DNA of 64,000 bases from Candidatus Limnocylindrales bacterium (lineage in GTDB: Bacteria; Moduliflexota; Moduliflexia; Moduliflexales; JAUQPW01): the NCBI GenBank assembly GCA_035559535.1, contig DATMBG010000058.1, positions 62,001 through 126,000 on the forward strand, read 5' to 3'. Positions 1-64,000 of the stretch are shown in pieces. Made by a program: the position numbers and the translations under genes. The notes under the pieces are model-generated. The model was not told the origin of the DNA. It searched no databases and saw nothing but the letters and a program-made list of their open reading frames with translations. How positions within the stretch are numbered: position 1 is the first letter of the stretch; each line of letters begins with the position of its first letter.

Positions 1-81
1 GGTGGCCAACGTTTCATCATCCGGGTGGGGTGCAAAAATCATAACCCGACACTTATCGGTAAGGTTTAAGGACATTATCAT
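1..81 (-). CDS. PIG-L/LmbE-type deacetylase, N-terminal fragment (cut by window edge)
   Basis: The minus strand reads 27 open codons from an ATG at 81 to the window edge. The translation includes VMIFAPHPDDETLAT. The HPDDE motif after a hydrophobic strand is the zinc-binding signature of the PIG-L/LmbE N-acetylglucosaminyl deacetylase family, which removes acetyl groups from GlcNAc-type substrates. A second ATG lies at 75, and neither start has a clear ribosome binding site. The next gene upstream, a sugar-type aminotransferase, is on the same strand, which suggests a glycan context. The substrate cannot be told from this fragment. Confidence 0.8.
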   Translation of the reverse strand, partial: MIMSLNLTDKCRVMIFAPHPDDETLAT

Positions 82-216
82 AATAATAAAAACCCCGTTC
101 TACAATCTATATCCATCCAACTGCCATATCTGGAGATTGGGTAGAACCCTATACGCATCCAGCTAAGAAGGGGAAAAGCCTTAGTTTTGGTCTGGACGCC
201 TCCTGGCCCCCCTCAG

Positions 217-251
217 GGGGGGATTTAGCAGGTTGCCTGCTAAATCCCCCC
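217..251. repeat. Perfect 16-bp inverted repeat with 3-nt loop
   Basis: Bases 217-232 (GGGGGGATTTAGCAGG) are the exact reverse complement of 236-251, with loop TTG. The hairpin lies between the aminotransferase and the PIG-L gene, about 30 bp before repeat element copy 1. No T-run follows on either strand, so it looks more like a dispersed palindrome than an intrinsic terminator, although it could still end or stabilise transcripts. Confidence 0.7.
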
Positions 252-278
252 TTGGAGAGGGTTAGACATACATGCTAG

Positions 279-412
279 AGTAAGAAGGTTAGCCCCAGCG
301 GGGGTGACCCGTTTAACTTGAAAAAAAATTCTGAATTTCTGAATCTCCCGACGCAAGTCGGGGGCTACCAACCGTTCGCCCCTGACGGGGCTTTTCAGCT
401 TATTCTGGCCCG
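279..412 (+). repeat. Short interspersed element, copy 1 of 3
   Basis: It shares blocks with 29841-30022 and 31593-31747 in the same order: TAAGAAGGTTAGCCCC, then CCCGTTTAAC, then TTCTGAATTTCTGAATC, then a CCCGAC...GTCGGG hairpin, then GGTTCGCCCCTGACGGGG (one base differs here) and CTTTTCAGCTTA. The ends are imperfect inverted repeats. It has no coding capacity of its own. A reading frame crossing it (240-509, minus) is an accident of composition. The stretch 82-539 holds this element and the adjacent hairpin and no gene I can support. Confidence 0.7.
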
Positions 413-539
413 CATAGGGGTTAGGAGGGGGTGTCGATCCCAGGTTTAATCCTTCACTTAATGCAGATGGGGTAGAATCCCTGATAGCCGGCAGCCAGAA
501 AGCAGGCATTCGGATAAACTACTCCATCCAACAGGCCTG

Positions 540-1709
540 TTACAGGGTTAGAAATTCCTTAATAGACTGGGTGATATAGAGAATTTCATCTTCCGTTAGC
601 TCCGGAAACATCGGCAGCGAGATAATCTCTTGAACCACACTTTCTGTTTTTGGTAAAGCAGGAGGTCGACCGGAAAAGGTCTTCATGACCGGTTGGAGGT
701 GACAGGGGATAGGGTAGTGGATACCGGTATGAATTCCCTTTTCTTGTAAGAATTGAATCAGTCGATCTCTTTGATTGGAATGTCCTGGAGAGGGAATTCG
801 AATGACATACAGATGATAAACCGCATAGGCCCAATCCTGTTCGGAGGGGAGAAGAAGGGCTTTCCGTGGGCTCAGGGTTGAATCTGAGTTTGTTGAAGAA
901 TTAACTTCTTCCATCCCTTCCAGTACCTCCTTCAAACACTTTGAATAAAAGTCTGCCAGGACTCTTCGTCTTTGGTTAAACCCCTCCAGTTTTTGAAGTT
1001 GTAATCTGCCGACCGCAGCCTGTATCTCATTAAATCGGAGGTTATGGCCCAGAATTTCATGCCGATACTTTCCCACAAGCCCATGGTTCCGGAGCAATCG
1101 GATCTTCTCTGCAAGCTCCGGGTCGGAGGTAGTTACCATACCCCCATCTCCGTAAACTGTCATATTTTTAGATGGATAGAATGAAAAACATCCTGCTTTT
1201 CCCCAGGATCCAACCTTTTTTCCTTTATAGGTAGCACCGTGTGCCTGGCAGCAGTCTTCCAGGACAAACAGATGATATTTTTCGGCCACCCTTTGAATAG
1301 GATCCAGATGGGCCGGGTGTCCATACAGGTGAACCGGGATGATTCCTACCGTACGGGGCGTTATTTTCTCCTCGAGGAGGGAGGGATTTAGAGTATAAGT
1401 TTCGTCAATATCGACAAAGATAGGGGTTGCACCCAGAAGAAGGATAGGCTCTACAGTAGGAAAAGCAGTATGAGAGGGGACAATTACTTCATCCCCTGCT
1501 TTAACCCCTAAGGCTTGTAAAGTCAGAAGAATTGCAGCCGTACCCGAAGAGGTCACAATAGCCTCGGAAGTCCCTATAAATTCGGCAAATTCCTTTTCGA
1601 ATAACTGGCATTGTTCCCCTAAGATATACCAGCCCTGTTCGGCGATCTCCAGGATTTTCTGCTTGATTTCCGCATCGATATAAGCTTTAGATAAGGGAAT
1701 TGTTCGCAT
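540..1709 (-). CDS. DegT/DnrJ/EryC1/StrS family PLP-dependent aminotransferase
   Basis: A 389-residue, full-length member of the sugar aminotransferase family, which usually transaminates nucleotide-linked keto-sugars for O-antigen or secondary-metabolite sugars. Seen: the SSGTAAI phosphate-binding segment (about 54-60), EDCCQAHGA with Asp152 expected to contact the pyridine nitrogen, and SFYPSKNMTVYGDGG with Lys181 as the predicted Schiff-base lysine. The start is the ATG at 1707-1709, preceded by a weak AAGAAGAG. It is followed on the same strand, after a repeat-rich gap, by a PIG-L deacetylase start, which fits amino-sugar or surface-glycan metabolism. The exact substrate is not deducible. 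Confidence 0.92.
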   Translation of the reverse strand: MRTIPLSKAYIDAEIKQKILEIAEQGWYILGEQCQLFEKEFAEFIGTSEAIVTSSGTAAILLTLQALGVKAGDEVIVPSHTAFPTVEPILLLGATPIFVDIDETYTLNPSLLEEKITPRTVGIIPVHLYGHPAHLDPIQRVAEKYHLFVLEDCCQAHGATYKGKKVGSWGKAGCFSFYPSKNMTVYGDGGMVTTSDPELAEKIRLLRNHGLVGKYRHEILGHNLRFNEIQAAVGRLQLQKLEGFNQRRRVLADFYSKCLKEVLEGMEEVNSSTNSDSTLSPRKALLLPSEQDWAYAVYHLYVIRIPSPGHSNQRDRLIQFLQEKGIHTGIHYPIPCHLQPVMKTFSGRPPALPKTESVVQEIISLPMFPELTEDEILYITQSIKEFLTL

Positions 1710-1832
1710 GTTACTCTTCTTAACTCTTTCCAGGCGAACATATTAAATTATCTATCTTATCGAAAAAAGATAACCTCATAAATCCTTGACTGCAAGCAGC
1801 ACCTTTAGTAACTGTTCTGCCCTTACCCCCAA

Positions 1833-1914
1833 CCCTCTCCCCCAAGGCTCCGGGAGAGGGGGAATGGACCCGGAGATCCACCTGTTTCCCCTCTTCCACA
1901 CCGGAGGAGAGGGG
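1833..1914. repeat. GC-rich CCCTCTCCC/GGGAGAGGG palindromic repeats
   Basis: CCCTCTCCC (1833-1841) pairs perfectly with GGGAGAGGG (1852-1860). A second imperfect hairpin follows (CCCCTCTTCC at 1888 with GGAGAGGGG ending at 1914). Similar palindromes recur at about 21561, 21678, 27890, 28035, 30025 and 31561. Lying between the 3' end of the propeller gene and the aminotransferase start, they may act as terminators or RNA stabilisers. Confidence 0.6.
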
Positions 1915-1943
1915 CTGGGGGTGGGAGCCAGAACCCAGAAAAA

Positions 1944-4900
1944 TCACCTCCCTCCAAAACCCGATACCGGAACATCTCCACTCTGTCCCCACACTAACAC
2001 CAGTAACACCCTCCTATAACCCCCAACCGAACTCAAGATCCACCACTCCCCACTCCCCGGCCGGTATATCCCAAGATCTACCTTTCCATCTCCATCATAA
2101 TCCCCGGGTACTGGGATATCCCCTTCTATCCCCCATACCCGCTCCACCACCCTTCCTCCTGCCCCCCTTATCTGCCATCTCCCACTGCTAGAACTCCATA
2201 CTGCTAGATCCACTCTCCCATCTCCATCATAATCCCCTACCACAGGGATATCTCCTACTCCTCCAAACCCCTGAACCTGCATAGGTCCCTGGCTGGAAGT
2301 CAATATCCACCACTCCCCACTCCCAGGTCGAAACACTCCAAGATCCATCCTGCCATCTCCATCATAATCTCCTGGCACCGGAATATCCCCCCCCTGCCCC
2401 CACTTCAACATCATCTCCCCTCCTCCTGATAGACTTATCCACCACTCCCCACTAACCCCCCTCCAGAGTCCATAATCCGCCCTTTGATCTCCATTGTAAT
2501 CTCCTGGCACCGGTAAGTCCCCTGCCTGTCCCCAGCTATGCACATACTCCATTCCTCCCAACAAACTTAACATTACATGCCACTGCCCCGTAGCGGGTCG
2601 ATAAAAGGCTAAATCACTGATTCCATCTCCATCATAATCCCCAGGGGTGGGAATATCCCCTTGAACTCCAAACGCTATGACGTTGGAAGCTCCTAAAATG
2701 TACCATTGACCCGTATCCGCTCTCCACACTGCTAGATCGGTTCGACCATCTCCATCATAGTCGGCCGAATCTCCTCGGGGGGCTATCAGTCTGGGAGAGA
2801 AGATCCCCACATAGGGGGTGTCGGTGGTGACGATGATGGTGTGGGTGAGGGCTCCCCCATCACTCCAACCAATCCCCACATACTCAAATCCTAAGGCATC
2901 CCTTTGGGGGGAGGGGAGACTCAGGGTGTGGGAGGAACCCAAAGGCCAGGTAAAGCTCTGGGAGGTGATGTAGGGTTGTCCATCTACGATGAAGGTAAGG
3001 CCAGGAAGGTTGGTCTGGAGGGTGATAGTTAGAAGCGTGGGAGGGGTAGCCGGGGTGGTAAAGGTCTGGTCAACTCCCAGGGAAGTACCTCCACTGTTTT
3101 GAGCTACCAGTCGGAAGTGATAGGTGGTGTTGGGAAGAAGGTTACTCAAGGATTCACTGAGGGAAACCAAAGTGGTGCCATTTCCCAGGGATTGGGGAGG
3201 GGTTTGGTTGTCATAGGCCGAGGTGGTTCCCCATTCAAACCAGGCGGTGGTAAGTGAGCCGTTGGGATTGACCGATCCGTTCAAGACAACGGTGGTCTGG
3301 GTAATCGATGAAGCTGACCCGGTCAGGGCTATAGAAGCTGCTTGCTCTATGACAAATACTCCCCCTCCATCAGTTCCGGCATAGAGGATATTGGGATTGA
3401 CCGGGTCTAGGGCCAGGGCATTGACTAAGGTGTTGGTCAGGCCGGTGTTGATGGCGGTCCAGCTTGTTCCTCCATCGGTGCTTTTAAATACCCCATCTCC
3501 AGAAGTTCCTGCATAGACGATGTTGGGATTGGTCGGGTTTATGGTCAGGGAAAGGATATAAGAATTGGTCAGGCCGGTGTTGATGGGAGTCCAGCTACTC
3601 CCACCATTGGTGCTTTTAAATACCCCACCTCCATTAGTTCCTGCATAGAGGATATTGGGATTGACAGGGTCTATGACCAGAGCATAGATAAAGGAGTTGG
3701 TCAGGCCGGTGTTGATGGGAGTCCAACTCCCCCCTTCATTGGTACTCTTAAATACTCCTCCCCCATCAGTTCCTGTATAGAGGGTGGTGGGAGTGAGGGG
3801 ATCTATAGCCAAGGTAAGGATTCTGAGATCGGTCAGGCCGGTGTTGATGGCGGTCCAGCTTGTTCCTCCATCGGTGCTTTTAAGTACCCCACTCTTATAT
3901 ATTCCTGCATAAAGGGTATCAGGAGTTTCAGGGTTTATCGCCAGGGCATAAACGGATTTGGTGTTCGAGGTGATCCCGCTGTTACTGGCCATCCAGTTGC
4001 CCCCTCCATCTGTACTTTTAAATACACCATCTACAAGTATTCCTGCATAGAGGGTATCAGGAGTTCCGGGGTTTATCGCCAGGGTATTAACTCTTTGACC
4101 GGTTAAGTTGGTGCTGCTGTCGGTCCAGTTACTCCCCCCATTTGTGCTTTTAAATACTTTTCCTCCACTGGTCCCTGCATAGAGGGTGGTAGAAGTGATA
4201 GGGTTTATAGCCAGAGCAGGGATAGAAGTATTGGTCAGGCCGGTGTTGATGGCGGTCCAGCTTGTTCCTCCATCGGTGCTTTTATAGACTCCTTTCCCAT
4301 TAGTCCCGGCATAAAGAGTGGTGGAAGTTCCAGAGTCTATCACCAGGGTAAAGACACTGATGTTGCTTAAGCTGGTAGAATTCCAACCACTCCCTCCATT
4401 AGTGCTCTTATAGACTCCCTTATCAGTCCCTGCATAGAGGATATTGGGATTGACCGGGTCTATAGCTAAGGCAAAGACTTTGTTACCTATTAGACTGCTA
4501 CTACTCCAGTTAGTTCCTCCATTTGTACTCTTTACCACTCCACCTCCATTAGTCCCTGCATAGAGGGTGGTGGAACTGTTCGGGTTTATGACCAGGGAAC
4601 GGATAGAGGCATTAGGTATACCGTTGTTGCTGGCAAACCAATCACTCCCCCCGTTAGTACTCTTAAATACCCCACTTCCAGCAGTACCTACATAGAGGGT
4701 GGTGGAACTGTTCGGGTCTATGACCAGGACATGGATAAAGGAATTGGACAAGTTGGTACTACTGGAAGTCCAATTAGTCCCTCCAGTGGTGCTCTTATAG
4801 ACCCCATCTCCATAGGTTCCTGCATAAAGGGTGTTGGAGTCGTTTGGGTCTATAGCCAGGGAATTGACTATGGCAGTGGTCAGGCTGGTGACACTCCAAC

Positions 4901-5294
4901 TTCCCCCACCATCTGTGCTCTTATAGACTCCCGTATCAGTCCCTGCATAGAGAGTATTGGGATCGGCCGGGTCTATAACCAAGGCATTGACCGTGATGTT
5001 ATTTAGGCCGTTGTTGCTGACAGTCCAGTTAATCCCTCCGTCGGTGCTCTTATAGACCCCACCTCCAAATGTTCCTGCATAGACGATGTTGGGATTGTCC
5101 GGGTCTATGGCTAAAGAAAAAATGATCCCACCCTCAGGCCCAATACTGGTCCAATTGTTCACCCCGGCCAGGGCGACCCCTGTCATTCCCATGAACCCTA
5201 AGATTCCTATCACAACCCCTGCCCAAATCCTCAAACTCCTCCCACAGACAAAAAAGGTTTCTCCTAGTGTCAATTTTTGTCCCTGTCTCTTCAT
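1944..5294 (-). CDS. Exported Asp-box and FG-GAP double beta-propeller protein
   Basis: An 1116-residue protein. I chose the ATG at 5292-5294 because AAGGAG lies 6 nt upstream and a signal peptide follows (basic start, then a hydrophobic run ending MTGVALA). Residues of about 40-660 hold 14 units of about 43-45 residues built on YAGTNGGGVFKSTNGG and W, the Asp-box (BNR/sortilin-like) repeat. Next is a fibronectin-III-like domain (FEWGTTSAY ... LPNTTYHFRLVA), a short beta-rich stretch, and six C-terminal GDYDGDG...W repeats of FG-GAP/VCBS type with DxDxDG calcium loops. Such proteins are secreted or surface-bound and often bind glycans or proteins. No sialidase catalytic residues are evident. 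The longer frame from 5381 lacks a ribosome binding site. Confidence 0.85.
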   Translation of the reverse strand: MKRQGQKLTLGETFFVCGRSLRIWAGVVIGILGFMGMTGVALAGVNNWTSIGPEGGIIFSLAIDPDNPNIVYAGTFGGGVYKSTDGGINWTVSNNGLNNITVNALVIDPADPNTLYAGTDTGVYKSTDGGGSWSVTSLTTAIVNSLAIDPNDSNTLYAGTYGDGVYKSTTGGTNWTSSSTNLSNSFIHVLVIDPNSSTTLYVGTAGSGVFKSTNGGSDWFASNNGIPNASIRSLVINPNSSTTLYAGTNGGGVVKSTNGGTNWSSSSLIGNKVFALAIDPVNPNILYAGTDKGVYKSTNGGSGWNSTSLSNISVFTLVIDSGTSTTLYAGTNGKGVYKSTDGGTSWTAINTGLTNTSIPALAINPITSTTLYAGTSGGKVFKSTNGGSNWTDSSTNLTGQRVNTLAINPGTPDTLYAGILVDGVFKSTDGGGNWMASNSGITSNTKSVYALAINPETPDTLYAGIYKSGVLKSTDGGTSWTAINTGLTDLRILTLAIDPLTPTTLYTGTDGGGVFKSTNEGGSWTPINTGLTNSFIYALVIDPVNPNILYAGTNGGGVFKSTNGGSSWTPINTGLTNSYILSLTINPTNPNIVYAGTSGDGVFKSTDGGTSWTAINTGLTNTLVNALALDPVNPNILYAGTDGGGVFVIEQAASIALTGSASSITQTTVVLNGSVNPNGSLTTAWFEWGTTSAYDNQTPPQSLGNGTTLVSLSESLSNLLPNTTYHFRLVAQNSGGTSLGVDQTFTTPATPPTLLTITLQTNLPGLTFIVDGQPYITSQSFTWPLGSSHTLSLPSPQRDALGFEYVGIGWSDGGALTHTIIVTTDTPYVGIFSPRLIAPRGDSADYDGDGRTDLAVWRADTGQWYILGASNVIAFGVQGDIPTPGDYDGDGISDLAFYRPATGQWHVMLSLLGGMEYVHSWGQAGDLPVPGDYNGDQRADYGLWRGVSGEWWISLSGGGEMMLKWGQGGDIPVPGDYDGDGRMDLGVFRPGSGEWWILTSSQGPMQVQGFGGVGDIPVVGDYDGDGRVDLAVWSSSSGRWQIRGAGGRVVERVWGIEGDIPVPGDYDGDGKVDLGIYRPGSGEWWILSSVGGYRRVLLVLVWGQSGDVPVSGFGGR

Positions 5295-5968
5295 CTCCGT
5301 CTCCTTGGTTTCTCTCAGGCCTGCAAGCGTCCTAACTCCCTCGATACCCCAGACCTGATTTACAAAAAATAGAGCAACCACAGGGGGCTGCCCATTCTTT
5401 ATGAACCTAAGGCATGAACCCCTTGCAAAAAAGAGGGATCGTAGAGGCGCACGGTCGTATACCCCTATGGAGTCTTTGAATCAGCGTATTGTAGTAACCC
5501 AACCCCATTTCCCATCTGTTGGTTTAATGCCTGGTGAGGACGTAAGGTTGTACGTTCCTACCTGAGATGGGTGATAGGCGTATGTCGGTGCCTGGACTTC
5601 CTGACCCTGGGTTTGGTTTTGGGATAATCTTTTTTTGAACAAGGTTTTGCGGTTTAAGGGAGTAAGCAAGAGATATGCCAGGTGGGGGTAATACCCCATC
5701 TTATAGAAATGTTACCTCATGGACAGCCCTGGTAGTTGACCTGGCGGCTCCTGTGGTCCTATTTAAGGTTTCATCCAAGTCGTCCTCTCTACACCTTAGG
5801 CAGTATCTCTATGGTGAAGGAATATAAATTCTCCTACCATCCCATTCTCTTCTATGATTATTCTTGACAATTCCGTTATTTTTTGTAGCCTTATCAAAAT
5901 AGTAATCCTATACTGCAACAGGTAGGTTATAAAAAGTTAGAATAATTAACCCTTCAGAAGGAAAAAAG
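5295..5968. other. Intergenic stretch with possible promoter for the PAP2 gene
   Basis: About 670 bp separate the divergent propeller and PAP2 genes. A 72-codon minus-strand frame at 5481-5699 has no ribosome binding site and no recognisable motif, so I do not call it a gene. TTGACA at 5864-5869 with a weak TAGCCT (5886-5891, 16-nt spacer) is the only promoter-like signal toward the PAP2 gene. AGAAGG just before 5969 is its ribosome binding site. Confidence 0.35.
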
Positions 5969-6610
5969 ATGAAACCAAGTGCCCTGCGAATCAAAGTTTA
6001 CGTATTGGGAATTTTACTTTTGATAGGTATGATCATGATTTTTGACGCCGACATCCAAAAGACCCTGCAGGATCATCGCTCTACCACAACAGATGGACTG
6101 TCCAAAATGGTGAAACCCTTGGGAGATGGAAGAATTGTGGTACCTGTGTTCATCGGTGTGTCGATAGCAGGGGGAGTTTTGCAGGTTCCTTCTCTGGTAA
6201 ATTTGGGATTAACGACCTTAGGAGCCTTATCCTTGGATGGTATTCTTACAGGAACCCTTCAAGCCGCTCTTGGAAGACAGCGTCCTTTTAAGGGAAAAGG
6301 ACCCAATAGTTATGATCCCTTTAGTGAAGGAGGCTCATTTCCCTCCGGTCATACTTCGGTCGTTTTTAATGTAGCTACGATTCTTTCTACCCAGTATAAA
6401 AGTTACGGCATTATTCCTGTCCTTTCATATTCTTTGGCCGGTCTGGTAGGTTTTTCCAGAATTAACGATAACAAGCATTTTGCCTCAGATGTTTTGGCAG
6501 GGGCCCTCGTCGGTATCGTCACAGCCCAATTAGCCCTGCGAATAAGAAAAAATATCAAACAAATCCTGGGTAAAATAAAAGCTTTCTATCGGGCATTTTC
6601 GCCTGAGTAG
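5969..6610 (+). CDS. PAP2 superfamily membrane phosphatase
   Basis: A 213-residue membrane protein with the three signatures of the type 2 phosphatidic acid phosphatase family: LGRQRP (Arg105-Pro106, C1), FPSGHT (125-129 with His128, C2) and SRINDNKHFASD (Ser163-Arg164, His170, Asp174, C3). Hydrophobic segments at about 10-27, 55-75, 80-100 and 145-165 flank them. It should dephosphorylate a lipid phosphate such as phosphatidate or undecaprenyl diphosphate at the membrane. AGAAGG lies just upstream of the ATG. It is convergent with the MFS gene. Lipid specificity cannot be read from the sequence. Confidence 0.9.
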   Translation: MKPSALRIKVYVLGILLLIGMIMIFDADIQKTLQDHRSTTTDGLSKMVKPLGDGRIVVPVFIGVSIAGGVLQVPSLVNLGLTTLGALSLDGILTGTLQAALGRQRPFKGKGPNSYDPFSEGGSFPSGHTSVVFNVATILSTQYKSYGIIPVLSYSLAGLVGFSRINDNKHFASDVLAGALVGIVTAQLALRIRKNIKQILGKIKAFYRAFSPE

Positions 6611-6642
6611 TTCTCTCTGCCGGAGCACACCGGAGCACATTT

Positions 6643-6658
6643 AAAGCTTTCTAGCTTT
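6643..6658. terminator. Small hairpin between convergent genes
   Basis: AAAGCT (6643-6648) and AGCTTT (6653-6658) form a 6-bp stem with loop TTCT. It sits where the PAP2 and MFS genes converge and overlaps the last codons of the MFS gene. The A/T flanks suggest a weak bidirectional terminator. A direct duplication of CCGGAGCACA precedes it. Confidence 0.3.
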
Positions 6659-7913
6659 CTTCTGGAGGTTTTAAGTTACGAAAATTGTGATAAAGGGTCA
6701 GATCATAAATGATTTTGAGACTACCGGCCAGGAAAAAAGGCAAATTCAACCATGAAGCACCGAGTAAAGCTCCTGTGATCACCGGTCCAATTGAGCTGGC
6801 GGCAGTTCTGGCTATACTGGTTACTCCTGCAGCAGCCGATCGTTCGTCGGGATCCACTACTGCCATGGTATAGGACTGACGCGTAGGTACGTCCATCTGT
6901 GAGATACTAAAGCGTAATAGCAAAACAATGATAGCCGAAGTCAAATCGGGCATCAGGGGTACCAGAATCAGTAGAATATTGGAGGGGATATGGGTAAATA
7001 CCATGGTATTAATCAATCCAAAACGAGAGGCTATGCGGGCAGCTACCAAGGCGGATAGTCCGGCAAAGATATTGGCACCAAAAAAAATACTTCCCAGGAT
7101 AGCCGGTTCAACGCCGAAACGGATATGAAACCAATAGGCAATGAGGCTCTGTACGACCAAACTACCTGCAAAGGAATCCAGCATAAAGAGAAGAGATAAT
7201 TTTAGGACTACCTTGCGGGACCGATGTAAACCGAAGTGATAGGCTGTTGCTTTCTCCCCCGAACCTTGAAGTTGCGTTTGTTCTACCTCAACACCCGGCG
7301 ATAATTTGGCGAATAATAACCCCAGGGCTATGCCCAGCAAGGCATAACCCATCACAACGGCTCGATAACTGTTGAGGGGGGTAGTACCCCGGTGTTGTAG
7401 AATCTCTACTAACAGGCCTGCATTGAAGGAACCCAGGGCCGTTGCGAAGGAACCGATCAAATTATACCAGGCGAAGATCTGGGTGCGATACTTGTTGGGT
7501 ACTGTTTGTGGAAGGGCTGCCTGTTCAATGGATAAAAAAGGCCCCACTTCACTCCCGCTGGGACTGATTGTTCCGATGATGGCTGCCAGGGTTAACAGAA
7601 TCATATTCCTGGTTAATGCGAAGACCAAACCCGCAAAGATCATTAAACCTGCGCCCAGAATGAGCATGCGTCTTCGTCCAATACGATCTGCCACCGCCGC
7701 CATCCAGAGAGAAATGATGGCATCCCCGACCAGGGTAAGGGTCAAGAGTAAACCAATTTGTTGGTCGGTTAAACCCAGTTGGGTCAGATAAAGGGCCAAT
7801 ATGACAGATAGGAACCCATAAGCAAATAATCGTACGGTGCGGGTACCAAACAGCAAACGGCCATCGGTCGTAAGTGCCTTTAAACTTTGGAATTCGATGA
7901 GGTTCTGAAACAT
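6651..7913 (-). CDS. Major facilitator superfamily transporter
   Basis: A 420-residue protein with about 12 hydrophobic segments. The loop between helices 2 and 3 reads ADRIGRRRMLI, the classic MFS motif A (G-x-x-x-D-R-x-G-R-R-x form). The C-terminal half has a second related loop (ARIASRFGL). It should be a secondary inner-membrane transporter, probably an exporter or sugar/drug-type carrier, but the substrate is unknown. The ATG at 7913 is preceded by AAAAGGGAA. It is divergent from sensor kinase 1 and stands alone on its strand. Confidence 0.88.
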   Translation of the reverse strand: MFQNLIEFQSLKALTTDGRLLFGTRTVRLFAYGFLSVILALYLTQLGLTDQQIGLLLTLTLVGDAIISLWMAAVADRIGRRRMLILGAGLMIFAGLVFALTRNMILLTLAAIIGTISPSGSEVGPFLSIEQAALPQTVPNKYRTQIFAWYNLIGSFATALGSFNAGLLVEILQHRGTTPLNSYRAVVMGYALLGIALGLLFAKLSPGVEVEQTQLQGSGEKATAYHFGLHRSRKVVLKLSLLFMLDSFAGSLVVQSLIAYWFHIRFGVEPAILGSIFFGANIFAGLSALVAARIASRFGLINTMVFTHIPSNILLILVPLMPDLTSAIIVLLLRFSISQMDVPTRQSYTMAVVDPDERSAAAGVTSIARTAASSIGPVITGALLGASWLNLPFFLAGSLKIIYDLTLYHNFRNLKPPEES

Positions 7914-8027
7914 ACGAAAATTCCCTTTTAAATCCGGTACTGTTAAGATAACATAAGGAGTATAGCTTATCCATATACGATGGTTTTTCTTCCCTTATTT
8001 AAAATAAACTTTAAATTCGGTAAATGA

Positions 8028-8043
8028 ATCCCCCCGGGGGGAT
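8028..8043. repeat. 16-bp perfect palindrome in divergent promoter region
   Basis: ATCCCCCCGGGGGGAT reads the same on both strands. It lies between the divergent MFS gene and kinase 1, about 48 bp before the kinase start, where an operator would sit. It could also be another GC-rich palindrome of this genome. Confidence 0.5.
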
Positions 8044-8091
8044 AATTTCCAGAGCTAGAGTTAAGGCTCGTAGAGAGTATCTCTTTGAGGT

Positions 8092-10326
8092 ATGCATTTA
8101 ATTCGCCGTGTGCTTAAAAAATTCCGGGAAAGTTTAGGAATCCGGATCAGATTTTTCTTCCTACTGGTAGGGTTATTTCCCCTTATGCTGGTTTTGGTAA
8201 CCTTTTTGTCTATCGCAGAGAAAGCCTTAAAAGAGGCAACTTACAGCAATTTGCAAGCCCTGGCAGAAAACAAAGCCAAGGAAATTACTCCCCTCATTTC
8301 TCGTGCCCAGGCAGGTATCCGGGTTTTATCCAATAGCCTGGTCCTTGCGTCTCTTACGGCGAGTCAGCCGGAGAAAATTGAGGAAATGTACCGTATACAA
8401 AGATCTTATAAGCTCTATAAACAGATTGCCCTGGCTAATACAGAGGGACTGGTGGTTGCATCCACAGGATCCAACCGCATAGAAAGTTGGTCCAATCAAG
8501 ACTGGTTTCGTGAAGTCAGGAGTCGAAAAATTCCGGCCTCAGGCCTTTATTTTTTTAATCCTTCTCAAGCAACCCTTGTTTTTGCAGCTCCGGTTTTGGA
8601 TTCAGGAGGGGGAGTGTTATATGTTGTGGCAGGTTATGTAGGACTGGAACAGATATGGGAAATAACAGATAAGTTCAAGGTCGGAAAATTCGGTTATATG
8701 ACCTTAGTCGACCCTATGGGGAGAGTGCTGGCCCATCCCAATAAAGAGATGATTTTGAAACTTTTTAATTCTCAGAAACTTGTAGCAAAAATATTGCAAG
8801 GCGATATTTCATCCGGTTCTTATACCCTTTCGGATGGGACCGAAATCATAGCGGCTCATACGCTTTTACCCGCTGAAGCAGATTATTTCCCACCCAAGTG
8901 GTATATGATAGCTGTTGAGCCTGAAAGCGAAGCTTTAGCTCCGGTAGAAGCGGTGCAGCGCTGGATCTGGATCACACTAGGGGTAGGATGTGCACTGGCT
9001 GTAATTTTGGGTGAGAAAGCGGCTCAAAGTATCCTGGAACCCCTTAAAATCCTGATCGCAGGTGCCCAAAAAATGGCCAGGGGAAACGTAAGAAGCCGGA
9101 TAAAAATAAAATCTCAAGATGAATTGGGAGTCTTAGGACAAACTCTTAATCAAATAGCTGAAACTCTAGAAGAGCAGATTCAGGTTCTGCGACGACCTAC
9201 CGATACCAGAACTTTAGAATTAGAGATAAAAGCGGTGGATCGAGCTCAGAAATTGGCAACGGTCAGCAATATTTCTCAGCTTATCAGCTCCACCCTAAAT
9301 ATGGAAGAAGTTCTCCAACTGGCCGTAGCTATCGTAGGCCGTTCCCTCAACGCCAGCCAGTGTTCCCTGTTATTGATCGAAAAGGATGGTCTACACCTTC
9401 GCTCCAAATATCAATATCATTCAAACTCTTCCCAAACCGAACTCATTGACGTTCGCATTTCTCTGGATCGCTATCCAGAACTTAAAAAAGCAATCAGAAC
9501 TCAAAGACCTGTGGTAGTTAATGACGTGCAGATGGATCCACTTATGTACGAATTACGTGATACCTTAACCCGCTTAGGTATACGATCTATTCTCGTTTTA
9601 CCCCTGATGATCGAGGGAAAACTCCTGGGATTACTGGTTCTGCGTTGGCGGGAGAAAGCCACACTCCTTAAATTAGAAGAAATTCGACTGGGAGAAATCA
9701 TAGCCAGCCAGATCTCTATAACCCTCAAAAATGCCGAGTTGTTTGCCGAAGAGCGTAGACTGGAACAGATGAAAAATGAATTTGCAAGGATTGGAATTCG
9801 TAATATCTTAGAAATTTATAAAATGGAGGAGGGGACTTTAAAATTACAAGAAAAAACAATCCCTTTGGGTTGGCTTATAGAAACTGCTGTTAAACAATTT
9901 GAGATACTGGCCAGGCAAGAGTCCATCGATTTGATCATGGAAAGTCCAGAAAATTCTGTTTCGATTCAGGTAGATGATCAGCTTTTCCTACAGGTTCTGA
10001 TCAATATTCTTCACAATGGGATCAAGTATACTCCCCGGGGTGGAAAGATTACGTTAGGAGTTGAAAAACAAGAAGAAGGTGAGGTCTGTATTAAAATTCA
10101 GGATACAGGGATAGGAATACCCAAGGAGTATTTGAGCAGAATTTTTGATAAATTTGTCCAGGTAGAAAGTCAGAAGAAGGAAGGGGACGTCTCGATAGGT
10201 CTTGGGCTTTATTTTTGTAAATTAACTATGGAAGCTCATGGAGGCCGGATATGGGCAGAAAGTCAAGAAGGAAAGGGGAGTATCTTTTACCTGACAATCC
10301 CTCCGGATCGTGTCATGGAAGGATAA
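8092..10326 (+). CDS. Membrane sensor kinase-like protein lacking the HisKA domain (kinase 1)
   Basis: A 744-residue protein: transmembrane helix (about 19-42), periplasmic double-Cache-like sensor (45-285), second helix (291-308), HAMP (about 310-362), GAF (about 390-550) and HATPase_c with N box NILHNGIKYTP, G1 DTGIGIP and G2 GLGLYF. Compared with its paralogue at 17578, the segment between MKNEF (residue 560) and KMEEGTLKLQEK is about 47 residues shorter, and no HisKA H-box histidine remains. The frame is intact, so this is a clean in-frame loss rather than a frameshift. It probably cannot autophosphorylate in the usual way and may bind ATP as a partner or regulator of kinase 2. GAGG immediately precedes the ATG. 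It lies just upstream of pilin cassette A. Confidence 0.85.
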   Translation: MHLIRRVLKKFRESLGIRIRFFFLLVGLFPLMLVLVTFLSIAEKALKEATYSNLQALAENKAKEITPLISRAQAGIRVLSNSLVLASLTASQPEKIEEMYRIQRSYKLYKQIALANTEGLVVASTGSNRIESWSNQDWFREVRSRKIPASGLYFFNPSQATLVFAAPVLDSGGGVLYVVAGYVGLEQIWEITDKFKVGKFGYMTLVDPMGRVLAHPNKEMILKLFNSQKLVAKILQGDISSGSYTLSDGTEIIAAHTLLPAEADYFPPKWYMIAVEPESEALAPVEAVQRWIWITLGVGCALAVILGEKAAQSILEPLKILIAGAQKMARGNVRSRIKIKSQDELGVLGQTLNQIAETLEEQIQVLRRPTDTRTLELEIKAVDRAQKLATVSNISQLISSTLNMEEVLQLAVAIVGRSLNASQCSLLLIEKDGLHLRSKYQYHSNSSQTELIDVRISLDRYPELKKAIRTQRPVVVNDVQMDPLMYELRDTLTRLGIRSILVLPLMIEGKLLGLLVLRWREKATLLKLEEIRLGEIIASQISITLKNAELFAEERRLEQMKNEFARIGIRNILEIYKMEEGTLKLQEKTIPLGWLIETAVKQFEILARQESIDLIMESPENSVSIQVDDQLFLQVLINILHNGIKYTPRGGKITLGVEKQEEGEVCIKIQDTGIGIPKEYLSRIFDKFVQVESQKKEGDVSIGLGLYFCKLTMEAHGGRIWAESQEGKGSIFYLTIPPDRVMEG

Positions 10327-10446
10327 GTTTTTGAGCTGTTTCACCCAACGGATAGGAAGGACACAAAGAAAAGGTTCTCAGGGGTGTTACCTCAATCTAA
10401 CTTTGAGGTCCTGGTGTTCTGCGTATCTTTGGGTATGTTTCCGGCT

Positions 10447-11736
10447 ATGTCTTTCATCTTACATGAAAGGGGAATGGCCCTTGTGTTAGTCCTTATGGTG
10501 AGTGCCATTTTATTTACAGCCCTTCTGACCGGCTATGCGATGATGGAAAGTGCATTTAAAACAGCCGCTATAGAACTAAGCCGGGATCAGGTAACCAGTG
10601 TAACCCTGGCCGGGGTGGAAGATGCTCTGACCTGGTTTAGGTCTACGGCTTATGGGAAGCCTCCGGTCAAAACCGTTTTTGATCCCCTTAATGCCGGTCA
10701 GATGAGGGGAACCACCCAGGTTCTCTTTCCCGAGACCCAGGATTCTTCCATAGGCATCGTACGGGATTTTCCTATAGGTTTAAATAACCGTTTATTCGGA
10801 CACTATGAGGTTAAGAACACGCTGGTTCGAGACATTACGAGCCAGCGACTCCCAGGGTCTGGCGCAAGTGGTTTAATCTGGCATATCCAGGTAGATGGGG
10901 CCATTTATAAACGAGAGGATGCCTCAGTTCCTTATAACCAAAGCCCGAATCAAGTTTTGCGAACTTTAACCATGGGGGCAGAGATTCGCCGTATGGCATT
11001 AAGCCCCCCCCAGGCTACCCTAACGACTTATCTGGCAAGCAACGTCTGGATCCACAGCCAGGGTGAGGTCCGTAATGATAGCGGGACGGCGATTCTCTAT
11101 CGGGATAATACCGGAAATATTACCAACGATGGACTGTTAGTCGGAGGTCAGGGGGTTATCCTTTCGGATCCCCTGTTTGACAGTGCGGTGAGTCCCCTCA
11201 CGGTGTTTGGAATGACCCTGGCTGAGTTTAAAGCTTTTGTCCAGAATAATTCCAGCGGAATTTACATCAATAACAGTGCCGATTTTAATTCAAAACTGGT
11301 ACCTTATCCCAGTAACTCTGCCGCACCACCTATCGTCTATATAGAAGGAAGTTCAGGATTTTCTACGGCAACGATTAATCTTTACGATACCACTACCAAT
11401 TTACCTATCAATGCTTATGGTGTGTTGGTTGCCGATGGGATAGATTTAACTATTTTAGGAGGCCCGTTGGGATGTGGGACCAATAATTGTGGTCAGTTCA
11501 CAGGTTTTATTTATGCAAGTGGGGCCCTGTCGGTGGATAACGGGGCGGTTATTTCTGGGGCCATAGTATCTACCCTGAAAAGTCAGGGAATTGGGGGATC
11601 TAAAGCCATTCAAATCGGGAGTAACAACGTAGGAGCCATCACACGACTGGTTTACAATGGACCTTATATTTTTTCAGTCCTTAACCAGGCCATGGGCAAT
11701 TACTCTATATCCTTGGCACCTTATATCCTGAGATAA
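10447..11736 (+). CDS. PilX-like minor pilin (cassette A, gene 1)
   Basis: From the ATG at 10447 the leader MSFILHERG is followed by a hydrophobic helix starting MALVLVLMVSAILF, a prepilin-type class III signal without Glu at position +5, as is common in PilX-like proteins. Alternatives are the ATG at 10435 and the GTG at 10384; no start has a good ribosome binding site. The body is beta-rich. Near the C-terminus it carries FTGFIYASGALSV and AVISGAIVS, the repeating pattern seen in C-terminal domains of many PilX-like proteins. It is paralogous to 21836-23248, with shared blocks such as SRDQV, GVEDAL.WFRS and QDSS/QDTS. Role inferred: minor or tip pilin acting with the next two genes. Confidence 0.8.
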   Translation: MSFILHERGMALVLVLMVSAILFTALLTGYAMMESAFKTAAIELSRDQVTSVTLAGVEDALTWFRSTAYGKPPVKTVFDPLNAGQMRGTTQVLFPETQDSSIGIVRDFPIGLNNRLFGHYEVKNTLVRDITSQRLPGSGASGLIWHIQVDGAIYKREDASVPYNQSPNQVLRTLTMGAEIRRMALSPPQATLTTYLASNVWIHSQGEVRNDSGTAILYRDNTGNITNDGLLVGGQGVILSDPLFDSAVSPLTVFGMTLAEFKAFVQNNSSGIYINNSADFNSKLVPYPSNSAAPPIVYIEGSSGFSTATINLYDTTTNLPINAYGVLVADGIDLTILGGPLGCGTNNCGQFTGFIYASGALSVDNGAVISGAIVSTLKSQGIGGSKAIQIGSNNVGAITRLVYNGPYIFSVLNQAMGNYSISLAPYILR

Positions 11737-11740
11737 AGGG

Positions 11741-11820
11741 GTATGGGGGTGTGGGAGTATGGGGGTGTGGAAGTGTGGGAGTATGGGAGTATGGGGGTGT
11801 GGAAGTGTGGGAGTGTGGGA
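11741..11820 (+). repeat. Ten tandem copies of an 8-bp repeat (GTRTGGRR)
   Basis: The gap between cassette A genes 1 and 2 is almost entirely ten uninterrupted octamers: GTATGGGG, GTGTGGGA, GTATGGGG, GTGTGGAA, GTGTGGGA, GTATGGGA, GTATGGGG, GTGTGGAA, GTGTGGGA, GTGTGGGA. The array ends 30 bp before the giant pilin start. It is purine-rich with many G-runs on the plus strand, so slipped-strand changes and G-quadruplex formation are both plausible. The same junction in cassette B has only 13 bp and no repeat. Confidence 0.95.
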
Positions 11821-11850
11821 GGCGGACTATATCCAATTTGAATTAAGGGT

Positions 11851-14800
11851 ATGAATCGATTAAAAGAAGCGTCAGGTTTAAGTTTAATAGAACTTGTGGT
11901 AGCTACTGCCATCATGGGCATTCTGGTGGTCGGAGCTATTACCTATCATACCGCTGCCTATCGATCTACCACGCTTAATCAAGACCGTGCTTTTTGTACC
12001 CAGAAAGCGATTCAACTGGTCAATGAACTCAGAGAGAAAACTGCAGGCACAGATATCAGCTTATCCCTGTTACCTTTCGACCAGGTGATAGAGGATCTGT
12101 CTGGAATAGTTCTAGGACAAACTTTTTCTCCAACCCTGAGTCTTCAAGTCAGTCAAGATTTAACCCTATTTCCTGATTCCCCGGCGGCTCCCATCAGTGG
12201 TAATATTAAAATAGGAAACCACTGGAAATTTCAAAGGCAGATCGATGTAAGGAGATTTTCCTATACCCAACCTGCCAACACCGAGGAACCCTTGCTGGTA
12301 ACCGTCCGATGCTTTTATACCGATGTCTCCGATCCCAATAAGGGGGGGCTTCCCCTGGCCGAGATAACCACCGTTATGCGAGGTCTGGTCCAGACTACTC
12401 CTACCAATCAGGTTTTCGACCTCTATGTTCTTGCCATCGAAAATATCCCAGGCTGGTGGGTGACCCAGTCTGCTCTTCGCCCTATTATTACCGATTCCAT
12501 AAGCAAACTGCAGGCGACGAATCCGGGTCTTGGCTATCGCGTTCATTGGATTACTCGAAACGCCTTCGGTCGGGACAAAAGTTATACCCCTTTTATTAAT
12601 ACCAACCCGGATATTACAACAGGGGTATATGATGCCGTTGATTCGGTTTATTATTATCCCGGTCTCTTGCAAACCACGAATAGTAGCTCCTTCTGGTTAT
12701 TTGATCCGACCTTTTTAAACAAGGGTAAAATTAATCCCGGACTGACAACGAATGGTATAGGCATGCCCATGACCGGGGCCAGTCCGCCGGGGGCCAGTAT
12801 AACCATTCCTGCAAATACCAATCAAAACTTCCCCGGTAATCCCGTGAATAACACAACTACCCGGCAAATTCTCAAAAGCGCCGGAATGCTCTATGATCCC
12901 ACAGATCCAGAACCCGATGATCCCACCATGGCCGTTCGTTATGCATTGGCTGATTACTATAACCATGCCGTGCGTTATCCCGATGAATTGACCGAATACT
13001 GTATGCGCAAATTCGGAAGTTTACCCAGTCGAAATACGATCACTAAGCTGTGGGAGTGTATTCCCGGTCATCCCCCCCCTAATCTCCCGGCTAACTTTGT
13101 TCAACAGTATGCAGAGCCTTCTCTGGAACCCAGTCTCCGTATTTTATTGGAACAACTTTACCAAAACCCTGCTGCCTATCAAAACTCTTTGATTCTTAAT
13201 GCCCACGGCCAGGTACTTCCCATACCTCCCATGAGGAACTATTCGGACCCTGCCAAATACCCACCGGATTTCCCAGGTGTTCGGGTTGTTACACATCCAG
13301 AACAGCTGGAGTATCAAAATGGAAGTAACATTAAGTTACGGGTTTACTCTTTCTTATCTTATATAAATCCTACCTGGACCACATCGAATTGCTATAATAA
13401 CCTGAACCCTACGTATGGACCAACGGCCATTCTGAGTAGGGACTGTAATCCTTTGAATATAAGTCCAGATCCCTCTAATCTGGATAATGAAGTCCCCCTT
13501 GTAATTCGAATTACCGGAAAAGACCTTACCGGTTATTCCCTGAGTAATATATCCGTACAGCGGATTATGGGGGATCCAACGACAGGGTATTCTATGGACT
13601 TAGCTCCTACCTCAAAGCCCGCCAGCCCTGATCATAACAAAATGTGGTATAGTCCCTCCTACTTCCTGAATCCTTTAGGAGGAAATGATATCATTCTTCT
13701 GCTCTACAATACCCCTTTGCGTCAGGGACTGGCCCCTGATAATACAGGTCTTCCCGATGCAAGACGCCAGGATCTCTATGGGGTGGAATATGTTCCGGCG
13801 CCTGTTGGAAACGATTTTAGTAGCAACCTTACCTCGATCAGCAATACAGATTTTAAAAACACGGCCCGTTGGATCATCACTTTAGACAATACTTCGGGGA
13901 GATTAAATGACACGCAACTGACCATTGAAACCCGAATCGGGTTATATCGAAACGCCGGGGAGCAAGATCCAGAGTATATCAAACGCCTTCTGGGCCCGGG
14001 TTATGATCCAGCCAATCCCTATGTATATATGCCGGATACCCCTCAAACCATTGATAACATCTACCTCTGGGGAAGTATTTATAAGTTTGTTACAGCCCGT
14101 GGAATTCCCAGTAATGTTTCCAGGACTTATACATGGATTTCAGATCTTACCTGTAATTCAGCCGGGGCCGATCCCTATCCCTGTATAAATCCTGCCGGTG
14201 ATGGCTCCCCCTCCCAGCCTTATCGGGCCGGTCCATCGGGAATGCAGGGTCGAGATTTTCCGACTACCCCGCTTCCCAATACCGGGAATCCTTATCGAGC
14301 TCCTTTTACCGAGAGGTTTCAGTTCATGGGAGACCCCCTTCACAATCCCTATTTGGATGTCAAGTTGGATCAGCGTTACAACTGGTACTTTCGGAGTATA
14401 AGCAACAGTAATGGCCTCAGTGGTTTTATCAATACAGCCAGCGGATGGGATGGCCGAATACCTGTTGATTACCCCAGATTCTCTCAAGTTTATCGAATGG
14501 GAGTCCTCAAGAGTCGTTCTATCTATAGCAACATCACGGGAAGACCTTCTTACTATCTAAATCCCGGCGGGGTGATGGGGGCAGATGATGACTGGCCTTC
14601 GGCATATCCTCTTATAGAAAAAAATTGGATTCGCATCCCGAAAACCGGATTTGTGGATCGACCCGGAGATGGAAATGATACCTCCAATAATCCAAGCTAT
14701 ATTAATTTAAATGAAATGGTAGGTGGGCAGGGAGGTCGCACCCGAACGGTCCGGCAATTTGATGCAAATCCCCCGACCGGCGCAGCCTGGTATGCTAAAA

Positions 14801-16098
14801 CCTGGTTAGGAGAACTTTATCCAGATCTTCTTTCCGATGGATCTAATTATTATACCCTTAATGATATAGGCTGGAGAGATCGGGGAAATCTCCCTACCAG
14901 TAATAGTCCTGTTATTTTCAAAATGGACACAGAAAAGCAAACTTATCTGGGCTATAATGCTTCCCTGGCTACCCAGGATAACGGCCCTCCCAGTTTCTTC
15001 AACAACGATACCAGGTACAATCATATTTCCTCAGGGAGTTCCTTTTATCAAACCTGTCAAGGTTTGAACCTGGCCAGTGCTTTTAATTTTAGTTTAAATA
15101 ACAGGATATTCACAGATCGTCCTTTCAAACCCGATCAGAACCTAGGAAATCCTCCAGAATCGGGTATAACGCCTTATAATACCAGTTTGATGCAAACAAA
15201 AATTTCCTTATTCAGTCCCTTTTATTACCAGGATGGGAGTACCGACTGCAATACCATCAACTTCCCCAATCAGTTGGGAAGTGCCTTACTTCAGGTTCAG
15301 TTAAACCCCGATACCAGTGTTCAACCCGATGCCGATGATCAGTTTGGATACTTCCTCATGAACGGTTTGGCCCCCAGCGGGGATCCAGACCCAAACCTGG
15401 CCGCCAATCCCAATGATTTCTTAGCCAAATTCAATGTCATTGCGCTCACATATGGGTTCATGCTGGCCGGTCAGCCTATACATCCCCTTACCAAAACCTT
15501 TCTCCCCCTAAGCCCTCAGAATATCCCCTATGGGAGTATCCCTCAACTTCCCAGGGTTGAAGTTATACGCCCGGATCCAACCGATGTCCAGGCCTTATCA
15601 AATCCCAGCACTTTAACCATCGCCTGGAGAATTACCTGGCGACGCTGGGATGGTCAACCCTATACCCCGGACTACGATCCGTCCAGTTTTTATCAAACCA
15701 CTCCGCTTTATTATATCCCCATGTACTCGGCTGATGGGGTAGAGTGGCGCTATATTATCGGAGATAACGATGTGGTTCCTATTCCCGCCGATAAATGGCC
15801 AGACCGCACGGCTTTACCCAAACAAGACGGCGGAACCTACGATCCTATTGTAGACCCTCTTAACAAGATGCATTACCTCTGTCGAGGAGCAGGAACCCCG
15901 GATTGTCCGGGAACGATCACCAGCCCCTTAACCCTTGAACAGTATGTCTGGAATGTAACCGCCCTCAATCCTCCTTTAAATCTGGGTGCCTCGAATAACC
16001 CTCCCGGACAGGTTTATACCCTCCGGGTTGTGGTTTATCGGAAAAACATCTATAATCACTTTGCCTATCATGACCTACAAATCAGGATCACCCCTTGA
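11851..16098 (+). CDS. Giant PilV-like prepilin (cassette A, gene 2)
   Basis: 1415 residues. A nine-residue leader, MNRLKEASG, precedes LSLIELVVATAIMGILVVG, a textbook type IV prepilin cleavage/methylation site with Glu at +5. The remaining 1380 or so residues are extracellular in type and far longer than usual minor pilins (about 150-200). It matches 23262-27824 along most of its length, with shared blocks FGRDKSY, YYYPGLLQTT, NHAVRYP.ELTEYCMRK, EPSLRILLEQLYQ, GVRVVTHPEQLEYQNG, RAPFTERFQFMGDP and a C-terminal KNIYNHFAYHDLQ. I recognise no catalytic domain. The ATG at 11851 has AAGGG one base upstream, an unusually tight spacing. Inferred role: a large pilus-tip or secreted adhesin presented through a type IV pilin stalk. 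Confidence 0.82.
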   Translation: MNRLKEASGLSLIELVVATAIMGILVVGAITYHTAAYRSTTLNQDRAFCTQKAIQLVNELREKTAGTDISLSLLPFDQVIEDLSGIVLGQTFSPTLSLQVSQDLTLFPDSPAAPISGNIKIGNHWKFQRQIDVRRFSYTQPANTEEPLLVTVRCFYTDVSDPNKGGLPLAEITTVMRGLVQTTPTNQVFDLYVLAIENIPGWWVTQSALRPIITDSISKLQATNPGLGYRVHWITRNAFGRDKSYTPFINTNPDITTGVYDAVDSVYYYPGLLQTTNSSSFWLFDPTFLNKGKINPGLTTNGIGMPMTGASPPGASITIPANTNQNFPGNPVNNTTTRQILKSAGMLYDPTDPEPDDPTMAVRYALADYYNHAVRYPDELTEYCMRKFGSLPSRNTITKLWECIPGHPPPNLPANFVQQYAEPSLEPSLRILLEQLYQNPAAYQNSLILNAHGQVLPIPPMRNYSDPAKYPPDFPGVRVVTHPEQLEYQNGSNIKLRVYSFLSYINPTWTTSNCYNNLNPTYGPTAILSRDCNPLNISPDPSNLDNEVPLVIRITGKDLTGYSLSNISVQRIMGDPTTGYSMDLAPTSKPASPDHNKMWYSPSYFLNPLGGNDIILLLYNTPLRQGLAPDNTGLPDARRQDLYGVEYVPAPVGNDFSSNLTSISNTDFKNTARWIITLDNTSGRLNDTQLTIETRIGLYRNAGEQDPEYIKRLLGPGYDPANPYVYMPDTPQTIDNIYLWGSIYKFVTARGIPSNVSRTYTWISDLTCNSAGADPYPCINPAGDGSPSQPYRAGPSGMQGRDFPTTPLPNTGNPYRAPFTERFQFMGDPLHNPYLDVKLDQRYNWYFRSISNSNGLSGFINTASGWDGRIPVDYPRFSQVYRMGVLKSRSIYSNITGRPSYYLNPGGVMGADDDWPSAYPLIEKNWIRIPKTGFVDRPGDGNDTSNNPSYINLNEMVGGQGGRTRTVRQFDANPPTGAAWYAKTWLGELYPDLLSDGSNYYTLNDIGWRDRGNLPTSNSPVIFKMDTEKQTYLGYNASLATQDNGPPSFFNNDTRYNHISSGSSFYQTCQGLNLASAFNFSLNNRIFTDRPFKPDQNLGNPPESGITPYNTSLMQTKISLFSPFYYQDGSTDCNTINFPNQLGSALLQVQLNPDTSVQPDADDQFGYFLMNGLAPSGDPDPNLAANPNDFLAKFNVIALTYGFMLAGQPIHPLTKTFLPLSPQNIPYGSIPQLPRVEVIRPDPTDVQALSNPSTLTIAWRITWRRWDGQPYTPDYDPSSFYQTTPLYYIPMYSADGVEWRYIIGDNDVVPIPADKWPDRTALPKQDGGTYDPIVDPLNKMHYLCRGAGTPDCPGTITSPLTLEQYVWNVTALNPPLNLGASNNPPGQVYTLRVVVYRKNIYNHFAYHDLQIRITP

Positions 16099-17413
16099 TA
16101 AAAACCGGAACATACTGAGATCCGTATCCGGGATAACGCTGGTTGAAATCCTGGTGGTTGTTGCCCTTATGGGGATTCTTAGCCTCATTCTGTATGATCT
16201 TAACATCAGTATCTTGACCTCTAACCTTTTCATTGAAGTCAAAAATGACTTATCCAGCCAGGGTCAGCAGGCCCTTAACCAGATAAAAAATCGATTGATC
16301 TCCTCGCGACTCCTGCTGACCGATAAATATAATAAAAGTACCAATACCTGGACCGGGATAGGAAGCTATTATATTAGCCTGCTACAACTCTCCACCCCCT
16401 ATCCACCCCTCCCTACTATTACCCCCCTCAATCTCAATCCGAGTGGGGATTATTGTAATGTTATTCCCCGAATCGAAAGCCGGACGATTAGTAATCAAAC
16501 CCGATTGATCACCTCGTTAATACCTTTCGATCCTAACCAACCAGACACCGGGTTAAGTGCAACTAGTATAGGAAATTCCATTTTGTTTGCAGAAACCCTA
16601 TCCCCTCGTAGAATTCGGCATGTTGCTGTGAACAACACCGTTGAAAATTTTCTCGTAGATACCTACCGCCTCAATTTTTATTACCTTTATCAGAAAAATG
16701 GAATTGAGATAGCCAGCAGAAATTACTCTATTGGCTTAATCCAGTGGGAAAGTGAGCCGTTTGCCGATTATGCTCAACTCCGTCAGATCATCGCCTATCT
16801 CATCCAACAAGGTGCAGGAACCGCCAATACCCTAACCGATATGTTAGATCAATTAAAAAATCCTTCTATCTCTCCTTTCCAGGAAGAGAAAGGAAAACCC
16901 CCTTTAAGCTATGCCTGGGATGTAACCAATGCCACCCTCCTTGATACAACCAACCCTTCCACCATCGCCGCTTCTATCCGCGAAAACTTTTACCATCTGA
17001 TCTATAACACCACCTTTACACCCACCAATAATACTTCCAAGGCCTTGACATCGGTTGGATCAGACTTTATCATTCCCCAACGGCAGGTTGTGAACCTTCT
17101 ACCCGGCTTAGAAACAGGAGCTACCCAGGGACGGACTCCTTACTCGATTGCTTTCAATAATAACTCCAGTGGAGGTCTCTCAAACCCTATACCCAAAAAT
17201 ATCCCTCATCTGGTTCCAATCCGTTTCAATCCCTATGATACGACCAGTAGCTTTCCTCACCCCAAATTTATGGGCGGCTTCGAGGTCGGTATTATTCCCA
17301 ACACGACGGTGGGATATCAGGTCAATTTAAGGTTGGTTCTGATGGCCGATTCTACCATTCTCCGTCGTATGTCTTCTCAAGAAACCATCGTTTTAGTTGC
17401 AACAAGAAACTAA
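16070..17413 (+). CDS. PilW-like minor pilin (cassette A, gene 3)
   Basis: From the ATG at 16070 the leader of 21 residues ends SVSG, followed by ITLVEILVVVALMGILSLIL, a prepilin cleavage/methylation motif with Glu at +5. The mature part is about 427 residues. The start lies inside gene 2 (29-bp overlap), which implies translational coupling. An upstream in-frame ATG at 15986 would place about 48 residues before the cleavage glycine, which is unlikely. The paralogue is 28093-29496, with shared blocks LYDLN.SILTSNLFIEVKNDL, NRLISSRLLL, ATSIGNSILF, FNPYDT and GYQVNLRLVLM. Role inferred: minor pilin partnering the giant pilin. Confidence 0.8.
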   Translation: MTYKSGSPLDKNRNILRSVSGITLVEILVVVALMGILSLILYDLNISILTSNLFIEVKNDLSSQGQQALNQIKNRLISSRLLLTDKYNKSTNTWTGIGSYYISLLQLSTPYPPLPTITPLNLNPSGDYCNVIPRIESRTISNQTRLITSLIPFDPNQPDTGLSATSIGNSILFAETLSPRRIRHVAVNNTVENFLVDTYRLNFYYLYQKNGIEIASRNYSIGLIQWESEPFADYAQLRQIIAYLIQQGAGTANTLTDMLDQLKNPSISPFQEEKGKPPLSYAWDVTNATLLDTTNPSTIAASIRENFYHLIYNTTFTPTNNTSKALTSVGSDFIIPQRQVVNLLPGLETGATQGRTPYSIAFNNNSSGGLSNPIPKNIPHLVPIRFNPYDTTSSFPHPKFMGGFEVGIIPNTTVGYQVNLRLVLMADSTILRRMSSQETIVLVATRN

Positions 17414-17538
17414 TCTCCCTTCCCCCAGGAATTTGACCTCACCTACAAGCGATCATGACCTTTCCGGTTTACTGCAAACGTGGAAATCAAAGGCGATACT
17501 CGTGAAAAATCGGTACAGATACGGGTTTGACAATATTG

Positions 17539-17568
17539 TTGACAAGAGCATTCGGTTGTTATTATAAT
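17539..17568 (+). promoter_or_regulatory. Perfect-consensus sigma70 promoter for kinase 2
   Basis: TTGACA (17539-17544) and TATAAT (17563-17568) match both consensus hexamers exactly, with an 18-bp spacer. The ATG at 17578 begins only 9 nt after the -10 box, so a transcript starting at the usual distance would have almost no leader. Confidence 0.75.
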
Positions 17569-17577
17569 CCCTTTCCT

Positions 17578-19764
17578 ATGAAAGAAAGCTCCAGAACCCA
17601 GGTCAAGATTTTCTTTTTACTGATAGGCCTGTTGCCTCTCTTGTCGGCTTCTCTTTTGTTTTTGTCTATTACAAAAAACACCCTCAAAGAGACCACCCAC
17701 CGTTCTTTACAAATCCTTGCAGAAAGCGTCGCAAAGGATATCTCACAAATTCTGTTGTGGGGCTCCACCGATATCCAGCATCTTGCCTATAGCCCTCTCC
17801 CCGGAAACGCAAGCCTCTCGCCGCCAACAGAAATACCTGGTAAGCAGGGGCTCTATAAATTCTATGATCAACTCCTCTTGATTAATCCGGAAGGAAAGGT
17901 CATCCCCCCTACCCTGTCTTCTGATTTAGAAAATTATGCCGATCAGAGTTGGTTTCGTAAAGTTAAAGAAGAAAAAGTCTTTACCGTAGTCCTCCATTTT
18001 CTTGAGCCTCCACAGGCAGTGCTTATCTTTGCCGCTCCTGTGTTGGATTCAGAAAATAATATTCGCTATATTTTAGAGGGTCAGATCGGCTTACAACGCA
18101 TCTGGGAAATCACAGATAAGGCCCGAATCGGGCACTCCGGTTATACCATGTTGATCGATAAAACAGGAAGGATATTGGCCCATCCGGATAAAAAGATAAT
18201 CTTAAAGTTCCTGGATTCTCCGGAATTTCTTAAAAAAGTACTGCAAAATGACTTTAAGATTACCTCTTATACCCTGCAAGGAGCTGAAGTTTTAGCCGCT
18301 TCTTCTTTATTAACTTCTGAGGCACGGGATATTTTTCCCGACTGGTATGTGGTGGCCGTTCAATCGGAAAGCGAAGCTTTTGCTGTCATAAAGGCCGTTG
18401 AAAGTTGGACCTGGATTATGCTGGGTACCGGGTTATTTTTCGTGGTCATGCAGGCCCTGGAAAGTTATGCCAAAAATCTCAAACGACCGGTCCAGGATCG
18501 AATTCTAGAACTGGAAGCCGAACGAGAAAAGGCAAAAAATCAAGCCCAAAAACTGGCTACCCTCAATGATATTGCCCAGATGATTAGCTCGACCCTGGAC
18601 CTGGAGGAAGTCCTCCGACTGGCCGTGACTACCGCAGGAGAAATCTTAGAAGCCGATCAAGGTGTATTGATGCTTATCGAAAAAGGGGGTGGATACATCC
18701 GCTCTAAATATGAATATCATCAAAGTAAATCTCAAACCGAACTGATCAATATTCAGATCTCTTTGGAACTTTACCCTGAACTTAAAAAAGCTCTTCAGAC
18801 CCAAAAGCCTGTCATAGTTACCGATGTTCGGAAGGATCCTCTCATGCATGAAGTCAGCCATCTCTTGGCTAAATCGGAAGTTCGGTCTGTGATGGTTTTC
18901 CCTTTGATTCTTGAAGAAAAGATACTCGGACTCCTGGTCCTCCGCTGGCATGAAAGGATTCGTGTTTTTAAAAGAGAGGACATTTATCTTGGAGAAACTA
19001 TTGCCAATCAAATTGCCATTGCCCTGAACAATGCCCAGTTATTTATCGAGGGACGAAAGCAAGAACAGATGAAAAGTGAGGTTATCAGCATGGCAGTCCA
19101 TGACCTCAAAACGCCTCTGGCTGCTATTATAGGTTTTTCAGAACTTCTGATGCGTATCCTTTCCAAGGAAAATCGAATCCAGGAAGAAAGGTACCTTCGT
19201 AACATTCTTTATTATGCCAATTTCCTGCTGGGAATGATCCAGGATACCCTGGGAGTCCACAAAATGGAGGAAGGAACCCTTAAGTTGCAAGAGAAAATAG
19301 TACCGCTTCTTCTGTTGATTCGATCGGTCGTTGGTCAATTCGAGGTACTGGCAGAACAGGAAGGGATTACGCTGGTGACCCAGATTCCCGATCATCTCCC
19401 CTCTATATGGGTAGATGATCAAATTTTTATCCGGGTTATGGCAAATGTCCTCCATAACGGGATTAAACATACCCCTCGAGGCGGAAAAATCGTTCTTCAA
19501 GCTGAGAAGCAAGAAAACGGAGAAATTTACATAAAGATTCAGGATACCGGAATGGGAATACCGGCTACCTACCTGGATAAGATTTTCGATAAGTATGTCC
19601 AGGTGGAGAGTCGAAAAACCGGATCAGAAATCTCCGTAGGACTTGGACTTTACTTTTGTAAGCTGGCCATGGAAGCCCATGGCGGTCGCATATGGGCAGA
19701 AAGCCAAGAAGGAAAAGGGAGTACCTTTTATCTGACGATTCCATCCAACCGGGTCATTTCTTAA
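17578..19764 (+). CDS. Membrane sensor histidine kinase lacking HAMP (kinase 2)
   Basis: 728 residues from the ATG at 17578, which aligns with the start of kinase 1. An in-frame TTG at 17527 would lie upstream of the promoter. Order: transmembrane helix (about 10-30), Cache-like periplasmic sensor (about 35-270), second helix (about 280-297), a short coiled linker in place of HAMP, GAF (about 325-490), HisKA with H-box MAVHDLKTPLAA (His508) and HATPase_c (N box NVLHNGIKHTP, G1 DTGMGIP, G2 GLGLYF). The protein should autophosphorylate and pass phosphate to a receiver. The NtrC-type regulator 93 bp downstream is the obvious partner. Kinase 1 keeps HAMP but lacks HisKA, so the two paralogues have lost complementary parts. 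Confidence 0.9.
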   Translation: MKESSRTQVKIFFLLIGLLPLLSASLLFLSITKNTLKETTHRSLQILAESVAKDISQILLWGSTDIQHLAYSPLPGNASLSPPTEIPGKQGLYKFYDQLLLINPEGKVIPPTLSSDLENYADQSWFRKVKEEKVFTVVLHFLEPPQAVLIFAAPVLDSENNIRYILEGQIGLQRIWEITDKARIGHSGYTMLIDKTGRILAHPDKKIILKFLDSPEFLKKVLQNDFKITSYTLQGAEVLAASSLLTSEARDIFPDWYVVAVQSESEAFAVIKAVESWTWIMLGTGLFFVVMQALESYAKNLKRPVQDRILELEAEREKAKNQAQKLATLNDIAQMISSTLDLEEVLRLAVTTAGEILEADQGVLMLIEKGGGYIRSKYEYHQSKSQTELINIQISLELYPELKKALQTQKPVIVTDVRKDPLMHEVSHLLAKSEVRSVMVFPLILEEKILGLLVLRWHERIRVFKREDIYLGETIANQIAIALNNAQLFIEGRKQEQMKSEVISMAVHDLKTPLAAIIGFSELLMRILSKENRIQEERYLRNILYYANFLLGMIQDTLGVHKMEEGTLKLQEKIVPLLLLIRSVVGQFEVLAEQEGITLVTQIPDHLPSIWVDDQIFIRVMANVLHNGIKHTPRGGKIVLQAEKQENGEIYIKIQDTGMGIPATYLDKIFDKYVQVESRKTGSEISVGLGLYFCKLAMEAHGGRIWAESQEGKGSTFYLTIPSNRVIS

Positions 19765-19857
19765 CCCCAAAAGAGGGAGGGAAGAACGAGGGAGGAGAAG
19801 AATAGGCGAGCAGAGGGAATACCTGCTCTCCTACTTTTCCTGAATCGCTTTTAACCC

Positions 19858-21222
19858 ATGTATTCCGTTTTGATTGTCGATGATGATGCAGCCCTACGGC
19901 TGATTTTATCTGATTTTCTCTCTCAAGAAGATTACAAGATCTTGCTGGCGAAGGACGGTAGGGAAGCCCTGGATCTCATGAAAAAGCAACAGGTGGATAT
20001 TCTGCTGCTGGATATCAATATGCCCGGGATGACGGGTATGGAAGTTCTGGAGAAAGTTAAAGAACTGGGAGAAAATCCTTTGGTTATTATGTTATCAGCC
20101 CTTCAAGAAGTTAAGTTAGCCGTAAAGGCGGTGAAACTGGGTGCTTATGACTATCTATCTAAGCCTGTCAATTTGGAGGAACTTAAGCTTGTTATAGAAA
20201 AAGGTCTTCAACATAGACAGTTGGAAAGAAAAGCAGAACATCTAGAACAGAAGATCCAGGAATCCTGGAGCACAGAAGGACTCCTTGGAACCAGCCCTGC
20301 CATGAAAAGGGTTTTCCAGTTTATAGACAAGGTTGCAAGAACCGATACCACAGTTCTTATTCAAGGAGAGAGCGGGACCGGTAAGGAGCTGGTTGCGTAC
20401 GCCATTCATCAACGCAGCTTGAGAAAAGACAAGCCTTTTATAACCATTGATTGCGGTGCTATTCCAGAAGAGTTGGTGGAAAGCGAATTATTTGGACATG
20501 AAAAGGGGGCCTTTACAGGGGCCCTTCAAAAGAAGGAAGGAAAATTCGAACTGGCCAAGGGTGGAACCCTGTTTTTGGATGAAATAGGAAACCTACCCCT
20601 TCCAGGACAGGCTAAGCTCCTCCGGGCATTGGAACAAAAACAAATAACCCGAGTGGGTGGTATCTCAATGATACCCGTGGATGTGCGGATTATAGCGGCT
20701 ACCAATGTTGTACTGAGCCAGGCAACCCGGGAGGGAAAATTTCGGGAAGATTTATTTTATCGACTGAATGTTTTTATTTTAGAACTTCCTCCCCTACGAG
20801 AGAGAAAAGAGGATATTCCTTTGCTGGTAGAGAATTTTCTCCATCGCTTTGCCCAACAGCAAAGAAAGAATATTCGAGAAATTTCCCCGGAGGCCATGGG
20901 GTTACTTCTAAATTACCACTGGCCCGGCAACGTCCGGGAACTGCGCAATGTACTGGAGCGGGCCATTATCCTGGCAGAAGATTCCATAAGACCTGAACAC
21001 CTGCCCAACTTTCCCGGATCAATCCCTTCCCCTTCCCTGTCTTCCCTCTCAACTCTGCCTTTTTCCGAGGCCAAGGATAAAGTTCTCTCAGATCTGGAAA
21101 AGGAATACATTCTGCAGGCCTTAGTGAAAAGTGGTGGAAATAAAGCCAAGGCTGCCCGTGCCCTCAATATCAATTACAGAACGCTTTACGAAAAAATGAA
21201 GAAGTATGGTATCAACGTTTAA
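19858..21222 (+). CDS. NtrC-family sigma54-dependent response regulator
   Basis: 454 residues with the full NtrC layout: receiver (Asp52 in LLLDINMPG, Ser80, Lys102), AAA+ domain (Walker A GESGTGKE at 170-177, sigma54-contacting GAFTGA at 217-222, Walker B LFLDE at 239-242 or so) and a Fis-type helix-turn-helix (NKAKAARALNINYRTLYEKM) at the C-terminus. When phosphorylated it should activate sigma54 promoters. It follows kinase 2 and precedes pilin cassette B, much as PilS-PilR sits with pilin genes elsewhere. I did not find a convincing GG-N10-GC promoter before either cassette. The start has no clear ribosome binding site. Confidence 0.93.
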   Translation: MYSVLIVDDDAALRLILSDFLSQEDYKILLAKDGREALDLMKKQQVDILLLDINMPGMTGMEVLEKVKELGENPLVIMLSALQEVKLAVKAVKLGAYDYLSKPVNLEELKLVIEKGLQHRQLERKAEHLEQKIQESWSTEGLLGTSPAMKRVFQFIDKVARTDTTVLIQGESGTGKELVAYAIHQRSLRKDKPFITIDCGAIPEELVESELFGHEKGAFTGALQKKEGKFELAKGGTLFLDEIGNLPLPGQAKLLRALEQKQITRVGGISMIPVDVRIIAATNVVLSQATREGKFREDLFYRLNVFILELPPLRERKEDIPLLVENFLHRFAQQQRKNIREISPEAMGLLLNYHWPGNVRELRNVLERAIILAEDSIRPEHLPNFPGSIPSPSLSSLSTLPFSEAKDKVLSDLEKEYILQALVKSGGNKAKAARALNINYRTLYEKMKKYGINV

Positions 21223-21261
21223 ATTTCGTGGCCTTTCCGGAAAGAAGATCCTCTTTGTTAC

Positions 21262-21279
21262 TATGGCCTTAAGGCCATA
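21262..21279 (+). terminator. Hairpin after the NtrC gene
   Basis: TATGGCCTTAAGGCCATA is a perfect 18-bp palindrome, readable as a 7-bp stem with TTAA loop, followed by CTTTTAGG. It lies 40 bp after the stop codon of the regulator, so it is a plausible intrinsic terminator with a short T-run. Confidence 0.5.
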
Positions 21280-21469
21280 CTTTTAGGATGAAAAATTCAT
21301 ATTTTCCTTCTCCTATCTACTTCCCTTAATCCCATGAAATCCATATAAGCATCAAAAACTCAAATACTTATAAAACATCTCCTTCCCTTTACCTTCCCTG
21401 GTATTGGTTTTGAATTTCAAGGACCTGACAGAGATGGGTGGGAATACCGTTCCAGGTTAGACCGTTGGC

Positions 21470-21720
21470 TGGTCTGATCCCTTCCTGACAGGAAAGGAAG
21501 AGCCGTTTCCTTCACTCCCTCGCTCTTTCAAGGGTATTTTTGGGATACCCCTTCTAACTTCCCTTCCCTGTGAGGGAAGGGGAGGGTCGGGATATAGGCA
21601 ATCCCCAAGTTCCCCCTTCCTGACGCGGGAAGAGGGTTAGGTTAGTAAAAAGATATCCTTGAAAGACCCCCTCGCTCCCCCTCTCCTGAAGCTTCAGGAG
21701 AGGGGAAAGGGGAGTGAGGT
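21470..21720. repeat. Cluster of GC-rich palindromes between regulator and cassette B
   Basis: The 613-bp gap 21223-21835 holds no gene. Within it, CCCTTCCCT (21561-21569) pairs with AGGGAAGGG (21573-21581), and 21678-21705 is a perfect 28-bp palindrome (half-site CCCCTCTCCTGAAG). A weaker pair surrounds 21480-21500. These belong to the same loose family as the palindromes at 1833 and 27890. I see no clear sigma70 or sigma54 promoter for the downstream pilin genes here. Confidence 0.6.
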
Positions 21721-21835
21721 GGCGAGACACCCGTGCTCCCAGCTAATAGAAAGTTAAGTTAGAAAGGCAAATCAACCGGATTCGGTATTCATTTAGATAA
21801 ATTAACAACCCCTTTCAATTTTGTGAGGAATCGTT

Positions 21836-23248
21836 ATGGTCATTAACAATGAGCTTCAACATTTTCAAAATGAGAAAGGAATAGCCCTTGTGGTCGTCAT
21901 AGCGGTCAGTGCTATTCTGCTTATGGCCCTGGGTGCTGGTTATGCTATCATGACCAGTGCTTTAAGTACGGCTGATTCAGAAGTTAGCCGGGATCAAGTT
22001 ATGAATGTGGCCCTGGCGGGAATCGAGGAAGCACTGGCCTGGTTTAGATCTATGGCCAATGGAAAACAGGCTGTCAAGGCCACATTCGATCCCATGCAAT
22101 CAGGTACCCGGGGTACGGTACCGGTTACGGTTCCTGAAACTCAGGATACTAGTTGTGTAGGTGGTTCCTCAAGTTATAACACAAATTGCGTGGGAATTAT
22201 GAGAGACTTCAAAATCGGCTTAATGAATAACCTGTATGGACACTATGAACTCAGGAGAACCGGTAACGCCGTTCAAGATATTACCAATCTTCGAATTCCA
22301 GGTAACACCAATGCAGCTAATCCCCCTGCGGGCGTTGTGTGGCGGCTCGAGGTAAATGCCTACACTTATCAACGCAATTCAACCGGTCCCCTTAATCCCA
22401 ATAACCCGGGGCAAAATAAAATCGTGGAGCAGGTGGTTATGGATGCCGAGATTCGGCGGATGGTATTGACCCCCCCTCCGGCAACGGTCAGTACCTTCCG
22501 AGGAAGCAATATTCAGGTTCTCCAGATGGGTCAGATATGCAATACCTCTTCTAATACGGCGGCTTATATCTCCCAGAATCCTGGAAACTCAACTACTCCC
22601 GCCACCATGAACTGTCCTATTCCGGGTTCCAATCAAATACTGACCGCCTCATCCACACAATTCAACCAGACGGTAGATCCCTACAGTTTGTTTGGTATGA
22701 GTTTATCTGATCTCAAAACCTTCGTTCAGAATAGTCCTAATGGAATCTATATTAACGGAAGTGCCAACCTAAACAAAATCACCCCTTTCCCTGTTAATTC
22801 TACCAATCCCCCTCTGGTTTATATAGAGAATGTAACCAATGCTGACATCTGTCTTTATAACAGCACTACCAATCAACGCATCGATGCTTTTGGAGTAATC
22901 ATAGTCGATGGGGGGAATGTTAATATTTGTGGGGCTGACGGTAAACCTTGCAGTAGTGGAGGAGGGGGGAGTAGTCCGGTTTGTGGTACCGGTTGTGTAA
23001 CGGATCAATGCGGCAGTTTTACCGGCTTTATCTATATGAAGGGGACGCTTAATATAGACGGGGGAGCTGTGATTAACGGGGCCGTTGTTGCAGCCCCAGA
23101 TAGCTTTGGTTCTGTGGCCGCCGTGATTGGAGATTCCAGTGGAACGGTAATTACCAAACTTAATTTCAACGGCAATTTTATCACCGGGGTTCTTAACCAA
23201 ACCATGAGTAACTACGCCATATCGAGAGCGCCCCATATTAAACGGTAA
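21836..23248 (+). CDS. PilX-like minor pilin (cassette B, gene 1)
   Basis: 470 residues. The leader MVINNELQHFQNEKG precedes IALVVVIAVSAILLMALGAG, a prepilin-like class III signal without Glu+5. GAGGA lies 6 nt before the ATG. The body resembles the cassette A paralogue at 10447. A Cys-rich insertion (about 360-385, with GGGGSSPVCGTGCVTDQCG) is longer than the matching CGTNNCG stretch in A. The C-terminal part FTGFIYMKGTLNI/AVINGAVV matches the A copy. The gene is 13 bp upstream of the giant pilin. Likely a minor pilin that assembles with genes 2 and 3. Confidence 0.82.
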   Translation: MVINNELQHFQNEKGIALVVVIAVSAILLMALGAGYAIMTSALSTADSEVSRDQVMNVALAGIEEALAWFRSMANGKQAVKATFDPMQSGTRGTVPVTVPETQDTSCVGGSSSYNTNCVGIMRDFKIGLMNNLYGHYELRRTGNAVQDITNLRIPGNTNAANPPAGVVWRLEVNAYTYQRNSTGPLNPNNPGQNKIVEQVVMDAEIRRMVLTPPPATVSTFRGSNIQVLQMGQICNTSSNTAAYISQNPGNSTTPATMNCPIPGSNQILTASSTQFNQTVDPYSLFGMSLSDLKTFVQNSPNGIYINGSANLNKITPFPVNSTNPPLVYIENVTNADICLYNSTTNQRIDAFGVIIVDGGNVNICGADGKPCSSGGGGSSPVCGTGCVTDQCGSFTGFIYMKGTLNIDGGAVINGAVVAAPDSFGSVAAVIGDSSGTVITKLNFNGNFITGVLNQTMSNYAISRAPHIKR

Positions 23249-23261
23249 AGGAGGCTTTTAT

Positions 23262-26200
23262 ATGTTTCGTTTAAATAAAAAATTAATTGGATTATCCCGA
23301 GAATCCGGTCTCAGCTTGATAGAATTGGTGGTAGCTGTGGCCATTCTGGGCGTCCTGGTAATCGGAGCCATCACTTATCACACCGCAGCTTATAAATCTA
23401 CTACCTTGAATCAAGACCGTGCCTTTTGTATTCAGAAATCTATTCAACTCATCAATGAACTTAGGGAGAGAACGGCAGGGACCGATACCGCGGCTTCATT
23501 AGCCCCTTATGATCAGGTTATCGAAGATGCCAACGGGAATATCCTCAACAGCTTTTATTCTCCTGTTCTTAGTCTTCAACTCGAACAAAATCTGGCCGTA
23601 GCTCCCAATGCCCCGGCCGATCCTTTAAGTGGTAATATAAATACAGGAAATGGTTGGAAATTCCAAAGACAGATCGATGTGAGAAGGTTTGATTATACCC
23701 AACCTATCTCTTCAGAAGAACCGATGATGGTGACCGTCAGATGCTTTTATACCGATGCTTCCAATCCCTCTCAGGGAGGACTTCCTTTAGCCGAGACGAC
23801 CAGTGTTATGCGAAAACTGGGTAATAGTCTTCCGACCAGTCAGACCTTCGATCTGTATGTTCTTGCTGTGGATACAGTTCCCGGCTGGTGGGTCAGTTTA
23901 GGAAATCTCCGGCCGATCATTAACACAGCCGTTAACCAGCTACAGGCCAGTAACCCGGGTCTCAATTACCGAATGCATTATATTACCCGAGCTGCTTTCG
24001 GTCGGGATAAAAGTTATGCCCCCTTCCTGAATACTCCGGCCAGTTACGACCCGACGGTTAACTATCCGGCAGTTCTTACCAACCCTTATTCTCCCATCGA
24101 ACCAGCCTATTATTATCCAGGCCTTCTCCAGACCACTACGGGGAGTCCTGAGTTTGAGTATTACAGAGCTGCTTTTTTGAACCAGGGTAAAATTAATCCA
24201 GGTCGGGTCATCAATATCAGTGGTGTGGGTAATGTGGGCATCCCCAACAGTAACGTGACCGGGTATACAGGTGGGAACGTCCCCCTGGCCAATGTGGCAG
24301 GTATTGTAAGAGCCGGATTACTTTATGATCCCCAGGATCCACCTAATACCTTGGGAGCCAATCTGGATGACGACCATTATTTAGTCGTGCGTTATGCGCT
24401 GGCCGACTATTTTAACCATGCCGTGCGTTATCCCGAGGAATTAACCGAGTACTGCATGCGCAAATACGGCAACTTACCTCAACGAAATCCGAATAAAAAT
24501 AATATTTGGGATTGTCTTCCTGCCGACACCAGCTCTGCAGCTCCTTTTACCCTCCCTACCGGAATGACCTACACAGACTTTGTTCAACGTTATACCGAAC
24601 CTACCATGGAACCCAGCCTCAGAATCCTGCTGGAGCAGCTTTATCAGGATCCGGCCTCCTATCAGAATATCTTGATCCTCAACGCCCATGGGGAGATGCT
24701 TCCGATACCTCCCATGCGGAATTATTCAGATCCGGCTAAAAACCCAAACCCCGGTGGTACCAATACCAACCCCACGGTGAGTGGTTTCCCCGGCGTTCGC
24801 GTGGTTACCCATCCGGAACAATTAGAGTATCAAAATGGAAACAATGTCGTACTGCGGGTTTATTCCTATGTTACTCCTGAAACGATGGCCAGTACCCTGG
24901 TGGGTTGTAACAACGCCATCCCTCAGTATGGACCAACGGCTATTTTAGATAAGGATTGTGACCCCACCACAGCCAACACAGCCAACAAAGATGATGAAGT
25001 CCCCATTGTCGTAAGGATTTCGGGAGTCAATTTCAGTGGTTACAATATTACTTCGGGTACGGGGGTTACCGGTACCGGTAATATCGAGGTTCGCAGGATT
25101 CGAGGAAATCCAGGAGCAGGCTATTCCGGCTGGGGTAACGCTCCCACTTCAGAGGCAGCCGAAGGAGCCGGGAGTATGTGGTATGAGGCTTTCCATTGCT
25201 GTCCGCTTAACAGTGGTTCCGATCTCATCGTTCTGCTCTATAATAGTCCTCTGCGTCATGATCTGGCTACATCCCCCGGGGCATCCCCTCCTTATACAGC
25301 ATCCGTCGGGGCTACCGACACAGGGCTTCCATCGGCAAGACGTCTGTATGGAATGGAATATATTCCTGCCTTTACAGGAAATCCGGCTAATCTGAGTGCC
25401 AATCCTAATTACGATCTCTCGTCGGTTAGTTCCTCAAATTACAAAAATACCGCCCGATGGACTATTACCTTGCTGAATACGGGAGGCGTTCTGGATAATC
25501 AGCAGTTAACCATTGAAACCCGCATTGCACCCCGCCGGGTTACCGGTGAGGCCGACAGTACCTATATCACACGAACCCTCTATTTAGGCTATGACCCGGC
25601 CAATCCCTATTCCTATATTCCCGATCTTCCTGCAGGGGCTGTAGTAGGAAGCGCAGGACTTTATATGTCGGGTGGGACGTATGACTTTGTAACGGCCAAC
25701 AATGTTCCCAGTGATATTTCAAGGACTTACACCTGGCTTGCTAACATCAACTGCACGTCCGGAACCACGGGGTGTAACATACCTACAAGTACCGGTAGAG
25801 CCGGCCAAACGGGTATGGAGGGTCTAGATTTCCCGGTTAACGGTTTTCGAGCTCCCTTCACCGAAAGGTTTCAGTTTATGGGAGACCCACGTCATAGCCC
25901 CTATTGGGATGTTAAAGCCGACCATCGCTACAACTGGTATTTTGTGGATGATGCCAATATGCCCGGGGCTCCTTACAATACGGCGCCCTACAATACCGCT
26001 GCGGGACGCAATAGTCCTCTTAACAGTAATGGCTTTGCTGGTTTTACATCCAATGCCGATGATGGGTGGTCCAACGGTTCTGGAGGGACCAGCAATCCCG
26101 GCAGACTCCCCTTTGATTATCCCAGATTCGCCGAGGTCTATCGTATGGGAATTCTCAAGAGTCGATCTATCTTCAACAGCATTACCGGTTGGGGTTTCTA

Positions 26201-27824
26201 CTATACGGATCCTGGAAGTGCCATAGGTGGCGATACCCCCTGGCTGGTTTCCTATAACATGGTATGGACAGACGCTATACGTGTACCTCTGAATCCTTTC
26301 AGAAATCGAAATAATGTTGCTCCGGCCGCAGCGAAGGAGGGAAATAATGACTATAACACAGGAAGTAACTTCATTGATCTGGATGAAATAGCCGGTAGTC
26401 ACGGTAATTGGGCGGCCAATGGTCCCTACGGTCGTACCCGGGTATTGACCCAATGGGCTGGAGTAGGCAACTGGTATGCCAAACCCTGGTTGGGAGAAAT
26501 CTATCCGGATATTACCAATAATACCAATTATTATGCTGCAGCTAACATAGGGTGGAAAACCCGAGGAAATCTCCCGACCAGCATCTTCAATCAAGATACG
26601 GAAGAAGTGGCCTACTTGGGATATAATGCCACCCGAAGTAACGAAAGTAATGGAGCACCCAGTTTCTTCAACGGAGTTACTCTGTATAATCATACTAACA
26701 TTTTAACCACGACCAATCAGACTGCTATAGGGGTTGCCATGACCAGTGCTATCAAGTCTACGATAAACTTCTCGATCAATGCCCAGCGACCCTTTCAAAT
26801 TCATGATACCTCTTCGACCCCTCCTGAGAACGGTGTAGCCCCTTATAATACCAGTAACTTGCGGACCACCGTATCCCTTTTTGCCCCGTTTTATTGTACC
26901 GGGGGAACTCCTCCTAACCCCCCCACACCCGGGGTACCCTCTACCTGCGGCGGCAGTAATCCCCCTTCAAATACCCGAATGGGGAGTGCCTTGCTCCAGG
27001 TCCGGCAAGATCCTGATTTTAACCCGGCCGGAGCCAGTACCGGTTCCTCCTTAGATGCCAATACCAATGTCCCGAACAGTAACGACCTCTTCGGATACTT
27101 TGTGATGAATGGGCTTCAGCCGGCCGGAGTTTCTAATCCCGAAACCCTCTTAACCACAGTTAATCTGAGTACCTTAACCTACGGGTTTATGCTGACCGGT
27201 CAGTCCACCCATCCGGTTACCGGGGCTGCCCTTCCTCTCAACCCGGCGACCGGAACCCCCTGGAATAGTATTCGCCAGCTCCCTCGGGTTGAAGTAGTCG
27301 GCCCGGATCCAGGTAATCAGGCCGCTTTGACCAGTCCTTCCTCATTGACCATCCAGTGGAATATCACCTGGCGGCGATGGGATGGTTTACCCTATACTCC
27401 GGGCTATCAAACCAACTTCGCTGAAAAGACTCCCCTTTACTATGTCTTGATGTATTCCGATGGGGGTCCCTGGCGTTATGTCATTGGAGATAATGACCTG
27501 GTTCCAACTCCTCCCGATGATTGGACAAGTCGTGCAGCTCTGCCTGTACAGGATGGAGGTAAGTATACCACCGCTATGGGCCCCAATAAAATCCACTTCA
27601 TTTGTGAAGGAGCCAATACACCGGATTGCCCAGGAAACTTTGCGACCATGAATACAACAGCACTCCAGAGACAATATACCTGGAATATCTCCGGGCTTAA
27701 TCTCAATCTGGGTGGATCCAATAACCCCCCCGGGCAAACCTATACCATTCGGGTCGTGGTTCATCGTAAGAATATTTATAACCACTTTGCTTACCATGAT
27801 CTGCAATTTGTGCTTCGACCTTAA
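23262..27824 (+). CDS. Giant PilV-like prepilin (cassette B, gene 2)
   Basis: 1520 residues with AAGGAGG 7 nt before the ATG. The leader ends RESG before LSLIELVVAVAILGVLVIG, a canonical prepilin site with Glu+5. The large exported region parallels the cassette A protein end to end but carries several insertions, for example around residues 330-370 and 880-920, that make it about 105 residues longer. Shared blocks include FGRDKSYAPF, VRYALADYFNHAVRYP, MRNYSDPAK, GVRVVTHPEQLEYQNG, NTARW.ITL and the C-terminal KNIYNHFAYHDLQ. It is rich in Asn, Thr, Pro and Gly, as in secreted beta-structured proteins. Function unknown; adhesin or pilus-tip role inferred. Confidence 0.83.
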   Translation: MFRLNKKLIGLSRESGLSLIELVVAVAILGVLVIGAITYHTAAYKSTTLNQDRAFCIQKSIQLINELRERTAGTDTAASLAPYDQVIEDANGNILNSFYSPVLSLQLEQNLAVAPNAPADPLSGNINTGNGWKFQRQIDVRRFDYTQPISSEEPMMVTVRCFYTDASNPSQGGLPLAETTSVMRKLGNSLPTSQTFDLYVLAVDTVPGWWVSLGNLRPIINTAVNQLQASNPGLNYRMHYITRAAFGRDKSYAPFLNTPASYDPTVNYPAVLTNPYSPIEPAYYYPGLLQTTTGSPEFEYYRAAFLNQGKINPGRVINISGVGNVGIPNSNVTGYTGGNVPLANVAGIVRAGLLYDPQDPPNTLGANLDDDHYLVVRYALADYFNHAVRYPEELTEYCMRKYGNLPQRNPNKNNIWDCLPADTSSAAPFTLPTGMTYTDFVQRYTEPTMEPSLRILLEQLYQDPASYQNILILNAHGEMLPIPPMRNYSDPAKNPNPGGTNTNPTVSGFPGVRVVTHPEQLEYQNGNNVVLRVYSYVTPETMASTLVGCNNAIPQYGPTAILDKDCDPTTANTANKDDEVPIVVRISGVNFSGYNITSGTGVTGTGNIEVRRIRGNPGAGYSGWGNAPTSEAAEGAGSMWYEAFHCCPLNSGSDLIVLLYNSPLRHDLATSPGASPPYTASVGATDTGLPSARRLYGMEYIPAFTGNPANLSANPNYDLSSVSSSNYKNTARWTITLLNTGGVLDNQQLTIETRIAPRRVTGEADSTYITRTLYLGYDPANPYSYIPDLPAGAVVGSAGLYMSGGTYDFVTANNVPSDISRTYTWLANINCTSGTTGCNIPTSTGRAGQTGMEGLDFPVNGFRAPFTERFQFMGDPRHSPYWDVKADHRYNWYFVDDANMPGAPYNTAPYNTAAGRNSPLNSNGFAGFTSNADDGWSNGSGGTSNPGRLPFDYPRFAEVYRMGILKSRSIFNSITGWGFYYTDPGSAIGGDTPWLVSYNMVWTDAIRVPLNPFRNRNNVAPAAAKEGNNDYNTGSNFIDLDEIAGSHGNWAANGPYGRTRVLTQWAGVGNWYAKPWLGEIYPDITNNTNYYAAANIGWKTRGNLPTSIFNQDTEEVAYLGYNATRSNESNGAPSFFNGVTLYNHTNILTTTNQTAIGVAMTSAIKSTINFSINAQRPFQIHDTSSTPPENGVAPYNTSNLRTTVSLFAPFYCTGGTPPNPPTPGVPSTCGGSNPPSNTRMGSALLQVRQDPDFNPAGASTGSSLDANTNVPNSNDLFGYFVMNGLQPAGVSNPETLLTTVNLSTLTYGFMLTGQSTHPVTGAALPLNPATGTPWNSIRQLPRVEVVGPDPGNQAALTSPSSLTIQWNITWRRWDGLPYTPGYQTNFAEKTPLYYVLMYSDGGPWRYVIGDNDLVPTPPDDWTSRAALPVQDGGKYTTAMGPNKIHFICEGANTPDCPGNFATMNTTALQRQYTWNISGLNLNLGGSNNPPGQTYTIRVVVHRKNIYNHFAYHDLQFVLRP

Positions 27825-27865
27825 TCGGGGTAATGGGGAATGGGTGTCAGGTAATAGTTTAAGTC

Positions 27866-28076
27866 CTTATCCCCTCACCCCTAACCCCTCTCCCAGAGCT
27901 TCGTGAGAGGGGAATGAAGGGGTTTCTAACATCCTGCCTTCTCCGACTCTCCACGAAGTCAAGGGGTGGAGAGAGGATCAGGTAAGACAAAGAAGTTTCT
28001 AATCAATCGAGACGATTGACCTACCTTTCCTCCCCCCTCTCCCACAGTGTGGAAGAGGGGCTGGGGGTGAGGGCAA
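27866..28076. repeat. Palindromic repeats inserted between cassette B genes 2 and 3
   Basis: The 268-bp gap contains three GC-rich hairpins: CCTCTCCC...GAGAGGGG near 27890, CTCTCCAC (27947-27954) with GTGGAGAG (27966-27973), and CCCTCTCCCAC...GAGGGG near 28035-28060. In cassette A the matching genes overlap by 29 bp, so the repeats mark a break in the coupling of genes 2 and 3 in cassette B. Confidence 0.6.
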
Positions 28077-28092
28077 GCAATACTATTTTATT

Positions 28093-29496
28093 ATGATCCA
28101 AATTCAGAGAAGTTTAAAAATCTTGAAGTCGGAATCCGGTCTCTCACTGGTTGAGATGATGATCGTGGTGGCTATTATGGGTATCCTGAGCATTATCCTC
28201 TACGATCTTAACCTGAGCATTCTAACCTCCAACCTTTTTATTGAGGTTAAAAATGACCTGTCGTTACAAGGTCAGCAGGCCCTTAATCCAATTAAAAACC
28301 GGTTGATTTCCTCACGCCTTTTACTCGTCGATAGCTACGTGAAACCTGCCACTCCTGGTTCTGGGACCTGGACCGGACTAGGAAGTTATTATATCCAGTA
28401 CCTGCAACCTTCTTCCCAATATCCTCCCCTTCCAACCATTATTCTCCCCAGTGGGACTTACTGTCCACCAGGATGTCCCAGTAATAGCGATTATCAGAAT
28501 GTCATTGTCCGGAGCGAGAGCCGAATGGTAACAGGTCAAACCCTCCCTCAGGCAATCACTCAACTGGTGCCCTTGAACGGTCAGGCAGCTTTCGGTCTCA
28601 GCGCAACCAGTATAGGAAATTCCATTCTGTTTATAGAAACAATGCCTGCCCGACAGGTTCGCCATACTTTTGGAGGGGTTTCTACGGATTATTTAATAGA
28701 CGCTTATCGCCTCAACTACTACTACCTCAGTCAGAATAACAGCAATTCCGTAGCCGGAAAGAACTATTATATAGACCTCATTCAGTGGGAGAGCCAGGAA
28801 TTCGCAGATTATGGTCAGTTTCTTCAAATCGCAACTTATATCAAACAGCAAAATACCTCAGATACTCCGGTTGATATCATCAATCAGCTCAAAAACCCAA
28901 CCACTTCTCCTTTCCCGGCCGAAAGGGGAAGACCTCCGCTTAGGTATGCCTGGGATGTAGGTAAAGCAGGGACGATTAATATTTCCAATATAGCCGGTTC
29001 TATCCTGGGAAACTTTTACTGCCTGGATGCCACGGCCCCTTCCTGTACAGGGGGTTATATTACCACCTTTGACCCGACCAATAACAATACCAGCGATGAT
29101 TTTCCCTTGACATTGGTGAGTTCAACCTTTAGGATTCCTTCAAATCAGGTTAAGAGCCTTTTGCCGGGATTATACGCAGGAGCCTCACAGGGGCGGAGCT
29201 ATTATACCATTGCCTTTAATAATGATGCCAACAGTAATCTTAACTCAGCCGGATTAATCCCTCAAAATATTCCTCAGTTAGTCCCTCTGCGTTTCAACCC
29301 CTATGATACCAGCGGTTACGCTACGGAAGTGGGGGCTTCTACTTCCAAATTTATGGGTGGATTTGAAATCGGCGTTGTTTCTCAAACCGTCGGCTATCAG
29401 GTTAACCTGAGATTGGTTCTCATGGGGGATACAGGAGGTATTCTTCGACGGATGATTTCCAATGAAACGGTGGTTCTGGCCGCACCCAGAGGCTAA
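28093..29496 (+). CDS. PilW-like minor pilin (cassette B, gene 3)
   Basis: 467 residues. The leader MIQIQRSLKILKSESG precedes LSLVEMMIVVAIMGILSIIL, a prepilin cleavage/methylation motif with Glu+5. The rest aligns with the cassette A gene 3 product (LYDLNLSILTSNLFIEVKND, NRLISSRLLL, SATSIGNSILF, FMGGFEIGVV, GYQVNLRLVLM). No strong ribosome binding site precedes the ATG. The gene is set apart from gene 2 by the palindromic repeats. Probable minor pilin of the same tip complex. Confidence 0.82.
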   Translation: MIQIQRSLKILKSESGLSLVEMMIVVAIMGILSIILYDLNLSILTSNLFIEVKNDLSLQGQQALNPIKNRLISSRLLLVDSYVKPATPGSGTWTGLGSYYIQYLQPSSQYPPLPTIILPSGTYCPPGCPSNSDYQNVIVRSESRMVTGQTLPQAITQLVPLNGQAAFGLSATSIGNSILFIETMPARQVRHTFGGVSTDYLIDAYRLNYYYLSQNNSNSVAGKNYYIDLIQWESQEFADYGQFLQIATYIKQQNTSDTPVDIINQLKNPTTSPFPAERGRPPLRYAWDVGKAGTINISNIAGSILGNFYCLDATAPSCTGGYITTFDPTNNNTSDDFPLTLVSSTFRIPSNQVKSLLPGLYAGASQGRSYYTIAFNNDANSNLNSAGLIPQNIPQLVPLRFNPYDTSGYATEVGASTSKFMGGFEIGVVSQTVGYQVNLRLVLMGDTGGILRRMISNETVVLAAPRG

Positions 29497-29819
29497 TTAT
29501 CCGGGTATGGGGTTACCCATAAATCGTTCCGGCTCTGGATCTTTTCCCGGGGAACCCGAAAGGGTCCGGTGGGTTTTAGCCGGGTGTGTAGGGGATAATG
29601 TCCCAGGATTGAGCAAAAATACCCCTTCTTTTCAGTTTAACTTTGATCTAGGTGTATTAACAGATCCCAGATACCGGGAATAAAATAACCTGGATTATTT
29701 CCGGGTAAAAAGGTATCTTACCCATTTGGTTGAAGATATTTCTATTGAAAAATCAGGAAAATCAGGTTGTAAAGAGGATCAACCGATGATCCCCCCTACG
29801 TATAAGCTAAGGATTAAAC

Positions 29820-29839
29820 AGGGGGTGGAGATACCCCCT
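29820..29839. repeat. 7-bp-arm hairpin before element copy 2
   Basis: AGGGGGT (29820-29826) and ACCCCCT (29833-29839) form a perfect hairpin directly before copy 2 of the short element. The whole 29497-30232 gap contains this hairpin, the element and a GGGAGAGGG-type palindrome near 30025. I see no gene in it. Confidence 0.5.
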
Positions 29840-29840
29840 A

Positions 29841-30022
29841 GACGCCAAAATAAGAAGGTTAGCTCCGGCGGGACGACCTGTTTAACAGCAGGTTAAACGT
29901 CTCGTTTGATAATGATGTGGTTAGGGAGTTTGAAAAAATTCTGAATTTCTGAATCCCCCGACTTGCGTTGGGGGCTACCCACGGTTCGCCTCTGACGGGG
30001 CTTTTCAGCTTAAGCTGGCGCC
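29841..30022 (+). repeat. Short interspersed element, copy 2 of 3
   Basis: It starts GACGCCAAAATAAG and ends CTTAAGCTGGCGCC, an imperfect terminal inverted repeat. Internal blocks TAAGAAGGTTAG, CCTGTTTAAC, ATTCTGAATTTCTGAATC, CCCCGACTTGCG and GGTTCGCC..TGACGGGGC match copies 1 and 3 in order. It is longer than the others because of an extra stretch near 29886-29930. It lies about 210 bp before the PLP enzyme gene. Confidence 0.75.
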
Positions 30023-30232
30023 CCCATTTGGGAGAGGGGCTAGGTGAGGGGGATGGGGGTGTTCAGGCTGAAAATAAGGTTTTTCTCCTTCTTAGCTTGA
30101 TGCGTGGGCGGTTGCCCCTACCAAAGGGGATACGACCTGTTCCATCCGGTAACAGGCAGAAAGAAAGATACGATGGACTTTTAAAATATAGGGTACCTTC
30201 TTTCCTGTCCGGTACCCAGAAGGAGGCGATCT

Positions 30233-31351
30233 ATGAGACTCGAAACATTGGCCGTGCATGCCGGGCGTAAGCCAGATCCCACGACCGGAGCGGTAGTTCC
30301 TCCCCTTCATTTATCGACTACCTTTCTCCGGGAAGAGGATGGGAGCTTTCCCCACGGATATATTTATATCCGAAGTGGTAATCCCAATCGTCAGGCTCTG
30401 GAAGAGTGTCTGAAGACCCTGGAAGGAGGGACTTCGGCAATTACCTTCTCCTCAGGAATGGCGGCCATTATGACTACTTTTCAGGCCCTCTCTCCGGGTG
30501 ATCAGGTTCTGGTGGCCGATGATGCTTATTACGGGGTAGGACAACTCCTCAGGACTCATTTTATTCCATGGGGTTTAAAGGTAACCTTTGTGGATATGAC
30601 GGATCCTGCCAGGGTACAGGCAGCTTTATCCCATGAGACCAAACTGGTTTGGATAGAAACCCCATCAAATCCTTTGTTGAAAATCACAGATATCCAACAT
30701 ATCTCAGACCTGGCCCATCAAGTGGGAGCTAAGGTTGTAGTGGATGGAACCTGGACGACCCCGGTGCTTCAGCGACCTCTAGAACTCGGAGCGGATTTGG
30801 TTATGCACTCTTCAACCAAATACTTTGGGGGGCATTCTGATCTGATGGGGGGTGTTCTTATCGCCCGAGAAGATACCTCCTTTGTCCAGCAGATCCGAAC
30901 CCTTCAGGTAAATGGAGGGGCCGTACCTTCTCCCTTCGATTGCTGGTTGATCCTTCGGGGCATTCAGACCCTCCCTTATCGCATGCGGATCCATTCAGAA
31001 AATGCAGAGAAAATAGCTTACTTTCTATATACCCATCCGGCCGTGGAGCAGGTCCATTATCCCGGGTTACCCAGCCATCCCGGTCATGGGATTGCAGCCA
31101 GGCAGATGAAGCAATTCGGAGGGATGATGTCTATTCAGGTCAAAGGTGGGGCTGAAGCAGCCATGGCGGTTGCCGCAAAAGTTAAAGTATTCACCCGGGC
31201 CACCAGCCTGGGAGGTACAGAAAGCCTGATCGAACATAGGGCTTCCATTGAGGGGCCTCAGACCCGAACCCCTCAAAATTTACTTCGCCTTTCTATCGGT
31301 CTGGAACACGTTGAGGATTTGATCGAAGACCTGAATCAGGCACTCTCTTAA
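30233..31351 (+). CDS. Cys/Met metabolism PLP-dependent enzyme (cystathionine gamma-synthase-like)
   Basis: 372 residues, typical length for the family. Seen: SGNPNRQALEECL after the N-terminal arm, SSGMAAI (73-79, phosphate-binding region), Asp171 in VVDGTWTTP and Lys196 in MHSSTKYFGGHSD, the predicted Schiff-base lysine. The family includes cystathionine gamma-synthase, gamma-lyase and O-acylhomoserine sulfhydrylase; the sequence alone does not separate these. AAGGAGG lies 7 nt before the ATG. The gene is isolated, flanked on both sides by directly oriented copies of the short repeat element. Confidence 0.9.
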   Translation: MRLETLAVHAGRKPDPTTGAVVPPLHLSTTFLREEDGSFPHGYIYIRSGNPNRQALEECLKTLEGGTSAITFSSGMAAIMTTFQALSPGDQVLVADDAYYGVGQLLRTHFIPWGLKVTFVDMTDPARVQAALSHETKLVWIETPSNPLLKITDIQHISDLAHQVGAKVVVDGTWTTPVLQRPLELGADLVMHSSTKYFGGHSDLMGGVLIAREDTSFVQQIRTLQVNGGAVPSPFDCWLILRGIQTLPYRMRIHSENAEKIAYFLYTHPAVEQVHYPGLPSHPGHGIAARQMKQFGGMMSIQVKGGAEAAMAVAAKVKVFTRATSLGGTESLIEHRASIEGPQTRTPQNLLRLSIGLEHVEDLIEDLNQALS

Positions 31352-31492
31352 TAGCAGAGAGGAGGGAAAGAAAGTTTGTTTCTTTCTTCAAGTATCCATA
31401 TCCATTTTTTACGAAAATCGCCCGACAATTTTCATGCTTTGTGGTGATCCCATAGGTCATAAGTGGAGGAAGAAATATCCCCCTCACCCCTT

Positions 31493-31506
31493 AAGCGCCA
31501 GGATAA
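31493..31506 (+). repeat. Orphan terminus of the short element
   Basis: AAGCGCCAGGATAA matches the terminal sequence of the element (GCGCCGGGATAAG in copy 3) but no element body follows. It may be a remnant of an excision or a partial copy. The 31352-31987 gap holds this, a TCTCCCAA/TTGGGAGA hairpin (31561-31577), copy 3 and a promoter. Confidence 0.4.
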
Positions 31507-31592
31507 AAGTGGGATACCTGAGGGAGTGCCTTAACCTGATCCCTAGGCCCTCATTCTCCGTCTCCCAACTTGGGAGAGGGGTTAAAGGCCTA

Positions 31593-31747
31593 GGCGCCGG
31601 GATAAGAAAGTTAGCCCCAGCGGGGCAACCTGTTTAACAGGTCGCTCCTCCGGAGCTTGAAAAATTTTGAATGACTGAATCCCCCGACTTGCGTCGAGGG
31701 CTACCTACGGTTCGCCCCTGAGGGGCTTTTCAGCTTATCCTGGCGTC
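31593..31747 (+). repeat. Short interspersed element, copy 3 of 3
   Basis: GGCGCCGGGATAAG (31593-31606) is inverted at the other end as CTTATCCTGGCGTC (31734-31747), 12 of 14 bases pairing. Between them are the shared blocks GTTAGCCCCAGCGGGG, CCTGTTTAACAGG, CTGAATCCCCCGACTTGCG and GGTTCGCCCCTGAGGGG. Size (about 155 bp), inverted ends and no coding capacity fit a MITE-like or structured-RNA repeat. Confidence 0.75.
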
Positions 31748-31839
31748 TGGGAAGGTTAGAAGTCAGGGAGCTGGAGGGTGTTCAAACAGAAAAAAGTGAC
31801 TCCTACTAAATGGTTACAGTTACTTTCTTCAGAATTCAG

Positions 31840-31869
31840 TTGACCGAATACTGTCTTTTAATATATAAT
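31840..31869 (+). promoter_or_regulatory. Sigma70-type promoter for the glycosyltransferase
   Basis: TTGACC (31840-31845) and TATAAT (31864-31869) are separated by 18 bp. A transcript would start near 31876 and have a leader of about 110 nt before the gene at 31988. Confidence 0.6.
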
Positions 31870-31987
31870 AATCACCTCATAAATTATAGACCACCTCAAG
31901 AGAATGGGTAAAGGATTTGTTCTTAAGGAGGAACTGGATAGGGTTTCCCGTAAAAGGTAGCGGGATATTAATTCCTGGAGGGATCCT

Positions 31988-32896
31988 ATGAAACGGAAGC
32001 AACCCTTTTTTTCCATCATCATCCCGACCTATAACCGTCCGGAGCAACTTACGATTTGTTTGCAATCCCTGGTCTGTTTAGACTATCCACGTAGCCGTTT
32101 CGAAGTCATTGTGGTGGATGATGGAAGTTCCACTCCCTTAGAGAACATTGTCGGCCCTTTTTGTGATAAATTCCAGGTCATCTTACTCAAACAGCGTCAT
32201 GCAGGACCGGCGGCAGCCCGTAATACTGGAGCTGCACAGGCAAAGGGTGAGTTCTTTGCCTTTACCGATGATGATTGTATTCCTGCTCCCAATTGGCTTC
32301 AAGCTCTGGCGGCCCGGTTTGCAACCTTCCCGGGTCATGCCATTGGGGGGCGAACGTTGAATGCTCTTCCCCATAATCTCTATTCAACGGCCAGCCAGGT
32401 CATCATCGAGGCCGTTTATGCTTACTACAATGTCCATCCCAGTCCCATGCGCTTCTTTGCCACCAACAATCTGGCCTTACCGGCGGACCGCTTCCATGCC
32501 ATAGGAGGTTTTGACGCAACCTTCCTTACCTCAGAGGATCGGGAACTTTGTAATCGCTGGATGTACCATGGTTACCCTTTGACCTATGCTTCAGAAGCCC
32601 TGGTTTATCATGCCCATATGCTGACGTTCAGTACCTTCTGGTGGCAACATTTTAATTATGGTCGTGGGGCCTTCCACTTCCATCGGGCCCGGGCCCGACT
32701 CCATCAGGAGCCAATGAAGCTGGAACCCAAATCCTTTTATTTAAATATGCTCCGCTATCCGTTTTTGCACAGGCAAGGCCGGGTGGCCTGGTTACTTACC
32801 GCTCTGGTCGTGATGTCACAGGGGGCAAGTGCCGCCGGGTTTTTCTGGGAGAAGGCCCTCCAGGCTATAAAGAAGAAAGAGGAAAAAAGTTCATAA
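31988..32896 (+). CDS. Family 2 glycosyltransferase
   Basis: 302 residues with a GT-A fold start: FSIIIPTYNRPEQLTICLQSL, VIVVDDGSS (nucleotide-sugar binding Asp pair), AAARNTGA and FTDDDCIP (DxD metal site). A later segment FLTSEDRELCNRW matches the catalytic ED region of family 2 enzymes. It should transfer a sugar from a nucleotide-sugar donor at the cytoplasmic membrane face. The C-terminal hydrophobic stretch near 265-290 may tether it to the membrane. GGAGGGA precedes the ATG. It converges on the flippase gene 6 bp away, which suggests a shared role in a surface polysaccharide. Acceptor and donor are unknown. Confidence 0.9.
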   Translation: MKRKQPFFSIIIPTYNRPEQLTICLQSLVCLDYPRSRFEVIVVDDGSSTPLENIVGPFCDKFQVILLKQRHAGPAAARNTGAAQAKGEFFAFTDDDCIPAPNWLQALAARFATFPGHAIGGRTLNALPHNLYSTASQVIIEAVYAYYNVHPSPMRFFATNNLALPADRFHAIGGFDATFLTSEDRELCNRWMYHGYPLTYASEALVYHAHMLTFSTFWWQHFNYGRGAFHFHRARARLHQEPMKLEPKSFYLNMLRYPFLHRQGRVAWLLTALVVMSQGASAAGFFWEKALQAIKKKEEKSS

Positions 32897-32902
32897 AGCT
32901 TC

Positions 32903-34366
32903 TTATCTTTTCATGGGAAAGTAAGATTGTAGATCCCGTGGAATACCCCGAAGACCGGCCAGGACAAAAAAGTAAAGGATGCCTCCTACTCCGAGATACA
33001 GGGAGAGGGCCTGACCGGATCCAAGGGCTATAAGCCCCAACCCCATCACTCCGGCAGCCAGCAGGGGCCGTATAACCGGCTTGAGATCTATCCGGACTCC
33101 CATCCGGTAAACCACCCAGAATTCCATAAGTAGAAGGAGTATTTCGGCTAAGAGCGTGGTAAAAGCCGCTCCCATCAGGCCGTAACGGGGAATAAGAACC
33201 CAGTTGAGTCCCATGTTAATACCGGCAGCAACGGCGACCATCCCCATATGCATTTTCATACGATTACCTACCAGCAGGATATTTTGGGCCACATCAGAAA
33301 AAAAGATAAGTCCAAAGCTTAAAATTAAAAGCCGAAAAGCCCCGGCTCCCTCTTCATATCCAGGCCCAAAGAGGGTGGTCAGCAAAGGAGCCGCCACAAG
33401 GATTCCCCCTATAGTTAGGGGAATGCTTATTACAGAGGAAAGTTCTATGGAATGTCCTGCAGCCTCGGTAATCTGCTGAGTACCCTGGATTGAGGCCCGG
33501 GTTAAAGCAGGAATATAGGAGATTCGGATTACAGCGGCTACGTTCATGAGCAAAAAGCAAAAGCGAGAGGATGCTGTATAAAGACCGACTTCCTTCTCTG
33601 TTAGAAGAAATCCCATGAGTACCACATCGAAGGTAAAAATAAGCATTCTCAACAGATGCGCAAGAACCGAAAAACCTGAATTTTGAAGCATATACCAGCC
33701 TTCCCGAAAGTCCCATCTGAATCTTCTAAAATGAATAAGAGGTACCGTCAGTAAAAATGCAGTACCCAATTCACCCAGGAACTGACTTATGGGAGCCCAT
33801 AAGATATCTTGGGGACCTTTCACAGTGTGTAAGAGGGCCGCCACATATAGAATCTGTCCTGACACCAGAGCCAAACCGACTCGATGATTCCGTTCCAGTC
33901 CCTTGTATACCCAAGAAGTATCCAGGGCTAAAGAGAAAAAGGAGAGGCCCGTAAGAACTACAACCTGTTTAACCAGGATCGGTTTGTTTAGAAGCCAGGC
34001 GATTAAACTGAGAAGTGACAGAGCTACAAAGGCCAAAACCAGCCTGACCAGCGTTACACTCAGAGCGATGTCAGGAGCCTCTTGGGGTCGGCGGGCCACT
34101 TCACGGGATCCGATATCCTGGAAACCAGCATGGATAGGAAGAGACAGGTAACCGTAGAGAGCATTGGCAAAACCAATAATACCAAATCCGGCGGGTCCCA
34201 ACTCTCGCGTAAGATAGGCAGTTCCCACGTAAGCTACCAGGCGGGCCATAACCTCCCCGCTTCCTAAAGACAAAATATTGATAACTACCTTCTTAGATCC
34301 CATGGATGTAAGGGGCTGCTTCCATATTTCTGAGCCCGATGATTCAGGATCAGCCTTTTCGGCCAT
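32903..34366 (-). CDS. Wzx-type polysaccharide flippase
   Basis: 487 residues with about 12-14 hydrophobic segments, and the N-terminal pattern KKVVINILSLGSGEVMARLV followed by YLTRELGPAGFGIIGFA, typical of the polysaccharide-biosynthesis/oligosaccharide flippase family (MOP superfamily). It should move an undecaprenyl-linked oligosaccharide across the inner membrane. The start ATG at 34364-34366 has no strong ribosome binding site. It is convergent with the glycosyltransferase. No polymerase (Wzy) is near, so the full pathway is not in this window. Confidence 0.88.
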   Translation of the reverse strand: MAEKADPESSGSEIWKQPLTSMGSKKVVINILSLGSGEVMARLVAYVGTAYLTRELGPAGFGIIGFANALYGYLSLPIHAGFQDIGSREVARRPQEAPDIALSVTLVRLVLAFVALSLLSLIAWLLNKPILVKQVVVLTGLSFFSLALDTSWVYKGLERNHRVGLALVSGQILYVAALLHTVKGPQDILWAPISQFLGELGTAFLLTVPLIHFRRFRWDFREGWYMLQNSGFSVLAHLLRMLIFTFDVVLMGFLLTEKEVGLYTASSRFCFLLMNVAAVIRISYIPALTRASIQGTQQITEAAGHSIELSSVISIPLTIGGILVAAPLLTTLFGPGYEEGAGAFRLLILSFGLIFFSDVAQNILLVGNRMKMHMGMVAVAAGINMGLNWVLIPRYGLMGAAFTTLLAEILLLLMEFWVVYRMGVRIDLKPVIRPLLAAGVMGLGLIALGSGQALSLYLGVGGILYFFVLAGLRGIPRDLQSYFPMKR

Positions 34367-34676
34367 CCAACTTCTAACTGCAAGGATTAAAACCTATCCT
34401 CTGCCAGGTTGAGACCTTGCCTAAATGGTAGGAGTAACCGCTGGTGGCTGCCCTGTTTAAGGGCCGGGGGATCGCCCTGCTTTCTTCTACGAAACTTCTA
34501 TTTAGATTTAGTATCAGGTAAAGGATAGGATGAGAATAAAACAAATTTCAGGTGTGTCAAGGGATTTCCTGACCGGTCCTAAAGACTTGTAAGGGAAGGT
34601 ATCGGATCAAGAGGAGGGGTAAATGGAGAGAATTCTATTGACTTTTTGACCTGACCCGTATTAGTTGATAAAGGTG
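34367..34676. other. Divergent intergenic region with weak promoter signal
   Basis: About 310 bp between the flippase and the PepSY-type gene. TTGACT at 34638-34643 faces the plus-strand operon, with a weak TATTAG 15 bp further on. I see no gene or clear repeat here. Confidence 0.3.
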
Positions 34677-36332
34677 ATGAAGATTAAGAAAAGTGGGAAC
34701 CCAGGCTCTATAAATTTAAAAAAGTGGTTTCAGATTCATACCTGGAGTGCTTTAGCCTCCCTGATTATTTTGTGGATACTGGCCGTGACCGGGATCTTCA
34801 TTTACCCTTCCGATCAGTTCGGATTACGTCAGGTCTCTATTCAATCGAAATGGTTACCTGCTCTCTATGAAGTAAATGCCTGGGGATCTCTTATGCGCTC
34901 TCTGGCGGTAACCCCGGAAGGATGGTTTTATGCCACCCATCGTAAAGGAATTTTCTTCAGCCAGGATAATGGGCAGAGTTGGGAAGATATCACCAGCAAG
35001 ATCCCGGGGAGTTTAGACCTTCCCCAAGGGTTGTTTCCCCCTGTATTGGCTATTTATCCCTATGATCCCAAAATCATTATTGCCAGTAAGGGAAAAGGGC
35101 TGGCCCGTTCTAATAACAGTGGAAAAACATGGGAGCCCTTTGGAAATTCCGATGGAGAAGATCTTTCTCAAAGTGGAATTCAGGATATTACCTATGATCC
35201 ACCGGCCGAGGCCGTCCTGGTAGTGGATGAAAATGGGCTGGTTTATCGCCGCTCCCTTATTCCGGACAAAGACGAAGGCTGGGAAATGATTTCTTTAAAT
35301 CCACCTTATGGAGAACAACGAGGTGTGGGGATATTAAACTGGAAAGAGGTAGCCCTCCATCTCCATAACGGTCAACTCTTCAGTCGTCAACACTGGTGGC
35401 CGGTTAATCATGGATTTGGTCTGGTTTTAATTCTTCTCTCCTCAACCGGATTGGTTTTATGGCTCCGAAGAAAGCAGAATCAAGGTGGGTCGGGAGAAAA
35501 CTTCAAGCGCCTGATTAAGTCTAAATTTTTTCGGATCCTCCACCATCTGGGAGGTCTGGTGAGCTGGCCTTTGTTTTTACTCTTTCCCCTCACCGGGATT
35601 CTTCTTATTCATTATGTGGATTTTCCGGCTCTGATCAATGATGGCCTCCCCACGCGCTGGCTCCCTCCCCAATTCGATCAAAATCAATGGAAGGGTCCTG
35701 TAACGTTGAACTTACGGGCTTTGGCCCTTAGCTTCAATAATCCACCCCGGTTATGGGTCGGTCATACGGACGGTCTTTTCATGAGTGAGGATGGGGGTCG
35801 ACACTGGAGTCCTATGGGAGATTCTCTCCAGGCCCCGGTATTAAAGGGGATCGACCGTCTGCTCATTGCTCCTCGCTGGTTGGAGTACATTTATACAGGG
35901 AATTCCCGAGGATTGATGGTCAGTCGGGATTATGGTCATCATTGGGAACGTCTATTGGATCAGCCGGTTGATGCCCTTTACGCTGACCGGGAAACCCTTT
36001 ACGTAGTTTCCGGAGAGAACCTTTTTACCCAAAAGTTCCGAACTTTGGCTGCACTGGCTTCTTTCACCTGGACCAGAACCCCCTTAAACCCACCCTATGG
36101 ATTGAATCGATCCCTTCGACAAACCAATCTCTATCAACTCCTTCACGATCTTCACAGTGGTCAACTTTTGGGAACCTGGTTCAGGTATGTGCTGGATATG
36201 GTAGCCGGGTTGATGATTTTGCAAAACATTACAGGCCTTGTTTTATGGGGTCTTCCACGCTGGAAACGGTGGCAACGAACCCGATCAAAGGTTAATAAAA
36301 AACACCCTTATGCGTATCAAAACCACACTTAA
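34677..36332 (+). CDS. Internally duplicated PepSY-type membrane protein with Asp-box repeats
   Basis: About 551 residues. ATG at 34677 is preferred over GTG 34674 and TTG 34665, with AAGG just upstream. The layout repeats twice: transmembrane helix (IHTWSALASLIILWILAVTG at about 20-40, and LHHLGGLVSWPLFLLFPLTG at about 285-305), a periplasmic domain with Asp-box motifs (SQDNGQSW, SNNSGKTW; SEDGGRHW, SRDYGHHW), the block LNPPYG...LH..HSGQL, and a closing helix ending TGLVLW. The helix pattern resembles PepSY-associated (PiuB-like) membrane proteins, but the propeller insert is unusual. Likely an inner-membrane protein presenting two propeller domains to the periplasm. It heads a four-gene operon. 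Function unknown. Confidence 0.72.
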   Translation: MKIKKSGNPGSINLKKWFQIHTWSALASLIILWILAVTGIFIYPSDQFGLRQVSIQSKWLPALYEVNAWGSLMRSLAVTPEGWFYATHRKGIFFSQDNGQSWEDITSKIPGSLDLPQGLFPPVLAIYPYDPKIIIASKGKGLARSNNSGKTWEPFGNSDGEDLSQSGIQDITYDPPAEAVLVVDENGLVYRRSLIPDKDEGWEMISLNPPYGEQRGVGILNWKEVALHLHNGQLFSRQHWWPVNHGFGLVLILLSSTGLVLWLRRKQNQGGSGENFKRLIKSKFFRILHHLGGLVSWPLFLLFPLTGILLIHYVDFPALINDGLPTRWLPPQFDQNQWKGPVTLNLRALALSFNNPPRLWVGHTDGLFMSEDGGRHWSPMGDSLQAPVLKGIDRLLIAPRWLEYIYTGNSRGLMVSRDYGHHWERLLDQPVDALYADRETLYVVSGENLFTQKFRTLAALASFTWTRTPLNPPYGLNRSLRQTNLYQLLHDLHSGQLLGTWFRYVLDMVAGLMILQNITGLVLWGLPRWKRWQRTRSKVNKKHPYAYQNHT

Positions 36333-36990
36333 AGTTCTCAAGATAGTCTTTGTAACTTGCTCACTCTTGGCCTTCTTTCTGGTCATGGGTCAGGCCGCTG
36401 AAAATTTCCCCTCCCCTGAAGCCTTGAAACCTTTTGAAGAAGCCAGGCAGCGCGGAGATCTTCAGGGACTTCTTTCTGTTTTTCGTCAGACAGGCCAGGC
36501 CAATAATAAAGAAGCTGCTCTCACCCTTTTAAATGCAGGCTTATCCAGTAAGATTTTGGAAGGGCTTAGTGAAGAACAAATCCAGCAGGTACTTAAAACC
36601 TCCCAGGAGGTTCTGACCCAGATGACGGATCCTGAAGCCTGGAAGGTTATTTTCAGAGCAACCCCAGAGCATTCGGACTGGCGGGTTCGGGCTATGTTGC
36701 TGGATGTGGTTAAAACCCAGGTAGAGTCTGAGAAAAATGCGAAGCGAGCCAAAAGAGCTATTATTGGATGTCTTACCGATAACGTAGATGCCGTAGCTTT
36801 AAAAGCCATCGACCTGACCGGGGACCTGAAGATTAAAGAGGCCGTTCCCAAGTTGATGCGAATTGTCCTTGCCAAATGGGGTCAGAACGTGGGACTCGGT
36901 GCAGCAAAAGGGGCCGCAGCCCTTGAAAAAATCACCGGAACTTCAGCCCCAGAAGGTTGGTATCAATGGCTTAATAAGAATTCCCAATGA
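36310..36990 (+). CDS. Exported HEAT-like repeat protein
   Basis: About 226 residues from the ATG at 36310, which overlaps the preceding gene by 23 bp. An upstream in-frame start at 36238 would delay the signal peptide. Residues 1-30 are a signal peptide (basic, then VFVTCSLLAFFLVMGQAA). The rest is helical: EARQRGDLQGLLSVF, and paired helices WRVRAMLLDVVKTQV / AVALKAIDLTGDLKIKEAVP typical of HEAT-like arrays. It overlaps the next gene by ATGA. A periplasmic scaffold partnering the PepSY-type protein is an inference from the tight coupling. Confidence 0.7.
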   Translation: MRIKTTLKVLKIVFVTCSLLAFFLVMGQAAENFPSPEALKPFEEARQRGDLQGLLSVFRQTGQANNKEAALTLLNAGLSSKILEGLSEEQIQQVLKTSQEVLTQMTDPEAWKVIFRATPEHSDWRVRAMLLDVVKTQVESEKNAKRAKRAIIGCLTDNVDAVALKAIDLTGDLKIKEAVPKLMRIVLAKWGQNVGLGAAKGAAALEKITGTSAPEGWYQWLNKNSQ

Positions 36991-38021
36991 TTAAAAACTA
37001 TTTATCTTCCCCGATCTACGATTCAACCCGGCCGTCGTTTCAATGCCTGGTTTTCAATTTTCTCTGCCCTTTTCTCTTTCTGGTTATTGTTACCTTCTCA
37101 GGAAAAGACTATCCTGCAGCCTGGGCTGAGACAGGCTGGTATGGGGAGAGTTTGCCGAAGGGCCTGTCTAAAGGAACAGTCTATGGAGAATATCTCCACC
37201 AAAAAGATAACGCTATCATGGTCTATGTACCTGCCGGTTCCTTTTTACGGGGAACTTCACAGGCTCAGGTTAAAATCCTGCAACAACAATTTGGGAATCA
37301 CTACGCAGTCGAAACCCCTCAACGTTGGATCTATCTGAGTTCTTATTATATAGATAAGTTTGAGGTTACCAACCAACAATATGCCCGATTCTTGAAAGCT
37401 TTGGAAAACGAAGGGCATCGGTCCTGCCATCCCGATGAACCTGCCCAAAAGAACCATACCCCCACTTATTGGCAGGATGCTCGCCTGAAGGGAGCTGACT
37501 ATCCTGTCACAGGTGTAGATTGGTATGATGCTTACGCATATTGTCACTGGGCCGGCAAACATCTTCCTACTGAAGCGCAATGGGAAAAAGCTGCCAGGGG
37601 GACCGATGGTCGGGAATTCCCTTGGGGAGATAAATGGGAGGCTTCCTATTCTAACAATGCCGAATCCACCTTTGGACAAACCTTCCTCAGCAAAAAACAG
37701 TGGATGGATCTACTCAGTCGGCTCCATCTCGATGAACTGAAAGTTCTTACAAAACCGGTCGGGAGTTTTCCTCAGGGGGTCAGTCCTTACGGAGCCCATG
37801 ATATGGCCGGAAATGTATGGGAATGGTGCCAGGATTCTTATCAGAAAGATTATTATCGGGAATCTCCTTCTCGAGATCCATCCGGACCTTCTCCTTCAGA
37901 GTATAAGGTCTTGCGAGGGGGGTGCTGGGACAGTGATCGGACAAGGGTAAGAACAGCCTATAGAAATTACGATATTTTAACCGATCGCCATCTGGAGATC
38001 GGATTCCGCTGCGCCCAATAG
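36987..38021 (+). CDS. FGE-sulfatase-fold (SUMF1-like) exported protein
   Basis: 344 residues with a signal peptide ending near AAWA. Domain signatures: MVYVPAGSFLRGT, YYIDKFEVTNQQYARFL, YPVTGVDWYDAYAYCHWAGK, LPTEAQWEKAARG, FPWG, YGAHDMAGNVWEWCQD, VLRGGCWDSDRTRVRTAYR and IGFRCA, which are the formylglycine-generating-enzyme fold. The paired active-site cysteines of true FGE, which lie in the segment after the GG of the RGG motif, are missing: only one Cys follows, as GGCWDSDRTRV. It is therefore more likely a fold relative with another role (PvdO-like or binding protein). No sulfatase gene is nearby. Start codon overlaps the preceding stop (ATGA). Confidence 0.85.
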   Translation: MIKNYLSSPIYDSTRPSFQCLVFNFLCPFLFLVIVTFSGKDYPAAWAETGWYGESLPKGLSKGTVYGEYLHQKDNAIMVYVPAGSFLRGTSQAQVKILQQQFGNHYAVETPQRWIYLSSYYIDKFEVTNQQYARFLKALENEGHRSCHPDEPAQKNHTPTYWQDARLKGADYPVTGVDWYDAYAYCHWAGKHLPTEAQWEKAARGTDGREFPWGDKWEASYSNNAESTFGQTFLSKKQWMDLLSRLHLDELKVLTKPVGSFPQGVSPYGAHDMAGNVWEWCQDSYQKDYYRESPSRDPSGPSPSEYKVLRGGCWDSDRTRVRTAYRNYDILTDRHLEIGFRCAQ

Positions 38022-38034
38022 GAGGTTGGGAGAG

Positions 38035-38394
38035 TTGAAGACAAATCCAGGAAAAATTACCCGGTTCAGATACCTTTCTGATATGACTTTTGGTGAAGAT
38101 GTAGGCCTGATACTGGGAGGAAGTATAGGCTTCCTGATAGGGAGTTTCTTCGGCGGGCTATTTAATGCCGTGATTGTCGGAGTTGTAGGGGGTGGGATGG
38201 GGAGCATTATCGGTAAAAACCTGGATGAAGAACATACTTCCATCGTTATGGGATTTATAGGTTTAGTAGCAGGAGGGTTTATCGGGGCCCTGATGGGCAA
38301 AGATATTACCGGAATAATAGGCATTTGCCTGGGTGGTTTCACAGGTTGGTTTCTGGGTGGTCTTCTGAGTTTAATTTTCAGGGCAAATCCATAA
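38035..38394 (+). CDS. Small glycine-zipper membrane protein
   Basis: The start is TTG at 38035, because AGGAGG (38020-38025) lies 9 nt before it. The in-frame TTG at 38026 touches that site. The 119-residue product has three or four hydrophobic segments dense in glycine zippers (GLILGGSIGFLIGSFFGG, GGGMGSIIG, GFIGLVAGGFIGALMG, LGGFTGWFLGGLL). Such proteins often form oligomers in a membrane. Last gene of the PepSY/HEAT/FGE operon, 13 bp after the previous stop. Function unknown. Confidence 0.72.
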   Translation: MKTNPGKITRFRYLSDMTFGEDVGLILGGSIGFLIGSFFGGLFNAVIVGVVGGGMGSIIGKNLDEEHTSIVMGFIGLVAGGFIGALMGKDITGIIGICLGGFTGWFLGGLLSLIFRANP

Positions 38395-38424
38395 TTTATC
38401 TTTCAGATGCAGGTTATTAAAATT

Positions 38425-38444
38425 CCCGTCTAGCGGGCTTTTTT
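38425..38444 (+). terminator. Intrinsic terminator of the PepSY-type operon
   Basis: CCCG (38425-38428) pairs with CGGG (38434-38437) around TCTAG, followed by CTTTTTT. The stem is short but the T-run and its place 30 bp after the last stop support termination. Confidence 0.5.
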
Positions 38445-38589
38445 AGGATTTCCTCCATAAAACCCCTATAAAATTTAATAATTTCGTGAAATTTCCCTTG
38501 ACAAGGGAGTCCTATAAAGGCTAAAAAAAAAGCGTAGGGAATTAAAAGGCGAAACAACCCTCAACCAACCTAAATAGGAGGAGTATACC

Positions 38590-38931
38590 ATGAATAAAGC
38601 AAACTTAATCGATATAGTAGCACAGGAAGCCTCCCTGACTAAAGGGCAGGCTGGAAAAGCTATCGATGCCGTGTTGAACAGTATTGAAAAAGCCCTGGAA
38701 AAAGGGGAGAAGGTAACTCTGGTCGGATTTGGAACCTTTTCCGTTGCCCAACGCAAAGCCAGAACGGGAAGAAATCCCAGCACCGGTGCGCCCTTGAATA
38801 TTCCGGCTAAACAAGTTCCTAAATTTGTCCCAGGGGCAAAGCTTCGAGAAGCCGCTGCGGGAACTTCGGGAATGAAGGAAGGAAAGGAAGGAAAAGAAGA
38901 GAAAGCTAAAGAAAGACCCAGAAAGAAGTAA
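38590..38931 (+). CDS. HU-family nucleoid DNA-binding protein with charged tail
   Basis: 113 residues. The first 90 match HU/IHF: MNKANLIDIVAQEASLTKGQ, the helical core, VTLVGFGTFSVAQRKARTGRNPSTG (the DNA-gripping arm with Pro) and VPKFVPGAKLREA. The final 20 or so residues are Lys/Glu-rich (KEGKEGKEEKAKERPRKK), an extension beyond normal HU (about 90). TAGGAGGAG precedes the ATG. TTGACA at 38498 with TAAAAA 18 bp downstream is a possible promoter. It bends and packages DNA as a dimer. Monocistronic, with a strong terminator behind it. Confidence 0.93.
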   Translation: MNKANLIDIVAQEASLTKGQAGKAIDAVLNSIEKALEKGEKVTLVGFGTFSVAQRKARTGRNPSTGAPLNIPAKQVPKFVPGAKLREAAAGTSGMKEGKEGKEEKAKERPRKK

Positions 38932-38953
38932 AAGAAAATAAGGACAAAACCCC

Positions 38954-38979
38954 AGGGGGCGATGGACGGATCGCCCCCT
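38954..38979. terminator. Bidirectional terminator
   Basis: AGGGGGCGAT (38954-38963) and ATCGCCCCCT (38970-38979) form a perfect 10-bp stem with a 6-nt loop. It lies between the convergent HU and hydrolase genes. Read from the minus strand it is followed by GGGGTTTTG, and from the plus strand by ACTGTTT. Confidence 0.75.
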
Positions 38980-39008
38980 ACTGTTTAGGGCCTGTTATCT
39001 TTTGCTGA

Positions 39009-39977
39009 TTACTCCAGCCCCAAAAGCCTGGCCGGATTTTTTCGGACCATCAGATCGATTTCCTCCCTTGTAATACCTTCCTTCAACAACCCTTCTATAA
39101 AGGCCCGTAACCCATCGGGATGAATAGGATTCATGGCCTGGCCTAAATCAGAAGATAGGATGTAATATTGAGCCCCAACGGTTTTGATTGCCCTGGCTAT
39201 GTCAGATAAAGGAACATGGCTCCAATTTCGCATCCAGGCCTGATGGGCTTGAGGACCCATGAGGGTTCCAATAAAAGCATGCTCCATGTAGCCGCCCATC
39301 CGGGCTACTTCCTTCATGTCTTCCAGGGAAAGTCGAACCGGATCTTGCATGGCATGGGTAACCAGAATTTTCTTAACCCCCATCTCCCTGGCCACCGGAA
39401 TGAGGGTTAAAATTTCTTTGGCCGAACTATGCCCCATTTCCAGTATCAGATTGTTTTCAGCAATAATTTTAAAGACTTCCAGAAGTTCAGGAACCGGTTT
39501 TCCGTTCTCGTCCAATAGATTAACCCCCTTTCGGTTTTCCTTAAAGAACTGAATATGGTTGACAGCATCCAGGGTCGGAAGCCACACTACCTTACCCCGC
39601 TGACCGGTAAAATTAACCATTCGCCGAACGGCTTCCGGGTTTATCCCACCTACGGCCTTATTCAAAACTATCCCGCCGAAAACCTCTATACCCGGAACAA
39701 TTTTTTGAGCGATATAGGCCCGATCTGCCGTCATGGTCAGATGATTCTTTAGTACAATGGCCCGCATTTTGTACTCCCTTGCCTTTGCTGCGATTTCAAT
39801 ATCGTCAATACTTCTGGCCGATTCATCAGGAGCAGAGTGTACATGGAAATCGATGGCTCCCTCCAAAGGATTGCCCTGAAGACTCGGTGGAAAAACCCCT
39901 TGAGCAGAACTTAACCGGCTAACCAGGCTTAATAGAAGTATGCCCCCTATGCATCCAAAAAATAAACGTTTTGTCAT
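39009..39977 (-). CDS. Exported amidohydrolase-like protein (DUF6282 type)
   Basis: 322 residues from the ATG at 39975-39977. A GTG at 40004 would lengthen the N-terminus before the signal peptide. Residues 1-26 are a signal peptide (MTKRLFFGCIGGILLLSLVS...). DFHVHSAPD gives a metal-binding HxH (His45, His47), EMGHSSAKE and VTHAMQD supply further His, and SSDLGQ a late Asp, in the order expected for a metal-dependent TIM-barrel hydrolase. I recall this pattern from DUF6282/PHP-like proteins. The substrate is unknown. An exported form is unusual for this group. Neither start has a ribosome binding site. Confidence 0.75.
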   Translation of the reverse strand: MTKRLFFGCIGGILLLSLVSRLSSAQGVFPPSLQGNPLEGAIDFHVHSAPDESARSIDDIEIAAKAREYKMRAIVLKNHLTMTADRAYIAQKIVPGIEVFGGIVLNKAVGGINPEAVRRMVNFTGQRGKVVWLPTLDAVNHIQFFKENRKGVNLLDENGKPVPELLEVFKIIAENNLILEMGHSSAKEILTLIPVAREMGVKKILVTHAMQDPVRLSLEDMKEVARMGGYMEHAFIGTLMGPQAHQAWMRNWSHVPLSDIARAIKTVGAQYYILSSDLGQAMNPIHPDGLRAFIEGLLKEGITREEIDLMVRKNPARLLGLE

Positions 39978-40250
39978 GGCATTGTATCTGAAAGTGTTTC
40001 CCACAATGATGCAAAGGATTTCATAGTCTAAAATCCAGGGGTTCCTTTTCGTTACCTTAGAATAAAATTTGCATCTTTGTGAGAAAAATCAGGTTTGATT
40101 CAAATTGGTAGACGTTAATTTGAAAAATTCTCCCTTGCAAAATGGGAAAACTCCTATCAACAGTTAACGCAACTTTATCCTTCAGTCAAATAAAATCCTT
40201 GACTACTTAAGAGGATGGTATAAACTCGTCCTTCAGGAGGTAAATTATCT

Positions 40251-41984
40251 ATGCCAGTGCCAAGGAAACTCGGGGAAATCTTAGTCGAAGAGGGACTTAT
40301 CACCGCAGATCATTTAAATCAGGCCCTTGAAAGACAAAAAGAAACCGGGCGGCAACTCGGTGCCATTTTAATAGAAATGGGCTTTTTAAAGAAAGAAGAA
40401 TTATTAACCTGTTTAAAGGAAAGGTTTGGGATCTCCTCTGCAAATCTTGATTCGGTATCCTTTATTGAACCGAACCTTCTTAAATTAATTCCCCGGGATA
40501 CCGCTGAAAAATATGTAGCGATCCCTTTGGAACTCAAGAATCGAAAGTTAGTGGTAGCCATGGCAGATCCTTTAAATATGGCAGATATAGATGACATTCA
40601 ATTCAGAACCGGTTACAGTACTATACCGGTTTTTGCTTTTGAGTCCGATCTAAGAAAGGCGATAAATAAATTTTACAGTCAAAGTGAAAAGCAGACCCCA
40701 GAAGTCGGTAAATTGTCAGGAGGAACCGTATCGGACTTAGAAAGCAAGGAGATCTATGGAGAAACCGATGAAATTGAAGGAACTTCTTCTACTGAAGAAG
40801 AAATAGAAGTGATCTCTTTGATGGAGCTGGATTCTCCTATCAATAAATTTTTACATGGTATCTTTAGCACGGCGGTTCAAAATCATGTTGATGAAATTCA
40901 CATGGAGTTTTACCCGGATGGAGGTCGTGTACGGTACCGAATGGATAATGTCTTGTATGAAGTGCTGGGATCCAGCCGGCCTGCGAAAAGTGCTTTGTTA
41001 AATCGATTAAAGCGATTGCTGGGATTAGAAGCCCTGGTGAAGTCCGATTTCCAGAAAAAATATGTCAAGCTTAAACTCGGAGATCATTTTCCTCTACTAG
41101 ATCTTTCTGTGTTTTCTTGCCCTTTGGACGGGGGAGAGAAGATTTTGTTCAAATTAAAGAATAGATCCTCTCCTCTAAATTTAGACCGATTGGGTCTGGA
41201 AGCCTCTACGGTCAAGAATTTACAAGAAATCCTTAGAAAACCTACGGGATGTACGCTGGTTACCGGACCGATTCGAAGTGGAAAAATGACTACCCTCTAT
41301 ACCTTACTCTGCCTGGCAACACCTCCAGAACTTAACAAGATGACCTTAGAAGATGCCACAGCCTATTCTCTAAAAGGGGTTAACCAGATTATGGTATCCC
41401 CGGAAGAGGGATTTACTTACCTTACAGGCCTTCAATTTATCAAGGCTCATCTGCCGGATTTGATCATGATCGATACCTTAAGGGATCCGGAGTTGGCAGA
41501 TAAAGCCTTTGATCTGGCGGCAGAAACCCGTTTGATGAGTTCTTTGGGAGCTCTGGATACCACCCAGGCCATCATGAGACTTCTTACCTACCTGCCGGCT
41601 GCTAAGCTGGCTAATAACCTTAATTGTGTGATTGCTCAAAGGTTGGTTCGTAAGATTTGTGGAAATTGTAAGGAGCCTATCATTTTGTCTGAGTCGAATA
41701 TGGAGAGGCTCGGCTTTACCCCCCAGGATACCTGCTATACCGGAAAAGGATGTGCCAGTTGCGGTTATACCGGATATCAAGGAGTTACCGGAATTTTTGA
41801 AGTCTTATGGTGCTCGGATAACATCCGAAGGCTGATAATCAACGAATGCAGCGCAGAGGAGTTGAAAACGGCAGCCATACAAGAGGGAATGTCTACCTTA
41901 CGAAAGAGTGGCTTGGAAAAAGTTAAACAGGGTATCACCACGCTGAACGAAGTGATACGATCCACACTTCGCTCCGCCGTGTAA
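40251..41984 (+). CDS. MshEN-domain GspE/PilB-like protein with damaged ATPase motifs (1)
   Basis: 577 residues, AGGAGGT 9 nt before the ATG. Residues 1-140 form an MshEN domain: KLGEILVEEGLITADHLNQA and QLGAILIEMGFLKKEELLTC match the two c-di-GMP-binding motifs of MshE-type proteins. The C-terminal half aligns with the GspE/PilB secretion ATPase, including a Cys4 zinc site (CGNC...CASCGYTGYQG). Catalytic motifs are altered: Walker A is GPIRSGKMTT (Lys345 kept, the Thr replaced by Met346), Walker B reads MIDTLRD instead of GEIRD, and the His-box TLHTND is SLGALD. It probably binds c-di-GMP but may not hydrolyse ATP. First gene of a module ending in an HD-GYP protein. Confidence 0.85.
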   Translation: MPVPRKLGEILVEEGLITADHLNQALERQKETGRQLGAILIEMGFLKKEELLTCLKERFGISSANLDSVSFIEPNLLKLIPRDTAEKYVAIPLELKNRKLVVAMADPLNMADIDDIQFRTGYSTIPVFAFESDLRKAINKFYSQSEKQTPEVGKLSGGTVSDLESKEIYGETDEIEGTSSTEEEIEVISLMELDSPINKFLHGIFSTAVQNHVDEIHMEFYPDGGRVRYRMDNVLYEVLGSSRPAKSALLNRLKRLLGLEALVKSDFQKKYVKLKLGDHFPLLDLSVFSCPLDGGEKILFKLKNRSSPLNLDRLGLEASTVKNLQEILRKPTGCTLVTGPIRSGKMTTLYTLLCLATPPELNKMTLEDATAYSLKGVNQIMVSPEEGFTYLTGLQFIKAHLPDLIMIDTLRDPELADKAFDLAAETRLMSSLGALDTTQAIMRLLTYLPAAKLANNLNCVIAQRLVRKICGNCKEPIILSESNMERLGFTPQDTCYTGKGCASCGYTGYQGVTGIFEVLWCSDNIRRLIINECSAEELKTAAIQEGMSTLRKSGLEKVKQGITTLNEVIRSTLRSAV

Positions 41985-41992
41985 AGGGATTT

Positions 41993-43849
41993 ATGAACGA
42001 AAAAACCATCAAGATTTTATTGGAAGAAGCTGCCCTTACTCCGGAACAACTGGCTCAGGTACGAGAAGAGCAGAGAAGATCTGGAACGAGTCTTCAGATT
42101 ACTCTGGATAAAATCGGGCTCGGAGAGGAAAAGATCGTAAAAATTTTAAGTGAGAAATTCCGTATTCCCATGGTGGATTGGTCCAACGTACAAATAAATC
42201 CCGAAGTTTTAAGTATCGTACCGGAAGAAAAAGCAAGGAAATATTTGGTATTTCCCCTGTCTGTGGAGCGCATGGAACGACGACAAGGCCGGATCACCCT
42301 GGCCATGGTGGATCCCCTGGATCTCGCCACACTTACCGAAATCAGCTTCATGACTGGCTGTAATATCAAACCCCTGATCGCCTCAGAATCTTCTATTCTG
42401 AATGCCATCAAGAAATACTATGGGATGGTAAGTGAAAAGATCGAAAGTCCGGAAGAAAAGGAATCCGGCGGACCTATGGGGATAGGTTTGAAGCCCTCCG
42501 TCCTGGGAGAAGAAAAAGCCTCTCCCATTAAAGGGATTGAAGAATTACGTACCCTGGCCAAAGATCTTGCAGGATCTATAGAATCCCTGGAGGAGAAAGA
42601 AGAAGTCATTCCGGCAGGACCAGAAAACCAGGCGGATAAGTGGCTTGTTCAGATTTTAACCCAGGCCTTTAAAAAGGGGGTCAGCGAAGTCCATCTGGAT
42701 CCCCACGAACGGGGCTTGACGGCTCGCTATCGTATAGACGGTATTTTATATAACTTCGGAGAATCTCCCCCAGGACTGAAAAAAGCCGTTATTTCCGCTT
42801 TGAAACAACGGGGTCAAATCACGGTACCTACCGATAAAGTACCTTATCAAGGGGATCTTATCCTTAAACTGGACTCAAAGGAAAAAGTGGAATTTCTCGT
42901 TTCTATGTGCCCCACTTTTTATGGAGAAAAAATTACCTTAAAAACAAAAAAGAAGGCCACAGATTTGCTGGATGTGACCAGATTGGGGTTTGAAGAAAAT
43001 ACTTTAAAAATGTTTCTTAAACTCCTGGATGTTCCCGATGGTCTCATTTTAATTACCAGCCCCCTGAATGGAGGGAAAACCACGACTTTCTATGCCATCC
43101 TTCAATATCTCAATCGTCCCCATCTAAATATCGTAACGCTTGAAGATATGATCGAGTACTCTATCATGGGAATCAACCAGAGTTACCTGGAAAATCCAGA
43201 AAAGATCCGAGAAAAAGCTTTCCAATTGATGGATTATCATCCAGATGTGTTTGGGATAGGGGAAATTCTCAATAAAGAAGCGGCTCGAATCGCCTTAGAT
43301 CTTTCCTCTCAAACCCTGGTCCTTGCCACCTTAACGGCCTCCGATACCGCCAGTGCCCTCCTCCAGTTCTTTTCCCTGGTAGAACCTCGTACCAACTGGG
43401 AGCGAAGTTTGGTCCTGGATTCCATTAATTGCATTGTTTCTCAGCGGCTTGTTCGACAAATCTGTCCCACCTGTAAAGAGGAACTAAAACCCCAAGGAAA
43501 TACCTCTGGATTTAACAAACTCACCCTGGGCTTATCGACTTCTTCGGAAATACCTAACCCAGGAATCCCCCCAGGTCCCTCTGAAAAAGAAAGTAGTATA
43601 CCTTCCTTTTATAAAGGAAAAGGATGTGCAAACTGCTATCAAACAGGTTACAAAGGCCTGACCGGTCTTTTTGAAATTATGAGAATCACCCGAGAAATTA
43701 AAGATATGGTTCTCTCAGAACCTTTAACCGGTAACCTGAGAAAAATTCTACGGGACCTGAAAATGACTACCCTGGAAAAAAGTGGGATGCAAAAGATAAA
43801 AAATGGAATAACCTCCTTTGAAGAGATTAAACGGGTACTGGCCTGGTAA
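41993..43849 (+). CDS. MshEN-domain GspE/PilB-like protein with damaged ATPase motifs (2)
   Basis: 618 residues, 8 bp after gene 1. Its N-terminus (ILLEEAALTPEQLAQVREEQ, LQITLDKIGLGEEKIVKILS) is a more divergent MshEN domain. The secretion-ATPase half has a Walker A of SPLNGGKTTT (Lys362-Thr363 kept, first Gly replaced by Ser356), a Walker B of GIGEILN (Glu kept, Arg-Asp lost), TLTASD in place of the His-box, and zinc cysteines CPTC...CANC split by a Pro/Ser-rich insert (about 500-545). Gene 1 and gene 2 are damaged at different motifs, so a mixed hexamer with complementary sites is conceivable. Alternatively both are regulatory pseudo-ATPases. Confidence 0.85.
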   Translation: MNEKTIKILLEEAALTPEQLAQVREEQRRSGTSLQITLDKIGLGEEKIVKILSEKFRIPMVDWSNVQINPEVLSIVPEEKARKYLVFPLSVERMERRQGRITLAMVDPLDLATLTEISFMTGCNIKPLIASESSILNAIKKYYGMVSEKIESPEEKESGGPMGIGLKPSVLGEEKASPIKGIEELRTLAKDLAGSIESLEEKEEVIPAGPENQADKWLVQILTQAFKKGVSEVHLDPHERGLTARYRIDGILYNFGESPPGLKKAVISALKQRGQITVPTDKVPYQGDLILKLDSKEKVEFLVSMCPTFYGEKITLKTKKKATDLLDVTRLGFEENTLKMFLKLLDVPDGLILITSPLNGGKTTTFYAILQYLNRPHLNIVTLEDMIEYSIMGINQSYLENPEKIREKAFQLMDYHPDVFGIGEILNKEAARIALDLSSQTLVLATLTASDTASALLQFFSLVEPRTNWERSLVLDSINCIVSQRLVRQICPTCKEELKPQGNTSGFNKLTLGLSTSSEIPNPGIPPGPSEKESSIPSFYKGKGCANCYQTGYKGLTGLFEIMRITREIKDMVLSEPLTGNLRKILRDLKMTTLEKSGMQKIKNGITSFEEIKRVLAW

Positions 43850-43994
43850 AGGGTGAAAATACTCTGACCGGCCACAAAGACCTGAGAGGTAATAAAAGTT
43901 GAGAAAATTTTTACTCTGGTAAACCTGTGGTTCTTGAGGTTAGTATAAAGTATTAAACCCAAATATTCCATTTTCTTTTGTTGATGTTTGCTTT

Positions 43995-45881
43995 ATGAAC
44001 GACCCCTCTAATAAGTTCTCTAATCTCATTCATCCTCTTTCATTGGGATCGCCTTCTGCTAAAGCGAAGGAAGAGATCGAAGACCTTAAAAGCTATCTAG
44101 AAGTCTCGAGGGATTTTCAAAATGACAAGGAAGTTGATCTGATAAAGGAAATTCTCCTTCTCCTGGAAAAGGCCATTAAAGTCTGTCAGATTTATCATTC
44201 CGGTCATCCCACCTATCAGAAGTTTATCGAACTGCTTGGAAAACGCTTCGAAGTCTGTCAGACCCACATTGACCCCATCGTCCTTCGTATAGAGCAATTT
44301 GAGATTATTTTCGAAGATGAGGTGGTTTATAAAAATTCCGATAAAAACGTGAGTGTGGCCTTCAAGCTCTTCAAAGATGGCATCACCTTCCTGTCCTTTT
44401 ACAAAGGACTTACCCAACAGGAAATCGTAGAGTTTGTCGGCGCTTTAGCCTTAGCTTCCAGGGATGAAAATAAAAGTGAGGATCTTCTGACCCTCTTCTG
44501 GGAGAAGGATTTCGAACATATTGCCTATCAAGTTATAGATCATTTTATTGAAACGGAATTGGCCGATAATGAGGAATATAAGGCTTTCATTGAAAAACTT
44601 AATTCAGAGTCAGGAGTTGACTTGAAGACCATCCCTCCAGAAGACCTGAGATCCGATGAGCCGACCGAAATAGCTCTGGAGTTCGGTTTTTCCCCGGAGA
44701 TATTCCTTCAACCCCTCCCGGATTCCTCGGATTGGAAGAAAGAAGAACTGATTCCTCTTACTCAATCGGATTTAGAAGAGATAAAGAAAATTAAAGAGCA
44801 GATAAATACCGAAACCCCCCTCAATCTGGTTTATAAGATGACGGCCATTCTTTTTGAGGTTCTCCACTTGAGGAAAGGCCTATCCGAGTATAAAGAAATT
44901 CTAAATGTTTTAGAAAAAATCGTCGAACCGCTGGTCGCTCACGGTAATTTTTTCTCAGCCAGTGAAATCCTTCAAAAACTAAGAAGAGAAATCATCCCCT
45001 TGGCAACCCAGCTCTCTCCGGAGCATTTAAAACTCGTCCAGGATGTTATAGATCGTATAGGGAACCTGCAAGGGATAAACCGGGTTGAGATGGGGTTGAA
45101 GTCCCTTCACCCGGATCGATTAGGATGGGTCCTGGATTTTCTAACCCTTCTCAGCCCCCAGGCGATTCCTTATCTGGCCGGTTTATTAAAGAAAGTTCGC
45201 GACTCCCGGGTTCAAAAAGTTCTTTACGAGGCTATCCTGGCCTTAGGACGGGAGAATATTTCCATGCTGTTGACCGCTCTGGAGACCGGAGCCCTTCCCA
45301 TGACTTCAGAAATCGTCTCCCTGATTTTAGAGCAACAAAAAACAACAGAAGAACATAGAGAAGAATGGGTACGCCTGACCCATCTTGCCCTTCATAAAGA
45401 TCCTAAAGTTCGAGAAAGCCTGGCAGATGTTTTAGGTAAATTGCCTCACCCCATGTCGGGTTCTTTATTGCTAAAGCTTCTTCAAGACCCTGATCCGGGA
45501 GTTCGAAGCCGGGCTTTAACCAGCCTATCCCATTTCCATGATGACAAAATAGCCGCAGGACTCTTAAAAATCATCATTCGGAAGGATTTCAATACGAAAC
45601 CTTTTGCGGAAAAAAAAGAATTTTTCAAGGCCTTAGGAAATCAGAAATCGATTAGAACGATTCCTATCTTACGCAAAATTCTTCAAAGGGAAGAGAGGTG
45701 GTTCAACCTGGGGAAATATGATGAAGTAAGGCTAGGCGCCACTCTGGCCCTGGGTATATTAGGGGCGCAAGAAGGACCCCTGGCCCTGGCAGCCCGGGAA
45801 GCCTTGAAGGAAGGAACACAATCTCGAAGGAAAATAGTGAGAGAAGCCTGTGAAAAAATTTTGAAAAAAATCGGCTCTTAG
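43995..45881 (+). CDS. HEAT-repeat protein with HD-GYP-associated N-terminal domain
   Basis: 628 residues. Residues of about 55-200 (KAIKVCQIYHSGHPTYQKFI, IEQFEIIFEDEVVYKN, SVAFKLFKDGITFLSFYKGL, EIVEFVGAL) match the N-terminal domain of the HD-GYP protein encoded downstream. Then a linker and alpha-helical HEAT units follow at about 400-628 (DPKVRESLADVLGKL, DPGVRSRALTSLSHF, EVRLGATLALGILG). It is cytoplasmic, with no signal or membrane segment. HEAT arrays bind proteins, so this may link the phosphodiesterase to the GspE/PilB-like pair. No clear ribosome binding site is seen before the ATG. Confidence 0.72.
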   Translation: MNDPSNKFSNLIHPLSLGSPSAKAKEEIEDLKSYLEVSRDFQNDKEVDLIKEILLLLEKAIKVCQIYHSGHPTYQKFIELLGKRFEVCQTHIDPIVLRIEQFEIIFEDEVVYKNSDKNVSVAFKLFKDGITFLSFYKGLTQQEIVEFVGALALASRDENKSEDLLTLFWEKDFEHIAYQVIDHFIETELADNEEYKAFIEKLNSESGVDLKTIPPEDLRSDEPTEIALEFGFSPEIFLQPLPDSSDWKKEELIPLTQSDLEEIKKIKEQINTETPLNLVYKMTAILFEVLHLRKGLSEYKEILNVLEKIVEPLVAHGNFFSASEILQKLRREIIPLATQLSPEHLKLVQDVIDRIGNLQGINRVEMGLKSLHPDRLGWVLDFLTLLSPQAIPYLAGLLKKVRDSRVQKVLYEAILALGRENISMLLTALETGALPMTSEIVSLILEQQKTTEEHREEWVRLTHLALHKDPKVRESLADVLGKLPHPMSGSLLLKLLQDPDPGVRSRALTSLSHFHDDKIAAGLLKIIIRKDFNTKPFAEKKEFFKALGNQKSIRTIPILRKILQREERWFNLGKYDEVRLGATLALGILGAQEGPLALAAREALKEGTQSRRKIVREACEKILKKIGS

Positions 45882-45882
45882 T

Positions 45883-45942
45883 AATTAACAAAGACTTATT
45901 ATCGATTGTTAATTAGGAGGGGCTGATGGTTCATCGTGAATA
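45883..45942 (+). promoter_or_regulatory. Hairpin plus 5-codon mini-frame coupled to the HD-GYP start
   Basis: AATTAACAA (45883-45891) and TTGTTAATT (45906-45914) form a 9-bp stem. AGGAGG (45915-45920) follows, 4 nt before an ATG (45925) that opens a five-codon frame, MVHRE, whose TAA ends at 45942. The GTG start of the HD-GYP gene (45936) overlaps its last codons. This arrangement suggests coupled translation. Confidence 0.45.
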
Positions 45943-47384
45943 AACCTACAACCTCGACTTTTCTGCCCGGAGAACTGGAAAAGCTTACGGAAAGGCAAAT
46001 CGGTAAATTCGGAATAACTTTTATCCTCCAGCTTTATGGCTCGCTGAAAACCATCCACCTTCACGAATTTCATCATCCTGCCGTAGGAAAATCTCTGGAA
46101 AAACTCTACAGCACCTTAACTGACTTACAAAGCAAGATTGGGGATCTTGTCCTCCAACTGGTTGACGAGTACCTCTTTCTCAATGAGATTCGACTCCCCA
46201 TCCATGCGGAAAGTTTTATGGCTTACGATGTTATAGCAAGCCGGATGAAAAGCTATCGAATAGGTGGAATGGTCTTTCTTAGAGGCGTAGATCTGGAAGA
46301 ATTAAAGAAATTTATGTATCTTTTCCTCCAGATAGATTCGCAATCCCAAGAACCTTTTAAACAACTTACCGCATCCCTGCGTAACCATGCCATCACCGGT
46401 ATCCGGCTTCTTCGACCGGAGGAGATCGCTAAAAACGTAAAATCCACTGCTGTAGATATTCGGGAGAAAGCTAAAATGGCCTACTTTCGAACTATTTTCG
46501 TTGCAAAGCAAACCGCTCAGGATGTTCTGGAAAAAGAGACCCTGAATGTAAGACGCGTGAAACGTGCCGTTCAGCCCATTGTAGATCTTGTGCTACAGGA
46601 TGAGTTTGCTTTACTGGGGTTGATGACGATTCAGAACTATGATGCCTATACTTCTAATCATTCGGTTAATGTTTCCGTTTATTCCATTATCTTAGGACAG
46701 AGGTTGGGGCTTTCCAAAAAACAATTGGGAGATTTAGGGGTTACGGCCCTCTTTCATGACATCGGGAAAACCGAAATACCCCGTAAAGTTCTCAATAAAC
46801 CTTCTAAACTAACCGACGAGGAGTGGCGTGTATTACAGGAACACCCGATTACGGCGGCTATTGCCCTGGTAAAATTGAAGGAAGTCAGTGAGTTAATCGT
46901 GAAGGCTATGATTGTAGGTTTTGAACATCATTTAAACTATGATCTCTCGGGATATCCCAAACTTACCCGACAAAGGAAACAACATCCCTTTAGCCGAATT
47001 GTAAGTATTGCTGATTGCTTTGATGCTATGACCAGTGCCCGCGTTTATAGTAAGCCTATTTCTCCGGATAATGCCCTGGCGCTCATGCTAAAAAAAAGCG
47101 GGAAAACCCATGATCCGGTCCTTTTAAAACTCTTTATCAATACCATAGGGGTTTATCCGGTAGGAACTTTGGTTCAACTTAATACCGGAGAACTCGGAAT
47201 CGTTCTTCGCACCAATCCCAGGGAAATTCTACGCCCGCAAATCAAGCTGATCCTGGATAGTCAGGGCCGTAAGTTGGATGGCGAAGTGATTAATCTGGCT
47301 GCTCAGGGAGAAACCTTCAAAAGAGACATCGTCAAGGTCCTAAACCCTACCGAGTACGGAATCAATGTATCAGATTTGATGTAG
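45936..47384 (+). CDS. HD-GYP domain cyclic-di-GMP phosphodiesterase
   Basis: 482 residues from a GTG start. Residues of about 20-130 match the N-terminal domain of the HEAT protein upstream (LKTIHLHEFHHPAVGKSL, LVDEYLFLNEIRLP). The HD-GYP domain spans about 230-400: NHSVNVSVYSIILG, ALFHDIGKTEIP (the HD pair), EHPITAAI, GFEHHLNYDLSGYPKL (GYP kept; the usual HHE is HHL) and ADCFDAMTSARVY. It should hydrolyse c-di-GMP with bound metals, though the HHE change may lower or alter activity. It follows two proteins with MshEN domains, so a local c-di-GMP circuit is likely. Confidence 0.88.
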   Translation: MNKPTTSTFLPGELEKLTERQIGKFGITFILQLYGSLKTIHLHEFHHPAVGKSLEKLYSTLTDLQSKIGDLVLQLVDEYLFLNEIRLPIHAESFMAYDVIASRMKSYRIGGMVFLRGVDLEELKKFMYLFLQIDSQSQEPFKQLTASLRNHAITGIRLLRPEEIAKNVKSTAVDIREKAKMAYFRTIFVAKQTAQDVLEKETLNVRRVKRAVQPIVDLVLQDEFALLGLMTIQNYDAYTSNHSVNVSVYSIILGQRLGLSKKQLGDLGVTALFHDIGKTEIPRKVLNKPSKLTDEEWRVLQEHPITAAIALVKLKEVSELIVKAMIVGFEHHLNYDLSGYPKLTRQRKQHPFSRIVSIADCFDAMTSARVYSKPISPDNALALMLKKSGKTHDPVLLKLFINTIGVYPVGTLVQLNTGELGIVLRTNPREILRPQIKLILDSQGRKLDGEVINLAAQGETFKRDIVKVLNPTEYGINVSDLM

Positions 47385-47487
47385 CTTTGTTCCTCTTTGT
47401 GCTCTGCAGGCCGGGCTATGTGCCAAAACGAAACGAATTTTAAGGACCCCTTGAGGCCGGTAGAGGCCTGGTGGATTCATAGGTAAC

Positions 47488-48846
47488 ATGAAAATTTACC
47501 GTTATGCTAAAAAAAGCGAGAATAAAAATTTCCTTGGAACCTTTTGCCTTTTATCTTTTCTTTTACTGGCTTTTTTCATCGTGGGGTTGATTTCCGCAAC
47601 TCCCTCCCCAGGCCAGAAATCCCAGGAGACTGATACCGAATCGGAACTCTTAACAAATGTGGAGGAAGTGTTCAAGGAAGTCAGTCAGATCCGAGGCCTG
47701 GAAATCAAGTATCCTATTCGGAAGGGGTTTAAATCCCAGGTAGAATTACGGGCATTTGTGCTAAAAAAGTTAGAAGAGGAGTACACCGATCAGGAAATAG
47801 CGGCTGAAACTAAAGCCATGGTTAAATGGGGGTTCTTCCCTAAGGATATACAACTTAAAGAATTACTGGTAAATCTACTGGCCGAGCAGGTAGCTGGCCT
47901 GTACGATCCCAAGGAGAAAATATTTTATATTTCCAACTGGATTCCCGGATTCCTTCAGAAACCCATCATGGCCCACGAATTGACCCATGCCCTCCAGGAT
48001 CAGTATTTCGATTTGGATCAATTTTTGCGACGTGTTAAGGATAATGATGACGAGGTTCTGGCTCGAACGGCTCTTATTGAAGGGGAAGCCCTGGCCGTCA
48101 TGATTGAATATCTCCTGAAGCCTCAAGGACTGGATTTCTCAACTTTAACGGATTTGATTCCCCGACTGAAAAACCAGATTTCCATTCTCGGAGGAGATTT
48201 AGGAGAGGGAAGTCAAATTCCTGAAATCATTAAAGAAACCCTTTTATTTCCCTATTTACAGGGAATTTCATTTGTTCAGACCTTCCGAAAATCCCACCCC
48301 TGGAAAGATTTCTCGGAAATTTATGCGGATCCCCCGGCTTCTTCAGAACAGATTCTCCATCCTGAGAAATACTTCGATGCTCGGGATCGCCCGATTCCCA
48401 TTACCTTGGAGAGCATCTCAGATCTGTTACCGAAGGACTGGAAGGAAATTTACACCAACGTATTAGGGGAGTTAGGAATTTCTATTTTGATAAAAAAGTT
48501 TGCAGGGGAAGAAATGGCCAAACTGGCTGCGGGAGGTTGGGGGGGAGACCGATACAAACTTTTAGAAGATCCAAATACAGGAAACCTGCTGCTAATTCAT
48601 TTCTCCACCTGGGATTCGCCAAAAGATGCCATGGAGTTTTTTCTGGCTTATCGGCAGGTGGTGGAAAATAAATATACTTCGGCACAACTCCTTCAATCCG
48701 AGAAGCGGAGGTATTATCTGTGGTCTACAGGGGAAGGGGAGGTGTATCTGGAAATAAAAGGAACGGATGTCCTGGTCATTGAGGGAGCCTCTGAAGACCT
48801 GCTGCCAGCCATCCAGAAAAGGTTGTGGGACAGCCGGAAAGGTTAA
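47488..48846 (+). CDS. Exported neutral zinc metallopeptidase-like protein
   Basis: 452 residues. A hydrophobic stretch (about 17-37) acts as signal or anchor. IMAHELTHALQDQYFDL holds HExxH (His163, Glu164, His167), the gluzincin-type zinc site, and ALIEGEALAVM some 25-30 residues later supplies a likely third ligand (Glu). Fits a membrane-bound or secreted peptidase of a poorly described group; the substrate is unknown. AGGTAAC directly precedes the ATG. It lies 103 bp after the HD-GYP gene on the same strand and could belong to that operon, but an AGGCC/GGCCT hairpin lies in the gap. Confidence 0.78.
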   Translation: MKIYRYAKKSENKNFLGTFCLLSFLLLAFFIVGLISATPSPGQKSQETDTESELLTNVEEVFKEVSQIRGLEIKYPIRKGFKSQVELRAFVLKKLEEEYTDQEIAAETKAMVKWGFFPKDIQLKELLVNLLAEQVAGLYDPKEKIFYISNWIPGFLQKPIMAHELTHALQDQYFDLDQFLRRVKDNDDEVLARTALIEGEALAVMIEYLLKPQGLDFSTLTDLIPRLKNQISILGGDLGEGSQIPEIIKETLLFPYLQGISFVQTFRKSHPWKDFSEIYADPPASSEQILHPEKYFDARDRPIPITLESISDLLPKDWKEIYTNVLGELGISILIKKFAGEEMAKLAAGGWGGDRYKLLEDPNTGNLLLIHFSTWDSPKDAMEFFLAYRQVVENKYTSAQLLQSEKRRYYLWSTGEGEVYLEIKGTDVLVIEGASEDLLPAIQKRLWDSRKG

Positions 48847-48946
48847 TTTCCTTTCCGATCCTTCCTCTTTTACTCCCATATCCTTTCTCCCTTGAAACAT
48901 TTTCTTAAACTTGAATTAATTTTCGTTAATTTTTAATTTTAATTCC

Positions 48947-48975
48947 TTGACAAACATTTTTACTTATGGTATAAA
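48947..48975 (+). promoter_or_regulatory. Sigma70 promoter for ruvX
   Basis: TTGACA (48947-48952) and TATAAA (48970-48975) with the optimal 17-bp spacer. The transcript would have a leader of about 65 nt. Confidence 0.75.
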
Positions 48976-49048
48976 ATTTGCTATTATCAAACATCGAGCT
49001 AGAGATTTCTTTTATCCCCTTTACTCCTAGATGAAAAAGGTGACGCAT

Positions 49049-49492
49049 ATGTCTAAAATATTAGGACTAGACGTTGGTGATACCAAGATAGGGATAGCTA
49101 TCAGCGATAGGCTGGGTTTCATAGCTTATGGATTTGCTATCTTAAAAAGGAGAAATATCTATGGGGACATCCAGTATATACAGAGACTTATAAGAGAGCA
49201 GCATGTAGATGAATTGGTGGTCGGACTTCCTATTAAAATGGATGGACATAAAAGTAGACAAACGGAAAAAACCCTTATCTTTACTAAACTTTTAAGGAAA
49301 CAACTCAATATTCCGGTACATACCTGGGATGAAAGATTAACCACTGTCGAGGCGATTAAAACCTTAAAATCCGGTAAGATTAGAAGAAAACAAAGGGCTC
49401 ATTTAATAGACAAGGTGGCTGCAACCATTATACTTCAAAGTTATCTGGATAGAAAAAATTATCGAAATCATCCGGTAGATGTTTCTCTTTAA
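49049..49492 (+). CDS. ruvX: Putative pre-16S rRNA nuclease / Holliday junction resolvase-like protein RuvX (YqgF)
   Basis: 147 residues from the ATG at 49049, chosen because AAGGTGA lies 6 nt upstream. The ATG at 49031 has no ribosome binding site. Family signs: LGLDVGDTKIGIA (RNase H-like fold, Asp8), VVGLPIKMDGHKS, WDERLTTVEA (catalytic Asp/Glu) and a helix with DKVAATIILQSYL. In other bacteria YqgF helps mature 16S rRNA 5' ends. Transcribed alone from a strong promoter. Confidence 0.92.
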   Translation: MSKILGLDVGDTKIGIAISDRLGFIAYGFAILKRRNIYGDIQYIQRLIREQHVDELVVGLPIKMDGHKSRQTEKTLIFTKLLRKQLNIPVHTWDERLTTVEAIKTLKSGKIRRKQRAHLIDKVAATIILQSYLDRKNYRNHPVDVSL

Positions 49493-49519
49493 AAAATTAC
49501 CCTGAGTGGATAGGAGAGG

Positions 49520-49681
49520 TTGTATCTGCCAATAGGTTTCGATGCCCTCTTGGCGGATATAACCGGTCCTACCGGAGTTCTTTTTCTTAAGTCTCTAAGG
49601 GAAAGAAAAAGTCTTGAAGAAAGGGACAAAATCAACCCGCCTGAAATCCAAAAGATCTCATCCAAAATGAGAGGTTATTAA
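49520..49681 (+). pseudogene. Possible remnant of an IS110-type transposase
   Basis: A 53-codon frame (TTG start, TAG just before it) encodes LADITGPTGVLFLKSL, followed by a Lys/Arg/Glu-rich stretch. This resembles, in pattern only, the conserved DITG.TG...I.. segment of IS110-family transposases. The surrounding 49493-49965 gap has no other gene. It is short and could be chance, so confidence is low. Confidence 0.25.
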
Positions 49682-49789
49682 ATCTCCTTCAGGAGACAAA
49701 ATCTATCTACCCCAGCAAGAATAAAAAAAGATAAATCTCTTCTTTCGATTCCCTTCCCTTATTAAATCTAACCTTTTTAATAAAATTCC

Positions 49790-49858
49790 TTGACAAGTCA
49801 TAATTTAGTCATAAAGTCATAGTGATAAAGATGAGAACATTTGGAATGCGTCAAATGT
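49790..49858 (+). promoter_or_regulatory. Promoter with three AGTCATA repeats and a downstream dyad
   Basis: TTGACA (49790-49795) and TAAAGT (49812-49817) with a 16-bp spacer. AGTCATA occurs at 49796, 49807 and 49815, covering the spacer and the -10 region. ACATTTG (49837-49843) and CAAATGT (49852-49858) form a dyad just downstream. This arrangement is typical of a regulated promoter. It serves the radical SAM gene. Confidence 0.5.
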
Positions 49859-49965
49859 GGAGAATTATAAAAACAACTGTCTTTTATCTTGGGAATAGGG
49901 TAAGCCATTTTACAATTGCTAAAAACTCTAATTATAGCTGATCAAATCACAGGAGAGAGGTTGTT

Positions 49966-51495
49966 ATGAAAGTCTCGCTTTATGTTCCACCGGGTGGATA
50001 CTTTGCAGAGAGGTGGTCTCAAGGCCATATGATGCCGGCTCTTGGAATTCTCTATATGGCAGCAGTTCTGGAGAAAAATGGAATCGATGTCGAAGTGGTA
50101 CCCAGTCATGTTTTAAAGCTTTCCTGGAGAGATATTTATCGCCGAATTGAAACGGATAAACCGGATGTGGTAGGTATTACGACGACCACAGAAAACAGAT
50201 TTTTAGGCTTTAAGCTGGCCAAAGTGGCCAAGAGGGCTTATCCAGAAACCTTTGTAGTGATGGGAGGTCCCCATTTTAATGGGACGGCCCATGATACCCT
50301 TCTCCATCTTCCCTTTGTCGACGGTGTGGTGTCCGGTGAAGGAGAGATGACGCTTCTGGAGTTGGTTAAAGCCCTGGAACAGAAAGGTGACCTGAAGGAT
50401 ATTCAGGGACTTTCCTTCCGAAAGGACGGCCATATCCTTCACAACCCCAAGCGGGTTCTCGTCCCCGACCTTAATGAATTACCCTTACCGGCCCGACATC
50501 TGGAACCTTGGAAGGCTTATAACTTTACCATGGACATCCCGGGTAAGGGCCCCGTACCTGCCGGGAATATGATGACCAGTCGGGGCTGTCCGTTTACCTG
50601 TACCTTCTGCGCAACCCCTACCAATTGGGGCCGGAAAGTGCGCGGGTTGACCCCTGAAAACGTGGTGAAGGAAGTCGAACATCTCATGGAACATTATGAA
50701 GCCCAGGCCATCTGGTTCTACGACGATACCTTTAATTACAATCCCAAACGCCTGGAGAAAATTTGTGATTTGATGATTGAGCGAAAATTAAATGTAAAGT
50801 GGTATTGCGAGATCCGGGTTGATGTCATGAGCAAACGACTCCTGGCAAAAATGGCAGAAGCCGGACTTTACTACGTAGGATTCGGCATTGAATCGGCTTC
50901 GGAGCGGGTTTCCAGGGATATTGTAACTAAACAGGCCACTTTACAAGAGGCCTACGACGTGATCCGATGGTCCTTAGAGTTTGGAATAATTCCCAACCCA
51001 TTCTTTATCTTTAGCCATCCTACCGAAACCTGGGAAGAAGCCCAGGAAACCATCCGGGTCATCGAAGAGACCCGAGCCATGGGATGCGATGTCAGTGCTT
51101 CTATTACCCATATTTATCCCGGTACGCCCCTGGAGCAAAGAGCGAAGGCAGAAGGAAAGCTTCCCAAAGATTTCTCCTGGACCAAGAAAAATGACCGGCG
51201 GGTCATCCTTCTGACCGCAGCCCAGGGACACGCGCCTTTGTATATCGATAAGTTAACCTGGAGTCAAATCTGCGAACTCATCTTTCGATTCTCCAATGTC
51301 CACAGAAAAATATCCCTGTATCGGAAGATTCCCATCGTATTGAAAAGTATACGCTCTTGGGGAGATGTGTATCGTTACTCGGTAATGGCCTTTGTCTTCG
51401 CCAGGCTAAAACTTCGAAGGTTGTTCGATCGAAACAAGCAACAATCCCCGCCTCCTCTTAAAATGGAGAGCGCTATGCCGAGCTCACAGGGCTGA
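49966..51495 (+). CDS. B12-binding-domain radical SAM protein
   Basis: 509 residues. The N-terminal 140 or so have a cobalamin-binding-type Rossmann fold (PALGILYMAAVLEKNGIDVEV, VVMGGPHFN, GVVSGEGE) but no DxHxxG, so no base-off His ligand. TSRGCPFTCTFC gives the CxxxCxxC cluster (Cys208, Cys212, Cys215) of the radical SAM superfamily. WFYDDTFNYNPKRL and YVGFGIESAS are typical of this group. Such enzymes include methyltransferases and other C-C or C-S bond makers; the substrate is unknown. AGGAGAGAGG precedes the ATG. Confidence 0.9.
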   Translation: MKVSLYVPPGGYFAERWSQGHMMPALGILYMAAVLEKNGIDVEVVPSHVLKLSWRDIYRRIETDKPDVVGITTTTENRFLGFKLAKVAKRAYPETFVVMGGPHFNGTAHDTLLHLPFVDGVVSGEGEMTLLELVKALEQKGDLKDIQGLSFRKDGHILHNPKRVLVPDLNELPLPARHLEPWKAYNFTMDIPGKGPVPAGNMMTSRGCPFTCTFCATPTNWGRKVRGLTPENVVKEVEHLMEHYEAQAIWFYDDTFNYNPKRLEKICDLMIERKLNVKWYCEIRVDVMSKRLLAKMAEAGLYYVGFGIESASERVSRDIVTKQATLQEAYDVIRWSLEFGIIPNPFFIFSHPTETWEEAQETIRVIEETRAMGCDVSASITHIYPGTPLEQRAKAEGKLPKDFSWTKKNDRRVILLTAAQGHAPLYIDKLTWSQICELIFRFSNVHRKISLYRKIPIVLKSIRSWGDVYRYSVMAFVFARLKLRRLFDRNKQQSPPPLKMESAMPSSQG

Positions 51496-51503
51496 CCCTG
51501 ATC

Positions 51504-51562
51504 GGTTCGTTGTCTGTTGCCCATCGTCCATGGCAAATGAAACAGACAACAGACAACGAACC
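51504..51562. repeat. 16-bp inverted repeat with heptameric periodicity
   Basis: GGTTCGTTGTCTGTTG (51504-51519) is exactly complementary to 51547-51562. The intervening 27 nt continue a loose 7-bp rhythm (GTCTGTT, GCCCATC, GTCCATG). The hairpin lies between the radical SAM gene and the acyltransferase and has no T-run. Confidence 0.65.
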
Positions 51563-51573
51563 CCAAACCCCAC

Positions 51574-52311
51574 GTGGATAAGCCTCAAACCAAATTTCAA
51601 TCCTCTCTCACGGATATCCGAAAATCCGCAATCCAGAAATACCGGAATACCGTGGTCGGGAAAGAAGATGTTTTTTCTCTGATCCGATATGAATTGATCA
51701 CCTCCCTCCTCGGTGGCTTGCCGGGAGCCGTGGGTTTTCTCCTCCGCCAGATTTTTTATCGCTCTCTGTTTGCCCAGGTAGGTCACGGGGTGGTGTTTGG
51801 TCGCTATCTAACCTTGCGACATCCCCACAAAATAAAAATCGGTCATAATGTTATCATCGATGACTACTGCCTGCTAGATGCCAAGGGGTGCAAAGAGGGG
51901 GATTTTATTCTGGGAAACAACGTATTGATCAGCCGAAATTGCATTTTAAGCTGTAAGGAAGGCTTTCTGAGGGTTGGAGATAACACCAATTTTGGAGCTA
52001 ACTGTAGCCTCTACTCTGTGAGTCGTATCGATATTGGATCGGATGTATTATTCGCGGCGAATTGTTATATAGGAGGTTCCATGTATTATTTCCATCGAAC
52101 TGATATGCCACCCATTCAGCAAGGTTCTTACTCAAAAGGTGGCGTAGTTATTGGCGATGGGTGCTGGCTGGGAGCCGATGTCAAAGTCCTAGATGGCGTT
52201 AAAATAGGACCCGGTACCATTGTGGGTGCCGGAGCAGTGGTTCTGGAGGACGTAGAATCTTTTTCCATTGTAGCCGGTGTCCCTGCAAAACTTATCCGAA
52301 AACGAATCTAA
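51574..52311 (+). CDS. Left-handed beta-helix (hexapeptide) acyltransferase
   Basis: 245 residues from a GTG start with no clear ribosome binding site. Hexapeptide turns occupy residues of about 75-235: KIGHNVIIDD, GNNVLISRNCILS, VGDNTNFGANCSL, IDIGSDVLFAANC, VIGDGCWLGADVKVLDGVKI and GAGAVVLEDV, ending with IVAGVPAKLIRKR as in the CysE/NodL/LacA group. A hydrophobic stretch at 40-60 may attach it to membranes. It probably acetylates a sugar or similar acceptor using an acyl-CoA. The acceptor is unknown. Confidence 0.85.
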   Translation: MDKPQTKFQSSLTDIRKSAIQKYRNTVVGKEDVFSLIRYELITSLLGGLPGAVGFLLRQIFYRSLFAQVGHGVVFGRYLTLRHPHKIKIGHNVIIDDYCLLDAKGCKEGDFILGNNVLISRNCILSCKEGFLRVGDNTNFGANCSLYSVSRIDIGSDVLFAANCYIGGSMYYFHRTDMPPIQQGSYSKGGVVIGDGCWLGADVKVLDGVKIGPGTIVGAGAVVLEDVESFSIVAGVPAKLIRKRI

Positions 52312-52457
52312 GAATAGTCCGGTAAGCAGGGAACCCAAGGACTCTTTCCTGACCGATAAATCCGGTCATTAAACCTGTCGGAAAATTTAACTTTTTCCGT
52401 TCTTCCAATATAAGATATTTTGTAAGAAATTAGTCTAAAGAGGGTCTCTTCTAACCC

Positions 52458-52811
52458 ATGGATCGATTCGTTAAAGCTGTTGAAGAATTTAACACCGGGC
52501 ATTACTTCGAGTGCCATGATACGTTGGAAGAAATATGGATGGAAGCCATCCAGGATCGGTTTTTCTACCAGGGACTTATCCATCTGGCCGTGGGTTTTTA
52601 TCATCTGCTCAATGAAAATTATGCCGGGGCCGAAAGTCAACTGTCCAAAGGACTCCTCAAGCTGGAGGGTTTTAGACCGGTCTATCAGGGTATTGAGCTC
52701 TCTCAGCTCTTGAATAAGGTCCAAATCTGCCTGTCCCAGGTTCAAGCTCTCAAAGCAAAAACCCTGGACCGGTTTGATCTCTCCTTGATTCCTAAGATCG
52801 AGTGGGTTTGA
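52458..52811 (+). CDS. DUF309 family protein
   Basis: 117 residues. FNTGHYFECHDTLEEIWMEA near residue 11 and FYQGLIHLAVGFYHLLNENY match the DUF309 signature: an all-helical small protein of unknown function. It lies 16 bp upstream of the hydantoinase gene on the same strand, probably one transcript. No ribosome binding site stands out before the ATG. Confidence 0.85.
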   Translation: MDRFVKAVEEFNTGHYFECHDTLEEIWMEAIQDRFFYQGLIHLAVGFYHLLNENYAGAESQLSKGLLKLEGFRPVYQGIELSQLLNKVQICLSQVQALKAKTLDRFDLSLIPKIEWV

Positions 52812-52827
52812 AATCTGAAGGTCAGGT

Positions 52828-54999
52828 ATGGGTCAATCCAATTGGATAATGGGAATCGATGTGGGGGGAACTTTCACCGATTTAATGGTTTGGAACCCAG
52901 AGTCAAGAAAAATAGTCATGGTGAAAGTTCCGACTACTCCGGAAAATCAGGGGATTGGGCTGATAAAGGCCCTGGAGAAGAGCCAGGTTCCTTTAACCGA
53001 AATAAGCCGAATTGTTCACGGCACGACCGTCGCCACCAATACACTTATTCAGCGAAATGGTTCTGCCTGTGGCCTGATTACCACAAAAGGATTTCGAGAT
53101 ATTTTAGAACTCCGGCGTGGAGAACGTCCGCACCAGTATGGACTCAAAGGGGATTTTGAGCCTTTAATCCCACGGGAATGGAGATTAGAGGTCGAAGAGC
53201 GAACCACGGCTGAAGGGGAGATCCTTAAAGAGGTTGAAGAGGAGCAGATTCTTAAAGCGGGAAAATTTCTTCAGGAAGCGGGGGTTGAGGCGGTGGTCAT
53301 CAGCTTTCTCCATTCTTACCTTAATCCTGCCAATGAAGAAAAAGCCAGGCAGATTCTCAAGACTTTCTGGCCTAACGAGTATATCCTGACTTCTTCAGAA
53401 ATTTTATCCTTGCCCGGAGAGTTCGAACGTACTTCCACCGCTGTTATCCATGCCTATGTACAGCCCCTTATCCATCGGTATCTGGAAGGAATAGAAAAGG
53501 AGCTCGAAACCCACCTCTCCTCGCTTCCTCCCCAACAAAACTCCGACCAGACCCCGGCTCAACTCAAAACCGTCGAATCTCAGAGGTCTTTTCAAGGACA
53601 GATGGTTTTGATGAACTCCTATGGAGGGGTGATGTCTCTTTCAGAAGCCAGAAGGTTCCCGGCCAGTACCATCCTTTCAGGTCCGGCGGGAGGGGTCATC
53701 GCCGCCTGTCATTTGGCCCGACAAACCGGCTATCGGAATCTCCTGTCTTGCGACATGGGTGGAACGAGTTGTGATGTTTCGGTCATCGTGGAAGGAATTC
53801 CTACCTTAATTGATGGGAAAGACCTGGATTTCGGACTTCCCTTACGGCTTCCCATGTTGGATATCACAACGATCGGAGCGGGGGGTGGAAGTATTGCCTG
53901 GATAGATCAGAACGGCTATCTAAGAGTTGGACCCCAAAGCGCCGGAGCTAAACCGGGTCCGGCTTGCTACGGGCGTCGAGGAGTCAAACCGACAGTAACA
54001 GATGCCAATTTGATCCTGGGCAGAATGAATCCCCAATCCCCCATTTTAAAATCCGGCGGTGTCCTTCTTAATCTTCAGTTGGCAAAGGAGGCTGTGAAGA
54101 ATCAGGTGGCAGCAAGTTTGGGGATGAGTGTGGAAGAAGCAGCTTTTGCTATTCTTGAAGTTGTCAATCAAAATATGGCAGGTCTTTTGAGAACCTTAAC
54201 TATTTCCCGAGGCTATAGTCCCAGGGATTTTACCCTGGTTGCTTTTGGAGGTGCCGGACCCCTCCATGCGGCCTTTCTGGCCCAGGAAGTAGGAATTCCC
54301 AGGGTTATTATCCCCCCTTACTCGGGAGCCTTCTCGGCCTACGGATGTATGATGGCAGAAGATAAATACATCTTTGAGCAAGCCCTCCACGGTCCGCTTA
54401 ATGCGAAAACCCTGGAGAAATTATCCTCCCTCTTCTTCACCCACCAGAATCTGGCCAGAGAAAAACTGAAACGTGAGGATATCTCTTCGGATCATGGGGA
54501 TATCCTCTGTGAGGTCGAGATGGGTTACCAGGGTCAATCCCATGGAATTTGGATTTCTCATTGGGATCCCCACATGCAGGAGGAAGAATTACGGCGTCGC
54601 TTCGAAGAAATATACCGAAAATACGTTGGGGAATGGACTCCTGAATTTCCCATAGAAATTAAACGATTCCGAACCATCCTTACCTGTCCCCGCCTGGAAA
54701 AGAATGGAGAGATAAAGCCCTGGGGGAATGAAACCCTGGCAGAAACAATCCCTTACCTCTGTATTTCTTCACCCTCCAATTCTCCCACCCCAGGTACTCG
54801 CCCGGTTTACTTTCATGACCATTTTATCGATACCCCTGTCTATGAACGTTCTTGCTTACCATCTGGAACTATCCTTCAGGGTCCTGTTCTGATCGAACAG
54901 GAAGATTCTACCACTGTGGTTCCTCCTCAAGTAAGGGTAGAGATAGATTCCTATGGGAATCTCCTCCTCACCCTGGAGGGAAGTCGCGGGATACTGTAA
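52828..54999 (+). CDS. HyuA-like hydantoinase A / 5-oxoprolinase subunit
   Basis: 723 residues. MGIDVGGTFTDLMV starts the actin-like ATP-binding domain, and VHGTTVATNTLIQRNG, ISFLHSY, LSGPAGGVIAA, CDMGGTSCDVSV, TIGAGGGSIAW, VGPQSAGAKPGPACYGR and LVAFGGAGPLHAAFLA are the landmarks of the HyuA/oxoprolinase family. The enzyme normally works with HyuB to open hydantoin or 5-oxoproline rings using ATP. No HyuB gene is adjacent here: the next gene downstream is a new transcription unit. The pair may be elsewhere, or this is a single-subunit variant such as an acetone carboxylase-like member. Confidence 0.9.
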   Translation: MGQSNWIMGIDVGGTFTDLMVWNPESRKIVMVKVPTTPENQGIGLIKALEKSQVPLTEISRIVHGTTVATNTLIQRNGSACGLITTKGFRDILELRRGERPHQYGLKGDFEPLIPREWRLEVEERTTAEGEILKEVEEEQILKAGKFLQEAGVEAVVISFLHSYLNPANEEKARQILKTFWPNEYILTSSEILSLPGEFERTSTAVIHAYVQPLIHRYLEGIEKELETHLSSLPPQQNSDQTPAQLKTVESQRSFQGQMVLMNSYGGVMSLSEARRFPASTILSGPAGGVIAACHLARQTGYRNLLSCDMGGTSCDVSVIVEGIPTLIDGKDLDFGLPLRLPMLDITTIGAGGGSIAWIDQNGYLRVGPQSAGAKPGPACYGRRGVKPTVTDANLILGRMNPQSPILKSGGVLLNLQLAKEAVKNQVAASLGMSVEEAAFAILEVVNQNMAGLLRTLTISRGYSPRDFTLVAFGGAGPLHAAFLAQEVGIPRVIIPPYSGAFSAYGCMMAEDKYIFEQALHGPLNAKTLEKLSSLFFTHQNLAREKLKREDISSDHGDILCEVEMGYQGQSHGIWISHWDPHMQEEELRRRFEEIYRKYVGEWTPEFPIEIKRFRTILTCPRLEKNGEIKPWGNETLAETIPYLCISSPSNSPTPGTRPVYFHDHFIDTPVYERSCLPSGTILQGPVLIEQEDSTTVVPPQVRVEIDSYGNLLLTLEGSRGIL

Positions 55000-55033
55000 A
55001 AATTGGTAAAAACAAAAAGGAAAAAAGAATTTG

Positions 55034-55062
55034 TTGACAGAACTATTCGGTTTGGATATCTT
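55034..55062 (+). promoter_or_regulatory. Promoter of the KaiC-like operon
   Basis: TTGACA (55034-55039) and TATCTT (55057-55062), 17-bp spacer. The same -10 variant occurs at the purC promoter. The leader would be about 185 nt long. Confidence 0.6.
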
Positions 55063-55086
55063 TAGGTATCTTTGTGACCAGGATTT

Positions 55087-55200
55087 GGCGAAACCGCTAA
55101 AAATTTGATGGAAGGTGGAAGGGTCGCTGCAAAGGGGGAAAAACTACCTGAAAGGATAAAGGACCGGGTTACCAGGTGGCTTAAGGGGTAGAGTTATGCC
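55087..55200 (+). promoter_or_regulatory. Candidate structured 5' leader (possible riboswitch-like RNA)
   Basis: CTACCTG (55144-55150) pairs with CAGGTGG (55173-55179). In order along the leader are GGCGAAACC (55087), GCAAAG (55129) and GGGTTACC (55166), which recall, loosely, the conserved blocks of type I c-di-GMP riboswitches (GGCAAACC, GCAAAGC, GGGUUACC). The spacing and flanking stems do not fit closely, so the match may be accidental. Confidence 0.25.
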
Positions 55201-55252
55201 AGTTTCTCCATAGGATGTGAAGGGGGAAAGAAGCAACGGAAGAGGAGGGCAT

Positions 55253-55684
55253 ATGAGACAGGGCTCATCGGGAGCCAAGGAAATGGCACAGCGGCTCCTT
55301 ACTTACGAAGCCGGGGGGCTTCAAGGCTCTGAAGATCTGGCAAAGGCTGCAGATCATGCCTGTCAGAAGTTATATCACCAGATGGTTAGACTCGTTGGCT
55401 TGGCAGGGTTTCAAGCACTTCTCATGCGTTCCTTAAACTTGGCAAAGACGGAATTTCCCTTCTTACGGCGAGTTGAAAGTGAACCCCAAGCAGGGGAATG
55501 TTTAAAAGGGATACTTGAAGCGGTACAGGACCGGGATCCTGTTCTGGTGGGTGAGGGCCTGGTGGCCGTGTTAGCTAATTTTATTGGATTATTGATCACG
55601 TTTATCGGTAAGGATCTGGCCCTACGCTTGATACGTAAGACATGGCCGGAAGTTACCCTGGATGATGTGAGTTCCGGCTTATAG
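55253..55684 (+). CDS. Small helical protein of unknown function, upstream of KaiC-like gene
   Basis: 143 residues from the ATG at 55253, selected by AGGAGGGC just upstream. A GTG at 55217 lacks such a site. All-helical pattern (LAKAADHACQKLYHQMVRLV, AGFQALLMRSLNLAK, GLVAVLANFIGLLITFIG, LALRLIRKTWPE). No family recognised. It is cytoplasmic. It is 12 bp upstream of the KaiC-like gene, so a partner or regulator role is likely. Confidence 0.65.
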   Translation: MRQGSSGAKEMAQRLLTYEAGGLQGSEDLAKAADHACQKLYHQMVRLVGLAGFQALLMRSLNLAKTEFPFLRRVESEPQAGECLKGILEAVQDRDPVLVGEGLVAVLANFIGLLITFIGKDLALRLIRKTWPEVTLDDVSSGL

Positions 55685-55696
55685 GGGTGGTAAGGC

Positions 55697-57379
55697 ATGA
55701 CTGAAAGGCAAAAGGTGATTATACGTACGTTACCCACAGGGGTACCGGGACTTGACCAGGTATTAGGGGGAGGTCTTCCAGAGTACTCCTTCAATCTCAT
55801 TGCCGGCGGGCCGGGAACGGGAAAAACGACTCTCGCTCATCAGATTATGTTTGCCAATACCTCTCCAGATCGACCCGCCCTTTACTTCACGGTACTGGGT
55901 GAGCCACCTATTAAAATGTTGCGTTATCAGCAACAGTTTAACTTCTTCGACTTAAATAAAGTAGATTCCAGTATCCACTTTATTAATTTAAGTCAGGAAG
56001 TATTGGATAAAGATCTGAGTAAGGTGCTGGAAAGTATCGTACGGGAGGTTGAAAAGATCGGTCCCAGTATTGTTGTGGTGGACTCCTTTCGTACAGTGGT
56101 CCAGGCCGTAAAGGGGGTCAGGACCGGTGAGACCGAATTACAAAACTTCATTCAGCGCCTGGCTTTATATCTTACTACTTGGCAAGCTACGACGTTTCTG
56201 GTAGGAGAGTATCCAGATGAAGAAATCCGCCAAAGTCCCGTATTCACCGTAGCCGACGGTATTCTTTGGCTCTTTCAAAGTGTAGAGTGTAACTCCACAA
56301 TCCGTAAACTTCAGGTAATAAAAATGCGGGGGCAGGCCCCTTTGTTAGGCATGCATACCTTCCGCATTACCCAGAATGGCTTAAAAGTCTTTCCACGCAT
56401 GGTGAAGCCGATTAAGGAAGAAAAAAGACCCATCCCATCGGAACGGATTTCCACAGGGGTACCGGGGTTGGATGAGATGATGAACGGAGGAATTCCACTA
56501 GGAGATTCTGTCATCCTGGCAGGACCTTCAGGTTCGGGTAAAACGGTGCTGGCCACTCAGTTTATCCATGAAGGACTCCGGCAAGGAGAGCCAGGCGTCG
56601 TTGTTCTCTTTGAAGAACGCCCTCAGAGGTATCTGGAACGGGCTAAAGCGTTTGGCTTTGACCTGGCCGAGATGATTCGTCAAGATCGCCTGAGAATTCT
56701 GTATTTGCGTCAAATAGACCTTTTACCGGATGAAGCCCTTCAAAAGATCCAAAAAGCGGTCGAGCAAATAGCCGCCAGGCGCGTCGTCATAAACTCCCTA
56801 TCCGGCTTCGAGGTAGCCCTGGCACCTACTTTCCGTAAGGAGTTCCAGGAATCCTTATACCGGATGGTAGAGGCCCTCACCGAGGATGGGGTTACCGTGC
56901 TGATGACCCTTGAAAGGGATGGCATTTATAATGAGTTACGGCTCAATCCCTATGTAATCTCTTTTTTAACCGACGATATAATCTTACAGCGTTATATTGA
57001 AATGGACGGTCAACTTAAAAAGGTTATCACGGTTGTGAAGATGCGAAACAGTCCCCATAGTAAAGACCTTAGGGTCTATGAAATCACCTCCCAGGGCCTG
57101 GTAGTAGGCGAGATCCTCAAAGGGTACCAGGGGATTATTTCCGGTATCTCTCAACCCCAGGAAATCTTAAAGCAGTTTCCTTATCCGGGTCTGATAGATC
57201 AGGAAATGAGGGTATTACAGACGCTCCTGAAGCTAGGGGAAACCTCGGCTACTATGTTGGCTCAACGGACTGCCTTGGACCCTCCAGATCTGGCCCGCGC
57301 CCTGGATAGACTTCTAACGCTTCGATATGCTGTGAAGGTAGAAGAAGGAGATCGAATTCTCTATCGTCCCCTTGTGTAA
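55697..57379 (+). CDS. Two-domain KaiC-like ATPase
   Basis: 560 residues with two RecA/KaiC domains. Domain 1 (about 5-235) has PTGVPGLDQVLGGGLPEYS, Walker A GGPGTGKTT (37-45) and Walker B IVVVDSF. Domain 2 (about 245-470) has STGVPGLDEMMNGGIPLGDS, Walker A GPSGSGKTV and VVINSLSGF. Residues of about 490-560 form a winged-helix-like tail. In this KaiC-like group, often found with PAS/GAF kinases outside cyanobacteria, no KaiA or KaiB is present here. It is likely a signalling ATPase rather than a clock. The hybrid kinase begins 36 bp downstream. Confidence 0.87.
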   Translation: MTERQKVIIRTLPTGVPGLDQVLGGGLPEYSFNLIAGGPGTGKTTLAHQIMFANTSPDRPALYFTVLGEPPIKMLRYQQQFNFFDLNKVDSSIHFINLSQEVLDKDLSKVLESIVREVEKIGPSIVVVDSFRTVVQAVKGVRTGETELQNFIQRLALYLTTWQATTFLVGEYPDEEIRQSPVFTVADGILWLFQSVECNSTIRKLQVIKMRGQAPLLGMHTFRITQNGLKVFPRMVKPIKEEKRPIPSERISTGVPGLDEMMNGGIPLGDSVILAGPSGSGKTVLATQFIHEGLRQGEPGVVVLFEERPQRYLERAKAFGFDLAEMIRQDRLRILYLRQIDLLPDEALQKIQKAVEQIAARRVVINSLSGFEVALAPTFRKEFQESLYRMVEALTEDGVTVLMTLERDGIYNELRLNPYVISFLTDDIILQRYIEMDGQLKKVITVVKMRNSPHSKDLRVYEITSQGLVVGEILKGYQGIISGISQPQEILKQFPYPGLIDQEMRVLQTLLKLGETSATMLAQRTALDPPDLARALDRLLTLRYAVKVEEGDRILYRPLV

Positions 57380-57415
57380 AAAATAAGCTACGGCTTGGTA
57401 AGCAGCAAACAGATT

Positions 57416-59638
57416 ATGGAGAAGAATAAACATACTGCCGAAAAGGGAAGCTATTTACCCAATGTGGAAAGTTCGACCTTGGAGGGATCTTTTAGCTTGA
57501 CCGAAAAGATAGCTTCCTGCCGTCTTATACTGGAGGATTCCCCCCTGGCCATAATTATTGTTCAAGGGGAAACCCATAGGGTTAGTTATGTCAATTTAGC
57601 CTTCTGTCGTTTATCTGGTAAAAACAAGGAAGATTTAGTAGGACGTCCCCTGGCTGAAGCCTTCCCGGAATCTTTGTCCCGGGATTCCTTAACCCTTCTC
57701 GATCAGGTTTATCATACCGGCGAAGCGGCCTTTCTTATAAACCGAGCCCATATCCATCCCCAGCGAGGAACTATTTACTGGACTTACACCGTCTGGCCTA
57801 TCCGAAATGCTCAAGGGGATCCTGAAGGACTTATCATACAGATCAATGATACAACCGAACAGGTTCTGGCCCATGAGCACGCGGAGCAGATTACTTCAGA
57901 GATTCGTGAGATTAACGAACGGCTACTGATAACCAGTGTGCGGGAACAAACTGCACGGACTGAACTGGAGTTGGCACAAAAACGCCTTACCTTTCTTACG
58001 GAAGCAAGTACTCAACTTGTGACCTCCCTGGATTATGAAAATAGCCTGGAGAAGTTGGCCCATCTGCCCGTTCCTTACCTCTGTGATTTTTGCCTTATCG
58101 ATATAATCACAGAGGACCAGGTCCTTCACCGATCAGCCATAGCCCATGTAAATCCATCGAAACTCCCTTTGCTCCAGGAACTTCAGAAATCCTATGTTCC
58201 CCATCTAGGTAAAGAACATCCCATTGTAAATGTCCTGCGAACCGGCCGATCTGAAATTTATCCGGAGATAACCGATGAGCTCCTTGCAACGAAATATGCC
58301 TTAGACGCGAAACATCTGAGTATACTTCAAAAATTAGAGATCAAGTCCTCTATGCATATACCTTTAAGGGCTCGTGGGCGGACCCTGGGGGTTATAACCT
58401 TCGTATCAGCAGACTCTGGTCGTCATTACGATCTTACGGATTTGGCCTTGGCCGAGGATTTTACCCAAAGAGCTGCCATCATTATTGATAATGCCCGGTT
58501 GCTTCATGAAGTCCAAGAGGTTAATCGGCGTAAGGATGAATTTCTGGCTATGCTGGCCCATGAACTGCGTAATCCCCTGGCCCCTATCCTTAATTCCCTT
58601 GAGATCATACGTTTACGCCAGATCGACGATCCGATCCTCAAGCGATCCCTGGACATATTAGAGCGGCAAGCCCAATATATAGTCCGTCTTCTGGATGATT
58701 TATCGGATGTTTCACGAATCACGCAGGGTAAAATTCAGTTAAACAAAGAGCCTCTGGATCTGGCAACCATTGTAGTTGGTGCCGTAGAGACCAGCCGCCC
58801 TCTTATCGAAGCCCGCAAACATGAGCTGCTTATTTCTCTGCCCAAAGAGCCCTTAAAGCTAGAAGCCGATCCGGTTCGATTGAGGCAAATTTTGATCAAT
58901 CTCTTGAACAACGCAGCCAAATACACCCCTCCGGGAGGTCGTATCTGGCTAATGGGTACCCGGGAGGAGAACGAAGTAGTAATCCGCATACGGGACACAG
59001 GAATGGGTATTCCCCCAGAGATGTTATCCCGCATCTTCGACCTATTTATTCAAGTCGATCAATCTCTAGATCGTACCCAAGGAGGCCTTGGAATCGGACT
59101 CACGCTGGTACGGAGTTTAGTCGAAATGCATGGCGGGAAAGTATCGGCCCATAGTCCGGGTCCGGGTCAGGGAAGCGAATTCGTGATACGCCTGCCGGCT
59201 CTACACCATCCTGAATCCCAAACTCAAAATCTAGAGCCTGTAAATTCCGAGTCGGAAACAATAAGATCGAAACGTATCCTCGTCGTCGACGACAATATGG
59301 ATGCCTCAAAATCTTTAGGCGAACTATTGGAGCTATGGGGATATGAAGTTCAGATTGTACACGATGGCTTGATGGCCCTCCAGGTAGGATTGGCCTATCA
59401 ACCGGAAATCGTAATATTAGATATCGGTCTTCCCGGAAAGGACGGTTATGAGGTGGCCCGACAACTCCGGCAGCAGATTAACTTACCTGATCTGGTATTG
59501 ATTGCTTTAACCGGATACGGTCAGGAGGAAGATAAACGTCAATCCCGAGAAGCCGGATTTGATTACCATTTTACCAAACCCGTGGATTTAGCCGCCTTGC
59601 ATAAGTTGCTTACCGGTCTGTCTAAGCCCAAATCCTAA
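57416..59638 (+). CDS. Hybrid histidine kinase (PAS-GAF-HisKA-HATPase-receiver)
   Basis: 740 residues from the ATG at 57416; a TTG at 57395 is also possible and neither has a good ribosome binding site. Order: PAS (about 35-155), coiled linker, GAF (about 190-355), HisKA with [14 protein letters not shown] (His phosphoacceptor), HATPase_c (N box [12 protein letters not shown]1 DTGMGIP, G2 GIGLTL) and a receiver ([19 protein letters not shown] with the Asp, TKPVD with the Lys). It has no membrane segment, so the sensor is cytoplasmic. Transcribed with the KaiC-like gene, its likely partner. Confidence 0.92.
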
Positions 59639-59884
59639 AAAGACCCCCTTGGATCTATCGAGGAGGCAGGTGAGCTTTCTGAATCTAGCGGTTGCCGATA
59701 CTTTGAAGGAAACAGCAGGAGCCCATAGCCGGTTAGGGGAATTAGGAACAGAAGGGTAAAGAAGCAATACATGGCGTTTCTTAGAATTTTTTAGCCATCC
59801 ACCGGTCGTCCTCGGGGAATTTTAGCCCTTAACTTGGTACCCTTGGACCGGCTGGTATTCCTAAGGAGTAGACTTTAGGCTTTC

Positions 59885-60199
59885 TTAGCGGGATAGCTGC
59901 TTTTTCATTTCTTGGGAAAGGTATTTAAAAATTTCATAAAGCTGTTCTTGTAACAGCTCCATACGTTCGATCATTCCTAAGATAACTTCTACTCCCGGCA
60001 GATTAACCTCCAGGTCCCGGGTAAGCTGGATAATAGTGCTTAATCGGCGGAGATCTCTCTCCGAGAAAAGTATTTCGCCCTCTTCATTTCGTTGAGGGGA
60101 AATAAGCCCTTCAGATTCATAAAGGAGAAGCAAGTCAGGCTCAATCTGGCAGACCTCCACGACCCTGGCTAAAGTAACATAAGTCGGTTTAGCATCCAT
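59885..60199 (-). CDS. cbpM: CbpM-like MerR-type chaperone modulator
   Basis: 104 residues. YVTLARVVEVCQIEPDLLLLYESEGLI is a degenerate MerR helix-turn-helix, and the C-terminal coiled region (LEVNLPGVEVILGMIERMEL) matches the CbpM/HspR group. CbpM binds the J domain of CbpA and blocks it. Here it sits 18 bp downstream of a full-length DnaJ, so it may modulate that protein. The 59639-59884 gap (about 245 bp) shows no gene. Confidence 0.82.
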   Translation of the reverse strand: MDAKPTYVTLARVVEVCQIEPDLLLLYESEGLISPQRNEEGEILFSERDLRRLSTIIQLTRDLEVNLPGVEVILGMIERMELLQEQLYEIFKYLSQEMKKQLSR

Positions 60200-60217
60200 G
60201 ATCCAAAGTTCTCCTTT

Positions 60218-61363
60218 TTACCTTACCAGGTTCAGTCTAGGATTGTAAGGATTTCGTCTCTCAAATTCCTTTAACAGATCCAGGGAGTAAGAATCTAAAG
60301 AAGGCGGAAGAACAATTTTAACCTTAATATATTGATCTCCCGCCCCTCCCCCTTTCAAGTGCGGAACCCCCTTGCCCCGAAGTCTGAAAACCTGACCACT
60401 TTGGGTTCCAGCCGGTATGGTTAAAAGGGTTTTCCCATCTAACGTGGGGACTTCGATTTTAGCCCCCAGGGCTGCTTCGGTTACCGTTATAGGCACTTCG
60501 CAGTAGAGATCATCTCCTTTTCTTTCAAAGAACGGATGGGGTCGAACCTGGGTAATAATGTATAAATCCCCGCTGGGTCCTCCATTTCGTCCTGAATTTC
60601 CTTTACCGGCCACGCGAACTCTGGACCCGGTATCTACGCCGGGAGGAATTTTAACATCGATACTTTCTTCCTTATGAACGGTTCCAACCCCTTTACATCG
60701 AGTACAGGCATAGGTGTTGACCTTTCCGCTTCCACCACATCGGGGGCAGGGTTGAAAAAAGTTCAGAGGCCCCTGGCCGATGCGTACACGCCCGCTTCCA
60801 CCGCACTCCAGGCAAATTTCCATTCCTCTACCTCTCTGGATTCCTGTTCCATTGCACTCTTCACAGGGTGCTTCCCGAGAAAGGTGAATTCGGGTTGTGG
60901 TACCTCGTACAGCTTGCTCAAAACTCAGCTCCAGCGTGTATTCCAGATCTTCACCCGGTACCGGGGTTGGAGAGTAGGTTGTACTCCTACGTCCTCCGCC
61001 AAACAGATCCCCGAAAAGATCACTGAGATCGGAAAAATCCCTCACCCGAGAACCTCGGGTTCCCCCTATACCCAGGTCCTCAAAAATAGAAGAAAAATCC
61101 GGGGGTCGCCATTGGTATCCTCCGGTACCAAATCCTCTGGAAAAGGCTTCGAACCCTAATTGATCATACTGCTTCCGCTTTTCTGGATCACTGAGGACTT
61201 GATAGGCTTCTGAAATCTCTTTGAACTTCTCTTCAGCCTTTTTATCTCCAGGGTTCACATCTGGATGGTACTTGCGGGCTAATTTTCTATAGGCTTTCTT
61301 AATTTCTTCTTCTGAAGCTGTCTTTGATACACCTAATATTTTATAATAATCTTTCTCAGCCAT
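60218..61363 (-). CDS. dnaJ: Molecular chaperone DnaJ
   Basis: 381 residues. J domain with HPD (His33-Pro34-Asp35) in [12 protein letters not shown]; Gly/Phe-rich region (about 70-130); four CxxCxGxG zinc motifs ([32 protein letters not shown]); then the C-terminal substrate-binding domains ([33 protein letters not shown]). It stimulates DnaK ATPase and presents unfolded proteins. AGGAGAGG precedes the ATG. It is transcribed with the CbpM-like gene. Confidence 0.95.
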
Positions 61364-61507
61364 AACTCATTATCCTCTCCTATGTATATAGAATAGGGCT
61401 TTTTTCAAAAATTGCATAGCCCCTGTACGGAAAACCGGGATTTTAAGATTAAAAAGGTAGACGGAGTTAAAACGGGGTATTCCTAAGGGGTGTAGAAATT
61501 CTTCAAT

Positions 61508-62176
61508 TTAGATTCGCTCTTTTTTCTTAGGAGGCTCCAGGAGATTCAGGATGGTTTTTTCACATAAATTCGTTTGCCGATCCAACCGCTCAAGATGTTT
61601 TCGAATAGCCTCATCGGTATCTTCTAATTTTTTCGTCAGGTAAGTTATAAAAGTTCTGATCAGGGAAAGGTAATTTTGTAATTCGTATCGGATATGTTTG
61701 GTAACCTCTTCAGAAAGGAAGGATAGTCCTTCTAATTGAGTGGAAGGAGTCTGATTTAAAACTTTAAGTTCGTCTTTAAGCTTCTTTATTTCCCGTTGAC
61801 AATCTTGATACTCCAAAGCTCTTTGAATCATTAAGAGTAATTGATTGATATCTCCTAAGGGTTTGAACAGCCAGCTATAGATACCTGCATGCCCCAGCTC
61901 TTGTAAGTTCCCGCTAAAAGTAAAATCCCCGGTTATCAAAATACCCAAGATATTTGGATCTAACTCTCGGGCTCTCTTTATAACCTCCAGTCCATTGACT
62001 CGGGGCATCTTCAAATCAACGACCAAAAGATCAAACTTCTGGCCATTTAACAATTGAAGCGCCTGTTCGCCACTCAACGCCGTTGCAACTTCATAACCCC
62101 CACTGATCAGGAATTCTTTTAAAAACTCCAGAATATCTGCTTCATCCTCTACAGCCAGAATCCGAGCTTTTCCCAT
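61508..62176 (-). CDS. Response regulator with a HisKA-like C-terminal helix pair
   Basis: 222 residues. Receiver 1-125 with Asp11/Asp54 (VVDLKMP), Thr82 and Lys105 (LFKPLGD). Residues of about 125-145 are coiled coil. Residues 150-215 (EEVTKHIRYELQNYLSLIRTF...) read like the dimerisation helices of a histidine kinase, with a KHIRYELQN segment in the H-box position but no ATP-binding domain after it. It may act as a phosphotransfer or dimerising output module. Divergent from purC. Confidence 0.75.
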   Translation of the reverse strand: MGKARILAVEDEADILEFLKEFLISGGYEVATALSGEQALQLLNGQKFDLLVVDLKMPRVNGLEVIKRARELDPNILGILITGDFTFSGNLQELGHAGIYSWLFKPLGDINQLLLMIQRALEYQDCQREIKKLKDELKVLNQTPSTQLEGLSFLSEEVTKHIRYELQNYLSLIRTFITYLTKKLEDTDEAIRKHLERLDRQTNLCEKTILNLLEPPKKKERI

Positions 62177-62423
62177 AAAAACCCTCTCTCATCCTATAAA
62201 CGCTTATTCTATAGACCCCCACTTTAAACCTTCCTTTTAAACAGGTCTTATAATAAAATATTAATTAATTTCGCTAAAAAATCAACAAAATTAACTTGAA
62301 TTATACTTTTATTTCGTTTAGGTCGGATCAGAGATCTTTTTATGGTAAAAAATGTTACTTTATGACTTTAAACTTTGGTTCCTCAAGGTCAGCCTAAGAC
62401 TTCAGGATTTTGATTTCTATTGG

Positions 62424-62452
62424 TTGACAGGGAGCTATTTTCTCCCTATCTT
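62424..62452 (+). promoter_or_regulatory. purC promoter with dyad in the spacer
   Basis: TTGACA (62424-62429) and TATCTT (62447-62452), 17-bp spacer. The spacer is itself a dyad: GGGAG (62430-62434) and CTCCC (62442-62446) at its two ends. A repressor bound there would block RNA polymerase. Confidence 0.6.
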
Positions 62453-62501
62453 TATGTTGTAACAGAATCCCAAAGAACCTTCTCAACGGGGAGGAAGCTA
62501 A

Positions 62502-63242
62502 ATGGTACAAACCATCTATGAAGGCAAGGCTAAGATCGTTAAGGATCAGGAAGGCCCCCAAGAAGTTTCTATCTTCTTCAAGGATGATGCAACGGCTTTT
62601 GATGGTTTAAAGAAGGATAAAATTCCTCAAAAGGGTTTTTACAATGCTCGAATAACCTGTCTCATCTTCCGGTATCTAGAAAAAAAAGGAATCAAAACCC
62701 ATTTTATTCGGGAACTGGATGAACGAACCTTTCTGGCGAAAAAACTTCAGATGATCCCCATCGAAGTCATCGTTCGAAACCGGGCTACCGGAAGTTTAGT
62801 CAAACGAATCGGTCTGAAAGAAGGAGAGATTTTGAGCCCTCCGGTTGTGGAATTTTATTATAAAAATGACCCTCTACACGACCCTTTAATCAATGAGGAT
62901 CATGCACGAGTTCTTAAACTGGCCAGTTCAGAAGAACTCTCCCAACTCCGTAAACAAGCTTTAGAGGTTAATAACCTGTTGGTTCCGGTATGTGACCAGG
63001 CTGACCTGATCCTGGTGGACTTCAAGCTGGAATTTGGTCGATATCGGGGTGAAATTCTCCTGGGGGATGAGATATCTCCGGATACCTGTAGATTTTGGGA
63101 TAAGTATACCGGAAAAAAATTAGATAAGGATCGATTCCGGCAAGACTTAGGAGAAGTCATCGAGGCCTATGAAGAGGTTTATCACCGGCTTTCTAAAGTG
63201 ATAAATCAGGAATCAGTCCTTCAGAGTCGGCCTTCAGAATAA
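62502..63242 (+). CDS. purC: SAICAR synthetase
   Basis: 246 residues, the usual bacterial size. Seen: YEGKAKIVKD, FKDDATAFDGLKKD, NRATGSLVKRIGLKEG, YYKNDPLHDPLI (substrate binding), and LVDFKLEFGR, GDEISPDTCRFWD near the C-terminus. It joins aspartate to CAIR using ATP in de novo purine synthesis. GGGGAGGAAG precedes the ATG. First gene of purC-purS-purQ. Confidence 0.96.
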   Translation: MVQTIYEGKAKIVKDQEGPQEVSIFFKDDATAFDGLKKDKIPQKGFYNARITCLIFRYLEKKGIKTHFIRELDERTFLAKKLQMIPIEVIVRNRATGSLVKRIGLKEGEILSPPVVEFYYKNDPLHDPLINEDHARVLKLASSEELSQLRKQALEVNNLLVPVCDQADLILVDFKLEFGRYRGEILLGDEISPDTCRFWDKYTGKKLDKDRFRQDLGEVIEAYEEVYHRLSKVINQESVLQSRPSE

Positions 63243-63288
63243 CTGATAACTTTTGAATTCTGACTCCGGCTTCTGGTTCCTGTTTTCC

Positions 63289-63531
63289 ATGCTGACGGCT
63301 AAAATTTATATCACCCTTAAAAAAGGGGTTTTAGACCCTCAAGGAATAACCATTCAGGAGGCTTTACAGAACTTAGGTTATCAAAATGTTCGAGAGACCC
63401 GGGTTGGTAAACTTATCGAAATCCAATTAAATTCGGTTTCCAGGGAAGAGGCAGAGCAGCAAGTCCATAAAATGTGTCAGGAACTGCTGGCTAATCCGGT
63501 CATCGAGCAATATGAATTTACCTTATCATGA
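63289..63531 (+). CDS. purS: FGAM synthase subunit PurS
   Basis: 80 residues from the ATG at 63289, the normal PurS length. [20 protein letters not shown] and VGKLIEIQL match the family. It is the small bridging subunit of the PurLQS complex that makes FGAM. Its stop overlaps the purQ start (ATGA). A TTG at 63253 would add 12 atypical residues. Confidence 0.92.
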
Positions 63532-64000
63532 AATTCGGTGTCGTTGTTTTTCCGGGATCCAATTGTGATCAGGATACCTACCAGGCCCTCCAACAGGTTA
63601 CAGGCCAGCAGGTGGAGTACATCTGGCACAAGGAGACAAAGCTGGGAAATTACGACGGGATTATTCTCCCCGGAGGATTCAGTTATGGAGATTATCTAAG
63701 GGCCGGGGCTATTGCACGGTTTTCCAAAATCATGCCCAGTATCATCAACTTTGCCCGAAGTGGAGGACTGGTCCTGGGAATTTGTAATGGATTTCAGATT
63801 CTCCTGGAAAGTGGCTTATTACCGGGAACGATGATGAAAAACCGCACATTGCAATTTATCTGTAAGGATGTCTATGTAAAAATCGAGCAGAACACCACGC
63901 CTTTCACCCTGGACTATGAGAAAAACCAGGTGATAACCCTTCCCATTGCCCATTCCGAAGGAAACTATTACACCGATCCAAAGACGTTAGAAGAATTGGA
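63528..64000 (+). CDS. purQ: FGAM synthase subunit PurQ, 5' part (cut by window edge)
   Basis: The frame from ATG 63528 stays open to the window end (157 residues). [37 protein letters not shown] and GICNGFQIL (catalytic Cys86 of the class I glutamine amidotransferase) are PurQ signatures. It releases ammonia from glutamine for FGAM synthase. ATGA overlap with purS shows coupling; the C-terminal His-Glu pair lies beyond the window (AHSEGNYY contains the first part of the conserved loop). Confidence 0.95.

Follow-up and report, generated by a model that had tools for sequence, protein, structure and literature searches.

The window, a stretch of 64,000 nucleotides (G000:C58:62001-126000) from a 5.6 Mb draft genome of an uncultured bacterium of the phylum Moduliflexota, encodes two adjacent PilB-like proteins, P1 and P2, neither of which has the complete signature of a functional secretion ATPase (Walker A, E357, E395, arginine fingers, HIS box). 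At a probability of roughly 45%, the best explanation of these proteins is that they are a non-hydrolysing pair derived from PilB, which would regulate type IV pili or relay pilus state and which was joined later by a HEAT/HD-GYP module, predicted to degrade c-di-GMP and encoded by the two following genes, P3 and P4.

The phylum sample consisted of four Moduliflexota genomes, namely the window's genome (G000), G001, G002, and G003. G001 is a second species of the window's genus (JAUQPW010000011.1, isolate JZ-2.bins.100.201901). G003 is Bacterium UASB270 (DF820472.1), which is taken here to be Candidatus Vecturithrix granuli; Ca. Vecturithrix is a taxon within Candidatus Moduliflexota and belongs to another family than the window's organism. 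This genome is one of two published for KSB3/Moduliflexota, which have been described as gliding filamentous anaerobes that are unusually rich in signalling genes and whose set of pilus genes is incomplete (PMC4312070). The coordinates, reading frames, and gene identities that an earlier note on this DNA had assigned to P1-P4 were correct (Table 1).

Table 1. Features of the P1-P4 locus (positions in the window)
Feature	Position	Strand	Description
P1	40251..41984	+	PilB-like pseudo-ATPase, 577 aa; MshEN and degenerate T2SSE, zinc tetracysteine intact
P1 MshEN c-di-GMP-binding stretch (predicted)	40266..40424	+	motif I KLGEILVEEGLITADHLNQALERQ, spacer KETGR, motif II QLGAILIEMGFLKKEELLTCLKER
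P2	41993..43849	+	PilB-like pseudo-ATPase, 618 aa; MshEN fold and T2SSE, c-di-GMP motif broken
P3	43995..45881	+	628 aa; N-terminal unnamed domain (YxxxHP type; Y-P-x-x-H-P) and C-terminal HEAT repeats
P4	45936..47384	+	482 aa, GTG start; N-terminal domain as in P3 and HD-GYP phosphodiesterase domain

Motor fold and catalytic residues of P1 and P2

Both proteins had been ascribed the secretion-ATPase fold, and this was borne out, as P1 and P2 are both homologous to PilB/GspE over the full length. Pfam matches were obtained for T2SSE (P1, 1.8e-63; P2, 5.2e-65) and MshEN (P1, 4.5e-20; P2, 4.3e-20), and with full-length scores of 214.8 (P1) and 219.9 bits (P2) against a gathering cut-off of 24.9 for PF00437 (T2SSE), both belong to this fold family. 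Comparison with solved PilB and GspE structures gave E-values of about 1e-100 to 1e-50. The homology with the PilB/GspE ATPases (PDB 5TSG, 6OLJ, 1P9R, 4KSR) extends over the whole length and includes MshEN, N2D, the ATPase fold, and the zinc tetracysteine. In contrast to these ATPases, the pair is altered in the catalytic Glu, the arginine fingers, the HIS box, and Walker A, and its scores with the PilB equivalog model TIGR02538 (P1, 393.5; P2, 343.2) do not reach the cut-off of 675.65, which is passed by an intact PilB of the same genome with 790.9 bits. Altogether, the window's genome encodes 16 clear T2SSE proteins, consisting of six intact PilB/GspE-type, six PilT-like, and four degenerate proteins.

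Residue numbering and roles follow Geobacter PilB, in which Walker A, E357, and E395 act opposite the arginine fingers and the HIS box across the subunit interface, R271, R286, and the HIS box being supplied by the neighbouring subunit (PMC5424180). The catalytic changes previously claimed for both proteins are real and wider than had been stated. In P1, the claimed replacement of the Walker A Thr by Met (GPIRSGKM) and the loss of the catalytic Glu (E395 to T) are accompanied by replacement of the Mg-binding E357 by A and of R257/R271/R286 by Y/S/K. In P2, the first Gly of Walker A is gone (SPLNGGKT) and the Arg-Asp after Walker B is substituted, as had been described; the Walker A Lys and Thr are retained, as are E357 and E395 in the window's genus, and R257/R271/R286 are replaced by D/L/K. 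The HIS box is missing from both proteins as claimed, with H413/H420 being R/G in P1 and T/T in P2. The four zinc Cys are present in P1 and P2 and are retained in all Moduliflexota members. Catalytic positions of the pair differ between the two families: in Vecturithrix, even the Walker A Lys is gone from P1 (GTARSGMT), and P2 lacks E395. The ASP-box Asp of P2 is an Asn in the sister species G001. None of the 28 outside homologues used for the tree has a change at E357, E395, R271, R286, or H420. Loss of the Walker A Lys, E395, R397, or H420 was found in 12 of 51 Moduliflexota ORFs versus none of 198 outside T2SSE ORFs, in survey sets that are neither random nor fully non-redundant. Fold and residue losses together support the proposed descent of two neighbouring pseudo-ATPases from a pilus or secretion motor.

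Mutual complementation of active sites inside a P1-P2 ring is ruled out, as both proteins lack the trans-supplied R271, R286, and HIS box. Because these are the residues contributed by the neighbouring subunit, a P1-P2 ring should not hydrolyse ATP. Some ATP binding or assisted hydrolysis by P2 is possible, since the Walker A Lys and Thr and both acidic residues are retained in the window's genus, and a complete P2 site could be predicted only at a P2-PilB interface. Participation of P1 and/or P2 in ATP-driven mixed hexamers, in which the arginine fingers and the HIS box of intact PilB complete the P2 site, would be in keeping with the residues retained in P2 and with their location on the other side of the interface in Geobacter PilB (PMC5424180), and the literature leaves open whether the two paralogues PilB and TfpB mix (PMC11656802). 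This is nevertheless distinctly unlikely, given that Vecturithrix P2 lacks E395, that P1 lacks E357, E395, and the Walker A Thr, and that the ASP-box Asp of P2 has already been replaced in the sister species.

Selection, age, and further degenerate motors

P1 and P2 are kept by purifying selection. Between G000 and G001, the dN/dS ratio (own Nei-Gojobori script; dS about 0.26) is 0.10 for P1, 0.088 for P2, 0.16 for P3, and 0.11 for P4, compared with 0.017 for intact PilB and 0.07-0.12 for other intact paralogues. The values for P1 and P2 rule out gene decay, and both genes are free of frameshifts and stops. That P1 and P2 are relict motor paralogues, drifting after loss of function, would account for the unlike catalytic positions in the two families and for the long branches of the pair, but is extremely improbable in view of this selection (dN/dS 0.09-0.10), the uninterrupted frames, the retained zinc Cys, and the adjacency of the pair in two families.

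In a tree from which the active-site columns had been removed, the pair formed a clade of six sequences from three genomes, with support of 99/88 for the P1 orthologues, 96/89 for the P2 orthologues, and 99/99 for P1+P2. Support was weaker in a tree with fewer sequences (97/90, 90/43, and 91/78, respectively), and owing to the long P1 and P2 branches the position of the clade within PilB is uncertain. In Vecturithrix (G003, L058), too, P1 and P2 are neighbours in this order, without P3 and P4, and the pair thus predates the family split. These sequence data show a single tandem duplication that is older than the split of the window's family from that of Ca. Vecturithrix. No P1-P2 pair was found in G002 (93% complete), so the pair is not general in the phylum. 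Tandem PilB-like pairs in the genomes G021, G027, G033, and G041 were ruled out as relatives, their motifs being intact.

At least four further degenerate PilB/GspE lineages occur in the phylum, one of them within a pilus gene cluster, and the lineages of the phylum that were testable are under purifying selection; other degenerate lineages occur outside the phylum. The degenerate PilB ps3 (669 aa; G000:C17) is encoded downstream of CheR, a 777-aa HEAT protein, CheR, and CheB, the whole cluster including ps3 being located at L064 6703-14083. The degenerate PilB ps4 (G000:C21) lacks a normal P-loop, adjoins PilT genes, and has counterparts in G001-G003; ps4-type ORFs are located at L065 11255-12904, L073 3958-5799, and L196 7597-9501. 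In the window's genome, ps4 is located in front of two pilT genes, and in G002 the gene order is pilB, a 391-aa ORF, ps4, pilT. Two more degenerate proteins, encoded in G002 and G003 (L197 6867-9116, L199 5460-6947), are derived from PilB lines with a fused response regulator. Uniqueness of degenerate motors to the Moduliflexota was ruled out: among 20 outside genomes, two full-length low-scoring T2SSE proteins were found, one each in G021 and G032; both are degenerate and group with ps3 at 95/95, at a point where long branches meet. In two lineages other than the Moduliflexota, degenerate PilB-like proteins with HIS-box His to Tyr and E395 to Asp or Arg exchanges are encoded (L252 4653-6374, L253 6378-8090). 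Between intact pilB and pilT genes, L254 5479-6642 (G006:C32) encodes a PilT-like protein whose zinc C-terminus resembles that of PilB and whose HIS-box His is replaced by Arg.

Cyclic di-GMP motifs and the HEAT/HD-GYP module

The MshEN consensus consists of two tandem 24-residue motifs, RLGxx(L/V/I)(L/V/I)xxG...LxxxLxxQ, and the exchange G11I abolishes c-di-GMP binding by MshE (PMC5013675). The P1 motif is near this consensus and deviates at three polar positions, with K for R in motif I and, in motif II, Q for R and R for Q. In P2, Leu-Gly is replaced by Thr-Ile in motif I and by Leu-Gln in motif II. Motif scores are only a guide, since a GSPII domain of Thermus PilF, altered in its motif residues, is non-binding and is not rescued by a return to the consensus alone (PMC12002112); with this reservation, NCBIfam NF053729 (cut-off 38 bits) gave 68.0 bits for intact PilB, 67.3 for P1, 60.9 for ps3, 57.4 for ps4, and 26.7, below the cut-off, for Vecturithrix P2, and the search yielded no match for P2 and Vecturithrix P1. 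Both Vecturithrix orthologues have degenerate motifs, and among the orthologues of the pair, P1 of the window's genus is the only one to have kept the motif. Thus, of the claim that both proteins carry c-di-GMP motifs, the half concerning P1 stands and the half concerning P2 has to be given up; as judged from the receptor motif, P1 alone of the two looks able to sense c-di-GMP. The tandem motif is common to P1 and the receptors MshE, PilF, and Myxococcus PilB. In contrast to these, the motif of P2 is broken, and in P1 the receptor is joined to an ATPase domain predicted not to hydrolyse ATP. Sensing of c-di-GMP is no distinguishing mark of the pair, as the motif of the genome's intact PilB is just as good.

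The HEAT protein (P3) and the HD-GYP protein (P4) described before do follow P1 and P2, and the metal ligands and GYP motif of P4 are intact. P3 matches HEAT_2 (Pfam, 5.7e-15) and its HEAT part matches alphaRep structures; helical repeats were predicted at low confidence (mean pLDDT 53, alignment two sequences deep). P4 matches HD_5 (Pfam, 4.5e-25), and its predicted structure has a mean pLDDT of 33 with an alignment of the same depth; the quality of both models was too low to search for similar folds. In an alignment with the HD-GYP phosphodiesterase 4MCW, H242, H274/D275, H303, H331/H332, D360, and GYP are conserved, and P4 is predicted to be such an enzyme from its HD, further His/Asp metal ligands, and GYP. 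It differs from the phosphodiesterases 4MCW and 4R8Z in being of the HHxxYDxSGYP subtype and in its unnamed N-terminal domain, which it has in common with the HEAT protein encoded upstream (hhalign probability 97.7, E 1.4e-12) and for which no matching Pfam model was found. Directly 3' of P4, a 452-aa protein with a HELTH metalloprotease-like motif and no Pfam match is encoded (window 47488-48846).

Of 192 genomes, 52 encode P4-type proteins by matches at E 1e-60 or better; some of these matches cover the HD part only. At 18 of 20 loci from other genomes, which had not been used for building the models, a P3-type (HEAT) gene is located directly upstream of the HD-GYP gene on the same strand. 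The two-gene module was seen at loci L074, L075, L076, and L232-L251. At none of the 23 HEAT/HD-GYP loci examined was there a PilB-like gene within three ORFs. According to these gene neighbourhoods, P3-P4 is a separate widespread module. A search of the open-licence literature on HEAT-repeat/HD-GYP operons yielded nothing relevant. The order P1-P2-P3-P4 was found only in G000 and G001; the survey of this order, which had been suggested earlier, thus confines it to one genus, with P1-P2 alone in G003 and P3-P4 alone in other lineages. Since each half occurs without the other, the four-gene cluster is a junction of two modules.

This bears on the proposal of the earlier note that the locus is a c-di-GMP sensing platform evolved from a pilus motor, read here as a conserved four-gene platform that would be free-standing and unlinked from pili, with P1-P2 as scaffold, the HEAT protein as adaptor, and the HD-GYP protein as enzyme. 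All four genes are on one strand with gaps of 8, 145, and 54 bp, their synteny is shared by the sister species G001, the P1 motif is near consensus, and P4 has its metal ligands. The neighbourhood of ps3, beside CheR-HEAT-CheR-CheB, is a second one with a HEAT protein and a pseudo-ATPase. However, the broken motif of P2, the degenerate motifs of Vecturithrix, the separate occurrence of the halves, and the restriction of the four-gene order to one genus make this reading rather unlikely, and the 145-bp gap between P2 and P3 has room for a separate promoter. Promoter and terminator scans gave fewer sites than shuffled sequence and were given no weight.

A possible role at the type IV pilus

As regulators or relays of the pilus, the tandem-duplicated PilB derivatives P1 and P2 would no longer be ATP-driven motors. 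Their conservation in tandem and the hexameric state of their homologues suggest that they associate with each other. They may occupy the docking site of PilB on the type IV pilus apparatus or form mixed assemblies with intact PilB, and would then damp, gate, or report the state of the motor. In the window's genus, the MshEN domain of P1 might add control by c-di-GMP, and P3-P4, recruited beside the pair, might lower c-di-GMP locally. In a more specific version, P1-P2 would be a permanently non-hydrolysing ring replacing the motor on the pilus platform, P1 reading c-di-GMP and the HD-GYP protein controlling the ligand; this version is doubtful.

The link of the pair with pili is drawn by analogy with ps4 and its position between pilB and pilT in G002 and before two pilT genes in the window's genome. 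No pilus gene was found immediately beside the P1-P2 pair. About 11-30 kb upstream of the pair, two sets of ORFs with prepilin-type N-termini are present (window 10384-17410 and 21836-29493), which include very large ones (1415 and 1520 aa) and in two of which the N_methyl motif was confirmed; a 745-aa ORF and the gene of a sigma-54 response regulator (19858-21219) lie between the two sets. Another role, such as that of an adaptor in a secretion or polysaccharide system without connection to pili, would be compatible with the occurrence of MshEN domains outside pilus motors, such as in glycosyltransferase fusions (PMC5013675), but no genes of such systems were seen in the immediate neighbourhood of P1-P4, and this alternative is very unlikely.

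For a regulatory pair at the pilus, two known systems offer parallels. In Myxococcus xanthus, a Walker A mutant of PilB that is unable to hydrolyse ATP actively signals exopolysaccharide production, showing that a PilB variant can signal without ATPase activity (PMC5544727). However, the M. xanthus signaller is at the same time the motor of the pilus, and its inactive form is a mutant made in the laboratory, whereas P1 and P2 are dedicated paralogues that are apparently naturally dead. Acinetobacter uses two paralogous ATPases in one pilus system (PilB/TfpB, PilT/PilU); both partners are discussed as ATPases (PMC11656802), whereas P1 and P2 lack catalytic residues.

A search of the open-licence literature yielded no description of pilus or secretion motors that are inactive by nature. 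Several lineages of dead motors occur beside intact motors in one small phylum, which makes it testable whether bacteria retain inactive pilus motors as regulators or sensors. Homology alone would label such proteins as pilus assembly ATPases, which is a hazard for annotation. The analysis also singles out the HEAT/HD-GYP gene pair, which is widespread and apparently undescribed. If the reading as a non-hydrolysing ring were true, P1-P2 would be a natural, evolved counterpart of signalling-competent ATPase-dead PilB, which to our knowledge has so far been known only as a laboratory mutant. In that case, P1-P2 would also belong to a broader class of pseudo-PilB proteins that has apparently gone undescribed.
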